Assembly (NCBI GenBank): GCA_004154925.1
Contig: QJNS01000007.1
Span: forward strand, 496,001 to 560,000
Origin: Monosporascus cannonballus
Lineage: Eukaryota > Ascomycota > Sordariomycetes > Xylariales
Direction: 5' to 3'
DNA length: 64,000 nt
The notes beneath the pieces were generated by a model that was given only the letters and a program-made list of their open reading frames with translations, made no database searches and had not been told where the DNA came from. This document shows, in pieces, positions 1 through 64,000 of this stretch. The position numbers and the translations under genes were made by a program. Positions within the stretch are counted from its first letter, which is position 1. Every line of letters starts with the position of its first letter.

Positions 1-1149
1 GAAGGTTATACGGCAATACGATATTTGTGTTAAAGTAAAGGCTCGACGACATAAGCCATACGGAAAATTATAGCTATTATTAATCGCAAAATAACTATAA
101 TATTTAATTATATTCGATTTTATTATTAAACATCGTATATTAAAAAATCCAGTTATCGGAATACATTATAACAGTATTTTCGTAATCGTCGATCGATTAA
201 CGAAATCTTCGTATTTTTTTTACCATATTACGAAGATATAAACGCTAATTAAATAATATATATTTTCTTTAAATATATTTTCAGCATATCGGGATTATTA
301 ATAAAAATTATATCTAATAAAGGATTAATATTTGCATATAAGTTTTAATAAGGCCTTATAACATAAATTAACTTAAATCATAAATTATTTAGCGTATTTA
401 AACCTTAAACAGATAAATTAATAAAACGAATAAACTAAACATTAAAAACCTATTTACGATATTATATTAATTACGAATAAAATAATTAGGTTAAGAAATT
501 ATTAATTGCTTAATTAATTTATAATATTAATTATTACGAAAGTATTAAAATAAAACCTGCAAACGTAAATTTTGATTTTAGTCCAAAGGTTTATCAGAAA
601 ATGCGCGACGAGGGTCCAATTAATATTAAAGTAATCCTTACGTTAAAGTAATTATAATAACTGTATTAAGAAATAAAGATAAAACTGGAATTCGTACGAA
701 ATCAAATAAATAAATCCTATAATTAGAAAAAATTAAAAAGATTAATTTTCGAAAAAAGGGAAATAGTTTTTTTTATTATGAAAAATATTTAAATAAAAAA
801 ACCTAATAAAAAACTCAATTTCAAATATATCGATCTATATAAAATCGCCAAGAAAATCTTAGAAAATAATTATTAATTGGAATTTTTCTTAAAAATCAAA
901 TTTTATCAAATTTTTTATGTTTTCTTATTCGAATTAATAATAAATATAATTAAAATACGAACCATATAAAACGAAATGAAAGTAAAAGACGAAATTATAT
1001 ATAAAGTGAAGAAAATCCTCGATATGTAAAAACAAAACGGATTTACCCAGTATTTAATTAAATAATAAAAGCACCCAAATTTCAAAAATACCTGGGAACC
1101 CGCCAAAAAGCTTATTAGCGCCTAACGCCTGTTAAAGAACTTTTATTAA
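1..1149 (+). pseudogene. Z pol remnant: integrase and chromodomain
   Basis: The first codons encode the end of the integrase zinc finger: Tyr (from Cys), two residues, then an intact Cys, followed by the basic tail seen in the other copies. The integrase core follows to about 900; its second catalytic Asp reads Asn near 310. A C-terminal chromodomain occupies about 1003-1107, with recognisable Y-L-I-K and N-T-W-E-P-A-K segments. Stops occur throughout, mostly TAA/TAG where Gln or Trp is expected. The frame ends at TAA 1147-1149, overlapping the antisense ORF tail to tail by 35 bp. Chromodomains of such elements bind modified histones and steer integration; this copy cannot make protein. Confidence 0.88.
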
Positions 1150-1707
1150 TAACGCCGAAATCGGCAAGGTCAAAAATTCCCTAATTAATAAACGACCAGT
1201 TTATGGATTTTAGGTTAAATTAGTCGAGAGGAAAAATAGCCTCCGCCGTTATAGCTTTAGCGGCTTTCAGCTTAACCTGTTTTTTTAACGTTCCAACTTT
1301 TTTAGTTCCTCCAAGTTGTTAATACTACGGGATATAGCTTTTATTATTTTTTCATACCATATTCTTTTCTGTTTCCAAACGTAACGAATATAAGCCTTGG
1401 CGAATTTTTCAACCTTTATGGCGGCTTTTAACTTTTTTTTAAATTTGCGATATCAAGTGGTAATTTTCTGTAATTGTTCCGGGTTGAGGCCACGAACGTT
1501 ATAATTGGCTTATTGGTAACGGACATACGAGGAATAACGAGAAAAGTTTTTTTCGGACAGTTTGTATTTAAGTTTCCGCCGTTCGCAATAAGAACAAAGT
1601 GCTATTTGACGAGGATTAGCGGATAAGACGGCAATTAATAATAAATTGCGCTGCGTAATTTTTACCTTGGAAGAAGGTTTAGCATATTTTCTGATACGAA
1701 AAGATAT
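1115..1707 (-). pseudogene. Antisense Zn2Cys6-like ORF, subtype III (Z copy)
   Basis: Reading frame opposite to pol between the chromodomain and the 3' LTR. The start is taken at 1707, where the expected ATG reads ATA, by alignment with the K copy. Cys1 (TGT, 1594-1596) and Cys2 (TGC, 1585-1587) survive, then six residues including R-R-K to a Tyr at the Cys3 position, nine residues to Tyr (Cys4), two to Tyr (Cys5) and seven to Tyr (Cys6, 1501-1503). This is the spacing of the fungal Zn(II)2Cys6 DNA-binding cluster. A Lys/Glu/Leu-rich, probably coiled-coil segment follows. The frame ends with two TAA codons at 1117-1112. Function is inferred from spacing only; the copy is dead. Confidence 0.75.
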
Positions 1708-1767
1708 TTTGGAATAAGTATTTATAAGTTAATCTTTAGGATAAAAATCTTGGGAAAGAAAATATCG

Positions 1768-2157
1768 TGTTATAGCCTAATTATTTGGCATAACCAGAAA
1801 CGGTTAAAAGGAATGGAAACGCCCCAGATTACGTGATTGCGATGATCGCTGGCGAGTCCAGCGAGTTCTGGATCGCGAGGATCGCTGGCGAGTCCAGCAA
1901 GTTTTAGATCGTAAGGATCGCTGGCGAATCCAGCGAGTTTTGGGTTATGAAAAGCCAGGATAAAGATATAAGATAATCGTTATTTCCATGGTTTAGATAA
2001 TATTAGTTTGCAATATAATATCGTTATTTAAGGTATTTTTGGTATTACGAGACGTAATACGTTACTATATCCATTGCTTAGATTCCCACGATATTTCTGT
2101 TAACATAAACCCGTCGACTTAAGGTTTAATAGTTGGTTAAACCGTTTAGCCGTTATA
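1768..2157 (+). repeat. 3' LTR of element Z (390 bp)
   Basis: It begins TGTTATAGCC after a purine-rich stretch and ends GCCGTTATA (ACA with RIP). U3 carries 2.8 copies of a 36 bp tandem repeat at 1844-1943. The distal palindrome GGTTTAA-loop-TTAAACC lies near the end. Confidence 0.9.
1844..1943. repeat. 36 bp tandem repeat in Z LTR
   Basis: Three units start at 1844, 1880 and 1916, each opening GATCGCTGGCGA; the third is cut short at about 28 bp. The array is much richer in GC than its surroundings and has few RIP changes. Related LTRs have a different repeat in the same place. Confidence 0.9.
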
Positions 2158-2220
2158 CCTTTTTACAAATTTTGCCCTTAAGATTTTTTTCTTCTAATAA
2201 ATTCGGTACTTTCGTTTAAT

Positions 2221-2792
2221 ATATTTTTTAGTATATTTAAGCGTCGCTTTAGCAAATGCGAATAACGATTTATATTAATTAATTTAAATAAACTTACAAC
2301 TTTTAAGATAATATTTTATTTTTTTTATTCGGCCCGGAAACTTAATTACCAAAAAATAAACGGGGTTTTTAGTTATAAGGAATATGTTCGCCGAGGTCGT
2401 TCGTGCGATAAAATAAAAATATCTGTTTTTATAATTAATCGTTAAATTAAAAAATCGAAAAGATTAAAAGAAAAAAAACTCGAAGTCGAAAAATCCGTAT
2501 CCGAAACTTTTGCGCGTTTTTTTCCTATACGTCGTTAACGTTAATATTACTAGTCCTAGGGTGCAAAATTTATTAATCGTACTTTTTAATCTTTAAATGA
2601 TTTTAATAACCTTGCCTATTTGGAGTCAAAGTTTATGGTCGAGGTATAGGCTCTGGATAAAATGGATGTTATTAATTAGAATGCGGTGGACCAAGAGTTT
2701 CCTTCCTTAGATCATATAAATTAAAATACCATTATTTCGGGTGGTTCCGTTATTGCTGGTAAATATTTTTAATAGGCGCTGGGCGCCCATAA
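2221..2792 (+). pseudogene. Antisense Zn2Cys6-like ORF, subtype II (C copy)
   Basis: The frame runs opposite to C's own pol, hence on the plus strand. The expected ATG is ATA at 2221-2223. The cluster spans 2317-2406: TAT, two codons, TAT, six, TAC, eight, TAT, two, TAT, six, then an intact Cys codon TGC at 2404-2406. The segment between columns 5 and 6 is V-R-R-G-R-S, typical of Zn2Cys6 proteins. A Lys/Glu-rich stretch follows to about 2510. The terminal stop TAA is at 2790-2792. Length is not a multiple of three, so at least one indel is present. It resembles the G copy most closely. Confidence 0.72.
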
Positions 2793-3469
2793 GAAATTGA
2801 GCGGATTCCTAGGTATTTTTGAAATCTGGGTACTTTTTTTACTTAATTAAATACTAAGTAAATCCATTTTGTTTCCGTATGTCGAAAACTTTTTCCACCT
2901 TATATATCTATTCGTTTTCCACTTTTATATCGTTTTGTGCAGTATGTACTTTAATTTTATTTGCTGTTAATTCGAATAAGAAAACGTAAAAAATTGGATA
3001 GAATTTAACTTTTGGTAAGAATTCTAATTAATAATTATTTTCTGAGATTTTTTTGGCGATTTTATATGGACCGATATATTTGAAATCGAGTTTTTTTCTA
3101 GGTCGTTTTATCTAGATGTTTTTGGTAGCTAAAAAAAACCATTTCCTCTTTTTCGACGGTTGGTCCCTTTAATCCTTTTTTGTTATAATATTTGGTTAGT
3201 TAATTCCGGACAAATTCTAATTTTGTTTTTATCTCTTGATGCAATTATGGTAATTATTTCCTCGTAAAGATTATTTTGATATTAGTTAAACCGTCGTTAC
3301 GTACTTTCTTATAAACTTCTAAAATACAACCCAAATTTACGTTCGAAGGTATTATCTTGATATTTTCGTAATATCTAATATGATAAATTAGCTAGATAAC
3401 AGGGAACCTTTTAACGCAATTATTTTGTTCGTAATTAATGTAATATCATAAGTAAGTTTCCAAAATTTG
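2755..3469 (-). pseudogene. C pol remnant, 3' part (integrase C-terminus, chromodomain)
   Basis: On the minus strand the chromodomain occupies about 2795-2935 and is preceded by the linker and C-terminal integrase up to 3469, where element A interrupts the gene. Many in-frame stops are present. It continues at 10353. Confidence 0.85.
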
Positions 3470-3474
3470 GTTCG
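3470..3474 (+). repeat. Target site duplication GTTCG, left (element A)
   Basis: The identical five bases follow the 3' LTR of A at 10348-10352. Confidence 0.93.
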
Positions 3475-3864
3475 TAATACGACCCAACAAATTTCGGCCT
3501 GAAGAAACGGTCAGACAAAAATCACACGGGCCATCCAACGGGTTACGTAACGGTAATCACTGCCAAGCCTGTAATTATCAGGAATTAAAGGTGTTTCCAA
3601 ATAATTATGATTACTACCGGCTGCATATTTATAAAAAATTAAGCCAAAAAGAAAAAGGATATATACGTTCGTTCCTTTTCATAGTTTAAATAATACCAGC
3701 TTATAATACTTATCAATACTAATCGTTTGCAATACGATTTTTATACCCTTAATATTAAGAAACATAACTAAGTTATTTTATTATTACAAAATTCTACGAT
3801 ATTTCTGCTAACATAAACCCGTACAACTAAGGTTTAATAATTAGTTAAACCTTTAGCCGTTATA
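3475..3864 (+). repeat. 5' LTR of element A
   Basis: It starts TAATACGACC (from TGTTACGACC) and ends GCCGTTATA. A TATATA box lies at 3660-3665 and the presumed transcript start AGCTTATAAT at 3698-3707, matching the 3' LTR layout. Confidence 0.92.
3660..3707 (+). promoter_or_regulatory. LTR TATA box and presumed transcript start of A
   Basis: TATATA at 3660-3665 is followed 33 bp later by AGCTTATAAT, the segment partly complementary to the sequence just after the LTR (3865-3878). The same spacing occurs in the 3' LTR (TATATA 10143-10148, AATTTGCAAC 10181-10190). The start site is inferred, not shown. Confidence 0.5.
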
Positions 3865-3878
3865 CGTTACAAGTTTTT
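3865..3878 (+). promoter_or_regulatory. Candidate self-primer binding site of A
   Basis: The first bases after the 5' LTR read CGTTACAAGTTTTT. Allowing for RIP, their reverse complement matches the AGCTTGCAAC segment near the presumed start of the LTR transcript. There is no TGG as expected for tRNA priming. Confidence 0.45.
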
Positions 3879-3959
3879 GTTCAGTAATACCGTTAAATTC
3901 TGAGCAATATCGCCGACATTATATTTATTAATAAATAACCCGAATAACTTACGTATGAG

Positions 3960-5366
3960 GTCTCTGATAACCCGGATACTGGAATTAAATCTAAGAAGGA
4001 CGAAAAACGGCCTCGCCTTTTTGGCAAAGAAACTTTTCGACGTCTGGACGTTATAAACAAACGTATCGTTCAGCTTAAAAAATGAAGAAAAAAGGAAACG
4101 CCCTTAAAATTAAAAAGCATTTTAAAATAAGCTAATTTATTTTGTTAAATTTTACCAACAAACCTAAAAAAAGGTTTTTAAGCTTTTTAAACCAGAATCT
4201 TTTAATAGAACTTCGACCAAATTATAATTACTTTTAACTTAATACCGAAAATATGTCGGGTATTTTACTATTAGATTAATTCCGTTTATTGTATAAATCG
4301 AATTCATAAACTGATAATTTATCGGAAATACAATAACTTAATTTTAGTCTACTATAAAAAAATACGTTACCTTATTAATCGAAAAATGAAACCCGCAGGT
4401 AATACAAATACCTAATGATTATAAAAAATTTAAATAAATATTAACGAAAACTTTCGAAATAATAAACAAAAAAATAAAAGGCAAAATATAATTCTAATAA
4501 TTACGACAAAAAGGATTAATATTTAACAACGGTAATACGTGAATTCAATTAGCCTTTAAGCCAAATTAAGAATAAAAAATATTAATGGTTATGTTTTTCA
4601 ACGGCTTAAAAAATGTAAAAGAAATTTTTTAAACTTAATCGGCCTAATTATTTATCGGATTATTTCGCGATAATAGGTAAGATCGACGATCGACAATACG
4701 CTTAATATATTAAAGGCACCAGAAAAAAAATAATAACAAACCCAGATATACAGCTAATACCAGCGCTTTTTAACGTAATAACACTTTTTGCCGCATAAAA
4801 CTGGAACCTATAAAATTAGGAGTTACTTATAAAAAAAGCTGGAACCAGATTAAATACTTTAATTATAATAAAATAAGGCACAAACTAACGTAATATAAGG
4901 CACTTAAAAAACCCTGTCAGAATAACTAGAAACTAATACCCGAAACATAACCCAGAAAAAAATCAAAAAAACGGAGGCGAACTTATTAATATAATTCGGC
5001 TTAAGTACGTACCAGGATTTCCATAGCGAAAAATCCAATAAGAGCTATTACGATAAGAAATTCGACGAAAAATACGAAAAACCAGAAAACTAACTTACCA
5101 AATATCACGAACATGATAAGAAATATTTTAAAGATAATTACGCGAACACTGAGGTTAAACAAAAAAAGTCTATCCCGGAACCCTTAATCGGCACGGCAAA
5201 ACACATACCATATATTGTCGACAACGAGAATATTCCGATTACGAAAAATAGAAACAATATATTTACGGATGAATTACTCGTATATACTATGAAAAATTCG
5301 ATTTTCCAAACAGAAACGGAAATAACAAAAACGATAAATAATAATATTATGATTTTCAATCTATAA
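3960..5366 (+). pseudogene. A gag remnant
   Basis: This encoded the structural Gag polyprotein that packages element RNA. A capsid-like segment lies around 4190-4700. A CCHC zinc knuckle follows at 4855-4896, where Cys1, Cys2 and Cys4 are all Tyr codons and only the His (CAC, 4879-4881) remains. The frame ends F-N-L-stop at 5364-5366, the position where other copies read F-D-L-stop. Stops and frame shifts run through the whole gene. The start is approximate because no ATG can be defended. Confidence 0.82.
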
Positions 5367-8300
5367 ACGAAGAAAATATGTAACAATTGGCAGAAATAAA
5401 AGGAATAGCCTAAAGGAAAATAATGCCCATAAAAGAATTTTTTTTTTATTATAAATAATATAATAAACAAACGGAAAAGGAGTTAATCCAATATATAATA
5501 GAAGAATACTAGGAAAAGGTTATTACGGACTTCCATTTTTAATTAATATTTATGATAAACTCTTACAAAATAAAGTCATTAAAAATACGTTAATTTATGC
5601 GCAAGTTTTAAAACGACAATTAATACGACGTAAAATAAGATATAATCGAAACCGTAAGAAGATAATTTACTTAATAAAATGACAAAATAATAAAACCAAA
5701 AATAATTATTATAATTCGAAGGAATAATAGGCCGGCAATAACGATAAATATAATAATTTAACGCGCTAAATATAAAAATATAAATAAAGTTCGGTAAATT
5801 CGAAAACGAATTAAAAAAAGGTTATCTGTAAAAAAGCCGCAGAATAACAAAACCTAGAAGAATTAGGAAAAATTCTTAAAAAAGGCTTTAAACGAGACGA
5901 TAAAAGCCGTTAATAACATTATTACTTTGGATATACGAATTAAAACGTATTAATATAGCGTAATAATGGATTGCGGAGCTTTAGACGGAAATTATATTAT
6001 ACCATATATAGTTAACAAACTTAAATTCCTATAAAATATAAGTTAAAACCTTGTATAGCGACGAATGCTGAAAATCAGGAATTTGCTTACGATAACGGGA
6101 AAATTATATGCGAAATTAATTATTTTAAGATTTTTATCTAAGGACCCTATCAAATACTTAATTTCAATATCGTTTTATTTAGGAATTACGATATAATTTT
6201 ATGATTACTATAGATACGTTAATAAAGAATTTTCATTAATAAACGAATTAGCTAAACAAGGTTTACCTTATAGCTTATTAACGGATAAAAAAAAGAATTA
6301 AAATCTTAATATTCGATTAAGGATGGCGACGAATGCAGATATAAGGATACCACGAATATTTTACTACTTAAAGGGACAAAACATAGGAAAAAAATGATTA
6401 GTAAATAAAAATACGACGTATTATTAGTATTATCGAAGCGAAATTAAGGCAATTAAAAAACGATTTAAAATAAGAGCTCTAAAGATCAAAACATTTAATT
6501 AATATAATATTATAATACCATAGATACAAACAGCTTTTCAAAAAGGAGCTTGATACGAAATTATTAAAATATAGCAAAAAAAATTATAATATAATCCTTA
6601 AGGAAAGATTTTGGACGAAATTTTATCTTATTTATAACTTTAACGGAAACGAATTACGCGCTTTTAAAAAATATCTAGAAAATCGGTTACAAAAGAGATA
6701 GATTTAACTTTCGAAAATATTAGTAAGTTACTTAACATTTTTCGTACTAAAAAAATAAACAATTATAACTTATAGTCGATTATCTATAACTAAATAACGT
6801 TATCATTTCAAATCGAATACGATTACCCTTAATTATAAAAATAAAAAACCGATTTTACAGAGCCTAATAATTTATAATATTTAATCTTAAAGATGGATAT
6901 GATTTTATTATGATTAAAAAAGGATACGAATAAAAAATAAATTTTAAGACGAAATACATATTTTTTAAGTACTTAATTATATTAATAAAATTCATAAACG
7001 TACTAATAATCTTTTAACGGATAATTAATTATATGTTAAGAAAATGTCTCGATATTTTCGTTATATGTTACCTCGATAACATTCGTATTTTTTCCTAAAC
7101 GGAAAAAATATATAAAGAATATATTTATAATGTTTTCAAAGCTTTACAAACTGTAAAGTTATTTGTTAATATAAAAAAAATCAGTTTTACGTATAAAAAG
7201 TGGAATATTTAAAATATATTATTATTGTATGATAAATTAAAATAGATCTTAAAAAATCGCTGTAAATATAAAATAGCAGATGTCAATTACGGTTAAAATG
7301 GTATAAACATTTTGTGGATTCGTTAATTAATATAAAAGGTTTATCAGGAAATTTACTAAGATAATGATAATTTTAACAAATTTTACGAAGAAAAAAACGT
7401 TTATATAAATGTCTAAAATAAAAAAAGCATTTTATGATACTAGAAATGCGATTATTAACTAGCTAATATTAATTCTATACGATTTAAATCGTCTCGTTAA
7501 AATAAAAAACGATATGTCTGATTACGTATTAAATATAATAATCAGAAAACCAAATAATTAAACGTAATTATACCTTATTATATTTTTGTATAAGAATTGA
7601 AAAAAGCCGAAATTAATTACGGCTTTTTAAATAAAAAGTTTATGGCCATTATTACGGTATTCCGAGATTTTAAATATTTCTTACCGAGAAATTTGCACCA
7701 GATTAAAGTTTATACGGATTATTAAAATCTTGCCCGATTTATTACGATTAAGAAATTTATAAGACGATAATTTCGTTACGCGAAAGAATTGGCGAATTTC
7801 GATTTCTTTACTATTTATAAGAAAAGCTTAAAAAATAATAAAGTAAACGCTTTAAGTAAATAGTGAAATTTCGAAAAGAAATTAGTTAAAATTAGATATA
7901 TAATTTTTGATATTATTATTAAAACATATTTACGTTTGCGACAAATTATAGCAATTCGGGTAGTACCTTTTGATATGTATTAGAAAATCCAGTCATATAA
8001 CGATAATCTCTGAAAAGATCAGAAAACGAATAAAATATAAGTTCCAGATAAATACCGAAAGGATTTCGTACGAAATATATATGAATAGTAATTATACGGA
8101 TAGTTAGAGATTTATAAAACCTTAAAATAGCTTTAACGTATATATTTATTTCCGAAAATAGTAATAACCGTATAAAATACTATGTAATAATATAATATAT
8201 ACGTTAAAATAAAGGCTTCACGATATAAGCCTTTCGGAGAATTATAGTTATTATTAATCGCAAAATAATTATCGGGTTTAATTATATTCGATTTTAATAA

Positions 8301-9285
8301 TAAACTTTTTATATTAAAATATTTAATTATAAAAGTACATTATAATAATACTTTCGTAATTATCAAACAATATATGAAATATTATTATTTTGTAATATAA
8401 TAAGAGGATATAAAGGCCTAATAAATAATAAATATTTTTTAAAAATATTTCCAACAGAAAATTGATATTTATATTTAGGTTTTAATAAAGCCTCACAATA
8501 TTAATCGGCTTAAATTATACATTATTTAACGTTTTTCAATTTAAATAAATAAATAAATAGAAAGGATAAATTAAACTTAGACAATTTACATACGATATTA
8601 TATTAATTACGAATAAAGTAACTGGGTTAAAAATTACTTATTATATAACTAACCTATAATACCTATTAATACAAAAATATTAAGATAATATCTACAACCG
8701 CGAATTATGGTTTTATTCCAAATATTTACAAAAAGAAGACGTAACGACGGTTTAATTAATATTACAGTAATCCTTACGTTAAAATATTTACGATAATTAT
8801 ATTAAAAAATAAAACTAGAACTGAAATTTGTACGAAATTAAATAAGTAAGTATTATCATTAAAAAAACTTAAAAGGATTAATTTTTGAAAAGGGGAAAAT
8901 GGTTTTTTTTCGTTATTAAAAATATCTAAACAAAACCACCTAGTAAAAAATTCGATTTTAAGTATATTGGTGCATATAAAATCGTCAAGAAAATTTCAAA
9001 CATAATTATCAATTAGAATTTTCGCTAAAAGTTAAATTTTATCCAATTTTATATATTCTTTTATTCGAAGTAACAATAAATATTATAACAGTACATATAG
9101 CATAAAATGACGTAAAAATAACAGATAAATAGGGATATAAGGTGGAAAGAATCTTCGACATATCAAAATAAAACAGATTTACCTAATATCTAATTAAATA
9201 AAAAAAGCACCCGAACTTCCAAAATACCTGGGAACCCGCCAAAAATCTTATTAGCACCTAGCGTTTGTTAAAAAACTTTTATTAA
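5367..9285 (+). pseudogene. A pol remnant: protease, RT, RNase H, integrase, chromodomain
   Basis: Domains in order. Aspartic protease: active-site D-C-G-A intact at 5969-5980. Reverse transcriptase: active site Y-L-D-N at 7069-7080, the second Asp changed to Asn by G-to-A. RNase H: Asp at 7511 and D-Y at 7520. Integrase: about 8080-9060, zinc-finger His residues lost. Chromodomain: 9142-9240, ending W-E-P-A. The final stop TAA is at 9283-9285 and overlaps the antisense ORF by 35 bp. Internal stops are almost all TAA/TAG at Gln or Trp positions. Confidence 0.9.
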
Positions 9286-9864
9286 TACCAATAAACGCGT
9301 CTTAATTAATAATCGACCAATTAATAACCGGGATATCGGGCCGGTTGTCCGCGGCCTGCTTTAGTGTAACAGCCATAACGGCAGCCTCTAGTTATTTTTG
9401 TTCCCAACGCTTTTATTTTTCCAACTCGTCCAATAACTAAAGCTCACATTATACCATATCAACACCCTTCGAACGAACTAACGCCTTTTGCTTACGCAAA
9501 CGGAAAAAATAGGAAAAAACTTTATTCATTTTTGAAAACGACGTTAAACATTAAAATAAAGCCGTTAAAGATTTAGTAATCACTTTTTGGCGAACGCATT
9601 TTTACGCTTTAAGCGCTAATGCTTTTAACGAATATTTTCCAAAGAAAAAAGAGGTATACCGGTACCATTGCAGAACAGATCTCGATTAACATAATTTTTA
9701 CACCTTAAAACGTTTTCTATTATTTTATAACTTAGATATTTCGAAAAACGATAAAAATAAAATATAATTTCTTACCCGAATTCATTAAAGGCTTTTACGA
9801 GGTCAACACGACAAACGGTAAAGGAACGAAAAATACAACGAATCTTGGAAATACGAAACGACAT
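9251..9864 (-). pseudogene. Antisense Zn2Cys6-like ORF, subtype I (A copy)
   Basis: The ATG at 9864-9862 is intact and begins M-S-F-R-I-S-K, matching the F copy. The cluster is at the same residue numbers as in F (columns at 36, 39, 46, 55, 58, 65). Cys4 (TGT, 9702-9700) and Cys6 (TGC, 9672-9670) survive; columns 1, 3 and 5 are Tyr and column 2 is Arg. A basic helical region follows. The stop TAA at 9253-9251 lies inside the last codons of pol. About 205 codons with in-frame stops and an indel. Confidence 0.78.
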
Positions 9865-9957
9865 AATTAAGAACACAAAAGAAAAAAAGTACTTGGCAAA
9901 CGGAGAAAAAAGGAAAAAGAAATCTTAAGGACAAGATTTTTGGGAAAAGGGAGATCG

Positions 9958-10347
9958 TATTACGACCTAACAAGTTTTGGCCTTAAAAAACGGTCAAACA
10001 AGGATCATACCGGCTATCCACCGGGTTACGCAACGGTAATCACTGCCAAGCTAATAATTATTAATAATTAAAAGTAATCCCAAATAATTATAATTATTAC
10101 GGGTTAAGTAATTATAAGTAATTAAGCCAAAAAGGAGAAAGATATATACGCTCGTTATTTTCCATAACCTAGATATTACCAATTTGCAACATTTATCAAT
10201 ACCAATCGCTTGTAATACGATTTCTGCACCCTTAGTATTAAGAGACGTAATTAAGTTACCTTATTGTTATAAAGTCCCACGATACTCCTGCTAACATAAA
10301 CCCGTACGACCAAGATATAATAGTTGGTTAAACCCCTATCCGTCACA
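9958..10347 (+). repeat. 3' LTR of element A
   Basis: It follows the purine tract GGGAAAAGGGAGATCG and is 390 bp, the same as the 5' LTR. It ends CCGTCACA and is followed by GTTCG at 10348-10352, the right target duplication. Confidence 0.95.
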
Positions 10348-10352
10348 GTTCG

Positions 10353-13300
10353 TTCGTTTTATTTATTTATCCGTTTAAAGTTTAAATGCACTGGATAATT
10401 TGTAATTTAGACCGATCCGTGCTGTAAGGCCTTGCCAAAACTTAAATGCAAATATCGATTTTCTGTCCGAAATAATTTTTATTGGTAATCCGTATATATT
10501 CAAAATATGTCAGAAAAAAATGTATACCATTTGTTCGGCATCTGCATTCTTATAATATGGTAAAAAGTAAGAAAATTCTGTAAATCGATCGGCGATAACG
10601 AAAATGCTGTTATAATGTACTTTTGTAACTGGATTTTCTGATATAAAAAGTTTGGTAATAATTTCGAATGTAACTAAATATTATAACCGTTTTGCAACCG
10701 ATAATAGCTATGATTCTCCGTATAGTTTATGTTATCGAGCTTTTATTTTAACGCAAACGTCGTATTGCTATATAGTTTTTCGTATCGTTAATTTTCTTTT
10801 TAAAAAAATATATACGTTAAAGCCATTTTAGGGCTTTATAAATCTCGGAATATTTATATAGCTAATGCTTATATATATTTCGTAGTAAATCTTTTTAATA
10901 TTACTTGGGAAATTAAATTTCATTTATTTTGAATTTATTAGAAAATTACCGTTATACTGCTGAACGTTTTTATATGTATATTAAAAAGTATTGCCCGAAT
11001 TATCGTGATTTATTGTAGGCATAAATATTCTTTTATGGTAGTATTAAAAATTATATAATTAATTTTGACCAATTTCCTTTTCGATGTTCCGTTACTTATT
11101 TATGGTGTTTATTTTGCTATTTTTGGACCTTTTCTATGGATAATAACGAAATCAATGTTCGCCAATTTTTTTACGTAATAACGCTATTATCCTATAAGTT
11201 CTATATTAGTAATAAATAGGGTAAAATCTTGATAATCCGTATAAACCTTCATTTAATACAAATTTCCCTTAAGGAAACACCTAAATATTCGGAATGCCTT
11301 AATAATGGTCATAAATTACTTAGCTGGAATACCGTAATTAAACTCGGTTTTTTTCAACTTATATAAGAAAAATGCAATGAGGTATAACTTGCCTTAATTA
11401 TCTTATTATCTAATTTCTACGTTTAATACATAATCCAAAATATCAATTTTTAATTTTACGAAACGTTTTAAATCGTACATATTTAATATTAGTTCGTTAA
11501 TAATTATATCCTTAATATCTTAAAACCTTTTTTCTATTTTAAGCGTTTATATAAATTTTCTCTTTGTAAGTTTTATTATAGATATAACTATTTTACTAAA
11601 GTTTCGAATAAACTTTCTTTGATAATTAGAGAATTTAAGGAATTCTTATATTTTCTTAACTGTAATTAATATTTGCTATTTTGTAACTACAGCGAATTTC
11701 TTAAGGTTTATCTTAATATATCTTAGAATAATAATATGTCCTATATATTTTATTTCCTATACCTAAAATTAATTTTTTCCTATATTTATAAATAACTTTA
11801 CGTTTTATAAAACTCAAAAAACTTTATAAACGTATCTTATACATACTTTTTCCTTTTCTAAGAAAATAAAAATATTATCGAAATAACAAGCGATAAATAT
11901 ATCGAGGTATTCCCGTAATACATAATTAATTATTCGTCAAAAAACTATTAGTACGTTTGTAAATTTTATCGGTATAACCAAATATTTAAATAATCTGTAT
12001 TTCGTCCTAAAAGCTATTTTTTGTTCGTATCCTTTTTGGATTTTAATATAATTATATTTATTTTAAAAATCGAATACTATAAACCATTTAGCTCTGTAAA
12101 ATCGATGTTTTATTTTTATAATCAGGGAGAATAATGTTCTAATTTTAATAATACTATCGTTTAATTGTCGATATTTAACCATATATCGCAATTTTTCGTT
12201 TTTCTTTGGTACGAAAAATATTAGGTAATCTATTAGTAATTTCGAAAATCGAATCCATTTTTTCTATAACCGATCTTTTAGGTATTATTTAAAAGTGCGT
12301 AACATATTCCCGCTAAGATTATAAATAAGGTAAAACTTCGTCGAAAATTCCTCTTTAAGGATTATTTCATAATCCCATTTCCTGTATTCCGGTAATTTCG
12401 TGTCAAGCTCCTTTCGGAAAGACTATTTATACCGGTAATATTATAAAAGCATATTCGTCAAATTCTTTAATTCCCAGGGCTGTTATTTTAAATTATTATT
12501 TCATTATTTTAAATTTGTTTTAATAGTAATAACAAGACATTATATTTTTAATGCCCATCTTTTTTTCGTATAATTTATCTATTTGGGCAATAAGATTTAT
12601 TTCCTATTCGTATACCTATATTTGTCGCCATTTTTGGTCGAATATTAAAACCTTAATTTTTTTATCCGTTAATAAAATATCAGGCGAACTTTATTTAGCC
12701 TGTTTTTTTATTAATTAAAGCCTTATAATAATATATCCATAATTTAGTTAAGATCAAATCGTAACTTTCGAATAAAAAAATATTGAAATTATTTATTTGA
12801 TATTATCTTTAAATAAAAATATCGAAATAATTAATCTTGCGTAAGATTTCCCAGTTATCGTACGGTAATTCCTTACTTTCGACATTTATCGTTATATAGG
12901 GTTATAACTTATATTTTCATACTAATTTAAGCCTATTAACTATATCCGGTATAATATAATTTCCGCTCAGAATTCCGTAATTTGTATATATAAAATAATA
13001 AAGTTATTAATGACTCTTATCGTTATGTTTAAAACCTTTTTTAGGAATTTTTGTTATTCTTTCTCGGTTTTGTTATTTTGCATCTTTCTTATAAATACTT
13101 TTTTTCTTTTAATTTCTCTTCGAATCTATCGAGCTTTATCTGATTTTCTATATATAGCGCGTCGAGTTATTATATATATCGTTATTGCCGGCGTATTAAT
13201 TTTAGTATTTTTTTTACTTATAAATAACTTATTTCTTTATGGTTTCTATTATATCTCAGTATATGTTATATTAATAATCGTTTTAAAGCATGTCGGCAAA

Positions 13301-13531
13301 TTAATCTATTCTTTCTTTAATAAATATTTTTTTGTAAGGGTTTATAATAAATATTAAATAAAAATAAAAATCTGTAATGGTTTTTTAATAATATTTTTTA
13401 TTATATACTAAATTGACTTTTTTATGGTTGGTAGTTATATTACTAATAATAACAAAAAGGGTTTTCTTACAAGCATTATTTTCTCTCGAGCTAAATTTCT
13501 GTTTCGACTAATTGGTAAATATCTCCTAAGG
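10353..13531 (-). pseudogene. C pol remnant: protease, RT, RNase H, integrase core
   Basis: Minus-strand continuation of the gene cut by A. Integrase core and zinc-finger region lie at about 10353-11050, RNase H at about 11100-11480. RT active site Y-F-D-N lies at 11874-11885, again with the second Asp turned to Asn. The protease is upstream near 12900. The pol/gag boundary is taken at 13531, next to the gag stop. No frame longer than a fragment is open; a 115-codon plus-strand frame at 13010-13357 is a shadow. Confidence 0.86.
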
Positions 13532-14985
13532 CTATAAATCGAAGGTATCGATATTATTATTTATCGTTTTTTGTTCCTGGTTCTGTTTGGACAATAAAAT
13601 CCCTTATAATATATACGAGTAATTTTCCTAGAGATATATTATTTCCATTTTTCGTACTTGGGATATTCTCGTCGTCCAGAGTATATAGCATATATTTTGC
13701 CGTATCGATCAAGTATTCCGCGGCAGATTTATTTTGTCTAATTATGGTATTCGCGTAATTATCCTTATAATGCTTTTTGTTATAATCGCAATATTTATTA
13801 AGTTAACTTCCTAGCTTTTCGCATTCCCTGTTAGACCTTTCGGTATAAGAGACCTGGTACGTGTTTAAGCCGAATGATTTTAATAAATTTGTTCCTATTT
13901 TTTTAGTTTTTTAGAATATCCCTTAAATATAGGTTTTTAGTTATCATGATAAGATCTTTTACATGCTTAATACTATATTGCTTTATATCCCATTTTATTG
14001 TAATTAACACATTTAGTTTAGCTTTAGTCCTCTCTATAAATAGCTCTTAGTTCCATAGGTCCTAGTTCCGTGCTGTAAAAATATTACCGCGTTAAAAAAG
14101 TTAATATTAGCCGTATATCAGGGTTTGTTATTATTTCTTTTCTGGTATTTTTAATACACCAGGTGTATTATCGGTTATCGATCTTCATTATTAAAACGAT
14201 ATAATATCATATATAATTAGGACGATTAGGTTTAAAAGACTTTTTTTATATTTCCTCTTTAGGCCTTTAAAGATATATATTAGTAATATCTTTTATTTTT
14301 TATTTGGTTTAAAGATTAACTAAATTAATATATTACCGTAATTAAATATTAAACCTTTTTATTGTAATTATCAAATTTATATTTTCGTTTTTATTTTTCT
14401 ATTTATTATGTCAAAGTGTCGTTAATATTTATTTAAATTATTTATAATTGTTATAAATTCGTAGTATTTTCAGGTTTTGTTTCTCGACAATTAAAGTAAT
14501 ATATTTTTTATAATATGTTTAATGTAAATAACCGGATTTTCGGTAAATTATCAAATTACAAATTCGATTCGGATAAGAAACGTAATTAATTGTATAAAAA
14601 AACATCAAATATATTTAATATTAAATTAAAAATAATTATAACTTAATTTAGATTTTATCGAAAAACCTGGGTGACAAGGTTTAAGAACTTCCTTTAATTT
14701 TTTGGTAGAATTTAGCTCCATAATTTGGTTCGTTCGAAAGGTTTTCCGATTTCGGAAACCTTTTTCTTTTCCTTAAATTTCTTATAGGCGGCTTAAAAGG
14801 TCGTCGTAAAATCACTATTATTTTTCTTAAGCTGGAGAATGCCTTCGTTTATAATATCCAGGCGTCGAAAGAATTTTTTGCGAAAAGAATAAGGCTGCTT
14901 CTTTTCCTTTTCGGATTCCATTCCGGTATCCGATTTATCAGAGATCTGAAAAAAGGGGTTATTTAGGTTATTTGCTAGCAAATAT
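13532..14985 (-). pseudogene. C gag remnant
   Basis: Minus-strand gag ending F-D-L-stop at 13534-13532. The zinc knuckle near 13970-14009 keeps Cys1 (TGT at 14009-14007), while Cys2 and His have become Tyr. The N-terminal part near 14793-14981 is an open 62-codon stretch of charged residues, agreeing with the gag N-terminus of other copies. The start is approximate. Confidence 0.78.
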
Positions 14986-15041
14986 AATATCGGCGATATT
15001 GTTCGAAATTTGACGGTATTACTGAATAAAGGTTTGTACCA

Positions 15042-15353
15042 TATAACGGCTAAAGAGTTTAACCAATTATTAAATCTTAATTATACGAATTTATAAAAAT
15101 ACCGTAAGATTTTAAGTAATAAATATAATAATATATTATGTTTTGTGATACTAAAAGTATCTTAAATAACGAATTATAATTGCAAGCTAAACCGATCTAA
15201 ATAATGGAAATAATAAGCATATATATCTTAATCCGGCTTACTGGCTTATCACCAGTAAAGTTAATGATCCATCACGTCACCTGCTCCACCGTACACTTGT
15301 GGTTGGATCGTGGCAGACCGTTTGTGGAAACCGGAGCTTGTTGGATCGTAACA
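15042..15353 (-). repeat. 5' LTR of element C (reverse, 312 bp)
   Basis: It begins TATAACGGC and ends GGATCGTAACA. The U3 part is less mutated than most LTRs here and matches the U3 of element G's split LTR, but with about one unit of the 35 bp repeat found nearly three times in G. C's other LTR is missing at 2157/2158. Confidence 0.85.
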
Positions 15354-15405
15354 TAAATCTATATTACTAACATTTAATAATTGGTTAAACCGTTTAACCA
15401 TTATA
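15354..15405 (+). repeat. Stub of the 5' LTR of element B
   Basis: The last 52 bp of a forward LTR (degraded ATAAACCCGT region, palindrome, end ACCATTATA) are left after C inserted in it. The rest of this LTR is not visible in the expected place left of C. Confidence 0.75.
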
Positions 15406-15479
15406 TGTTATATGTTTTTATTTAGTAATACGGTTAAACTTTAAGTAATATCGCCGACATTATGTTTACTAGTGGCCAG

Positions 15480-16925
15480 CTCGAACAGCCTATTTACTAG
15501 GTTCTTAAAAACCCGGATATTAAAATGAAATCCGAAAAAGAAAAAAGCAATTTCGTTTTTTTCGAAAAAAGGCTTTTCGACGCCTGGGTATTCTAAATAA
15601 ACGCATTTTTTAACTTAAGAAGAATAATAATAATCTTACGACGTTTATTTTCAGCCATTTATAAAGAACTTAAGAAAAAAAGGCTTTTAAAATTCAGAAA
15701 TTTTTTGGAACAAATTAAGTTATTTAGCTTAATTTTATTCAGGAACCAGAAAAAGTTTTAAACTCTTTCAACCAAAACGTGTTAATAGGACCTTAATTAA
15801 GTTATAATTGTTCTTAATTTAATGGCGAATTTATTTTAGATATTTCTTGTACTTTACTTATTAGATTTATTATACGAATCCAATTTGCGGCTAAAGGGCT
15901 TATCGGAAACGCGGTTATTTGGCTTAAGCCTACTATAAGGAAATATATTATTTTACCAATTAAAAATAAAATTCGAAAAAAATACGAAAATATAACCAAT
16001 ACGAATCATTCAAATAAATATTAACAAAAGTTGTCGAAATATTAAACGAAAGAATAAAAGCCAAAATATATATTTAACAGTTATAGCAAAAGGAATTAAT
16101 ATCCAGTTACGGTACTACGTTTATTTAGCTGGCATCCAAGCTAAATTATCAACAAAAAACGTTAATAGCTAAGGTTTCCGATGGATTAATCAAGGAAATA
16201 CAAAAAAAGCTTTTTAAGTCTAATCGGCCTAATTATTTATTAAAGTATATCGTTATAACAATTAAAATTAACGACGGGCAATGCGCCTGGCGTATTAGAA
16301 ATATCAGAGAAAAAAAATAAGAACAAGTTTCGATATAAAACTAATACCGATATTTTTCGGCGTAATAATATTTCCTATGGTATCGAACCGGGACTTATGG
16401 AATTTAGGATAACGTAAAAAAAGAACTGGAACCAGATTGAATCTTTTAACTGCAATAAAATAGGGCATAAGGCGGCATGGTAAGAAGTACATAAACGATT
16501 TCGCCAAAATAATTAGAAATACGTACTAGGAGGAAAGTTTAAATAAAACAAAAAAAACGGAAGCAAATGTAGGAACAAAATTCGGGCTAAGTACGTATGA
16601 GGTTTACTATGGCGAAAAATTTAATAAGAGATGCGAAAAACTAAAAAGCGGGTTTAACGCAAATTACGATTATAATAAGAAAAATTATAATGATAATTAC
16701 GAGAATACCGCGATTAGAAAAAAGATATATACGCGGAAACCCCTAAAGGATATGGCAAAAAGTATGTAATATATTGCCGACGACGAAAATATTCTGATGA
16801 CCTGAAATGGAAATAATATATTTACGAAAGAATTACCCGTATGTATTATAAGAGATTCGATTTTTTAAACAGAACGGAAAATAATAAGAACGATAAATAA
16901 TAATATGAGCGTTTCCGATTTATAA
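15480..16925 (+). pseudogene. B gag remnant
   Basis: The zinc-knuckle region at 16442-16483 reads S-F-N-C-N-K-I-G-H-K-A-A-W-stop, so Cys2 and the G-H pair survive while Cys1 is Ser and the last Cys column is a stop. The gene ends D-L-stop at 16923-16925. The frame upstream is broken by many stops; the start is approximate. Confidence 0.8.
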
Positions 16926-19900
16926 TCTTAAAAAAACCATATTTATTAGTTAACCGATGTAAACAGCTAGCCTGAAAGAAAGCAGTACCTGTAAAAAGAC
17001 CTTCTTTATTATTACAAAAAATATAATTATTAAATAAAAATGTTACATAAGTATATCGCAAAGAAATATTGCCAAAAAAGTATTATAGATTTTAATTTTC
17101 AACTGTTATTTATTATTAAGCTTAATAAAAAAGTTATTAAAAAAAGAATTAAGATAATGTATAGATAAACTTTAGATCGATAACTAATATAATGCATAAT
17201 ATCATACGGTTAAAACTATAAAAAATAATTTATTTAATAATAAAAACAAGTATAGTAGAATTCAAAGCAACTGGTACAGTTTAAAAGAATAATACCCCGG
17301 CAATAATGATAAATATGACAATTTAACGCGGTATATATAGAAATATAGATCAAGCTCGACAAATTCAAAAAGGAGTTGAAAAAGAAAGTTATTTATAAGA
17401 AAGTCGCAGGATAACGAAACTTAAAACAGTTAGGAACTCCTAAAAAGAGCTTTGAACGTAACAATAAATACTATTAATAACTTTATTATTTTGAATATAC
17501 GAATCGAAACGTATTGGTATATTGCGATAGTATATTGCGGAGCTTTAGACAGAAATTATATTATTTTAAAGATAATTCACCAATTTAAATTGCCACACAG
17601 ATATAACCTAAAATCTTATATAGCAACAAACGTCGAAAGTTAGGAATTCCATTACAATAACGGGAAAATTATACGCAAAATTAATTATTTTGAAACTTTT
17701 GTGTAAGAATAATATTAAATTATAAATTTCGATATAATTGCATTTAAGAATTACGATATAATCTTAGGATTATTATAGATACGATACTACGGAATCATAA
17801 TAAATAAAGGGATTGGTTAAATCAGGTTTCCTTTTATCATATTAATAAAAATTTTAAGATCTGAATATCCGATCGAAAATGGCGATAAATGCAAATATAA
17901 AAATACGACAGAAATTTAATTATCTAAAAAAATAAAACAGAGGAAAAGACAATAAATCCCAAAAAATAGACAACATATTATTGCTGTCATTCCCATAAGA
18001 TTAAAGTAATTAAATAACGATTTAAAATAACCGCGGTAAAGATGAAAGGATTTAACCAATATATTACCCTAATAATATAAATATAAGCAGTTTTTTAGGA
18101 AGGAACTTAACACAAAATTACCAGGATATAACGAATAACGTTATAAAATAATTCTTAAAAAAGGTTTTTCGACAAAGTTTTATCTTGTTTATAATTTCAA
18201 CGGAAATAAATTACACGCTCTTAAAGAATACCTCCAAAATCGGTCATAAAAAATAGACTTAACTTTCGAAATTACAAGGGACATATTTAATGTTTTTTAT
18301 AATAAAGAACGGAAAATTACGGTTTATAGTTAATTATCGATAATTACATCATATTAATACTTTTAAGCACGAAATGAAAAACGAATTGTATAGAACTAAA
18401 TAATTTATAATATTCGATTTTAAAAATCAATATAACCTTCTTACGATTAAGAAATAATATACATAGTAAGTAATTTTTAAAACGAAATACGGATTATTTA
18501 AATATTTAGTTCTATAAATAAGATTAACGAACGTACTAATACCCTTTTAACGGATAATTAATTATTTGTTACGAAAATACCTCGATATTTTTATTACATA
18601 TTACTTTAGCGGTACCTTTAATTTTTAAAAAACGAAGAAAACATATTTAAGATACGTTTATAACATTCTGTACATTTTATAAAATATAAAAATATTGGTT
18701 AATACGAAAAGAAAGTTAAATTTATATCTAAAAAGTAAAATATCTGAAATACGTTATTACTTTAAAACATATTCAAATAAACTTTAGAAAAATCGCTATG
18801 ATTACAGAATAATAAACGCTAACGACGGTTTAAAAGATATATGTATTCTTTGAATTTACTAATTAATACAGATTTTTAATTCGAAACATTAACAAGATAA
18901 TCATATTTTTATATAACCGGACGACAAAATCGTTTAAATAAGTACTCGAAACAAAGAAAATATATTAGAAAATAACGGATATAAATATTAACGAATTCAG
19001 ACTAATTATATACAATTTAAATCGCTTTATTAAATTAAAAACCGATATTCCGAATTACCTCTTAAATAAAATAATTGGATAACGAAACAAATAAAGCCAA
19101 TTATACCTTATTATATTCTTTTCGTATAAATCAAAAAAAGCCGAACTTGATTATAGCATTCTAGATAAGGCATTTATGGTTATTAGTATGGCTTTTCGAA
19201 AATCAAGGTATTTCCTAAAACGAAATTTTTACCAGGTTACGATTTATACGGATTATCAAAATTTTACCCGTTTTACCACAATTACAAAACTTACAAAATG
19301 ATAATTAAAATACGTAAAGAAATGGGCGAACTTCGATTTCGTTATTACTTATAAAAAAAGTTCAAAGAACGGCAGAACCGATATGTTAAGTAGGCGACCA
19401 GACCTTGAAAAAAATTTAGTTAAGGTTAGCTATATAGTTTTTGATATTATTACCAAAACACATTTATGCTTCTGATATATCATGACAATATAGGGAATAC
19501 CTTTTAAGATATATCAGAGAATCTAACAATATAACGACGGTTTTTTAAAAAACCAAAAAACAAGTAAAATGCAGGTTTTAAAAGAACACTAAAAGGACCT
19601 AGTACGAGAAATATACGAATATTAGTTATATAAACATCTAGGAATTCATAAAACTATAAAACGGCTTTAACGTATATATTCTTTTCCTAAAATGAAATTA
19701 ACGGCGCCAAAAATCATATAATAATATAATACTTACGTCAGAACAAAAGTCCGACGATATAACTATATAGAAATTTACAGCTATTATTAGTGATAAAGCG
19801 ATTATAATATTGATTTATATTTAAATATATTATTTACCTTTTCACATTAGAATGTTTTGGTATAGAAATATATTACGATAGTATTTTCGTAATCGTTGAT

Positions 19901-20850
19901 TAATTTATCAAATCTTCTTATTTTTTACTTTATTATAAGAACATAAATACCGAACACCTGGTATATATCTTTTAGATATATTTTCAGTATATACGTGTCA
20001 CTTATGGAAATAATATTAAACAAAAAATTAATACTCGTATTTCAGTTCCCGCAAGGCCTTAGGCAATGAATCGGCTTAAAATATAAATTATTTAGCGTAT
20101 TTATATTTTAAACAAATGAATAAATAAAACAAGTAAAACAAATTTTAATATCGTACTTTCGATATTATATTAATTACGAACAGAATAATTATATTAAAAA
20201 GGTTTGTGTTATTAAAGTAACTTTTAACATTAATATTTAAAAAGAATTGAAATAATATTTATATAGATTAATTTCGGTTTTACTTTAAAAATCTACACAA
20301 ACGTACGTAACGACAGTCTGGATAATATCAAAGTAATCTTTATATTAAAATGATTTAAATAATTATGTTAAAAAATAAAAACAACATTAAATTTTGTAAG
20401 AAATCAAATAATTAGTATTATGATTCGAAAAGATTAAAGAAACTAATTTTCGAAAAAAAGAAAATGGTTTTATTTGGCATAAAGAATATTTGAATAAAAC
20501 GACCTAATAAAAAAGTCGAGGTTAAATATATCGGTCTATATAAAATTGCCAAAAGAAACTTAGAAAATAATTACAAATTGGAGTTTTTACCAAAAGTTAA
20601 ATTCTACTTAATTTCTTATGTTTTCTTACTTAAATTAACGGGAAATATAACTAAAGTATATATGATGTAAGATAATATGGAGGTAAAAGACGATACGATA
20701 TACGAAGTGGAAAAGATATTCGATATCAGAAAAGAAAATAAATTTATATACTATTTAATTAAGTGGAAAAAGTATTCAGATTTCGAAAATATCTGAAAAC
20801 TCGCCAAGAATCTTAGTGGCGTTTAACGCCTGTTAAAGAATTTTCACTAG
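16926..20850 (+). pseudogene. B pol remnant
   Basis: Protease: a 63-codon open stretch at 17452-17643 carries the active-site region, but the catalytic Asp codon is TAT (Tyr) at 17531, followed by C-G-A-L-D. RT: the YxDD site near 18598-18612 reads Y-F-S-G, which G-to-A change cannot explain. RNase H near 19030 keeps the first Asp and has Asn for the second. Integrase spans about 19600-20600. The chromodomain at 20701-20817 is the best preserved of the window, with a single stop at a Trp position. The stop lies at 20848-20850. Confidence 0.88.
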
Positions 20851-21465
20851 TAACGACAGCGCTATTAGAAATAATTGCGTCTTAATTAGTATTTTCCTTA
20901 AATTAGTAGGTGTTACCGATCCCGGACCATTTTATGGGACCAGCGGAAGGAATTAATGCGGCTATAGAAGCCTCGGCGTTAGTTTGTTTTTGACGTTTTT
21001 TCTTTTTCTAACTCCTTTAATAATTGCAATTCTTTTGTAATATTTTTATTCTTTTCTAACGAAAAAAGGGTTTCTGTTTTCGGTAACAGATTAAACGAGT
21101 AATAATTTCGTTTATCTCTTATTAATAACGTTTTTAAAGCTCCAAAAAACATTCTTTTCGTAAAACTCTTTTTTGTTTTAGGGGTTGGTTCTTAACGCGA
21201 ATATTTTCTAGAGATAAAAGGAGAATGCCGGATACGTTATAGAGATATCCGCGTTTAACGCAAACCTTATATTTAAAAATGTTTTCCATTATTTTGCTTT
21301 TTAAACTCTTGGAAAAACATAAAAAATAAGACATAACTTCAAACCTAAAATAGTTAAAAATAAGAAACAGGTTCTGTCAACAAATAGTAAAAAGAAAAAC
21401 CTAACGACAACTTTTAATAATACGAATTAATATCTTAAAGAACGGCTGAATTTACGAAACGAAAT
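20813..21465 (-). pseudogene. Antisense Zn2Cys6-like ORF, subtype Ib (B copy)
   Basis: A 66-codon open stretch (21134-21334) contains the cluster: Tyr, two residues, Cys (21319-21317), six, Ser, eight, Tyr, two, Cys (21262-21260), six, Tyr. Columns 2 and 5 are retained. The middle carries the K-I-M-E-N core shared with A, F and H. The following helical segment (S-L-E-N-I-R...) is closest to the E copy. The expected start near 21465 is no longer ATG; the stop is at 20815-20813. Confidence 0.76.
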
Positions 21466-21501
21466 AATTTTGAGAATAAGATTTTGGAAAAAGGGAGATC
21501 C

Positions 21502-21875
21502 TATTACGACTTAATCGGATTCGGCCTGCAAAAACATTTAAACTAGAGCCAGAGAATTTCGTTATTTCGGATTACGTAACGGGTGATGAGCAGAAATCTG
21601 TTAAATACAAACGATTAATATTAAATAACGGCTTATTAAACCTTTATTAAATAAAAATAAGGAGTAATAATAAAAAAATATATACGCGTATTATTTTTAT
21701 AATTTGGATAATTTAAGGTTATAAGTATTTATTACTATTAATAGTTTGTTATATATTTCCGGTATTACGAAACTTAATTAAGTTATTTTATTGCTTAAAA
21801 GTTTTACGATATTCCTACTAACATAAACCCGTACGAGTTAGGTTTAATAGTTGGTTAAACCATCTAGCCGTCACA
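21502..21875 (+). repeat. 3' LTR of element B (374 bp)
   Basis: It starts TATTACGAC after the purine tract GGAAAAAGGGAGATCC and ends CCGTCACA. The following five bases are TACAT; no left partner is recoverable. Confidence 0.9.
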
Positions 21876-22105
21876 TACATATAGAAGCATATAACTGAAA
21901 AAGAAGTATATTAAAGGTTTCATATCCTTTAAAAAGCCTTCTATAAAAGGTAAAGGTGATAAACCCTTTTTAAATACAGTTAAAAATAATTGTAATAACA
22001 AAATAAGAAAACCTAAATAGGCGAAATTAGTTTCACTAACCGGTTGATGAATTAAACTATAACGTTATTAAGTTTAATATATCTCTCGAGCTGTGAGGAA
22101 TTAAC
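21876..22105. other. Unassigned spacer between LTRs
   Basis: 230 bp that match no part of the chromovirus I can recognise. No open frame of note. It may join with 22503-22805 as a pre-insertion sequence if the LTR between them is a solo insertion. Confidence 0.4.
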
Positions 22106-22502
22106 TGTTATGACCTAACGGTTTTAGCCTCATTACGGACGGTCGAGCTTACGAAAAAAACAAAACCCGACCGCCGCTAAAATATCACGTAACCAGCTTA
22201 AAAGTCTTAAAGTGCTAAGCACCTTAAGCCCTTTAAGCCGGCAAAAAAGCTTAAAAGGCTTAACAAGCTTAAAGGTTTAAGCCGCTTAAGCACCTTAAGC
22301 CAAAATAAAGATATATACGTTCGTTATTTTCTATAATTTAAATAACATCAGCTTGCAATAATAATTTGTTACCTAAGACACCCTTAATATTACGAAACGT
22401 AATACGTTACTATATCCATTGCTTAGAATCCCTCGATACTCCTGCTATCATAAACTCCTACGACTAAGGTTTAATAGTTGGTTAAACCCCCTAGCCCTTA
22501 CA
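22106..22502 (+). repeat. Lone forward LTR (397 bp)
   Basis: It begins TGTTATGACC and ends TAGCCCTTACA. Flanks are TTAAC on the left and TGAAC on the right, an imperfect five-base match. No purine tract before and no gag after, so it is probably a solo LTR left by recombination. It contains AAGC/CTTAA-rich repeats at 22195-22301 and a perfect palindrome at 22468-22488. Confidence 0.82.
22468..22488. terminator. LTR terminal palindrome (example copy)
   Basis: GGTTTAA, a seven-base loop TAGTTGG, then TTAAACC: a perfect stem of seven pairs about 14 bp from the LTR end. It recurs at this place in nearly all LTRs of the window. A role in transcript ending or as a protein site is conjecture. Confidence 0.4.
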
Positions 22503-22805
22503 TGAACATTTAAAATGTTTATAACTTTGAAGAACTTTCCAAAAACAAAATACTGTAATAATTAGTTAAAAAACAAAAATAAAAAATTTAAACAATTGGA
22601 ATCCGAAATCTATATATTCGAAGTATTTAGATATCGGAAGCTTTTAGTATAATTTGCTCTAATATTTTCAGATATTAAAACAGGATAATATATTTTTAAA
22701 TTATTATAAATGTGTTGCAAAACTAACTTCGTGTCTTAATATTTAAGATAATTTAAGTTCCGGAAATGAAGAAAAAGTAATAGAAATAAGTTTTTAAAAG
22801 GAAAT
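22503..22805. other. Unassigned 303 bp before a divergent LTR
   Basis: AT-rich, no domain recognised. It ends in AAAAGGAAA, which resembles a polypurine tract directly before the LTR at 22806. Confidence 0.35.
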
Positions 22806-23080
22806 TATTACGACCTTGATCAAGACTGGTCGCAAGAAACGGTCGGACCTATATGAAAAAAAGCTATATGATTTATATCAAATTTAGTATCAAGATTTAA
22901 GTAAATTTATTTACAACTATTTGTATTTAATGAAATTAATTTTGTAAAAACTTCAAGGTTTTATAAAAGTTTAATTAATTTATATAAGATACATACGTTG
23001 GTTATTTCCATAATTTAAATAATAACTATTTATTATTATATTTCGTTCGTTAAAATACTGAAGTGGGGCGGGGTATTACA
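22806..23080 (+). repeat. Divergent LTR (275 bp)
   Basis: It starts TATTACGACC like the chromovirus LTRs and shares their ACGTTGGTTATTTCCATAATTT block, but ends differently, in GGGGCGGGGTATTACA. Flanks GAAAT and CTCAT do not match, so it is not a simple solo insertion. It may be the 5' LTR of unit D or the 3' LTR of a lost relative. Confidence 0.55.
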
Positions 23081-25485
23081 CTCATAATCAGGCTCGGCTG
23101 ATCAGAAAGCCCGGGTTTTGCATGTATATTAAGAAGTTCTTCTTCGCCATGGGTTCAACCTCTAAGTATTACTAAATACCAACCACCATTACCATTCAGC
23201 ATATTTTCTGCCATTTTAGTTATCGAGGTTTAACATTAATAATATAATCGGATTAAGTTCTTTATTCTGATAATCTCATTCCGTACTGTGATATAAAATG
23301 ATTATCCGCATTAATTAAGACAAATGCTCCCCTTCCCACCCTAATTTATTTAGCTGCCAAAAAAAAGAAATTGGCTTTAGTTAACTGCCGAAACAACATT
23401 TAATATTTCCGATTAATACAAGAAAAAAAATAAGGTTTTGATTAGAAATGCGAGTAGTCATAGTTACGGCTATGGAAATGCAAAAACGCATATTATGCTT
23501 TACAAAATAACGACGTTACGAATAACTGATAATAACAAAATAACTTTAAAATATTATTAATTAAAGGGGCTATTTTAAAATTAAGCGTTTATAGGATATT
23601 ATCCGGAGTTAAATCTTTAGCAACCTTATTTCGAAAAATTATATGCCTAAAGATGTATAAATTTAAAAATATGGATTAATTACCCGGATGTTAAACCGAC
23701 GGCATAATTTAGAAAATAATGTACTTTTGGAAATTCTTATTTAACAAAATAAAATTCAGATATTTGGAAATAGGATAATAAGAATAAAATTAATTACGAT
23801 AAATTACAAAAAATCAACTTATTATGTTTTAAAAACAAAAATATGTTGTTAATAACGTATTTACGCAGATATTAAATTAAGTAGCGTTAAAGTAACCGCG
23901 GTATGATTAAGAATATAAATTAGACTGTTAACGTAAACAAAAAGAAATAAAGCTATAAAACCTATAATTTCGTTTACGCAAAAATAATTCGAAAATCGTT
24001 AACATTTCTTAATATAATTAGAAAAATAAGCCCGACTTATTAAATAACATATTTGAAAATATTTTCACGTTAATAAGTTAGCATTTTATATAGGCCTTAT
24101 TTAAAAATATCTTTTAAGATTCGCCGGTATTAATTAATATGATTAGTTTGGCGGTAAAATTAATAATAAAAGTATTAATCGTGAAATTAAAGACGACTTT
24201 ATCCGATATTTACCGCTAGTAATATGCCAATTAAAAGAAACGGGTTTACCTAAGTAAAAAAAAAAGAACGATATTTTTACTACAATTGCGAAAGATTCAG
24301 AAAATATAAACGAAAATATTAAACGCTTTAAAGTCCCTTATGTTTACGTATATAAATAATAACTTTAAACTATCAAATTATGTTGACCCCGAGTTACCTT
24401 TTTCCGATAAATAGATTTCGTTAAGGTTTAGCCGATTTGCTGAAAGTCCGTCAAAATTAACAAAAATTATGGTATAATAAAGGTTATTACTTATTCCGAA
24501 ATTCTTTGTTACTTAAAAGGATCAAAATCCAACGTCGAACATAATTAACCGTTACCGATTATGTGAACTCAAATACGAAAATAAGGTTAATAACGAACTA
24601 TTTTTAAGTAATTCTATGGGTTCCTTAAAACCTATTACAAACGTAATTAAAGGACGAGTATCGGAAATACCGGAAATTATTACTAAATTACATAAAAAAT
24701 AACGAGTTTAACTTATTTACATTTTGTTACAGATTTTTACTGGGTTTATAATATTTATGCTTAAAAACATATTTTAAAATTTCATAATTAATATGGATAC
24801 GGATTTCCAGTAGATATTATAAACAGATTTGCTTTTTTTATAATATTACCGGATATATTTGCTTCTTTAGATTTCGGCTTTTCTAATATTATAACTACTA
24901 ATTAACTTAAGCAAATCGGCAAATTATATCGGAAATATAAATTTACAAAGGCGGAAATAATTAATAAATTTCCTTATTAAATAAATGATTTTTATAAAGG
25001 ATTAAATTAAAGTTATCCTTAAAAACGTTACTATTAAAAACGAGACGGTTAAAAACATTTTTAAAACCTTTAAACTGTAAAACTCAGAATAAATACCGAT
25101 TATTAGAGATCGATTAAAAAGAGTAATAAAATAAATTTAAGGAAATATTGAATTAAATTTATAAATATTATTGAAAATATATTATTTGGGTTTACGATAT
25201 CGTTAAAAAAACTAAGTTCAAGAACCAAACCGCAAATAAAAATAAATATACCGAAAACCTATTAAAAGAATTTTCAGCTAATTATTTCGAAATAATTCTT
25301 AATAATTTATCTATAAAGTTTAAGGATTTTATATATAACGCCTTATGATACCTCCGTAACATTAATTAAAAATTAACCTTTAAATAAGGCTGGACTAATT
25401 AAACATAAAAGGCGAAAGCAATTATCAAATACGGTTCGCTTTAATTTTAGCTAGATAAAAAAGGTACGATAATAAAACCCTAGGC
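23081..25485 (+). mobile_element. Unit D, left part: unidentified retroelement-like sequence
   Basis: It does not match the chromovirus copies. 23081-23480 is less RIP-affected (many CA, CC, GG). A frame may begin at ATG 23150 with M-G-S-T-S-K-Y-Y before a stop. A zinc-knuckle-like stretch near 24275-24320 keeps one Cys between Tyr codons in the order expected for CCHC. No RT, integrase or protease motif could be identified. It is interrupted by E and continues after 32373. A Copia-like Gag is possible, not shown. Confidence 0.4.
24277..24321 (+). pseudogene. Zinc-knuckle-like remnant in unit D
   Basis: The frame reads Y-Y-N-C-E-R-F-R-K-Y-K-R-K-Y. With Tyr as decayed Cys and Glu/Arg as decayed Gly this fits C-x2-C-x3-G-x-x4-C, but the His position is Lys, not explained by RIP. 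The forward orientation of D rests mainly on this. Confidence 0.4.
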
Positions 25486-25490
25486 ATATT
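25486..25490 (+). repeat. Target site duplication ATATT, left (element E)
   Basis: It matches 32369-32373 exactly, on the other side of E. Confidence 0.92.
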
Positions 25491-25877
25491 TGTGACGGCT
25501 AGGCTAATTAACCAACTATTAAACCTAAGTCGACGGGTTTATGTTGGCAGGAGTATCGTGGGATTCTGAACAATGGATACAGTATTATGTTACATCTCGT
25601 AATACCAAGGGCGTTTTGGGTAACGAACTGTTATTACAAGCTGGTATTATTTAATTATAGAAAATAATTAAGGTTATATACTTTTCTTGTTTTTACGTAC
25701 TTAATGATTATTAATTAAGTAATATTGATTATTGCGCTTAACGATACTTAACTAGATAGTTATTTAATTATGTTTAATAATTTCCGATTAAGTATTAATT
25801 ACGTAATTCGACTTATTTGGGTCTTATTTCGGTTAAGGCTAACCGTTTTTAAAACTTAAACTTGTTAAATCGTAATA
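25491..25877 (-). repeat. 3' LTR of element E
   Basis: It starts TGTGACGGC and ends CGTAATA; the adjoining CGATCCTCTTTTTT is the reverse of a polypurine tract. On the minus strand it carries AGCTTGTAATA, the presumed transcript start. Confidence 0.94.
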
Positions 25878-25943
25878 CGATCCTCTTTTTTATTAATTTT
25901 CGTTCCGAAAATTTCTTTTTTTGTAAGTATTATTTGTTTTACA

Positions 25944-26549
25944 ATATCCGGTCGTATTATTAAACCTTGTCGTTAGGATTTATTTTCGACCGTTCGTTAT
26001 TAGGACTTTTTTTTTATCTTTGAAAAATTTAATTTTGAAATTATATCGTACACCTTATACTTTTTTAAGGAATAAAAATATAAAATAATAAAAAACGTTT
26101 CCAAATATAAGGCTTACGTAAAACGTAATTCCCCTTATGACGGGAACGGCGTTCTGCTTTTTTCGTTGGAAAATATTCGCGCCGAAAACCAGCGGCTCGA
26201 ACGTAAAAAGACGTTCGCCAAAAAACGTTTTCTTAAGCTTTAAAAACGTTATTAACAAAAAATAAACAAAATTATTATTCGTTTAATCCGTTTACGTAAG
26301 CAAAAGGCTTTTTTTCGTTTTAAAGGTATAAAAATGGTTTAACGGGAACTTTAGTCCCTGGAAAAGCTGGAAAAGCAAAAGTATTAAAAGTAAGTTTCCA
26401 TGGAAGCTTTTGCCGTCGCTTTGTCCCTACCTTTTGAATCCTTTAATTGGTTTGCCTTTTCCGCGTTCGAGGTTATTAACTGGGATACCGTTATCGCCGG
26501 CGTTCCCGACGTTATTAGTAAAAATTCTTTAATAGGCGCTAGGTACTAA
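25944..26549 (+). pseudogene. Antisense Zn2Cys6-like ORF, subtype Ib (E copy, frame kept)
   Basis: The best copy for the overall gene plan: 606 bp, exactly 202 codons in one frame from ATA (decayed ATG, 25944) to TAA (26547-26549), with about nine internal stops. The cluster spans 26049-26138 with all six Cys columns as TAC/TAT in exact spacing 2-6-8-2-6. Residues about 70-135 are rich in Lys, Arg, Glu and Leu, likely a coiled coil. The last 47 codons are open, with aromatic and acidic residues. The stop overlaps pol by 35 bp. The product was probably a small nuclear DNA-binding protein; function is inferred. Confidence 0.8.
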
Positions 26550-29500
26550 TAAGATTTTTGGCGGGTTCCCAGGTATTTTCGGAATTTAGGTACTTTTTTT
26601 ATTTAATTAGATATTAGGTAAATCCGTTTTATTTCCGCATATCGAAAATTTTTTCCACCTTATATGCCTTTTCGTTTTTTATTTTTACGTTATCCTATAC
26701 CGTACGTACTTTGATTATATTTGCTATTAACTTAAATAAGGAAATATAAAAAATTAAATAGAATTTAACTTTTGATAAAAATTCTAATTAATAATTATTT
26801 TCTGAAATTTTCTTAACGATTTTATATAAACCGATATATTTGAAATCGATTTTTTTGCTAAGTTTTTTTATTTGAATGTTTTTAGTAACGAGATAAATTA
26901 TTTTTCTCTTTTCGAAAATTAATTTTTTTAACTTTTTTTGGTTATAATATTTACTTATTTAGTTCCGTACAAATTCTAATTCTATTTTTATTTCCTAATA
27001 TAATTATCGTAATTATTTTAACGTAAAAATTATTTTAATATTAATTAAACCGTCGTTATGCGTTTTTTTGTAAATTTTTGGAATAAACCCAAAATTCGCG
27101 TTAACTGGTATTATCTTAATATTTTCGTAATAATTAATATTATAAACTAATTAAATAATAAATAACTTTTTAACCTAATTATTTTGTTCGTAATTAACGT
27201 AATATCGTAAATATATTTCCAATATTTAGTTTAGTTATTTTATTTATTTTTCTATTTATAATTTAAATATATTAAATAATTTATGGTTTAAGCCGATTTA
27301 TGCCATAAGGCCTTATTAAAATTTAAATACGAATATCGAACCTTTATTCGAAATAATTTTTACTAATAATCCATATATGTTAAAAATATATTTGAAGAAA
27401 ATATATGCTATTTATTTTACGTCCGTATCCTTATAATATGGTAAAAAGTAAGAAAATTTCGTGAACCGATCGACGATAACGAAAATGTTATCGTAATGTA
27501 TTTTTGTTATTAAATCCTTTAATATAGGAAGTTTAATAATAAAATCGAATATAATTAAATACTATAATTACTTTATAACTAATAATAATTATAATTCTCC
27601 GTATGGTTTATATTATCGGGCCTTTATTTTAATACAAACGTTATATTGTTATATAACCTTTTATACCGTTAATTTTATTTTAGGAAAAAAATATGTACGT
27701 TAAAGCCGTTTTAAAATTTTATGGATCTTTAGACATCCATATAACTGATATTTATATATATTTCGTATTAAGTTTTTTTAATATTTTTTTGGAACTTATA
27801 TTTTATTTATTTTTTAATTTTTTGGAAAATTATTATTATATTATTAAATTTTCTGGTATATATCAAAAGATATTACCCGAATTATTATAATTTATCGTAA
27901 GCGTAAATATCCTTTTATGGTAATATCGAAAATTATGTAATTAATTTTAACTAACTTTTTTTCGAAATTTGGTTATTTACTTAGGGCGTCTGCTTTGCCG
28001 TTTTCTAAACCTTTTTTATAAATAATAACGAAGTCGAAGTTCGCCAACTTTATTATATATCGTAATTATCGTCCTATAAGTTTTTTAGTGATAATAAAGC
28101 CGGTAAAATTTTGATAATTTGTATAAATCTTAACTTAATATAAATTTCCCTTTAGGAAATGCTTAAATTCGCGGAACGCCATAATAATAACTATAAATTC
28201 TTTATTTGGAATGCTATAATTAAGTTCGGCTCCTTTTAATTTATATAAAAAGAACGTAATAAAGTACAATTTGCTTTAATTATCTGGCTATCCGATTATT
28301 ACGCCTAACATATAATCCGAAAAATCGGTTTTTAATTCCATAGGGCGTATTAGGTCGTATATAATTAATACTAGCTTATTGGTAATCGCATTTTTAATTT
28401 CTTAAAACGCTTTTTCCGCTTTTAACGTTTATATAAATTTTTTTTCTTTTTTAGTAAAATTAATTAGGGGCATAATTATTTTGCTAAAATTTCGGATAAA
28501 CTTCTTATAATAATTGGCGAATCCAAAAAATGCCTATATTTCCTTAACTATTATTAGTATTTGCTATTTTGTAATAACAGCGATTTTCTTAAAATCCATC
28601 CTAATATATCCTAAGGTAATAATATGTCCCAGATATTCCATTTCTTATTTATGGAACTAATTTTTCTTTATATTAACCAATAGTTTAACATTTTGCAAAA
28701 CTTAAAGGACTTTATGAACGTATTTTGCATATATTTTTTTATTTCCGAAAAAATAAGAATATTATCGAAATAGCACATAATAAAAACGTTAAGGTATTCC
28801 CGTAATACATAATTTACCATTTGCTGGAAAGTTACTAATACGTTCGTAAATCCTATTAGCATAATCAAATACTTAAATAATCCGTATTTTATTTTAAAAG
28901 TTATTTTTTATTCGTATTATTTCTTAATTTTAATAAAGTTATATTTATTTCTAAGATCGAATGTTATAAACTATTTAGTTCTATAAAATCGGTTTTTTAT
29001 TTTTGTAATTAAGGGCAATAACGTTTAATCCTTAATGGTAATTTCGTTTAGCTATCGGTAATTAACTATAAGTCGTAATTTTCCATTTTTCTTAGGTACG
29101 AAAAATATAAGATATTTTGCCGGTAACTTTAAAGGTTAAATTTATCCTTTTTGTAACCGATTTTCTAGGTATTCCCGGAAAATATGCAATTCGTTTTCGT
29201 TAAGGTTATAAATAAGGTAAAATTTCGTAATTTTATTCGTTATGTTTTAGTAATTTCGTATCCAGTTTCTTTTTAAAAAGTTACTTATATTTATAATATT
29301 ATGATAACATATTAATTAAATTTTTTAATTTTTAAAGCTATTATTTTAAATTGTTATTTAATTACCGTAATTTTACTTTAATAATAATAACAATATATCA
29401 TATTTTTCTTTAATACTTATTCTTTTTTTTATATTTTATTCCCTTAGGTAATAAAGTATTTATCATATCTTTATGCCTATATTCGTTATTATTTTCGATT

Positions 29501-30462
29501 AAATATTAAGATCTCGTTTTTTTTAAATTTTGCTTATTGATACAATATAAAGCGAATTTTACTTAGCTAATCCCTCCGTTAATTAAGGCCTTATACTGGT
29601 ATATCTATGGTTTTCTTAAGATTATATCGTAATTCTTAAATAAAACGATATCGAAATTAACCGTTTAATATCATTTTTTAATAAAAATTTCGAGGTAATT
29701 AATTTCATATTAAATTTTTCCGTTATCGTAAGCGAAATCCTGACTTTCGGCGTTTATTATTATGTAAGGTTTTAACTTATATTTCTATAATAATTTAAAT
29801 TTATTAATTACGTTTGGTATAATATAATTTTCACCTAAAGTTCCGTAATTTATTATTATAATATATTAATACGTTCCGATTTGTACATCTAAAGTAATAA
29901 GGTTATTAACGGCTTTTATCGTTACGTTTAAAACCTTTTTTAAAAATTTATTCTAATTTCTTTAGGTTTCGTTATCCTGCGGCTTTTTTATAAGTAACTT
30001 TTATTTTTTAACTCCTTTTCGAATTTGTCAAACTTTATTTATATTTTTTTATATAACGCGTTAAGTTATTATATTTATTGTTCTTATCGGCGTATTATGT
30101 CTTCGAATTATATTAGTTATTTTTAATTTTATTAGATTTTTTTTCCCACTGGGTAAATTATTCTTTAATATGGCGTATAATTTCCTATTAAGCCTTATTT
30201 CCTTTTTACTAAAGGTTTCGTATAAATCGTTAAATTTTTTCCTTTAAAGCTTATCGTTTATCAGGATTTATAATAAATACTAGTTGAAAATAAAGGTCTA
30301 TAATAACTTTCTGGTAATACTTTTTTACAATATGCTAGATTAATTTCTTTTCCGTTTAATGGTTATACCACTTATAATGACAAAAAGGGTTTTCCTGCAG
30401 ATATTATTTTCCTTTAAGCTAGTTTTTTATTATTACTAATTAAAGAAAATCGTTTTTAAATG
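26515..30462 (-). pseudogene. E pol remnant
   Basis: Minus-strand gene with stop at 26517-26515. Chromodomain about 26545-26680, integrase to about 27700, RNase H about 28000-28420. RT: the open stretch 28668-28868 carries the palm segment with Y-F-D-N at 28772-28761 (second Asp now Asn), followed by I-L-I-F-S. The protease region lies near 29860. Stops of TAA/TAG type are frequent elsewhere. Confidence 0.9.
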
Positions 30463-31915
30463 TTATAAATCGAAAATATTAATATTATTATTTATCGTTT
30501 TTGTTTTTTTTCATTTTATTAGGAAAATCGAATTTTTTATAATATATACGGGTAATCCTATTATAAATATGCCATTTTTATTTTTCGTAAATAAGGTAAT
30601 TTTATCTTTTATAATAAATAATATATATCCTGCCGTATCGATTAAAAGTTCCGGAATAAACTTTTTTTATCTAGCCTTAATATTCCTTTAATTATTCTTT
30701 AAAAATATTCCGTTATTCCTTAATTATTTATTAAGTTAGATTTTTGGCTTTTTGCATTCTTTATTAAAGTTTTTGCTACGGTAAGCTTGGCATATACTTA
30801 AGCCAAATTATATTAATAGATTTTTCGTTTTTCTGATTTTTCTTGGGTTATCCTTCGGATATAGGTTTCTAATTATTTTGTCATAATTTTTTGGGTAAAA
30901 GGCATTTATAAGCCTTATGCCCCTTTTTTCCGCAATTATAATATTCGATCTGGTTCCAATCCTTCTTATGGGTAACTCCTAACTCCATAAGGCCTGTCTT
31001 AATATTATAAGAAGTATTGTTACGCCGAAAAACGTTAATATTAGCCGTATATCGGGGTTTGTTATCGTTTTTTTTTTAATTCTTTTGGTATGCCAGGTAT
31101 ATTGCCGGTTATTAATTTTAATTATTATGGCGATATAATCCGACAAATAATTAGGCCGGTTAAATTTAAAAAGTTTTTTTTATATTTCTTTTTTTAAGTT
31201 ATCGAAAAATTTAGCCATTAATATTTTTTGTCCTTAATTTAACTTAAATATTAACTAAATCAATACGTTACCGTATTTAAATACCGATCTTTTTTATCGT
31301 AATTATTAAATTTGCATTTCGGCTTTTATTTTTTCGTTTATTATTCCGAAAACCTTTATTAACGTTTATTTAAATTATTCGTAATCGTTATATATTTATA
31401 TTATTTCCGGATTGCGTTTTTCGATTAGCAAAATAACGTATTTTTTTATAACCGGCTTAAACCAAATAATTACGTTTCCGGTAAATCGTTTAACCGCGAA
31501 CTTAATTCGTATAATAAACGTAATAAATCGAATAAAAAAATACCCGAAATATGTTCGGTATTAAATTAAAAATAATTATAATTTAATCGAAATTTTATTA
31601 AAAAATTTTGGCTTAAAGGATTTAAGGATTTTTCTTAATTCCTTGGTAAAATTTAACTAAATAACTTAATTCGACCGAAAAAACTTTCTAGTTTTAGGAA
31701 TCTTTTTTTTTTCCTTAAATTTCTTATAGGCGGCTTAAAGGGACGTCGTAAGGTCGTTTTTGTTTTATTCCAGCTAAAGGATACGTTTATTTATAACGTC
31801 CAGATGTCGAAAAACTTCTTTTCGAAAAAGACGAAATTGCTTTTTTTTTTCTCGGATTTTATTCCGGTATTAAGGTCCTTAAGGACTTAGTAAATAAGCT
31901 ATTTAAGCTACTTGC
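30463..31915 (-). pseudogene. E gag remnant
   Basis: It ends F-D-L-stop at 30465-30463. The zinc knuckle at 30902-30943 is nearly complete: Tyr for Cys1, then N-C-G-K-K-G-H-K-A-Y-K-C, so Cys2, His and Cys4 are intact. This form is shared with the K copy and differs from the N-K-I-G-H form of A, B and H. The N-terminus is broken. Confidence 0.84.
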
Positions 31916-31981
31916 TAATAAATATAATATCGGCGGTATTACTTAAAGTTTAACGGTATTACTAAATAAAAACTTATAACG

Positions 31982-32368
31982 TATAACGGCTAAGCTAATT
32001 AACCAATTATTAAACCTAAATTAACGGGTTTATATTAATAAAAATATCGTAGGATTTTAAATAATAAATATAATATTATATTACGTTTCGTAATATTAAA
32101 AACGTTTTGGGTAACGAATTATTATTACAAACTAATATTATTTAATTATAAAAAATAATTAAAGTTATATATTTTTCTTATTTTTACGTACTTAATAATT
32201 ATTAATTAAATAGTATTAATTACTATGTTTAACGATACTTAATTGGGCAATTGCTTAATTATGCTTAATAACTTCCAACTAAGCATTAATTACGTGACTC
32301 GACTTACTTAGGTCTTATTTCGGTCAAGGCTAACCATTTTCAAGACCTGAGCCTGTCAGGTCGTAACA
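31982..32368 (-). repeat. 5' LTR of element E
   Basis: 387 bp, the same length as its partner. On the minus strand it is followed by CGTTATAAGTTTTT, the counterpart of the candidate self-primer site, and it is flanked by ATATT at 32369-32373. Confidence 0.94.
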
Positions 32369-32373
32369 ATATT

Positions 32374-33495
32374 CGACAACATAATCTTAAACTTAAATTT
32401 TTTTATCAGCAAAACGTAATTAAATGTCGGAAAATATTTATATTTTGCAAAAGTTAAAGATTATTTAGGTACGACAAATTCAAAACTTTAACGTCTTTAG
32501 GGAAAAATAAGAAATCGTAAAATTATCCGGTTATCGTAATATTACGTACCTTAAGGCCAGAAACCGCCTTGGACATAATATAATAATGCCGACCTATCGA
32601 TTAATATAATAAGCTTTTAACCGGACGATTTTAATAAATTAAGATATTATCGTAAACGAAATAATTACCAAGGTAATTATTAAAGCCGCGAAAAATGATT
32701 TGGGAATTCTGAAAAAGGAACTTATTAGTTTTACGGCAAATGGGGATATATAATATATACGTACAAACTATTTTCGAATATAAAAGAAACGGTTTAATTT
32801 CGTTCGGTAAAAACTAATATACGATTTTCTTAAGGTTTAAAATTAATCGATTTAATTTGGGTATAACATAATTTCCAACGACATTCCAAAGTTAAGTAAT
32901 TAATAAAAAGGTTTAAATTTATAAGAAGAATTTAAAAAGAATACATAATTCGCCTAATTTCTCTCGTTATTTTAAGGACAAAATAAAGTATTATAATTAC
33001 CGACAGAAAGTTTTTAAAGAATTAAGAAAATTTACACTTAATATTAACCAGGATTTTATTTATCTTAATACTCCGGACGTACCTTATATTACAACAATCT
33101 TAAAACCTAACCGACCGGAATTCGTTATTAATTAACACAGTATTATTAAGATTAACAAATTTTAGTTTGTTATAAAGAACGGTAAGCCATTTTACAAAGA
33201 AATATTTTTGGTTAATTAGCTTTGGAACGACCTTATTAAAAATAAAGATATTCGGCATTATAAGAAAATCCGCGCTTTAAAGGTCGATACAAATAATTAA
33301 CTTTTTATATTTACTAATATTATTTTAATTAAACGACCTGGTAAGGAAAAAGAAAATATCGGCGAATCTATAACAAAAACAAGGCCGATAATAATAAACT
33401 TATATAAAACGGACCCTTATTTTTAAATACCGAAATAAAAGTACAAACAGACTATATCTTTAATTACAGTAAATTAATTAATAAGTAATTAATAA
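32374..33495 (+). mobile_element. Unit D, right part
   Basis: It continues the sequence interrupted by E. It still does not match the chromovirus until about 33495, where homology to the RT domain starts abruptly. It holds the fairly open frame at 32941-33426. Confidence 0.4.
32941..33426 (+). pseudogene. Unidentified degraded reading frame
   Basis: About 162 codons in one frame. From 33001 to the final TAA at 33424 only four stops occur, each TAA or TAG that can derive from CAA/CAG by C-to-T. Readable parts include K-N-G-K-P-F-Y-K-E and K-R-P-G-K-E-K-E. The composition is polar and basic. I do not recognise the family. It sits just before the junction with element F and may belong to the gag or 5' gene of unit D. 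Confidence 0.4.
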
Positions 33496-35863
33496 AATAT
33501 AAGTATTCGGTTATACCAATAGGATTTACGATTGTATTAGCAACTTTTTAGCGAATAATAAATTATGTATTATAAAAATACTTTAATAATTTTATCGTTT
33601 ATTATTTTGATAATATTTTTATTTTTTCGGAAATAAAAAAATATACGTAAAATATATTTATAAAGTTTTTTAAGTTTTATAAAATGTAAAGTTATTTGTT
33701 AACGTAAAAAAAGGTTAATTTTATATATAGGAAATAGAATATTTGGAATGTATTATTACCTTAAGATATATCAGAATAAACCTTAAAAAAATCGCTGCCA
33801 TTATAAAATGGCAAACGTTAACGATAATAAAAAAGTAATAGTTATTCCTTAAATTTGCTAATTATTACAGAAAGTTTATTCGAAATTTTAATAGGATAAC
33901 TATATCCCTAATAAATTTTTTAAAGAAAAAAAAGAATTTAAATAAATGCCAGATACGGAAAAAATATTTTAGAATATTAACGATGTAATTATTAACGAAT
34001 TAATATTAATTATGTACGATTTAAACTGCTTTATTAAATTAGAAACCGATATTTCGGATTATGCGTTAAACGTAATAATCGGATAACGAAATAATTAAAG
34101 TAAATTGTACCTTATTATATTTTTTTCGTACAAATTAAAACGAGCTAAATTTAATTACGGTATTCCAAATAAGGAATTTATGGCTCTTATTATGGCATTT
34201 CGAAAATTTAGATATTTTTAAAAAGGAAATTTGTATTAGGTCAAGGTTTATACGGATTATTAAAATTTTACCAGTTTTATTACGATTAAGGAATTTATAA
34301 AACGATAATTTCGTTATGCGAAAAAATTGATAAATTTCGATTTCGTTATTATTTATAAGAAAGGTTTAAAGAACGATAAAGCAAATGCTTTAAGTAAACG
34401 ACCAAATTTCGAAAAGAAATTAGTTAAAATTAGTTATATAATTTTTGATATTATTACAAAAAGATATTTACGCTTACGAGAAATTACGACAATTTGGGCA
34501 GTACCTAATAACAGATATTAAAAAAAATCTAATAATGTAATAGTAATTTTTTAAAAAACCAGAAAACGGATAAAATATAAGTTCCAGAAAAATACCAAAA
34601 GGATTTAGTACGAAGAATATACAAATATTAATTATATGGATATTTAGAGATTTATAAAACGTTAAAAAGATTTTAATATATATATTTCTTTTTAAAATGA
34701 AATTAACAATATAGAAAATTATACGATAATACGATATTTGCGTTAAAGCAAAAACTTAACGACATAAACCATACGGAAAATTATAATTATTATTAGTCGC
34801 AAAACGACCGTAATATTTAATTATATTTAATTTTATTATTAAATTTTTTATGTTAAAAAATCCAATTACGGGAATAAATTACCATAATATTTTCGTAATT
34901 GTTAACCGATTTACAAAATTCTTTTATTTTTTATTATATTACGAGGATATAAACGCCGAACAAATAATTTATATTTTCTTTAAAAACATTTTCAATATAT
35001 ACGGATGATTAATAGAAATTATTTCAAATAAAGAATCGATATTGACATCTAAGTTTTGGTAAAGCCTAATAATATAAATTAGCTTAAATTACCAATTATT
35101 TAACGTATTTAAACCTTAAATTAATAAATAAATAAAACGAATAAATTAAATTTTAAAAACTTACTTACGACATTATATTAATTGTAAATAAAATAATTAG
35201 GTTAAAAAATTTTTAATTATGTAATTAACTTATAATACCAGTTATTACGAAAGTATTAAGATAATATTTATAAACGTAAATTTTGGTTTTATTTTAGAAA
35301 TTTACAAAAAATTGCGTAATAACGGTTTAATAAATATTAAAATAATTCTTACGTTAAAACAATTGTAACAATTATAATAAAAAATAAAAATAAAATTAGA
35401 ATTGGTATGGAATTAAATAAATAAGTATTACGATTAAAAAAGGTTAAAAGGATTAATTTTCGAAAAAGGGGAAATGGTTTTCCTGATTATAAAAAATATT
35501 TAAATAAAACGATTTAACAAAAAACTTAATTTTAAATATATCGGTTTATACATAATCGCTAAAAGAATCTTAGAAAATAATTATTAATTAAAATTCTTAT
35601 TAAAAGTTAAATTCCGTTTAATTTTTGATATTTTTTTATGTAAGTTAACAGCAAATATAATTAAGGTATATACAGTATAAGACGAAATGAAAGTGGAAGA
35701 TAAAAAGGTATATAAGGTAGAGAAAATCCTCGATATACGAAAATAAGACGAATTTACTTAATATTTAATTAAATAAAAGAAATACCTAAATTCCGAGAAT
35801 ACCTAGGAACCTGCCAAAAACTTTATTAACGCCTAGCGCTTATTAAAAGGTTTTTACCAGTAA
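33496..35863 (+). pseudogene. F pol remnant: RT (part), RNase H, integrase, chromodomain
   Basis: RT active site Y-F-D-N at 33603-33614. RNase H has both Asp residues (T-D at 34045-34050, then S-D-Y-A-L) and a 64-codon open tail at 34327-34521. Integrase follows to about 35600. The chromodomain at 35717-35823 carries N-S-E-N-T before a stop at the Trp position. The gene ends TAA at 35861-35863. Confidence 0.86.
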
Positions 35864-36444
35864 TAACGAACGTATCCAAATTAATAATTAACGAGTTAAT
35901 AACCGGAATATCGGGCTAATTGATTAGGGCTTATATTAATATAATAGCTGTAATGGCGGCCTTTAATTATTCTTATTTTTGATACTTTTGTTTTTTTTAG
36001 TTCGTTTAACGATTAAAGTTTATATTGTATTATGGTAACGCCTTTCGAACGAATTAACGCCTTTTATTTACGTAAACGAATAAAACGAAAAAAAGCTTTA
36101 TGTATTTTTTCTTAATATTTGCGTTAAACCTCGAAACAAAGCCGTTAAAATTTTAATAATTACTTTTCGGTAAGCGCTTTTTCGCGTTCCAAACGTTAAT
36201 ATTTATAATAAATATTTTGTAAAGAAGAAATAGGTACGCCGGTACCATTATAGGATCGATTTCGATTAATATATTCCTTATATCTTAAAATGTTTTCCAT
36301 TATTTTATACCTTATGTTTTTCGAAAAATAATAAAAGTAAAATATAATTTCGTAACTAAATTCGTTAAAAGCTTTTATAAGGTTAGTACGACAAACGGTA
36401 AAAAAACGAGGAACGTAACGAATTTTGAAAATGCGTGACGACAT
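35826..36444 (-). pseudogene. Antisense Zn2Cys6-like ORF, subtype I (F copy)
   Basis: It retains its ATG (36444-36442) and the first 82 codons are open, the longest intact N-terminus of this gene in the window. It begins M-S-S-R-I. Numbered from this Met, residues 36, 39, 46, 55, 58 and 65 are all Tyr, exactly the six columns of a Zn2Cys6 cluster. Arg/Lys/Asn lie between columns 2-3 and 5-6, as in DNA-contacting loops of that fold. The stop lies inside pol at 35828-35826. Confidence 0.8.
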
Positions 36445-36532
36445 AATTAAAAACAAAAAGAAAAATACTTACCAAACGAAAAAAAAAGAAAAAAAAAATC
36501 TTAAGGCCAAGATTTAAGGAAGGGGGAAATCA

Positions 36533-36907
36533 TATTATGACCCGATAAGCTCCGGTTTTAAGAAACGGTTAGCCAGGGAGCATACGGGTTATTTTCCGGG
36601 TTACGTAATGGTCATTATTATTAAGACAGTGATAATTAATAATTAAATATGATCTTTAGTGATCGTAATTACCATTAACGGCGTGATTACAAATAATTAA
36701 GCCAAAAAGGAAAAGGATATATATGTTTATTAATTGCATAATTTAGATAGCTTTAGTTTGCAATATAACATCGTTACCTAAGGTACCTTTGGCATTACGA
36801 GACGTAATACGTTATTATATTTATTGTTTAAATTCCCACGATACTTCTGTTAATATAAAGCCGTCGACTTAAGGTTTAATAGTTGGTTAAACCATATAGC
36901 CGTCACA
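36533..36907 (+). repeat. 3' LTR of element F (375 bp)
   Basis: It starts TATTATGACCC after AAGGGGGAAATCA and ends CCGTCACA. It abuts the end of G's gag. Confidence 0.93.
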
Positions 36908-39900
36908 AAACCGTACTACAAATAATAAAAACGATAAAGAATAATATCGATATTTTCGATTTATGACCACAAAGAATATTTAACAACTGGCTAAAGCACC
37001 AATTTAAGCAGAAAAAAAGTAATACGCGTAAAAAAACCTTTTTTGTTATTATTAATATTATAACTACCAAACAGAAAAACAATTAATTTAGCATATAATA
37101 AAAACATATTACTAAAATATTACTACAAATTTCCATTGTTAATTAACATTTATTATAACTTTTACGCAAAAAGGTTATCAAAAAAGAATATAGTAGTTTA
37201 CAAAAACGCTTTAAAATAATAATTAAGATAACACATAATAAAATATAATCGTAAATATAAAAAACGAATTTATTCGATAAAGAAAAAAACTATAGCAAAA
37301 CCAAAAATAACTAATAAAATTCGAAAAAACAGTACGCCAGAAATAGCGATAAATGCAGTAGCTTAACGCGTTAAACGAAAAAACATAAATAAAGTTCGAT
37401 AAATTCTAACAGAAATTAAAAGAAAAAGGTTATTTTTAAAAAAGCCGCAAAATACTGAAACCTAAAAGAATTAAAAGGAATTCCTAAAGAAGGCTTTAAA
37501 TGCGATAATAAAAGCCGTTAATAATCTTATTATTTGGGACATACGAATCAAAATATATTGGTATACCGTAATAATAAATTACGGAACTTTAAACGGAAAT
37601 TATATTATACCAGATACCGATAATAAGATTAAACTGCTATAAAAATATAAGTTAAAACGCTGTATAATAACGAATATCAAAAGTTAAGAATTTGCCTCAG
37701 ATAACGAAAAATTCATATTCAAAATTAATTATTTCGAGATTTTTATCTAAAAACGATATTAAATCATTAATTTCGATATCATTTCGTTCAGGAAGTATAA
37801 TATAATCTTAAGAGGACTATAAATATGCCAATACGAAATTTTAATTAATAGAAAATTTATCCAAATAAATTTTACCTTATTAACAAACAAAAAAAAGAAA
37901 AAATAAAATTTCAATATTCGATCAATAATGGCGACAAATATAAGCATAAAGATATAACAGGAACCTTATTATCTATAGAAATAAAATATAAAAAATATAT
38001 TAAAAAAATACAACGTATTATTATTATTATGAAAGCGAAATTAAAGCAATGAAATAACGATCTAAAATAATAACAGCCCTAAAAGTTAAAAAGTTTAACT
38101 AATGTATTACTATAAAAATATAAATACGAATAGTTTTTCAAAAAGAAATTTAATACGAAGTTACTATAACATAATGAATAGAATTATGAAATAATTTTTT
38201 AAAAAAAGATCCTCGCAAATCTTTACCGCATTTGCAAGCTTAATAAAAGTAAATTACGAGTTTTTCAAAAATACTTTGAAAACCGATTACAAAAAAATAA
38301 ATTCGATTTTCGAAATCACCAACAAGTTACTGGATATTTTTCCTCCTAAAAAAAGGAAAAATTACGACTTATAATTAACTGTCGCCAATTAAACCAAATC
38401 ACTATTATAGATCGAATTATTTTACCTATAATTACAGAAATAAAAAGCTGATTTTACAGAACTAAATAATTTATAATATGCGATTTTAAATATAAATATA
38501 ACCTAAATAAAATTGAAAGAAAAACCGAATAAAAAATAACTTTCAAAACGAAATACGGATTATTTAAGTATTTGGTTATATTAATAGGATTTATAAACGT
38601 ACTAACAACCTTTTAACGGCTGGTTAATTATGTATTACGAAAATACCTCGATATTTTCGTCATTTGCTATCTCGACAATATCGAGGTATTTTCAGAAATA
38701 GAAAAAACATATATAAAATAGGTTTATAAGATTTTTTAAATTTTATAAAACGTAAAGTTATTTATTAAGATAAAAAAAACAATTTTACATATAAAAAGTG
38801 AAATAGCTGGGACATATTAATACCTTATAATATATTAATATAAACCCTAAGAAATCTTCTATAGTTACAAAATAACAAACGTTAAATATAATTAAAATAG
38901 TACAGGTATTTCTTCAAATGGCCAATTATTATAGAAAATTCATCCGAAATTTAAGCAAAATAACTATACCCCTAATAAGTTTTACGAAGAAAAAAATTCA
39001 AATAAATGCCAAATACAAAAAAGACGTTTTATGATATTAAAAATGCGATTACTAACGAACCAATATTAATTATATACGATTTAAATTACCCCGTTAAATT
39101 AAAAACCGATATTTCGGATTATACGTTAAACGTAATAATAGAATAACGAAATAATTAAAGTAAATTTTACCTTATTGTATCTTTTTACATAAATTAAAAA
39201 AAAGCCGAACTTAATTACGGCATTCCACATAAAAAGTTTATGATTATTATTATAATATTTCGAGAATTTAAATATTTCCTAAAGGGAAATTTGTACCAAA
39301 TTAAGGTTTATACGGATTATCAAAATCTTACTTAATTTATTACGACTAAAGAACTTATAGGACAATAACTTCGTTATATAAAGGAATTAGCGAATTTCAA
39401 TTTCGTTCTTATTTATAGAAAAGTCCTAAAAAACGGCAAAATATATGCCTTAAACAAGTAATCAAATTTCGAAAAAAATTGGTTAAAGTTAGCTACATAA
39501 ATTTCGATACTATTACAAAGGGATATTTACGCTTACTATAAATTACGATAATTTGGATAATACCTATTGACATATATCAGAAAATTTAGCGATATAATAA
39601 CGATCTTCTAAAAGACCAAAGAATAAATAAGATATAAATTTTAAAAAAATGCTGAAAATGTTTAATGCGAAAAATATACAAATATTAATTACATAAATAT
39701 CCAAGAATCTATAAAACTTTAAAACGGCTTTAACGTATATATTGTTTTTTTAAAATAAAATTAACGATACAAAAAACTATACCGTAATACGATATTTGCG
39801 CCAGAACAAAAACTCGACCATCTAAGCCCTATAGAAAATTACAGTTATTACTAGTCGTAAAAAGATTATAATACTTAATTATATTTAACTTTATTATTAA

Positions 39901-40894
39901 ACTTTTTATTTTAATAATTCCAATTAGAAAAATATATTATAACAGCATTTTCGTAATCATTAATTTATTAACAAAGTTTTTTATTATTTACTATATCATA
40001 AAGATATAAACGCCAAACAAGTAATATATGTTTTTTAATTATATTTTTAATATATCCGAATTATTAATAAAATATATTTTAAATAAAGGATCGATAATCG
40101 TATTTAAATTTTGGCAAAGCTTAATAATATAAATTAACATAAATCATAAATTATTTAACGCATTTAAACTTTAAACTGATAGATAAACGTCACGAACGAA
40201 TTAAAATTTGAAAGTTTATTTATACTATTATATTAATTACGGATGAAATAGTTAAGTTAAGAAATTATTTGTCACATAATTCGCTTATAATACTAATTAT
40301 TATAAAAGCATTAAAATAATATTTACGAACGCAAATTTTGGTTTTACTCCAGACATTTCCAAAAAAAATACGCGATAACGGTTCGATTAATATTAAAATA
40401 ATTTTTACGTTAAAATAATTATAACAGTTACATTAAAAAATAAAAACGGAAATGGAATTCGTATATAACCAAATAAACAAATACTATAACTAAAAAAGTT
40501 AAAAGGATTAATTTTCCTTATTATCAAAAACATTTATATAAAACTACCAAATAAAAATGTCGATTTCAAATATAACGGTCCATATAAAATCGCTAAAAAA
40601 TTCTTAGGAGATAATTACTAATTAAAACTTGTACTAAAACTCAAATTCTATCCAATTTTATATATTTCTTTATTCGAATAAGCAGCAAATATAATCAAAG
40701 TTCATACGGCGTAAAATAATATCGAAATAAAAAATAAATAAGCAAACGAAATAGAAAAAATATTCGATATTCGAAAACAAAATGGATTTACCTAATACCT
40801 AATTAAATGGAAAAAGTACCCGGATTTCGAAAATACTTAAAAATTTGCCAAAAATCTTATTGGCGCTTAACGCCTGTTAAAAAACTTTTATTAA
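36908..40894 (+). pseudogene. G gag end and pol remnant
   Basis: gag ends F-D-L-stop at 36964-36966. In the protease near 37580 the active site reads N-Y-G-T (Asp to Asn, Cys to Tyr). RT active site is Y-L-D-N at 38668-38679. RNase H near 39110 keeps T-D-I-S-D. Integrase is about 39660-40680. The chromodomain at 40748-40852 is well preserved, with two stops and an intact W-K-K-Y-P-D-F-E-N-T. The stop is at 40892-40894. Confidence 0.88.
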
Positions 40895-41431
40895 TAACGA
40901 CCGAAGCACCCGAAAAAATAGTATTCCAATCCATAAGATCTATGGAAGGAAATCCTTGTTCCATTATAATTTAATTAATAACGTCCACCCTATTCAAGGC
41001 CTGTATTTCGACCACAAATTCTAATTCCAACTGTACAAAATTGTTAAAACTATCTAAAGATTAAAAGGATACGATTAATAAGTTTCGCACCTTGGAAATA
41101 ATGATATTGGCGCTAACGACGTATACGAAAAAAACGTACAAAGGTTTCGGCTAAAGATTTTTCGGCCGCTTATTTTTCTTTTTTTAATCTTTTCGACTTT
41201 GCGATATGACGATTAATTATAAAAACAGGGATTCCTATCCCGTTATACGAACGGCCCCGAGGGACATATTTTTTATAACGAGAAACCCCGTCCCTCATTT
41301 GGCAATTCAGCTGCCGAAAAAAACAAAAGAAATCAAAGTATTATGTTAAAACCTTCGAATATAATTAAATTAGCTCAGGGAAATCGCTATTCGGATTTGC
41401 GGGAACGACGTTTGGATATACCGGAAAACAT
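40857..41431 (-). pseudogene. Antisense Zn2Cys6-like ORF, subtype II (G copy)
   Basis: The ATG at 41431-41429 is retained. In the cluster, Cys2 (TGT, 41325-41323) and Cys3 (TGC, 41304-41302) survive with six residues between them; eight residues lead to Tyr (col 4), two to Tyr (5), then V-P-R-G-R-S to Tyr (6). Column 1 is Asp, which RIP does not explain. A V-F-I-I-N-R segment after the cluster is shared only with the C copy. A frameshift lies between the start and the cluster. Stop at 40859-40857. Confidence 0.74.
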
Positions 41432-41507
41432 ATTAAATAAATGCAAAAAGCTTAGCGAAAGAAAAAAGACAAATCTTAAGAGTAAAATTTTTAAAAGAAG
41501 GAGATAG

Positions 41508-41528
41508 TATTATAACTTAACGAGCCAC
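41508..41528 (+). repeat. 3' LTR of G, left 21 bp
   Basis: It begins TATTATAAC after a purine tract. The last five bases GCCAC are the left target duplication of H. It joins 48390-48755 to make a 387 bp LTR. Confidence 0.88.
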
Positions 41529-41927
41529 TGTGATAGCTTGGAGTTTAACCAACTATTAAACCTTAGTCGTACGGGTTTATATTAGCAGAAGTATCGTAGG
41601 AATCTGAGCAATAAATACAGTAACGTATTACGTTTCGTAATATTAAAAATGCCTTAGATAACGATATTATACTATAAATAATGGGTGTTAATAAATGTTG
41701 TAAACTGGGATTATCTAAATTATAAAAATAATAAACGTATATATTTTCTTTCTTTTTGGCTTAATTACTTATAATTACGTAATCGATAATAATTGTAAGC
41801 GCTTGGGATTATTTTTAATTATTAATAATTACTAGCTTGGCAGTAATTACCGTTACGTAACCCGGGAGTAATTCGTATAATCCTGGTTTAACCGTTTTTT
41901 ACAGCCGAAACTTATTAAACTGTAATA
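41529..41927 (-). repeat. 3' LTR of element H
   Basis: It starts TGTGATAGC and ends CTGTAATA. On the minus strand the presumed start segment reads AGTTTACAACA (41706-41696). Confidence 0.93.
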
Positions 41928-42017
41928 CGATTTTTTTTTCTAAAAACCTTGCCTTTAAGATTTTTTTTCTGTTTTTATGTTCGGTAAATACTTTTTTTCC
42001 TTTTTACTTTCAGAATT

Positions 42018-42634
42018 ATATCGTCCCGTATTTCCAAGACTTATCGGGTTTTTCGTCCTTTCACAATTCGTTGTATTAATTTCATAAAAGTCTTTAACGA
42101 ATTTGGATACGAAATTATTATTTATTTTTATTGTTTTTCGAAAAATCTATATTATAAAATAATGGAAAACGTTTTAAAATATACAAAATCCATTAATCGA
42201 AGTTGGTTTTGCGATAATACCGGTATGTCGCTTTTTTTTGACAAAATATTCGCTATAAATATTAACGTTTAAAACGCAAAAAAAACGTTTGCCGAAAAAC
42301 GATTATTAAAGTTTTAACGATTTTATTTTAAGGCTTAACATCGTTATCCAAAAAAATAAAGAAAGTTTTTGCCCATTTTATTTGTTTACGAAACCAAAAG
42401 GTGTTGGTTCGTTCTAAAGGCGTTACCATAATATAATATGGGCTTTAATTATTAAACGAATTAAAAAAGCAGGAACGTCAAAAATAGGAATAGTTGAAAG
42501 CCGCTGTTACGGCTGTTATATTAGTATAGGCCGTAGCCGATTGGCCCGATATCTCGACTATTAATTTATTAACCGTTAATTGGGATGCGCCCGTTATTAT
42601 TAGTAAAAGTTCTTTAATAGGCGTTAGGCGTTAA
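42018..42634 (+). pseudogene. Antisense Zn2Cys6-like ORF, subtype I (H copy)
   Basis: The expected ATG is ATA at 42018-42020, followed by S-S-R-I-S-K as in F and A. Cys2 (TGT, 42132-42134) and Cys6 (TGC, 42210-42212) survive, 26 codons apart as the cluster demands. Columns 1, 3 and 4 are Tyr; column 5 is Ser. The K-I-M-E-N core is intact. Stop TAA at 42632-42634. One indel breaks the frame downstream. Confidence 0.78.
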
Positions 42635-45600
42635 AGCGATTTTTAGCAGGTTTTCAGGTATTTTCGGAATCCGGCTTTTTTTTTATTTAATTATGTATTA
42701 GGTAAATCTATTTTATTTTCGTATATTGAAAATTTTATCCATTTTATATACTTATTCGTTTTTTATTTCCATATCGTTTTATGCCGTTTGCATTTTATTT
42801 ATGTTTATTATTAATTCGAATAAGAAAACAAAGGAATTTGGATACAATTTAACTTTTAATGGAAATTTTAATTAATAATTTTTTTAAAATCTTTTTAGTA
42901 ATTTTATATAGGCCGATATATTTGAAATAGAATTTTTTGCTAGATTATTTTGTTAAAATACTTTTTATAACGAAGAAAATTAATGCCCCTTTTTCGAAAG
43001 TTAATATTTTTAATTTTTTTAATTATAATACTTATTTATTTGATTACGTACGAATTCTAATTCCGTTTTTATTTCTTGGTATAATTGTTATAATTGTTTT
43101 AACGTAAGGATTATTTTAACGTTAATTAATCCGTTATTACTTACCTTTTTGTAAACTTTTGAAATAAAACCAAAATTTGCGTTCATAAGTATTATTTTAA
43201 TACTTTCGTAATAATTAGTATTATAAATTTAATTATGCGATAAATAATTTCTTAACGTAGTTATTTTATTCTTAATTGATAAAATATCGTAAATAAGGTT
43301 TTAAAGTTTGGTCTATTGGTTTTATTTCTTTATTTATTTAAAGATTAAATATATTAAATAATTTGTAATTTAGGCCGATTTATATTATTAAGCTTTGTTA
43401 AAAATGTGATATAAATATTAATCCTTTATTTAAGATATTTTTTATTAATAATCCGTATATGTTAAAAATGTATTTAAAGAAAATATATACCATTTATTCG
43501 GCGTTTATATTTTTATAATATGGTAAAAAATAAAAAACTTTATAAATTGATCGACGATAACTAAAATGCTATTATGATATATTCCTGTAACTGGATTCTT
43601 TATTATAAGAAGTTAATAATAAATCCAAATATAATTAAATATTATGATCGTTTTGCAATTAATAACGGCTATAATTCTTTATATAGTTTATATCGTCGAG
43701 CCTTTATTTTGGCGTAAATATTATGTTATTACACGATTTTCTATATTATTAATTTTATTTTAAGAAAGAAATATGTATATTAAAGCCGTTTTAAGGTTTT
43801 ATGGATCCCTAGATATCTGTATAATTAATATTCGTATATATTTGGTATTAAATCCTTTTTGTATTTTTCTGGAATTTATGTCTTATTTATTCTTTAGTTT
43901 TCTAATAGATTATCGTTATATTACTAAATTTTCTGATATATGTTAAAAGCTATTACCCGAATTATCCCCATGTGATATAAACGTAAATATCTTTTATATA
44001 ATATTAAAATTTATATAATTAATTTTAATTAATTCTTTTCGAGGTCCGGTCCTTTGCTTAAAATATTTATTCTGTTATCTTCTAAGCCTTTTCTATAGAT
44101 AATAACGAAATCAAAATTAATTAATTTTTTTACATAAAAGAATTATCGTTTTATAAGCCTTTTGGTCGCAATAAATGGGGTAAAATTTTAATAATCTGTA
44201 TAAACTTTAATCTAGTACAAATTCCATTTAAGAAATACTTAAACCTTTAAAATATTATAATTAACTTGAGTTCTTTTCAATTTGTAAGAAAAAATATAAT
44301 AAGATATAATTTCCCTTAATTATTTCGTTATTATATTAATATATTTAATACGTAATCCGAAATATCGGCTTTAAATATATTAAAATGGTTTTAATCGTAT
44401 ATAATTAATATTAACTGGTTAATAATTATATTTTTAACGTTACGAAATGCTCTTTTCGTATTTAACGTTTATTTAAACTTTTTTTCTTTTTTCGTAAAAT
44501 TCGTTAAAAATTTAATTATTTTGCTAAATTTTCGAATAAACTTTTTGTAATAATTTGCAAATCCGAACAATACCTATATTTCCTTAACCGTTATTAATGT
44601 ATAATATTTTACTTTTTATATATAAAACTGGCTTTTTTTACGTTAATAAATAACTTTATGTCTTATAAAGTTTAAAAAACCTTATAAACGTATTTTGCAT
44701 ATGCCTTTGCCGTTTTTAAGAAAATAAGAATATTATCGAAATAGCAAACGACGAAAATATTGAGGTATTTTCGTAATGCATGATTAATTATTCGTTGGAA
44801 AGTTACTGGTACGTTCGTAAATCCCATTAGCAAAATTAAATATTTAAATAATTTATATTTCGTTTTGAAAATTGTTTTTTATTCGTATTTTTAAGATATT
44901 TTGATAAAGTTATATTTATTTTTAAGATCGAATATGCTAAATTATTTGGTTCCGTAAAATCGGTTTTGTATTTCCATAATTAAGGGTAATAATATTCGAT
45001 TTTTAATAGTAATATCCCTTAGTTGTTGATAGTGAACTATAAGTCGTAATTTTCTGTTTTTTTAGTACGAAAAACATAAGATATCCTGCCGGTAACTTCG
45101 AAAATCGAATTTATTCTTTCTATAACCAATTTTGTAGATATTTTTTCAAAATACGTAATTTATTTTGTTATGGTAATAAATAGAGTAAAACTTCGTTGAA
45201 AATCCTTTTTTAAAAATTATCTTATAATTCTATTTACTATATTTTAATAATTTCGTATCGAATTCTTTTCTGAAACATTATTTGTATTTATAGTAATATA
45301 ATAACATATTCATTTAATTTTTTAACCCTTAACGTTATATTTACTTTAAGTCGTTATTTAGTTACTTTAGTTTTATTTTGATCATAATAACGATACGTTG
45401 TATTTTTTAATGCCCATTTTTTATATCTTTTTTTTTAAATTATAAGGTTTTTGTTATATCCTTATATTTATATTCGTCGTTATTTCCGATTAAATATTAA
45501 AATCTTAATTTTTTTTATTTATTAATAAAGTATAACGCGAACCGTTTTTAGCTAATTCCTTTGTTAATTAAAATTCCGTATTGGCGTATCCATAATAATC

Positions 45601-46446
45601 CTAAGATTATATCGTAATTCTTAAATAACATAATGTCGAAATCGATTATCTGGTATCGTTTTTAAATAAACGTTTCGAAATAATTAATTTCCCGTATAAT
45701 ATTTTTATTAACGTAAGCAAATTTTTAACTTTCGGCATTTATCATTAAATTCGGGTTTAATTTCAATTTTCATAATAATTTAAGCTTATTAATTATATTT
45801 AATATAATATAATTCTTGCCTAAAGGTCCGTAATTTATTATTACGGTATATTAATATGTTCCGATTCGTATATCTAAAGTGATAAAGTCATTAACGGTTT
45901 TTATCATTGCGTTTAAAACTTTTTTCGGAAATTCTTTTTAATTCTTTTGGGTTTTGTTATCCTGTGGCTTTTTTATAGGTAATATTTTGCTTTTAATTCC
46001 TGTTCTAATTTATTAAATTCATTTATATTTTTTCGTTTAGCGTATTAAGCTGTTCTATTTATCGTTATTGCCGGAATATTATCCTTTCGAATTATATTAA
46101 TTATTTTTGGTTTTGTTATAATTTTTTTCCATATTGCATAAACTAATTTCTTGTATTTGCGATTACGTCCTATTATACGTTATTTTACTTATTATTACAG
46201 AACTTGCTTATAATTTAACGTATTCTCTTTTGATAACCATCTTTTCGTAAAGGTTTATAATAAATATTAATTAAAAATAAAAGTTTGTAATAATATTTTG
46301 GTAATGTTTTTTTACTATATATTGGAGTAATTTTTTTTCCGTTTGGTAATAATCTTATTAGTAATGACAAAAAGGGGTTTTTTCCGGATATTTTTTTCCT
46401 TTATGTTAATTTTCCGTTTTGGTCCATTATTAAGTTTTTCCTGAGC
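42600..46446 (-). pseudogene. H pol remnant
   Basis: Minus-strand stop at 42602-42600, chromodomain about 42635-42760, integrase to about 43980. RT: Y-F-D-N at 44743-44732, preceded by V-V-C, with the second Asp changed. In the protease near 45850 the active site reads N-Y-G. Stops are mostly TAA at Gln positions. Confidence 0.88.
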
Positions 46447-47880
46447 TTATAGATCGAAAATATCGATATTACTATTTATTATTTTTATTATTTCCGGTAC
46501 GGTTTGGAAAATCGAATCCTTTATAGTACATACAGGTAATTCGTCCGTAAATATGTTATTTTCATTTCTTATAATCGGGATATACTCGTCGTCGATAGTA
46601 TATGGTGTATATTTTGCCGTATCGATTCGGAGTTCCGGAATCGATTTCTTTCTGTCCAATTCTGGTATTTGCGTCATTATCCTTATAATGCTTTTTATTA
46701 TGCTTATAATATCTATTAGGTTAGCTCTTTAGCTTTTCGTTTTCCTCGTCGAATTTCTTGTCGTAATAATCCTTATTAGACTTTTTGCTATGCAGGTCCT
46801 AATATGTACTTAGGCCGAATTACGTTAATGTATTTGTTTTTTTGATTTTTTTTGGATTATCCTTTAGGTATCGGTTTTTAGTTATTTTAACGGCGCTTCT
46901 TAGGTACCTTATACCATATTATCTTGTGCCCTATTTTGTTATAATTATAACATTTGATCTGGTTCTAATCCTTTTTGTAAATAGCTCCCAGTTTTATGGG
47001 TTTTGGTTCTGTTTCGTAAGAAATGTTATTGCGTCAAAAAGCGCTGGTATTGGCCGTATATCGGGATTTATTATCGTTTTTCCCTTTGGTACGTTTAATA
47101 CGTTATATGTATTATCGATCGTTAATCTTAATTATTGTAACGATATAATCCGATAAATAATTAGATTAATTAAGTTTAAAATCTTTTTCTTTTATATCCT
47201 TTTTCAGACCGTCGAAAAATTTAATTATTAATATTTTTTATCCTTAATTTAGCTTAGCGACTAACTTAATTGACGTATTACCATAACTGGATATTAATTT
47301 CTTTATCGTAATTATTGGATTTGTATTTCGGTTTTTATCTTTTTATTTATTATTCCAATAGCTTTCGTTAATATTTATTCAAAATATTTGTAATCGTTAT
47401 AAATTAGCATTACCTTTAGGTTTCCCTTTCCGACTAATAAGGTAATATACTTTCTTATAACGGGCTTAAATTAAATAATTATATTTCCGGTAAATTGTCT
47501 GATTACGAATTTAATTCGTATAATAAGCGTAATAAGTCGGACGAGAAAATACCCGATATATACTCGGTATTAAATTAAGAACAATTATAACTTAATCAAA
47601 GTTCCGTCGAAAAGGTCTAATTTAAAAGTTTTAAGGACTTCCCCTAATTTCTTAATAAAATTTAACTAAATAACCTGCTTTATTCGAAAAGGTTTCCCGC
47701 TTTCGAGAACTTTTTTTTATAAGTTTTTCATAAACAGCTTAAAACGACGTTTTAAAATCATTATTGTCTCTTTTAAGCTAAATAATACGTTCGTTTATAA
47801 TATCTAGACGTCGAAGAACTTTTTCGAGAAAAAGGCAAAGCTTTTCCTTTCTTTCTTTATATTTTATTCTAATAACCAAA
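46447..47880 (-). pseudogene. H gag remnant
   Basis: The last 76 codons (46447-46677) form an open frame ending N-I-D-I-F-D-L, one of the few real open fragments here; it is the gag C-terminal region shared with K at 54315. The zinc knuckle keeps Cys1 (TGT, 46952-46950) and the G-H pair near 46928; Cys2 is Tyr. The N-terminus near 47880 is broken. Confidence 0.85.
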
Positions 47881-47972
47881 TAATCAAAAATCTGGAAAAT
47901 AAGTTATTCGGGTTGCCTACTAATAAACATAATATTTGCAATATTACTCAAAATCTAATAATATTATAAAAT

Positions 47973-47986
47973 AAAAATTTGCAACG
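47973..47986 (-). promoter_or_regulatory. Candidate self-primer binding site of H
   Basis: Read on the minus strand, the first bases inside the 5' LTR are CGTTGCAAATTTTT. CGTTGCAA is unmutated here, and it complements the CTTGCAAC form of the LTR start segment. Confidence 0.45.
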
Positions 47987-48384
47987 TATAACGGCTTAAG
48001 GTTTAACTAATTATTAAACCTTAATTATACCGATTTATATTAATAGAAATATCGTAAAAGTTAAAATAATGAATATAATAACATATTATATCTCGTAATA
48101 CGAAAAATGCCTTAAATAACGATATTATATTGCAAACGAATAATATTAATAAATATTATAAATTAATATTATTTAAATTATAAAAATTAAAAACGTATAT
48201 ATATATTTTTCTTTGACTTAATTGCTTATGATTATGTAATCGGTGGTAATTATAATCGTTTAGGATCATTTTTAATCATTGATAATTACTGGCTTGGCAA
48301 TAATTACCATTACGTGATCCGAGGGTGGTTCTTATAATCATGGTCTGACCGTTTTGTACGGCCGAAGCTTGTTAGGCTGTAACA
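47987..48384 (-). repeat. 5' LTR of element H
   Basis: It starts TATAACGGC, ends GGCTGTAACA and is followed by GCCAC (48385-48389). Confidence 0.94.
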
Positions 48385-48389
48385 GCCAC

Positions 48390-48755
48390 TGTTTCCAGAA
48401 ACGGTTTGTTATAACCTAATTACAAATATACGGTAGAGCAAATTACGTAATAAATCATTAACTTATTAATGGTAAACCAGTAAACCGGATTACCAACTCA
48501 TAGATGGTAAGCCAGTGAGCCGGATTACCAACTTACTAGTAGTAAGCCAGTAAATTGGAGCAAATATAATACGTTTATGATTTCCATAATTTAGATAATT
48601 TCAGCTTGCAATATAACATCGTTACCTAACGTACCTTTGGTATTACGAGACGTAATACGTTACTGTATTTATTATTTAGATTCCCACGATACTTCTGCGA
48701 ACATAAACCCGTACGACTAAGGTTTAATAATTGGTTAAACCCTTTAGCCGTTACA
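48390..48755 (+). repeat. 3' LTR of G, right 366 bp
   Basis: It continues the LTR begun at 41508. It contains a 35 bp repeat (units at 48460, 48495 and 48530) and U3 sequence matching the 5' LTR of C. It ends AGCCGTTACA. Confidence 0.9.
48460..48558. repeat. 35 bp tandem repeat in G LTR
   Basis: Units at 48460-48494, 48495-48529 and 48530-48558 (cut short), each opening AACT and holding a GTAAGCCAGT-like core. The related C LTR has only about one unit. Confidence 0.88.
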
Positions 48756-49401
48756 AGTATAATATAGTTTTTGCCTAAAGTTCCGCAGTTTATTATTACG
48801 GTATATCAGTACGTTCCGATTCGTATATCCAAAATAATAAGGTTATTAACGGCCTTTATCGTCGCGTTTAAAACATTTTTTAAAAGTTCTTTTTAATTCC
48901 TTGAGGTTTCGTTCTTTTGTAACTTTTTTATAGGTAACTTTTTATAATTTTTATTTAAATTTGTCAAACTTTATTTATGTTTTTTCGTTTAACGCGTTAA
49001 GCTATTATATTTGTCGTTATTACCGACATATTAGTTTTTCGAATTATATTAATTATTTTTCACTCTGTTATAATTCCTTTTCTTATCTGGTAAATTATTT
49101 TTTTTATAATTACGATTATATCTTATTATACGTTATCTTAATTATCGTTCCAAAGTTTTCTTATAAACTAACGTATTTCGTCCTTAATAATTTTCTTTTT
49201 ATAAAACCTTATAATAAATATTAACTAAAAACAAAACTCCATAATAATCCTTTATTAATATTTTGGTGTAATATATTAAATTAACTTTTTTCCGTTTAAT
49301 AATTATATTATTAATAATAACAAAAAGGGGTGTTTTGCAAGTATTACCTTTTTTCGGGTCAGTTGTTTATGTGGGCCAATTACTAAACGTTTTTTTGGGC
49401 T
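48756..49401 (-). pseudogene. I pol remnant (protease part)
   Basis: Minus-strand protease region: the active-site neighbourhood lies near 48780, where the counterpart of D-C-G-A is recognisable only by alignment to C and H. It continues to the gag/pol boundary near 49401. No RT sequence is present, since G's insertion and rearrangement removed it from view. Confidence 0.7.
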
Positions 49402-49757
49402 GTAAACCGAAAATATCAATATTATTATTTATCGTTTTTGTTATTTTTAATACGGTTCAAAAAATCGAATCCTTTATAATATATACGGATATTCCTGCTG
49501 TAAATATATTATTTCCATTTTTCGTAATCAGGATATTTTCGTGGTTGGCAATATATGGCATACATTTTGCCGTATTAATTAGGGGTTCCGGAACAGATTT
49601 TCTTTGTCCAGTTCTAATATTTGCGTAATTATTCTTATAATGCTTCTTATTATGTTCGCGATTTTTATTAAGTTAACTTCCTGACTTCCCGTATCCCCTG
49701 CTGAACTTCTCGCCATAAAGGGCCTAATACGTACCTAGGCCGAATTATATCAATAAG
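49402..49757 (-). pseudogene. I gag remnant, C-terminal part
   Basis: It aligns with the gag C-terminal fragment seen in H and K; the terminal F-D-L-stop reads F-G-L-Q. The 97-codon plus-strand frame over 49335-49628 is its antisense shadow. It continues at 63279. Confidence 0.7.
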
Positions 49758-50140
49758 TGTTATGACCTAACAGGCTACGGCCTCGGAAAACGGTTGTAAC
49801 AGGAACATAACTAAGCCATGAGGGTCAAGTCACATAATAGCTCGAGGGGATTAATCATAAAGCCTATAAAACCAGGCTTAACAAGATCAATCGTAAAACT
49901 TATAAAGTTAAGATCGATAAATCGAAAGAATTAAATATAAAATATTTATTATTTTCATAATTTAAATAATTTTAATTTATAATTTTTATTAATAATAATT
50001 ATTTATAATACGTTTTTATTTTTTTGGTATTAAAAAATATACTTAAATTATATTATTATTATAAACTCTTATAATATCTTTAGTAATATAAATCTATATA
50101 ATTAAAATTTAATAATTAATTAAATTTTTTAATTATTATA
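49758..50140 (+). repeat. 5' LTR of element J
   Basis: It starts TGTTATGACC. The distal half has lost nearly all G and C, and the end reads AATTATTATA. Even its palindrome has become AATTTAA-loop-TTAAATT, both arms altered. Confidence 0.88.
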
Positions 50141-50199
50141 TATTTTAAATTTTCATTTAATAATATCGTTAAACTTTCTATAATATTTAATATTATTAA

Positions 50200-51500
50200 A
50201 ATATCGATTAACATTTAGAAAACCTTTATTTCATAGTTTAAAATTCGAATGCGATAATTAAAAAAAGAAATCCAATAAATTAACGTTATATTAATTGCCT
50301 AAATATTTTTATCCGTATAAAACTTAAAAAGCCGGAACTTTATAATACAAAACGCAATTTTTGGATTTCTTTAATTTAAAGACGAATTTACTTTTGTTTT
50401 TTAAATTTTAATAATTTAACGGATAAAATCCTAATAATACAAATATATTTAACGGAAAATACGGTTAATAAATTTAAGTGTATTATAAAAAATGTTCCGG
50501 AAATAAGAAAAGAAATGAATAAAATATTTTTAATAAGGTTTTTTATTTCATATTAATTTCAAAAATAAAATATATAATAATTTCGGTTATTTAAATAAAA
50601 AGGATTTACGGTTTAATAAGTTTTGTAATTCCGATAAAGAAGATCCGCATTTACATATATTGTAATTTTTAAAAACCTTATAATTAAAGCCGGATAAAGA
50701 AATAACGAAACCGATAATTCTCTTAATATATTTTATAAAAAGTTAAAAAATAATATAAAAAATAAAATTATTCTGATTAAATAATTAATTACATTAAATC
50801 GGAATATTATAAGATAATTAAGATTAATAAATAATAATTCAAAATATAATAGAAAAAGGATAATATACTTTATATTTAAGATATAATAAGTTTAATTAAC
50901 GGAAAAAATAAAATACGCATTTTATCTTTTATAAAACGGTATTAGGATATATAAAGTTCGATATTACTTATAAATAAAATTGGAATTAAATTAAATATAT
51001 TAATTATAACGAAATAAGACATAAAATTATTAAATATAAGAAATTTAAGAAGTTATAGCAAAATAATTAAATTTTGATACGGAAAAGATAATTTCAAAAT
51101 AATTAATAAAATTATAATTGAATTATTAATATATTTTAAGCAAAATATATATTATATTTATAATCAAGGGTTTAATAAAGATTATTATAATACGAAATTT
51201 GACGAAAAATATAAAATATTAAGAAATTAATTTGGTAAATATTACAAACATAATAAAAAGTATTATAAAAATAATTACAGAAATATTAGGATTAAATAGC
51301 AAAACTTATCCAGGAATTTTAATTGATATAACAAAATATATATTATATATTGTCGAAAACTAAAATATCCAGATTTTGAAAAATAAAATAAAATATTTAT
51401 AAACGACTTACTTATATATATTATTAATGATTTGATTTTTTAAAGCGTACCAGAAATAACAAAACTAATAAATAATAATATTAATATTTGGGATTTATAA
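50200..51500 (+). pseudogene. J gag remnant
   Basis: Heavily degraded. The zinc knuckle at 50996-51037 has Tyr in all three Cys columns with the His (CAT, 51020-51022) kept. The gene ends W-D-L-stop at 51498-51500. The start is approximate. Confidence 0.78.
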
Positions 51501-52618
51501 TTTTAAAAAATATTTAATAATTGGCCAAAATAAAAAATTGGCCTAAAAATAGTATTTATAAAAAAACTTTTTTTGTTCTTATGGATAATATAATTATTAA
51601 ACGGAAAAGAAATCAATTTAATATATAATAAAAAAGTATTACCAAAATATTACTATAGATTTTCATTATTAATTAATATTTATTATATATTTTATAAAAG
51701 ATATTATTAAAAAATATATTAAAGTTATAAAAACTTCTTAAAATAATAATGAAAATGACGTATAATAAAATATAATTATAAATATAAGAAAATAATTTAT
51801 TTAAAAAGGAAATAAATTGTAATAAAAGTAAAAATAATTAATATAATTCGAAAAGAAAATGTGCTGGCAATAATAACAAATATAATAACTTAATATATTA
51901 AAAGAGAAAATATAAATAAAATTTAATAAATTCGAATAAAAATTAAAAATAAAAGATTATTTATAAAAAGGTTATAAAATAACAAAGTTTAAAAAAATTA
52001 AAATATCTTTTTAAGAAAGATTTTAAACGTAATAATAAAAAACATTAATAATTTTATTACTTTCCAAATATAAATCGAAACATATTAATATATTATAATA
52101 ATAAACTACGGAACTTTAGGGAAAAATTATGTTATATTAAATATAAATAATAAATTTAAATTGTTAAAAAAAATATAAATCAGAATTTTATATAATAACG
52201 AATTCCGAAAATTAAGAATTGATTTACGATAACGGGAAAATTATATATAAAATTAATTATTTTAAGATGTTTACTTAAGGATAATATTATATAATTAATT
52301 GCGATCTTATTTTTTTGGAAATTACGATATACTTTTCGGAGTATTATAGATATATTAATATAAAAGTTTAATTAATAAAAAAGATGATAAAATGAAATTT
52401 ATTTCATACCTTATTAACAAATACAAGAATTTAAAATCATAATATTCGATGAAAAATAATAATAAATATAAATGTAAAAATATAATACAATTTTTATTAC
52501 TTAAAAAATATAAAAAATGGGTATCAAGATAAATACGACATATTATTAGTATTATTAAAATAAAATTAAAGCAATTGTATAATAATTTAAAATAATCGCT
52601 TTAAAAGTTAAGCAATTT
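51501..52618 (+). pseudogene. J pol remnant, 5' part (protease)
   Basis: The protease active site near 52100-52130 reads N-Y-G-T, that is Asp to Asn and Cys to Tyr. The gene is interrupted at 52618 by K; RT follows from 59481. Confidence 0.8.
52614..52618 (+). repeat. Target site duplication AATTT, left (element K)
   Basis: It matches 59476-59480 on the far side of K. Confidence 0.92.
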
Positions 52619-52984
52619 TGTTATGGCCCAACACGCTTGGCATGTCCAGAAACAGTCAAAACAAATGGAGCACCAGAAGGAAGGTCACGTAATGGATTAT
52701 TGGGATTATTGCAAAATCCACGAGAGTTATGGATTATTAGGATTATTACGAAATTGCAATAATTTAGCAAAATTAAGCGTTAACAAATAAGTATATGTAT
52801 GTTCGTTATTTTTATAATTTAAATAATTTTAGTTTGTAATAATAATTCGTTACCTAAAACGCTTTTGGTATTACGAAACGTAATACGTTATTATATTTAT
52901 TATTTAGATTTTTACGATATTCCTATTAACATAAATCTATATAACTTAGGTTTAATAATTGGTTAAAAATTTTTAGCCGTTATA
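52619..52984 (+). repeat. 5' LTR of element K
   Basis: It starts TGTTATGGCC and carries a 37 bp repeat in U3 (52694, 52731). Its U3 resembles that of Z. Confidence 0.94.
52694..52767. repeat. 37 bp tandem repeat in K LTR
   Basis: Two units start at 52694 and 52731, each opening GGATTATT; the same array occurs in the 3' LTR near 59177. Confidence 0.82.
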
Positions 52985-52998
52985 CGTTATAAGCTTTT
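52985..52998 (+). promoter_or_regulatory. Candidate self-primer binding site of K
   Basis: CGTTATAAGCTTTT follows the LTR. The reverse complement of its TTATAAGCT part is identical to AGCTTATAA in K's own 3' LTR (59322-59330), 32 bp after TATATA. Confidence 0.5.
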
Positions 52999-53049
52999 AT
53001 TTAATAATATTATTAAACTTTAAGCAATATTACCGATATTATATTTACT

Positions 53050-54506
53050 AGCAAACAGTCCGAATAGCTTATTTACTAGGTTCCTAAAAACCTTAATATA
53101 GGAATGGAATCCGAGGAAAAAAAGAAGCAGCTTTGCCTTTCTCGAAAGGAAATCCTTTAACGCCTAAATGCCATAAACGAACGTATCTTTTAGCTAGAAT
53201 AAAACAAAAATAATCTCATTATGTTTTTCCAAGCTGCCCATAAAAAGTTTAAGGAGAAAAGAAAGGCTTCCGAGATTGGAAAACCTTCTTAATCGAGTTA
53301 AATTATTTAGTTAAATTCCATTAAAGAATTAGAAAAAGTTCTTAAATCCTTTAAGCCAGAACCTTTTGACGGAACTTTAATTAAATTATAATTGTTCTTA
53401 ATTTAATACCGAGCATATTTTAGGTATTTTCTTATTCGACTTATTATACTTATTATACGAGTTAAGTTTGTAATTAGACGATTTACTGGTAATGTAATTA
53501 CTTAATTTAAACCTGTTATAAGAAAATATATTATTTTGCCTTAGGAAAAATAAAACCCGGAAATAATACGAATTTATAATAATTACAAATAATTCGAATA
53601 GGTATTAACGAAAGTATTTGAAATAGTAAACGAAAAAATAAAAGCCGAAATGTAAATCCAGTAATTACGATAAAAAGGACTAGTATCCAGTTACGGTAAT
53701 ACGCTTATTTAGCTGGCATCCAAGCTAAATTAAGGACAAAAAATATTAATAGCTAAATTTTTCGACGGCCTGAAAAAGGAAATATAAAAGAAACTTTTTA
53801 AACTTAACCGGCTTAAGTATTTATTAGATTATATCGCCATGGTAATTAAGATTAATAACCGATAATATGTTTAACGTATTAAAGGTATTAAGGGAAAATA
53901 TAATAATAAATTTTGGCATACGGCTAATATTAGCGTTTTTTAACGTAATAATATTTCTTATAATATTAAACCAGGCTTTATGAAATTAGGAGTTACTTAT
54001 AAAAAAAACTGGAGCTAGATTAAGTGTTATAATTGCGGAAAAAAGGGGCATAAGGCTTATAAATACCCTTTACCTAAAAAGTTACGACGAAATAACTGGA
54101 AACCTATGCCTAAGGAATAATCCAAAAAAAATTGAAAAAAAAAATAAATTTATTAATATAATTTAACCGAAGTATATACCAGGCCCCCCGTAATAGGAAA
54201 TTTAATAAGGAATACGAAAAGCTAGGAACCTAATTTAATAAGTAATTAAGGAATAACGGAATATTTTTAAAGGATAATTAAAGGAATATTAGGGTTAGAC
54301 GGAAAAAATTTATTTTGGAACTTTTGATCGATACGGCAGGATATATATTGTTTATTATAAACGATAAAATTACTTTGCTTACGAAAAATGGAAATAACAT
54401 ATTTATAATAGGATTATACGAATATATTATGAAGAATTCGATTTTCCTAATAAAACGGGAGATAACAAAAATAATAAATAATAATACCGATATTTTCGAT
54501 TTATAG
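53050..54506 (+). pseudogene. K gag remnant
   Basis: The zinc knuckle at 54025-54066 reads C-Y-N-C-G-K-K-G-H-K-A-Y-K-Y: only the last Cys is lost (TGC to TAC). The C-terminal 63 codons (54315-54506) are open and end T-D-I-F-D-L-stop. The capsid region upstream is broken by stops; the start is approximate. Confidence 0.88.
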
Positions 54507-57500
54507 CCCTTAAGGATAATTTTTTTTAGCTGGCGGTAGCGGAAAACTGGCTTAAGGGAAAATGGTACTTATAAAAAAACCTTTTTTATTATTATAAATG
54601 GTATAATTACTAAACGGAAAAAAAATTAACCTAGCATACCGTTAAAAAGCATTATTAAAGGGTTATTACGGATCCTTATTTTTAATTAATATTTATTATA
54701 AATCCTAATAAATAATAAGCTTTAAAAGAAAAAATTTAATAATTTATATAGGACCTTTAATAAGAAGGTAATAAGGCTTAGTAAAAAACCATATATTATA
54801 TTAAGAAGTAATTTGCCCGATAGGGAAAAAAAATCTAACAAAATTAAAAACAGTTAATATAATTTGAAGAAATGGTATGCCGACAAAAATAATAAATATA
54901 GCAGTTCGACGCGTTATATAAAGAAACATAGATAAAATTTGATAAATTTAAATAGGAGTTAAAAGAAAAAGATTATTTATAAAAAAGCCGCAAAATGGCG
55001 AAACCCTGAGGAATTAAAGGGAATTTCCAAAAAAGGCTTTAAACGTAACGATAAAAGCCGTTAATAATTTTATTACCCTAGATATATAAATCGGAATATA
55101 TTAATATATTATAATAATAAATTATGGAATTCTGAACGGAAATTATATTGCTTTAAATATGGTTAATAAGTTTAAATTATTATAAAAATATAAGTTAAAA
55201 TCTTATATAATAACGAATACCAAAAGTTAGGATTTCGCTTACGATAACGGAAAAATTTTACGCAAAATTAATTATTTTAAAATCCTTATTTAAAAATAAT
55301 ACCAAATAATTGATTTCGATATCGTTTTACTTAGGAATTATGATATAATTTTAAGAAAATTATAAATATATTAATATAAAACTCTGGTTAATAAAGGAAT
55401 TAATTAGGTAAAGTTTATTTTATACCCCAGTAATAAACAGAATTCGGACAATATAAAATCTTAATATTCGATCGAAAATGGCGACAAATATAGGTATAAA
55501 AATACGATAAATATTTTATTACCTAAAGGAACAAAATATAAAAAAAAAATAGGTATTAAAGGAAAATACGACGTATCGTTATTATTATTAAAACAAAATT
55601 AAAGTAATTAAATAACGATTTAAAATAATAACTTTAAAAGTTAGAAAATTTAATTAATATATTATTATAATATTACAAATATAAATAACTTTTCAAAAAA
55701 AAACTTGATACGAAATTATTAGAATATAGCGAATAAAATTATGAAATAATTTTTAAAAAAGGATTTTTAACGAAATTTTATCTTATTTATAACCTTAACG
55801 GAAATAAATTGCGCGTTTTTAAAGAATACCTGGAAAATCGGTTATAAAAAAGATAAATTCGACTTTCGAAGTTATTAGCAGAGTACTTTATGTTCTTTAT
55901 ATCCAAAAAGAACGGAAAATTACGCCTTATAATTAATTACCGGCAACTGAACGATATTATTATTAAAAATCGAATATTATTATCTTTAATTATGAAAATA
56001 CAAAATTGTTTTTATAAAATTAAATAATTTATAATATTCGATTTTAAGAATAAATATAATTTTATTAAAATTAAAAAAGAATATAAATAAAAAATAATTT
56101 TTAAAACGAAATACGGATTATTTAAGTACTTGGTTACGCCGATAGGATTTACGAATATATTAGTTATTTTTTAACGGATAATAAATTATGTATTACGAAA
56201 ATATTTCGACGTTTTTATTATGTGTTACTTCGACGACATTCTCATTTTCTCGGAGATAAAAAAAGTATACGCAAAATACGTTCATAAAGTTTTTCAAGTT
56301 TTATAGGATGCGAAGCTATTAGTTAATATAAAAAAAAATTAATTCCATAAACAAAAAATGGAATACCTGGGACATATTATTATTTCGGGATATATCAAAA
56401 TAAACCCCAAGAAAATCGCTGCGGTTATAAAATGGCAAACGTTAACGATAATTAAGGAAATATAGGCATTTTTAAAATTCGTTAATTATTACAAAAACTT
56501 TATTTGGAATTTTAGTAAAATTATCATATCCCTAATTAACTTTATTAAGAAAAAAAAAGAATTTAAGTAAACGTTAAAAATAGAAAAAGCGTTTTAGGAA
56601 ATTAAGGATATAATTATTAATAAGCCGGTATTAATTATGTATAATCCAAATCGCCTTATTAAATTAAAAACCGATATTTCGGATTACATATTAAATATAA
56701 TAATCGGATAACGAAATAATTAAAACAAATTATATCTTATTGCATTTTTCTTATATAAGTTAAAAAGAACCAAGCTTAATTACGGTATTTCAAATAAGGA
56801 ATTTATGGCCATTATTATAGCATTTCGCAAATTTAGGCATTTCCTAAAGGGAAATTTGCATTAGGCCAAGGTTTATACGGATTATTAAAATTTTACCCGA
56901 TTTATTATAATTAAAAAATTTACAAAATAATAATTATGATATACGGAAAAATTAGCGAATTTTGATTTCGTTATTATTTATAAAAAAGGTTTAGAAAACG
57001 GCAGAATAAACGCTTTAAATAAACGACCAGATTTCGAAAAGAAATTAGTTAAAATTAACCGTATAGTTTTTGATATTATTACCGAAAGGTACCTACGCCC
57101 GTAATAAATTACGATAATTCGGGCAATACCTTTGGACTTATATTAAAAGATTTAACGGTATAATAACGGTTTTCCAAAAAAACAAAAAATAAACAAAATA
57201 TAAGTTCCAGAAAAATATCGAATAAACTTAATACGAAATATATACGAATATTAATTACATAAATATCCAGGGATTTATAAAACCTTAAAACAACTTTAAC
57301 GTATATATTTTTTTCCTAAGATAAAAACAATAATTCAAAAGGTACGACGGCAATATAACCTTTGTAATAAAGCCAAGGCGTAACGATATAAGCCCTATAA
57401 AAAATTATAACCATTACTGGTCTTAAAAAAACCTTAGGATTCGATTATTATGGATTTTATTACTAAATTTCCCTTATCCGAAAATCTAATAATAAAAATA

Positions 57501-58484
57501 TATTATAACAGCATTTTTGTTATCGTCGATCGATTTACGAAATTTTCTTACTTTTTACTATATTATAAGGATACTAATGCGGAATAAATAGTATATATTT
57601 TTTTCAAAAATATTTTTAGTACATACGGATTGCCATATAAAATTATTTTAAATAAAAAAACGATATTTATTTTAAAATTTTGGCAAGGCCTTATAACATA
57701 AATCGGCCTAAATTATAAGTTATTTAACGTATTTAGACCCTAAATAAATAAATAGATAAAACGGCTAAACCAATTATTAAAAGCATATTTACGATATTAT
57801 ATCAATTATAAACAAAATAATTAAGTTAAGAAATTATCTGTTACCTAATTAACTTATAATACTAATTATTACGAAAATATCAAAATAATACCAATTAACG
57901 TAAATTTTGGATTTATTTCAAAAGTTTATAAAAAAGTACGCGATAACGGTCCAATTAATATTAAAATAATTTTTACATTAAAATAATTATAATAATTATA
58001 TTAAAAAATAAAAATAAAATTAAAATTTGTACGGAATTAAATAAGCAAATATTATAACGAAAAAAAGTTAAAAGGATTAATTTTCGAAAAAGGGAAAATA
58101 ATTTACCTTATTACTAAAAACATCCAAACAAAAAGATTTAACAAAAAACTTGATTTTAAGTATATCGGTTTATATAAAATTATTAAAAAAATCTTAAAAA
58201 ATAATTATTAATTGGAATTTTTATTAAAAGTTAAATTTTATCCAATTTTTTACGTTTTTTTATTCGAATTAATAACAGATATAATTAAGGTACAAACGGC
58301 ATAAAATAATATAAAAATAAAAAACGAATAAATATATAAAATGAAAAAAATTTTCGACATACGGAAATAAGATGGATTTACTTAATATCTAATTAAATGG
58401 AAAAAGCACCCGGATTCCGAAAATACCTGGGAACTTATTAAAAACTTTATTAATACTTAACGCCTATTAAAGAACTTTTACTAA
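54507..58484 (+). pseudogene. K pol remnant
   Basis: The protease active site near 55119 reads N-Y-G (mutated). The RT active site Y-F-D-D at 56226-56237 is intact, the only copy here with both Asp residues, followed by I-L-I-F-S-E. RNase H near 56670 has T-D-I-S-D-Y. Integrase is about 57230-58280. The chromodomain at 58338-58453 has two stops and N-T-W-E. The stop TAA is at 58482-58484, 35 bp past the antisense stop. Many Gln/Trp-site stops still kill the gene. Confidence 0.92.
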
Positions 58485-59043
58485 TAACGTCGAAAACGGC
58501 AAAATCGAAAGCCCCTTAATTAATAATTAATTAATCGGTAAGCTTAATGCTGGACCAATTAAAAGGAATAACAGGCGGCGTTAACGTAACTTCCGCGGCC
58601 TTTATCCGTTTTTTACGTTTTAATTCGTCCAGCTCCTTTAAGTTATCGATATTACGAAATATAACCTTTATTATTTTATTATATCACATTTTTTTCTATT
58701 TACGCAAATAACGCAAACGGGCGTTAATTTCCGAAATAACCCGATCGGCCTCCTTTTTAATAACCTCTAATTCTAACTTAAATTTTCGGTATTAAGCAAC
58801 AATACGTTATAACTGCTTTAGGTTTAAACCCCGCATATCATAATTGGATTAGTTATTTTTAATACAGGACGAATAACGAGAAAAATCGTCCTCCAATAAT
58901 TTACATTTTAATTTCCTTCGTTCATAGTAAAAATAAAGCGCTATATCCACAGGATTTACAGAAAATACTGCGGCCACTAAAAAGTTACGTTAAACGGTTT
59001 TCGCCTTAAAAAAAGGTTTAGCATATTTCTTAATATAACCCAT
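58450..59043 (-). pseudogene. Antisense Zn2Cys6-like ORF, subtype III (K copy, frame kept)
   Basis: 594 bp, exactly 198 codons from an intact ATG (59043-59041; M-G-Y-I-K-K-Y-A-K-P) to TAA (58452-58450). In the cluster, columns 1 and 2 are Tyr, then E-R-R-K-L-K, Cys3 kept (TGT, 58905-58903), nine residues, Tyr (4), two, Cys5 kept (TGT, 58866-58864), seven, Tyr (6). It matches the Z copy closely. A charged helical segment follows. Several RIP-type stops occur. Confidence 0.8.
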
Positions 59044-59109
59044 TATGGTGGAATTAAAGATTTACAAAATAAAATCTTCGGGACGAAAATCCTGGGAAAA
59101 GAAGGATCG

Positions 59110-59475
59110 TATTATGGCTTAATACGCTTAGCATGTCCAAAAATAATCAAAACAAATAGAGCACCAAAAGGAAGGTTACGTAATGGATTATTGGGATTAT
59201 TGCGAAATTTACGAAAGTTATAAATTATTAGGATTATTACGAAATTATAATAATCTAGCAAAACCAGGCGTTAATAAACAAATATATATACGCTCGTTAT
59301 TTCCATAATCTAAATAGCTTTAGCTTATAATAATAATTCGTTACCCAAAACGCCCTTAATATTACAAAACGTAATACGTTACTATATTTATTACTTAGAT
59401 TCCCACGATACTTCTGCCAACATAAACCCGTACGACTTAGGTTTAATAGTTGGTTAAAAACCCTTAGCCGTCACA
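59110..59475 (+). repeat. 3' LTR of element K
   Basis: It starts TATTATGGC, ends CCGTCACA and is followed by AATTT. TATATA lies at 59285-59290 and AGCTTATAAT at 59322-59331. Confidence 0.95.
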
Positions 59476-59480
59476 AATTT

Positions 59481-62301
59481 AATTAATATATTATTATAAT
59501 ATCATAAAAACGAATAGCTTTTTAAAAAGAAATGAAATACGAAATTATTAAAATATAGCAAATAAAATTACAAAATAATTTGTAACAAAGGATTTTTAAT
59601 AAGGTCTTATCTTATTTATAATTTTAACAAAAACGACTTGCGTATTTTTAAAGAATACCTAAAAAATTCATTATAAAAAAATAAATTTAATTTTTGAAAT
59701 TATTTATAAAATACATAATATTTTTCGTAGTTAAAAAAATGGAAAATTACGATTTATGGTTTATTATCGACAATTAAACGATATTATTATTAAAAATCAA
59801 ATATTATTACTTTTAATTACGGCAATAAAATATTAATGTTACGAAATTAAATAATTTATAATATTTGATCTTAAAACTAAATATAACCTCATTAGAATTA
59901 AAACATTACGAATAAAAAATAGTTTTCAAAATAAAATACGAATTTTGGAAGTATTTAATTATTTTAATAAAATTGAGGAATAGGTTAAAGGTTTTTAACG
60001 TATAATTAATCATATATTATAAAAATATTTTAATATTTTTATTGTTTCTTATTTTTACCTTACAGTTGTGTTCTCGGAAATAGAAAGAATATATATAAAA
60101 TATATTTATAAAGTGTTTTAAATTTTACAAGTTAAAAAGTTTCATATTAACGCAAAAAAATGTAATTTTATATACAGAAAATAAAGTTTTGGGATATATT
60201 ATTACCTGAGGATATATTAAGATAAACTTTAAAAAAATTGTTATAATTACAAAATAATAAACGTTAATAATAATTACAGCAATATCAATATTTCTTAAAT
60301 TTGTTAATTATTATAGGAAATTTATTCGAAATCTTAACAAAATAGCCATATTTTTACTAGATTTCATTAAAAAAACGAATTTAAATAAAGGCTAAATACA
60401 GAAAAAATATTCTAAGATATTGAGGATATAATTATTAATAAATTAATATTAATCATATATAATTTAAACCATTTCGTTAAATTAAAAACAGATATTTCGG
60501 ATTATATATTAGGCGTAATAATCGAATAACGAAATAATTAATGCAAATTATATTTTATTATATTCTTGTCGTATAAGTTAATGAAAACCGAATTTAATTG
60601 CGGTGTTCTAAATAAAGACTTTAGGGCCATTATTATAGCGTTTTAAGAATTTAAGTATTGTTTAAAACGAAATTTATATTAAGTTAAAGTTTATACGGAT
60701 TATTTAAATTTTATCCCATTTATTATAATTAAGGAACTTATAAAATAATAATATCGATATATGGCAAAATTAACAAATTTTAATTTCGTTATTATTTATA
60801 AAACAAAATTAAAAAAATAATAAAATAAATATTTTAAATAAACGATTAAATTATAAAGAAAACTTAACTGAAATTAATTATTTAATGATTAATATTATTA
60901 TAAAAGGATATTTACGTTTTCGATAAAATATAACGATTTAAAAAATACCTTTCGATATATACCAAAAGCCTTAATAATATAATGATAATTTTCTATAAAA
61001 TTCAAAGGCTAATAATATATAAGTTTTAAAAGAATATTAAAAAGGTTTAATATACGAAATATACGAATATTAGTTATACAGATATTTAAGGATCTATAAA
61101 ACCTTATAATAATTTTAACGCATATATTTTTTAAAAAATATAATTAATAATATAGAAAGTTATATAATAATATAATATTTACCTTAAAGTAAAGGTTTAA
61201 TAATGTACGCCATAAGGAAAATTAGAATTATTTTTAATCGCAAAATAATTATAATATTTAATTATATTTAATTTTATTATTAAGCTTTTTATTTCAAAAA
61301 ATCTAATTACGGAAATATATTACGATAGTATTTTCGTAATTATTAATTAATTTATAAAGTTTTCTTATTTTTTACTATATTCTAAAGATATAAACGCTTA
61401 ATAATTAATATACATTTTTTTAAATATATTTTTAATATATACGGATTATTAATAAAAATAATATTAAATAAAAGGTTAATATTCGTATTAAAGTTTTGAT
61501 AAAGCTTAATTATATAAATCGGGTTAAATTACAAATTATTTAATATATTTAAACAATAAACGGATAAATAAATAAAACGAATAAATTAAAGCTTAAAAAT
61601 TTATTTATAATCTTATATTTATTATAAAAATATAATTAAATTAAAAAGTTATTTGTTATCTAAATAACTAATAATTTTAATTATTACGAAAATATTAAAA
61701 CAATATTTATACACGTAAATTTTAGTTTTATTACGGAAATTTATAAAGAATACGTATCGATAATTCAGTTAATATTAAAGTAATTTTTATGTTATTATAA
61801 TTACGACAAATATATTAAAAAATAAAAATAAAAATAAAATTCGTACGAAATTAAATAAATAAATATAATAATTAAAAAGGGTTAAAAGGATTAATTTTTA
61901 AAAAAGGGAACATAATTTTTCTTATTATAAAGAATATTTAAATATAATGACCTAATAAAAAACTTGATTTCAAATATATCGGTCCATACAAAACTACTAA
62001 GAAAATCTTAGAAAATAACTATTAATTTAAACTTTTATTAAAAATTAATTTTTATTTAATGTTTTATGTTTTTTTATTCGAATTAATAATAGACATAATT
62101 CAAATACATACGGAATGAAATAACGTAAAAATAAAAAACGAATAAATATACGAAATTAAAAAGATTTTCGATATGTAAAAATAAAACGGATTTACTTAAT
62201 ACCTGATTAAACAAAAAAAGTACCTAAATTTCGAAAATACCTGGAAACCCGTTAAAAATCTTATTAATGCCTAACGCATATTAAAAGATTTTTACCAATA
62301 A
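59481..62301 (+). pseudogene. J pol remnant, RT to chromodomain
   Basis: The RT active-site region near 60036-60080 reads S-Y-F-Y-L-T-V-V-F-S-E, so the Asp pair is lost. RNase H is near 60490, integrase about 61080-62090. The chromodomain at 62153-62268 has several stops but a clear F-E-N-T-W. Stop at 62299-62301. Confidence 0.86.
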
Positions 62302-62846
62302 CGCCGAAAACGGCAAAGTCAAAAATCTCCTAATTAATGGATAAGTAATTGGTAAACTCCAAATTAGATTATTCGAAAGGAAAAGCGGCCTTTGCCGATA
62401 TGGCCTTAACGACCTTTAATTCGGCCTGTCTTTTTCGACGTTTCAATTTATCCAATTGTTTAAAGGACCGAAGCCTACGAAATAATATATGTATTATACG
62501 GTCGGCCCATAATCTTTTTTGTTTTTGAAAACGACGAATTTTGGCCTATATTTATTCCGTTTCCTTTTTGGCTTTTTTAAATTCCGTTTTAACCTTAAAG
62601 TAATTAAAAATAGGTTTTTCGAATTAAGAAATGGAAAAACCGTTAACGTTATAAAGGCCTTAATTCCGCATTACGTATTTTTGTACCTAGAAAAATCCGA
62701 CAAAAAAACATAATAATATAATAACTTATAACGAACATAATAAAAATATATAAATATATTTATAATTCGAGAAATGATTAATTTAAGTAAGTTATTTTGT
62801 TTTTCTTATTTTTTTTATTAATTAATTTTTTAATATGACCCGATAT
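62264..62846 (-). pseudogene. Antisense ORF remnant (J copy), cluster unclear
   Basis: Same position and ends as the other copies: decayed ATG (ATA) near 62846, then S-G-H-I-K-K like the Z/K subtype, stop at 62266-62264. A D-F-S-R-Y piece matches the Cys4 neighbourhood of Z and K, and the helical tail is basic. The cysteine spacing is disturbed by indels. Confidence 0.5.
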
Positions 62847-62916
62847 AATAATAGAAAAAAGATTTATAAAAAAAAGGAAACTATTTTGGGACGAATATTA
62901 TAAAAAAGAAAAATCA

Positions 62917-63273
62917 TATTATAATCCGACAAATTGCGGCCTCGGAAAACGGTCGTAATAAGAACATAATTAAGCTATAAAGGTTAAGTTACGTAATAAC
63001 TCGACAGGATTAATTATTAAGCTTGTAAAGCTAGGTTCGACAGAATCGATTGTAAAACTTATAAAGCCAGAATCGATAGGTCGAAAAAATTAAGTATAAG
63101 ATATTGATTATTTTCATAATTTAAATAAATTTAGTTTATAATACGTTTTTGTACCCTTGGTATTAAAAAACGTAATTAAGTTATTGCATTATTATAAAGT
63201 CCTACGATATTCCTGCTAACATAAACCCGTACGACTAAGGTTTAATAGTTGGTTAAATCCTCTAGCCGTCACA
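62917..63273 (+). repeat. 3' LTR of element J
   Basis: 357 bp, starting TATTATAATCC and ending CCGTCACA, followed by ATAAG (63274-63278). It is clearly less decayed than J's 5' LTR. Confidence 0.93.
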
Positions 63274-63278
63274 ATAAG

Positions 63279-64000
63279 TTTGTTTCCGTTTTTCTAATGT
63301 TTTTAAATTATTTTTCAAATATTAATTTCTAATTGTTTTAATAAGGTTTCTCAAGTACCTTACATTACGGTGATTAATATTCCATTTTATTATTATTATA
63401 ATATTTGGTTTAATTCTAATCGTTTTTATAAATAATTCCTAATTCTATAAATCCTGGTTTTATGCCGTAAAAAATAGTATTACGTCGAAAAACGTCCAGA
63501 TTAACCGTATATCGGGGCTTATTATTATTATTGCCTTTAATATCTTTAATACGACAAACATGTTATTCATCGTTAATCTTAATTATTACAACGATATAAT
63601 CCGATAAATAATTAAGCTAATCGAACTTAAAAAACTTGTTTTATATTGTTTTAGGCCGTTAAAAAATTTAACTGTTAATATCTTTTATCCTTAATTTAAC
63701 TTAATAACTAATTAAAGTAACGTATTGCTATAACTAAATATTAATTCTTTTTATTTTAATTATTAAATTTGTAATTCGACTTTTATTTTTTCATTTATTA
63801 TTTCGAATATCTTTATTAATATTTGTTGGAATTATGCGTAATCTTTATAAACTTATATTATTTCTGGATTTTATTTTTGACTAATAAAATAATGTATTCC
63901 CTTATAACAGATTCGAACTAAATAACCGTATTTGCGGTAAATCGTTCGATTATGAATTCGACTTGTATAATAAACGTAATCAACTAAATAAAAAAATATC
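63279..64000 (-). pseudogene. I gag remnant, zinc-knuckle side (runs off window)
   Basis: It continues the gag cut at 49757. The zinc-knuckle region at about 63362-63403 reads Y-Y-N-N-N-K-M-E-Y and ends with one surviving Cys codon. Capsid-like sequence continues to the window edge. Confidence 0.78.

What the first reader, a model, noticed from the sequence alone, without database searches (positions are those of the whole stretch)
25944..26549. Chromovirus carries an antisense gene with Zn(II)2Cys6 cluster spacing
A second gene lies opposite gag-pol between the chromodomain and the 3' LTR, about 198-206 codons long. Nine copies (cluster regions in Z 1501-1596, C 2317-2406, A near 9672-9770, B near 21240-21328, E 26049-26138, F near 36250-36340, G near 41240-41335, H 42123-42212, K near 58840-58935) keep the order 2-6-8or9-2-6or7 residues between six Cys/Tyr columns, with basic residues between columns 2-3 and 5-6 and a charged helical segment after. 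That is the spacing of the fungal binuclear zinc cluster. I recall no standard description of a Ty3/gypsy element with such a gene, although similar small proteins occur in fungal genome annotations.
Basis: partly seen in the sequence, partly recalled or inferred. Interest (0 to 1): 0.88.

Follow-up and report, generated by a model that had tools for sequence, protein, structure and literature searches.

The report
Backwards zinc-cluster gene in fungal retrotransposons
Chromodomain retrotransposons of this fungus carry, on the strand opposite their replication genes, a second gene that natural selection kept working and that probably encodes a small zinc-cluster, coiled-coil DNA-binding protein; a backwards gene in this position is already known from a Botrytis element, and whether that one has the zinc cluster is not known here.

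Summary
Element E (25491-32368; TSD ATATT) is a Ty3/gypsy chromovirus with gag-pol on the minus strand. On the plus strand, tail to tail with the chromodomain, lies a 202-codon gene (25944-26552) whose start is 67 bp from the 3' LTR edge. RIP wrecked it here, but 30 of 30 genome loci read with flanks have the chromodomain opposite it, and 38 of 40 sampled further chromodomain places carry it antisense. On a transversion-only tree of 70 copies, inner branches change mainly at codon position 3 (61/53/159) and tips do not (90/93/103): it was selected as a protein while the element moved. Six columns are at least 97% Cys/Tyr, spaced 2-6-8-2-6; a second lineage repeats this, with all six Cys in one copy. 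Pfam Zn_clus matched no scanned copy, that one included; simulated RIP also erases true Zn_clus domains from a local profile. Profile similarity is weak, though in register. The antisense gene as such is not new: Boty of Botrytis has brtn (Zhao 2011, seen only as cited). Best reading: a self-encoded Gal4-like C6 zinc-cluster/coiled-coil regulator expressed from the 3' LTR. Gene very likely, zinc module likely, regulatory role inferred.

The parts
25491..32368 (-). Element E, full-length Ty3/gypsy chromovirus, gag-pol on minus strand, RIP-degraded
   Evidence: LTR pair and target-site duplication ATATT on both sides; Pfam domains
25491..25877 (-). 3' LTR of E
   Evidence: 387 bp; 75 transitions and 0 transversions to the 5' LTR
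31982..32368 (-). 5' LTR of E
25944..26552 (+). Antisense gene (start codon column, ATA in E; conserved stop column 26550-26552); 9 in-frame stops before that in E
26049..26138 (+). Six-column Cys/Tyr cluster, residues 36-65, spacing 2-6-8-2-6 (all six Tyr in E itself)
26157..26426 (+). Charged helical (coiled-coil-like) segment, about residues 72-161
   Evidence: AlphaFold2: helices with block pLDDT 78-93 over residues 81-170 of the second-lineage model; 71-87 over residues 61-130 of the E-lineage model
26518..26664 (-). Chromodomain at the 3' end of pol, overlapping the 3' end of the antisense gene
   Evidence: Pfam Chromo E 4e-11; overlap of match ends 23-26 nt in 29 of 30 loci
27616..27795 (-). 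Integrase H2C2 zinc-binding domain
   Evidence: Pfam E 4.8e-5, 23.8 bits, below the curated cut-off of 25.5
28210..28422 (-). RNase H domain
   Evidence: Pfam RT_RNaseH_2 E 1.3e-12
28656..29099 (-). Reverse transcriptase
   Evidence: Pfam RVT_1 E 4.3e-14
1121..1721 (-). Antisense-gene copy Z (weak C-terminal match; cluster read by eye in another frame)
2284..2769 (+). Copy C
9257..9861 (-). Copy A (two pieces)
20822..21424 (-). Copy B
35832..36441 (-). Copy F (two pieces)
40866..41331 (-). Copy G (two pieces)
42021..42628 (+). Copy H (two pieces)
58456..59022 (-). Copy K
62270..62578 (-).

Best explanation
The chromoviruses of this fungus encode, antisense to gag-pol and expressed presumably from a promoter in or next to the 3' LTR, a protein of about 200 residues with an N-terminal six-cysteine zinc module of Zn(II)2Cys6 spacing, a coiled coil, and a tail rich in Trp and Asp, that is, a miniature Gal4-like protein. 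It most likely binds DNA as a dimer and regulates the element itself (LTR transcription or choice of integration site). Shown: gene, orientation, presence in nearly all sampled chromodomain elements, selection, cysteine pattern. Inferred: zinc and DNA binding, dimer, promoter, target, regulatory role. My odds: protein-coding gene 0.95; binuclear-type zinc module 0.75; regulation of the element 0.4.
For: Defined ends: ATG/ATA start column in 66 of 67, stop column in 64 of 67. 534 of 551 in-frame stops (97%) sit in columns where at least 3 copies keep a RIP-source codon, against 63-83% in the five other frames. Transversion-only tree of 70 copies: inner branches 61/53/159 at codon positions 1/2/3, tips 90/93/103, Fisher p 1.4e-7; second lineage, 20 copies, 20/12/42 against 19/14/18. 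The chromodomain control shows the same in small numbers, 7/5/16 inner against 8/9/8 tip. Chromodomain on the opposite strand in 30 of 30 loci, 16 of 16 pairs within 1 kb (one of them not tail to tail), 38 of 40 sampled further chromodomain places and 20 of 20 second-lineage loci. Six Cys/Tyr columns in 95 rows, each at least 98%; all six Cys in one copy of lineage 2; all six in register with eight host Zn_clus domains in hhalign. 48 host Zn_clus domains fall from a median of 49.7 to 0.5 bits against an HMM built from those same 48 when saturating RIP is simulated on them, so silence of RIPped copies in Pfam is expected by analogy. Helices after the cluster.
Against: Pfam Zn_clus never rings, not even for the copy with six Cys. 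First profile comparison gave nothing; later ones E 0.019 with hhalign probability 2.5% and E about 0.06, probability 0.9%, with 7 of 200 column shuffles as good. RIP-matched HMM: 0 of 200 column shuffles reach the observed mean, 1 of 200 the median, 8 of 200 the maximum, and no copy reaches 10 bits. The Arg after C2 and the Pro before C4 that are invariant in eight host domains are missing in E's lineage and in L126. AlphaFold2 gives no confident fold for the cluster (block pLDDT 29-39) and draws strands there. No relative among 5.8 billion proteins or in viral contigs, though I do not know how many fungal sequences these hold. The 70-copy tree is weakly supported (27 of 69 inner nodes at UFBoot 80 or more). 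No expression or binding data.
Confidence: 0.6

Rival explanations
1. The gene's main effect is through its RNA: convergent transcription that overlaps the end of pol makes double-stranded RNA and limits the element (or feeds silencing); the protein is secondary.
For: Tail-to-tail arrangement with overlapping match ends in 29 of 30 loci and a 146-nt overlap of frames in L119. Such a role is discussed for plant antisense ORFs (PMC7264820, passages).
Against: Selection acted on codon positions of the protein frame, not just on transcription.
Confidence: 0.15
2. The protein is an RNA-binding or export accessory factor (Rev-like) whose six cysteines form a different zinc fold.
For: Weak Zn_clus scores; accessory proteins of LTR elements include an export factor, CERV of Cer1 (PMC10309623, title and start of abstract in a search listing).
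Against: Spacing 2-6-8-2-6 with a following long helix is that of Zn(II)2Cys6 proteins (recalled) and unlikely by chance.
Confidence: 0.2
3. A captured host Zn(II)2Cys6 gene fragment riding as passenger in one amplified family.
For: The host genome has at least 111 Zn_clus matches.
Against: Present in at least three diverged lineages, in 38 of 40 sampled chromodomain places, and selected on inner branches; the family HMM gives no match above its inclusion threshold in the eight best host Zn_clus loci.
Confidence: 0.03
4. Not a gene: a chance open frame or antisense shadow of pol or of the LTR.
For: All 150 scored copies have in-frame stops. The frame holds 7.9 stops per copy, not far below the 9.3 of the quietest other frame.
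Against: Start and stop columns, RIP origin of the stops, and codon-position signal on inner branches; a stop-free copy exists in another lineage.
Confidence: 0.02

Closest known systems
brtn of Boty / BcGypsy1 (Botrytis cinerea, Sclerotinia sclerotiorum; Zhao et al. 2011, Virology 417:248; paper not held, seen only as cited in PMC7264820, PMC8365987, PMC4227169 and named in PMC5987419)
   Same: Additional gene antisense to gag-pol between pol and 3' LTR of a fungal element (PMC7264820) whose gag-pol has a CHROMO domain (PMC4227169); a Monilinia transcript matches both truncated Pol and BRTN (PMC5987419).
   Different: Whether BRTN has the six cysteines is unknown to me; no BRTN sequence could be fetched, so orthology is likely but untested.
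Antisense aORF-3R of plant LTR elements (Grande gene23, RIRE2, Retand TRP28)
   Different: Other protein families (TRP28 domain in Retand); Retand is a non-chromovirus lineage with a pol-3'LTR region of 2.9-6.6 kb, against about 0.64 kb in E.
Fungal Zn(II)2Cys6 (Gal4-type) transcription factors, Pfam PF00172
   Same: Cysteine spacing; cluster followed by helical, coiled-coil-like segment.
   Different: No Pfam match; lacks the Arg and Pro invariant in eight host domains; few basic residues between C2 and C3 in E's lineage (more in Z and K, ERRKLK); element-encoded; only about 200 residues.
HTLV-1 HBZ (named in PMC11963269; details recalled)
   Same: Antisense gene near the 3' LTR of a retroelement encoding a nuclear regulator.
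   Different: bZIP protein (recalled), unrelated; works like, not a member.

Membership tests
Zn(II)2Cys6 binuclear cluster (PF00172) | Six cysteines, C-x2-C-x6-C-x(5-12)-C-x2-C-x(6-9)-C (ranges recalled) | tested here: met
   Six Cys/Tyr columns 2-6-8-2-6 in 70 copies, all six Cys in one lineage-2 copy, 95 rows
Zn(II)2Cys6 binuclear cluster (PF00172) | Match above Pfam's curated score | tested here: not met
   No Zn_clus row; one search suggests that RIP erases the match of true members, but this does not cover the six-Cys copy L126
Zn(II)2Cys6 binuclear cluster (PF00172) | Profile similarity in register with bona fide members | tested here: inconclusive
   Nothing; register correct with E 0.019 and about 0.06 with 7 of 200 shuffles as good; shuffle tests favourable
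Zn(II)2Cys6 binuclear cluster (PF00172) | Basic residues between C2 and C3, Pro before C4 | tested here: inconclusive
   Two Lys in E's lineage, ERRKLK in Z and K, few in lineage 2; no Pro before C4 in the rows that I read; Arg and Pro are invariant in 8 of 8 host domains
Zn(II)2Cys6 binuclear cluster (PF00172) | Binds two zinc ions and DNA | not testable with these tools
   AlphaFold2 cluster region not confident
Ty3/gypsy chromovirus | RT - RNase H - integrase - chromodomain order between LTRs | tested here: met
   (integrase H2C2 below curated cut-off; RT in another frame than the rest)
[quoted passage not shown]
   3' LTR itself located for E only
BRTN of Boty | Sequence homology to BRTN | not testable with these tools
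   Paper not held, sequence not available; protein searches found no relative

The most novel reading that the evidence does not exclude
A whole group of fungal chromoviruses carries its own Gal4-type transcription factor, encoded backwards from the 3' LTR, that binds the LTRs of the family as a dimer and switches the element on or off (or steers chromodomain-integrase), so that a host-type regulator class works as a retroelement regulator.
Probability: 0.3. Interest if true: 0.85.

Novelty: new variant of a known kind. Interest (0 to 1): 0.58.

Why it matters
The function of antisense genes in LTR elements is called unknown in both reviews seen in passages (PMC7264820 of 2020, which also says that no clear similarity to other proteins had been described; PMC11963269 of 2025, which adds a possibly DNA-binding TRP28 domain in plants). 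A conserved zinc-cluster/coiled-coil architecture gives a concrete, testable biochemical guess for the fungal ones: purify, add zinc, find the DNA site. It also shows that past selection on a gene can be read from copies destroyed by RIP by using transversions and inner branches only.

Tried and rejected
Direct Pfam scans of read-through copies gave only scattered weak names (DUF5125 in 6 of 29 members, best E 0.0034; others), taken as chance. Protein searches with P0001, A1 and A3 found nothing, the last at E up to 10. PDB profile searches gave nothing or nothing sensible. Viral contigs gave nothing. The first profile comparison failed. The upstream pol pieces up1 and up2 were poorly aligned controls (0.5-2.9 changes per codon); they do not show the strong position-3 excess (up2 70 of 182 inner, 171 of 444 tip; up1 45 of 97 inner, 149 of 377 tip), and I do not rely on them. 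On the 30-locus tree of the same call the antisense gene had a position-3 excess on tips too (36/30/70; inner 11/9/52), which I ascribe to sparse sampling (long tips); the 70-copy tree does not show it. Structure models: mean pLDDT 60.4 and 61.0, cluster not resolved, so no fold search was run. Ten paper searches and one survey of fungal LTR elements searched for terms (PMC3248453) named no zinc-cluster gene in a retrotransposon; I saw listings, titles and starts of abstracts, not all papers counted.

Full report
What the window is. It has no ORF of 120 codons, GC of 14-33%, and dinucleotide ratios (TA/AT 1.09, (CA+TG)/(AC+GT) 0.62) in the range that I recall as typical of RIP: repeated LTR elements destroyed by C-to-T change.

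Element E. Two 387-bp LTRs at 25491-25877 and 31982-32368 are flanked by the duplication ATATT; they differ by 75 transitions and no transversion, so the difference looks like RIP on a young insertion. Read in pieces on the minus strand the interior gives RVT_1 (4.3e-14), RNase H (1.3e-12), Integrase_H2C2 (4.8e-5, under the cut-off) and Chromo (4e-11) in that order, RT in another frame than the rest. E is therefore a Ty3/gypsy chromovirus on the minus strand, and the gene at issue lies opposite, between chromodomain and 3' LTR.

The antisense gene is real. A search of the genome with E's read-through copy scored 150 of 2328 candidates; all 150 match at E 3.2e-32 or better and all have in-frame stops. 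I used 70 of these 150: the 30 that came with loci and 40 more chosen from the list; 80 were not fetched. In 67 copies whose match reaches the start, the first codon is ATG (33), its RIP product ATA (33) or ACG (1); in 67 whose match reaches the end, the same column is a stop in 64. In this frame 534 of 551 stops fall in columns where at least 3 copies keep CAA, CAG, CGA, TGG or CGG; in the other five frames the share is 63-83%. The count of stops alone is less telling: 7.9 per copy against 9.3-16.9.

It was under selection. RIP makes transitions only, so I coded purine/pyrimidine, built a tree from that alone, and counted changes by codon position with parsimony. Inner branches: 61, 53, 159; tips: 90, 93, 103 (Fisher p 1.4e-7; 27 of 69 inner nodes have UFBoot 80 or more). 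The amino-acid sequence was protected while copies were being made, and drifted after insertion. A second lineage of 20 copies gives 20, 12, 42 against 19, 14, 18. By arithmetic the wobble position of one minus-strand frame coincides with this one, but in that frame 37% of stops are not explained by RIP. The chromodomain itself shows the same in small numbers; two further pol pieces were badly aligned and showed no clear signal.

It belongs to the chromoviruses as a group. In 30 of 30 loci the chromodomain is on the opposite strand, the match ends overlapping by 23-26 nt in 29 of them. Among the 150 best chromodomains and 150 best gene copies, 16 pairs lie within 1 kb and 16 of 16 are opposite; 13 overlap by 3-29 nt tail to tail, two are 101 and 153 nt apart, and one lies the other way round. 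Of the 134 chromodomains without a listed partner I took every third until I had 40: 38 have the gene on the opposite strand at E up to 1e-3, the weakest at 6.5e-4; L122 and L140 do not. Searches with two diverged members, L126 and L119, each filled the 150-place limit again (of 1348 and 1025 candidates; the lists share some places at their ends), so I count at least three lineages. One L119-lineage copy has a stop-free frame of 220 codons (177 from its first ATG), with Tyr at the first two cluster columns, overlapping the chromodomain frame by 146 nt; a second stop-free place is only a partial match.

The cysteines. In 70 copies six columns are at least 97% Cys or Tyr and contain Cys: residues 36 (4 Cys, 66 Tyr), 39 (38, 32), 46 (36, 32), 55 (20, 49), 58 (12, 57), 65 (25, 45). 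No single copy of these 70 keeps more than four Cys. Six random columns of 199 would fall in the Zn2Cys6 spacing, as I recall its ranges, with probability 6.7e-8. Lineage 2, with otherwise different letters, has the same six columns at 2-6-8-2-6, with 15, 14, 14, 13, 12 and 8 Cys in 21 rows (two rows are one place), and all six in one place, L126. Over 95 rows (70 + 20 + Z, K, G, L119, L120) each column is at least 98% Cys/Tyr.

Is it Zn_clus? By Pfam, no: no member scanned and 96 matches PF00172. That silence means little for RIPped copies: 48 host Zn_clus domains, scored with an HMM built from these same 48, fall from a median of 49.7 bits to 0.5 when saturating RIP is simulated on them. It means more for L126, which has all six Cys and still does not match. 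With a profile of host domains put through the same RIP, no copy reaches 10 bits, but the family mean beats 200 of 200 column shuffles, the median 199 and the maximum 192. Direct profile alignment gave nothing at first, then the six Cys in register at E 0.019, probability 2.5%, and E about 0.06, probability 0.9%, where 7 of 200 shuffles did as well. Single copies L126, L120 and L119 score 5.1, 6.6 and 4.0 bits and beat 1000, 999 and 997 of 1000 shuffles of their own residues. The Arg after C2 and Pro before C4, invariant in eight host domains, are missing. I conclude: same cysteine frame and probably the same kind of cluster, but not a member by Pfam's rule.

Rest of the protein. AlphaFold2 on lineage 2 draws long helices at 72-101 and 127-174, block pLDDT 78-93 over residues 81-170, and leaves the cluster unresolved; E's lineage gives the same picture less clearly. 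The tail is rich in Trp and Asp in lineage 2; that it could be an activation region is my inference.

Mechanism. The start codon of E's gene is 67 bp from the 3' LTR edge, so its transcript must begin in or beside that LTR, reading backwards; this is inferred. A zinc cluster plus coiled coil points to a dimeric DNA binder; the natural targets are the LTRs or the sites of insertion. The convergent overlap could also make double-stranded RNA, a rival or added role.

What is known. [quoted passage not shown] PMC8365987, PMC4227169, PMC5987419, passages). The Boty gag-pol has a CHROMO domain. Zhao 2011 itself is not held. So the arrangement is known. I found no paper that gives such a gene a zinc cluster (searches: open-licence PMC only, listings seen), but BRTN may well be the same gene and may have been so described. 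From memory, similar small proteins are annotated in many ascomycetes; no call shows it.

Verdict. Observation confirmed and strengthened; interpretation partly supported; new variant of a known kind. On checking I set the odds of the zinc module to 0.75, since host-invariant residues are missing.

Noticed in passing
   Followed up: partly
L119 (G000:C132:111892-113341): A copy of a third lineage with stop-free antisense frame overlapping an open chromodomain frame by 146 nt.
   Followed up: partly
L122 and L140: The 2 of 40 sampled chromodomain places without a significant antisense gene; L122 shows a similar-looking frame below threshold.
   Followed up: no
window 25491-25877 and 31982-32368: LTR pair differs by 75 transitions and 0 transversions: RIP-only divergence, useful for dating.
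   Followed up: yes
window 28210-29099 (-): RT of element E reads in another frame than RNase H, integrase and chromodomain.
   Followed up: no
A1 members: Weak Pfam DUF5125 matches (best E 0.0034) in 6 of 29 copies; no explanation.
   Followed up: no
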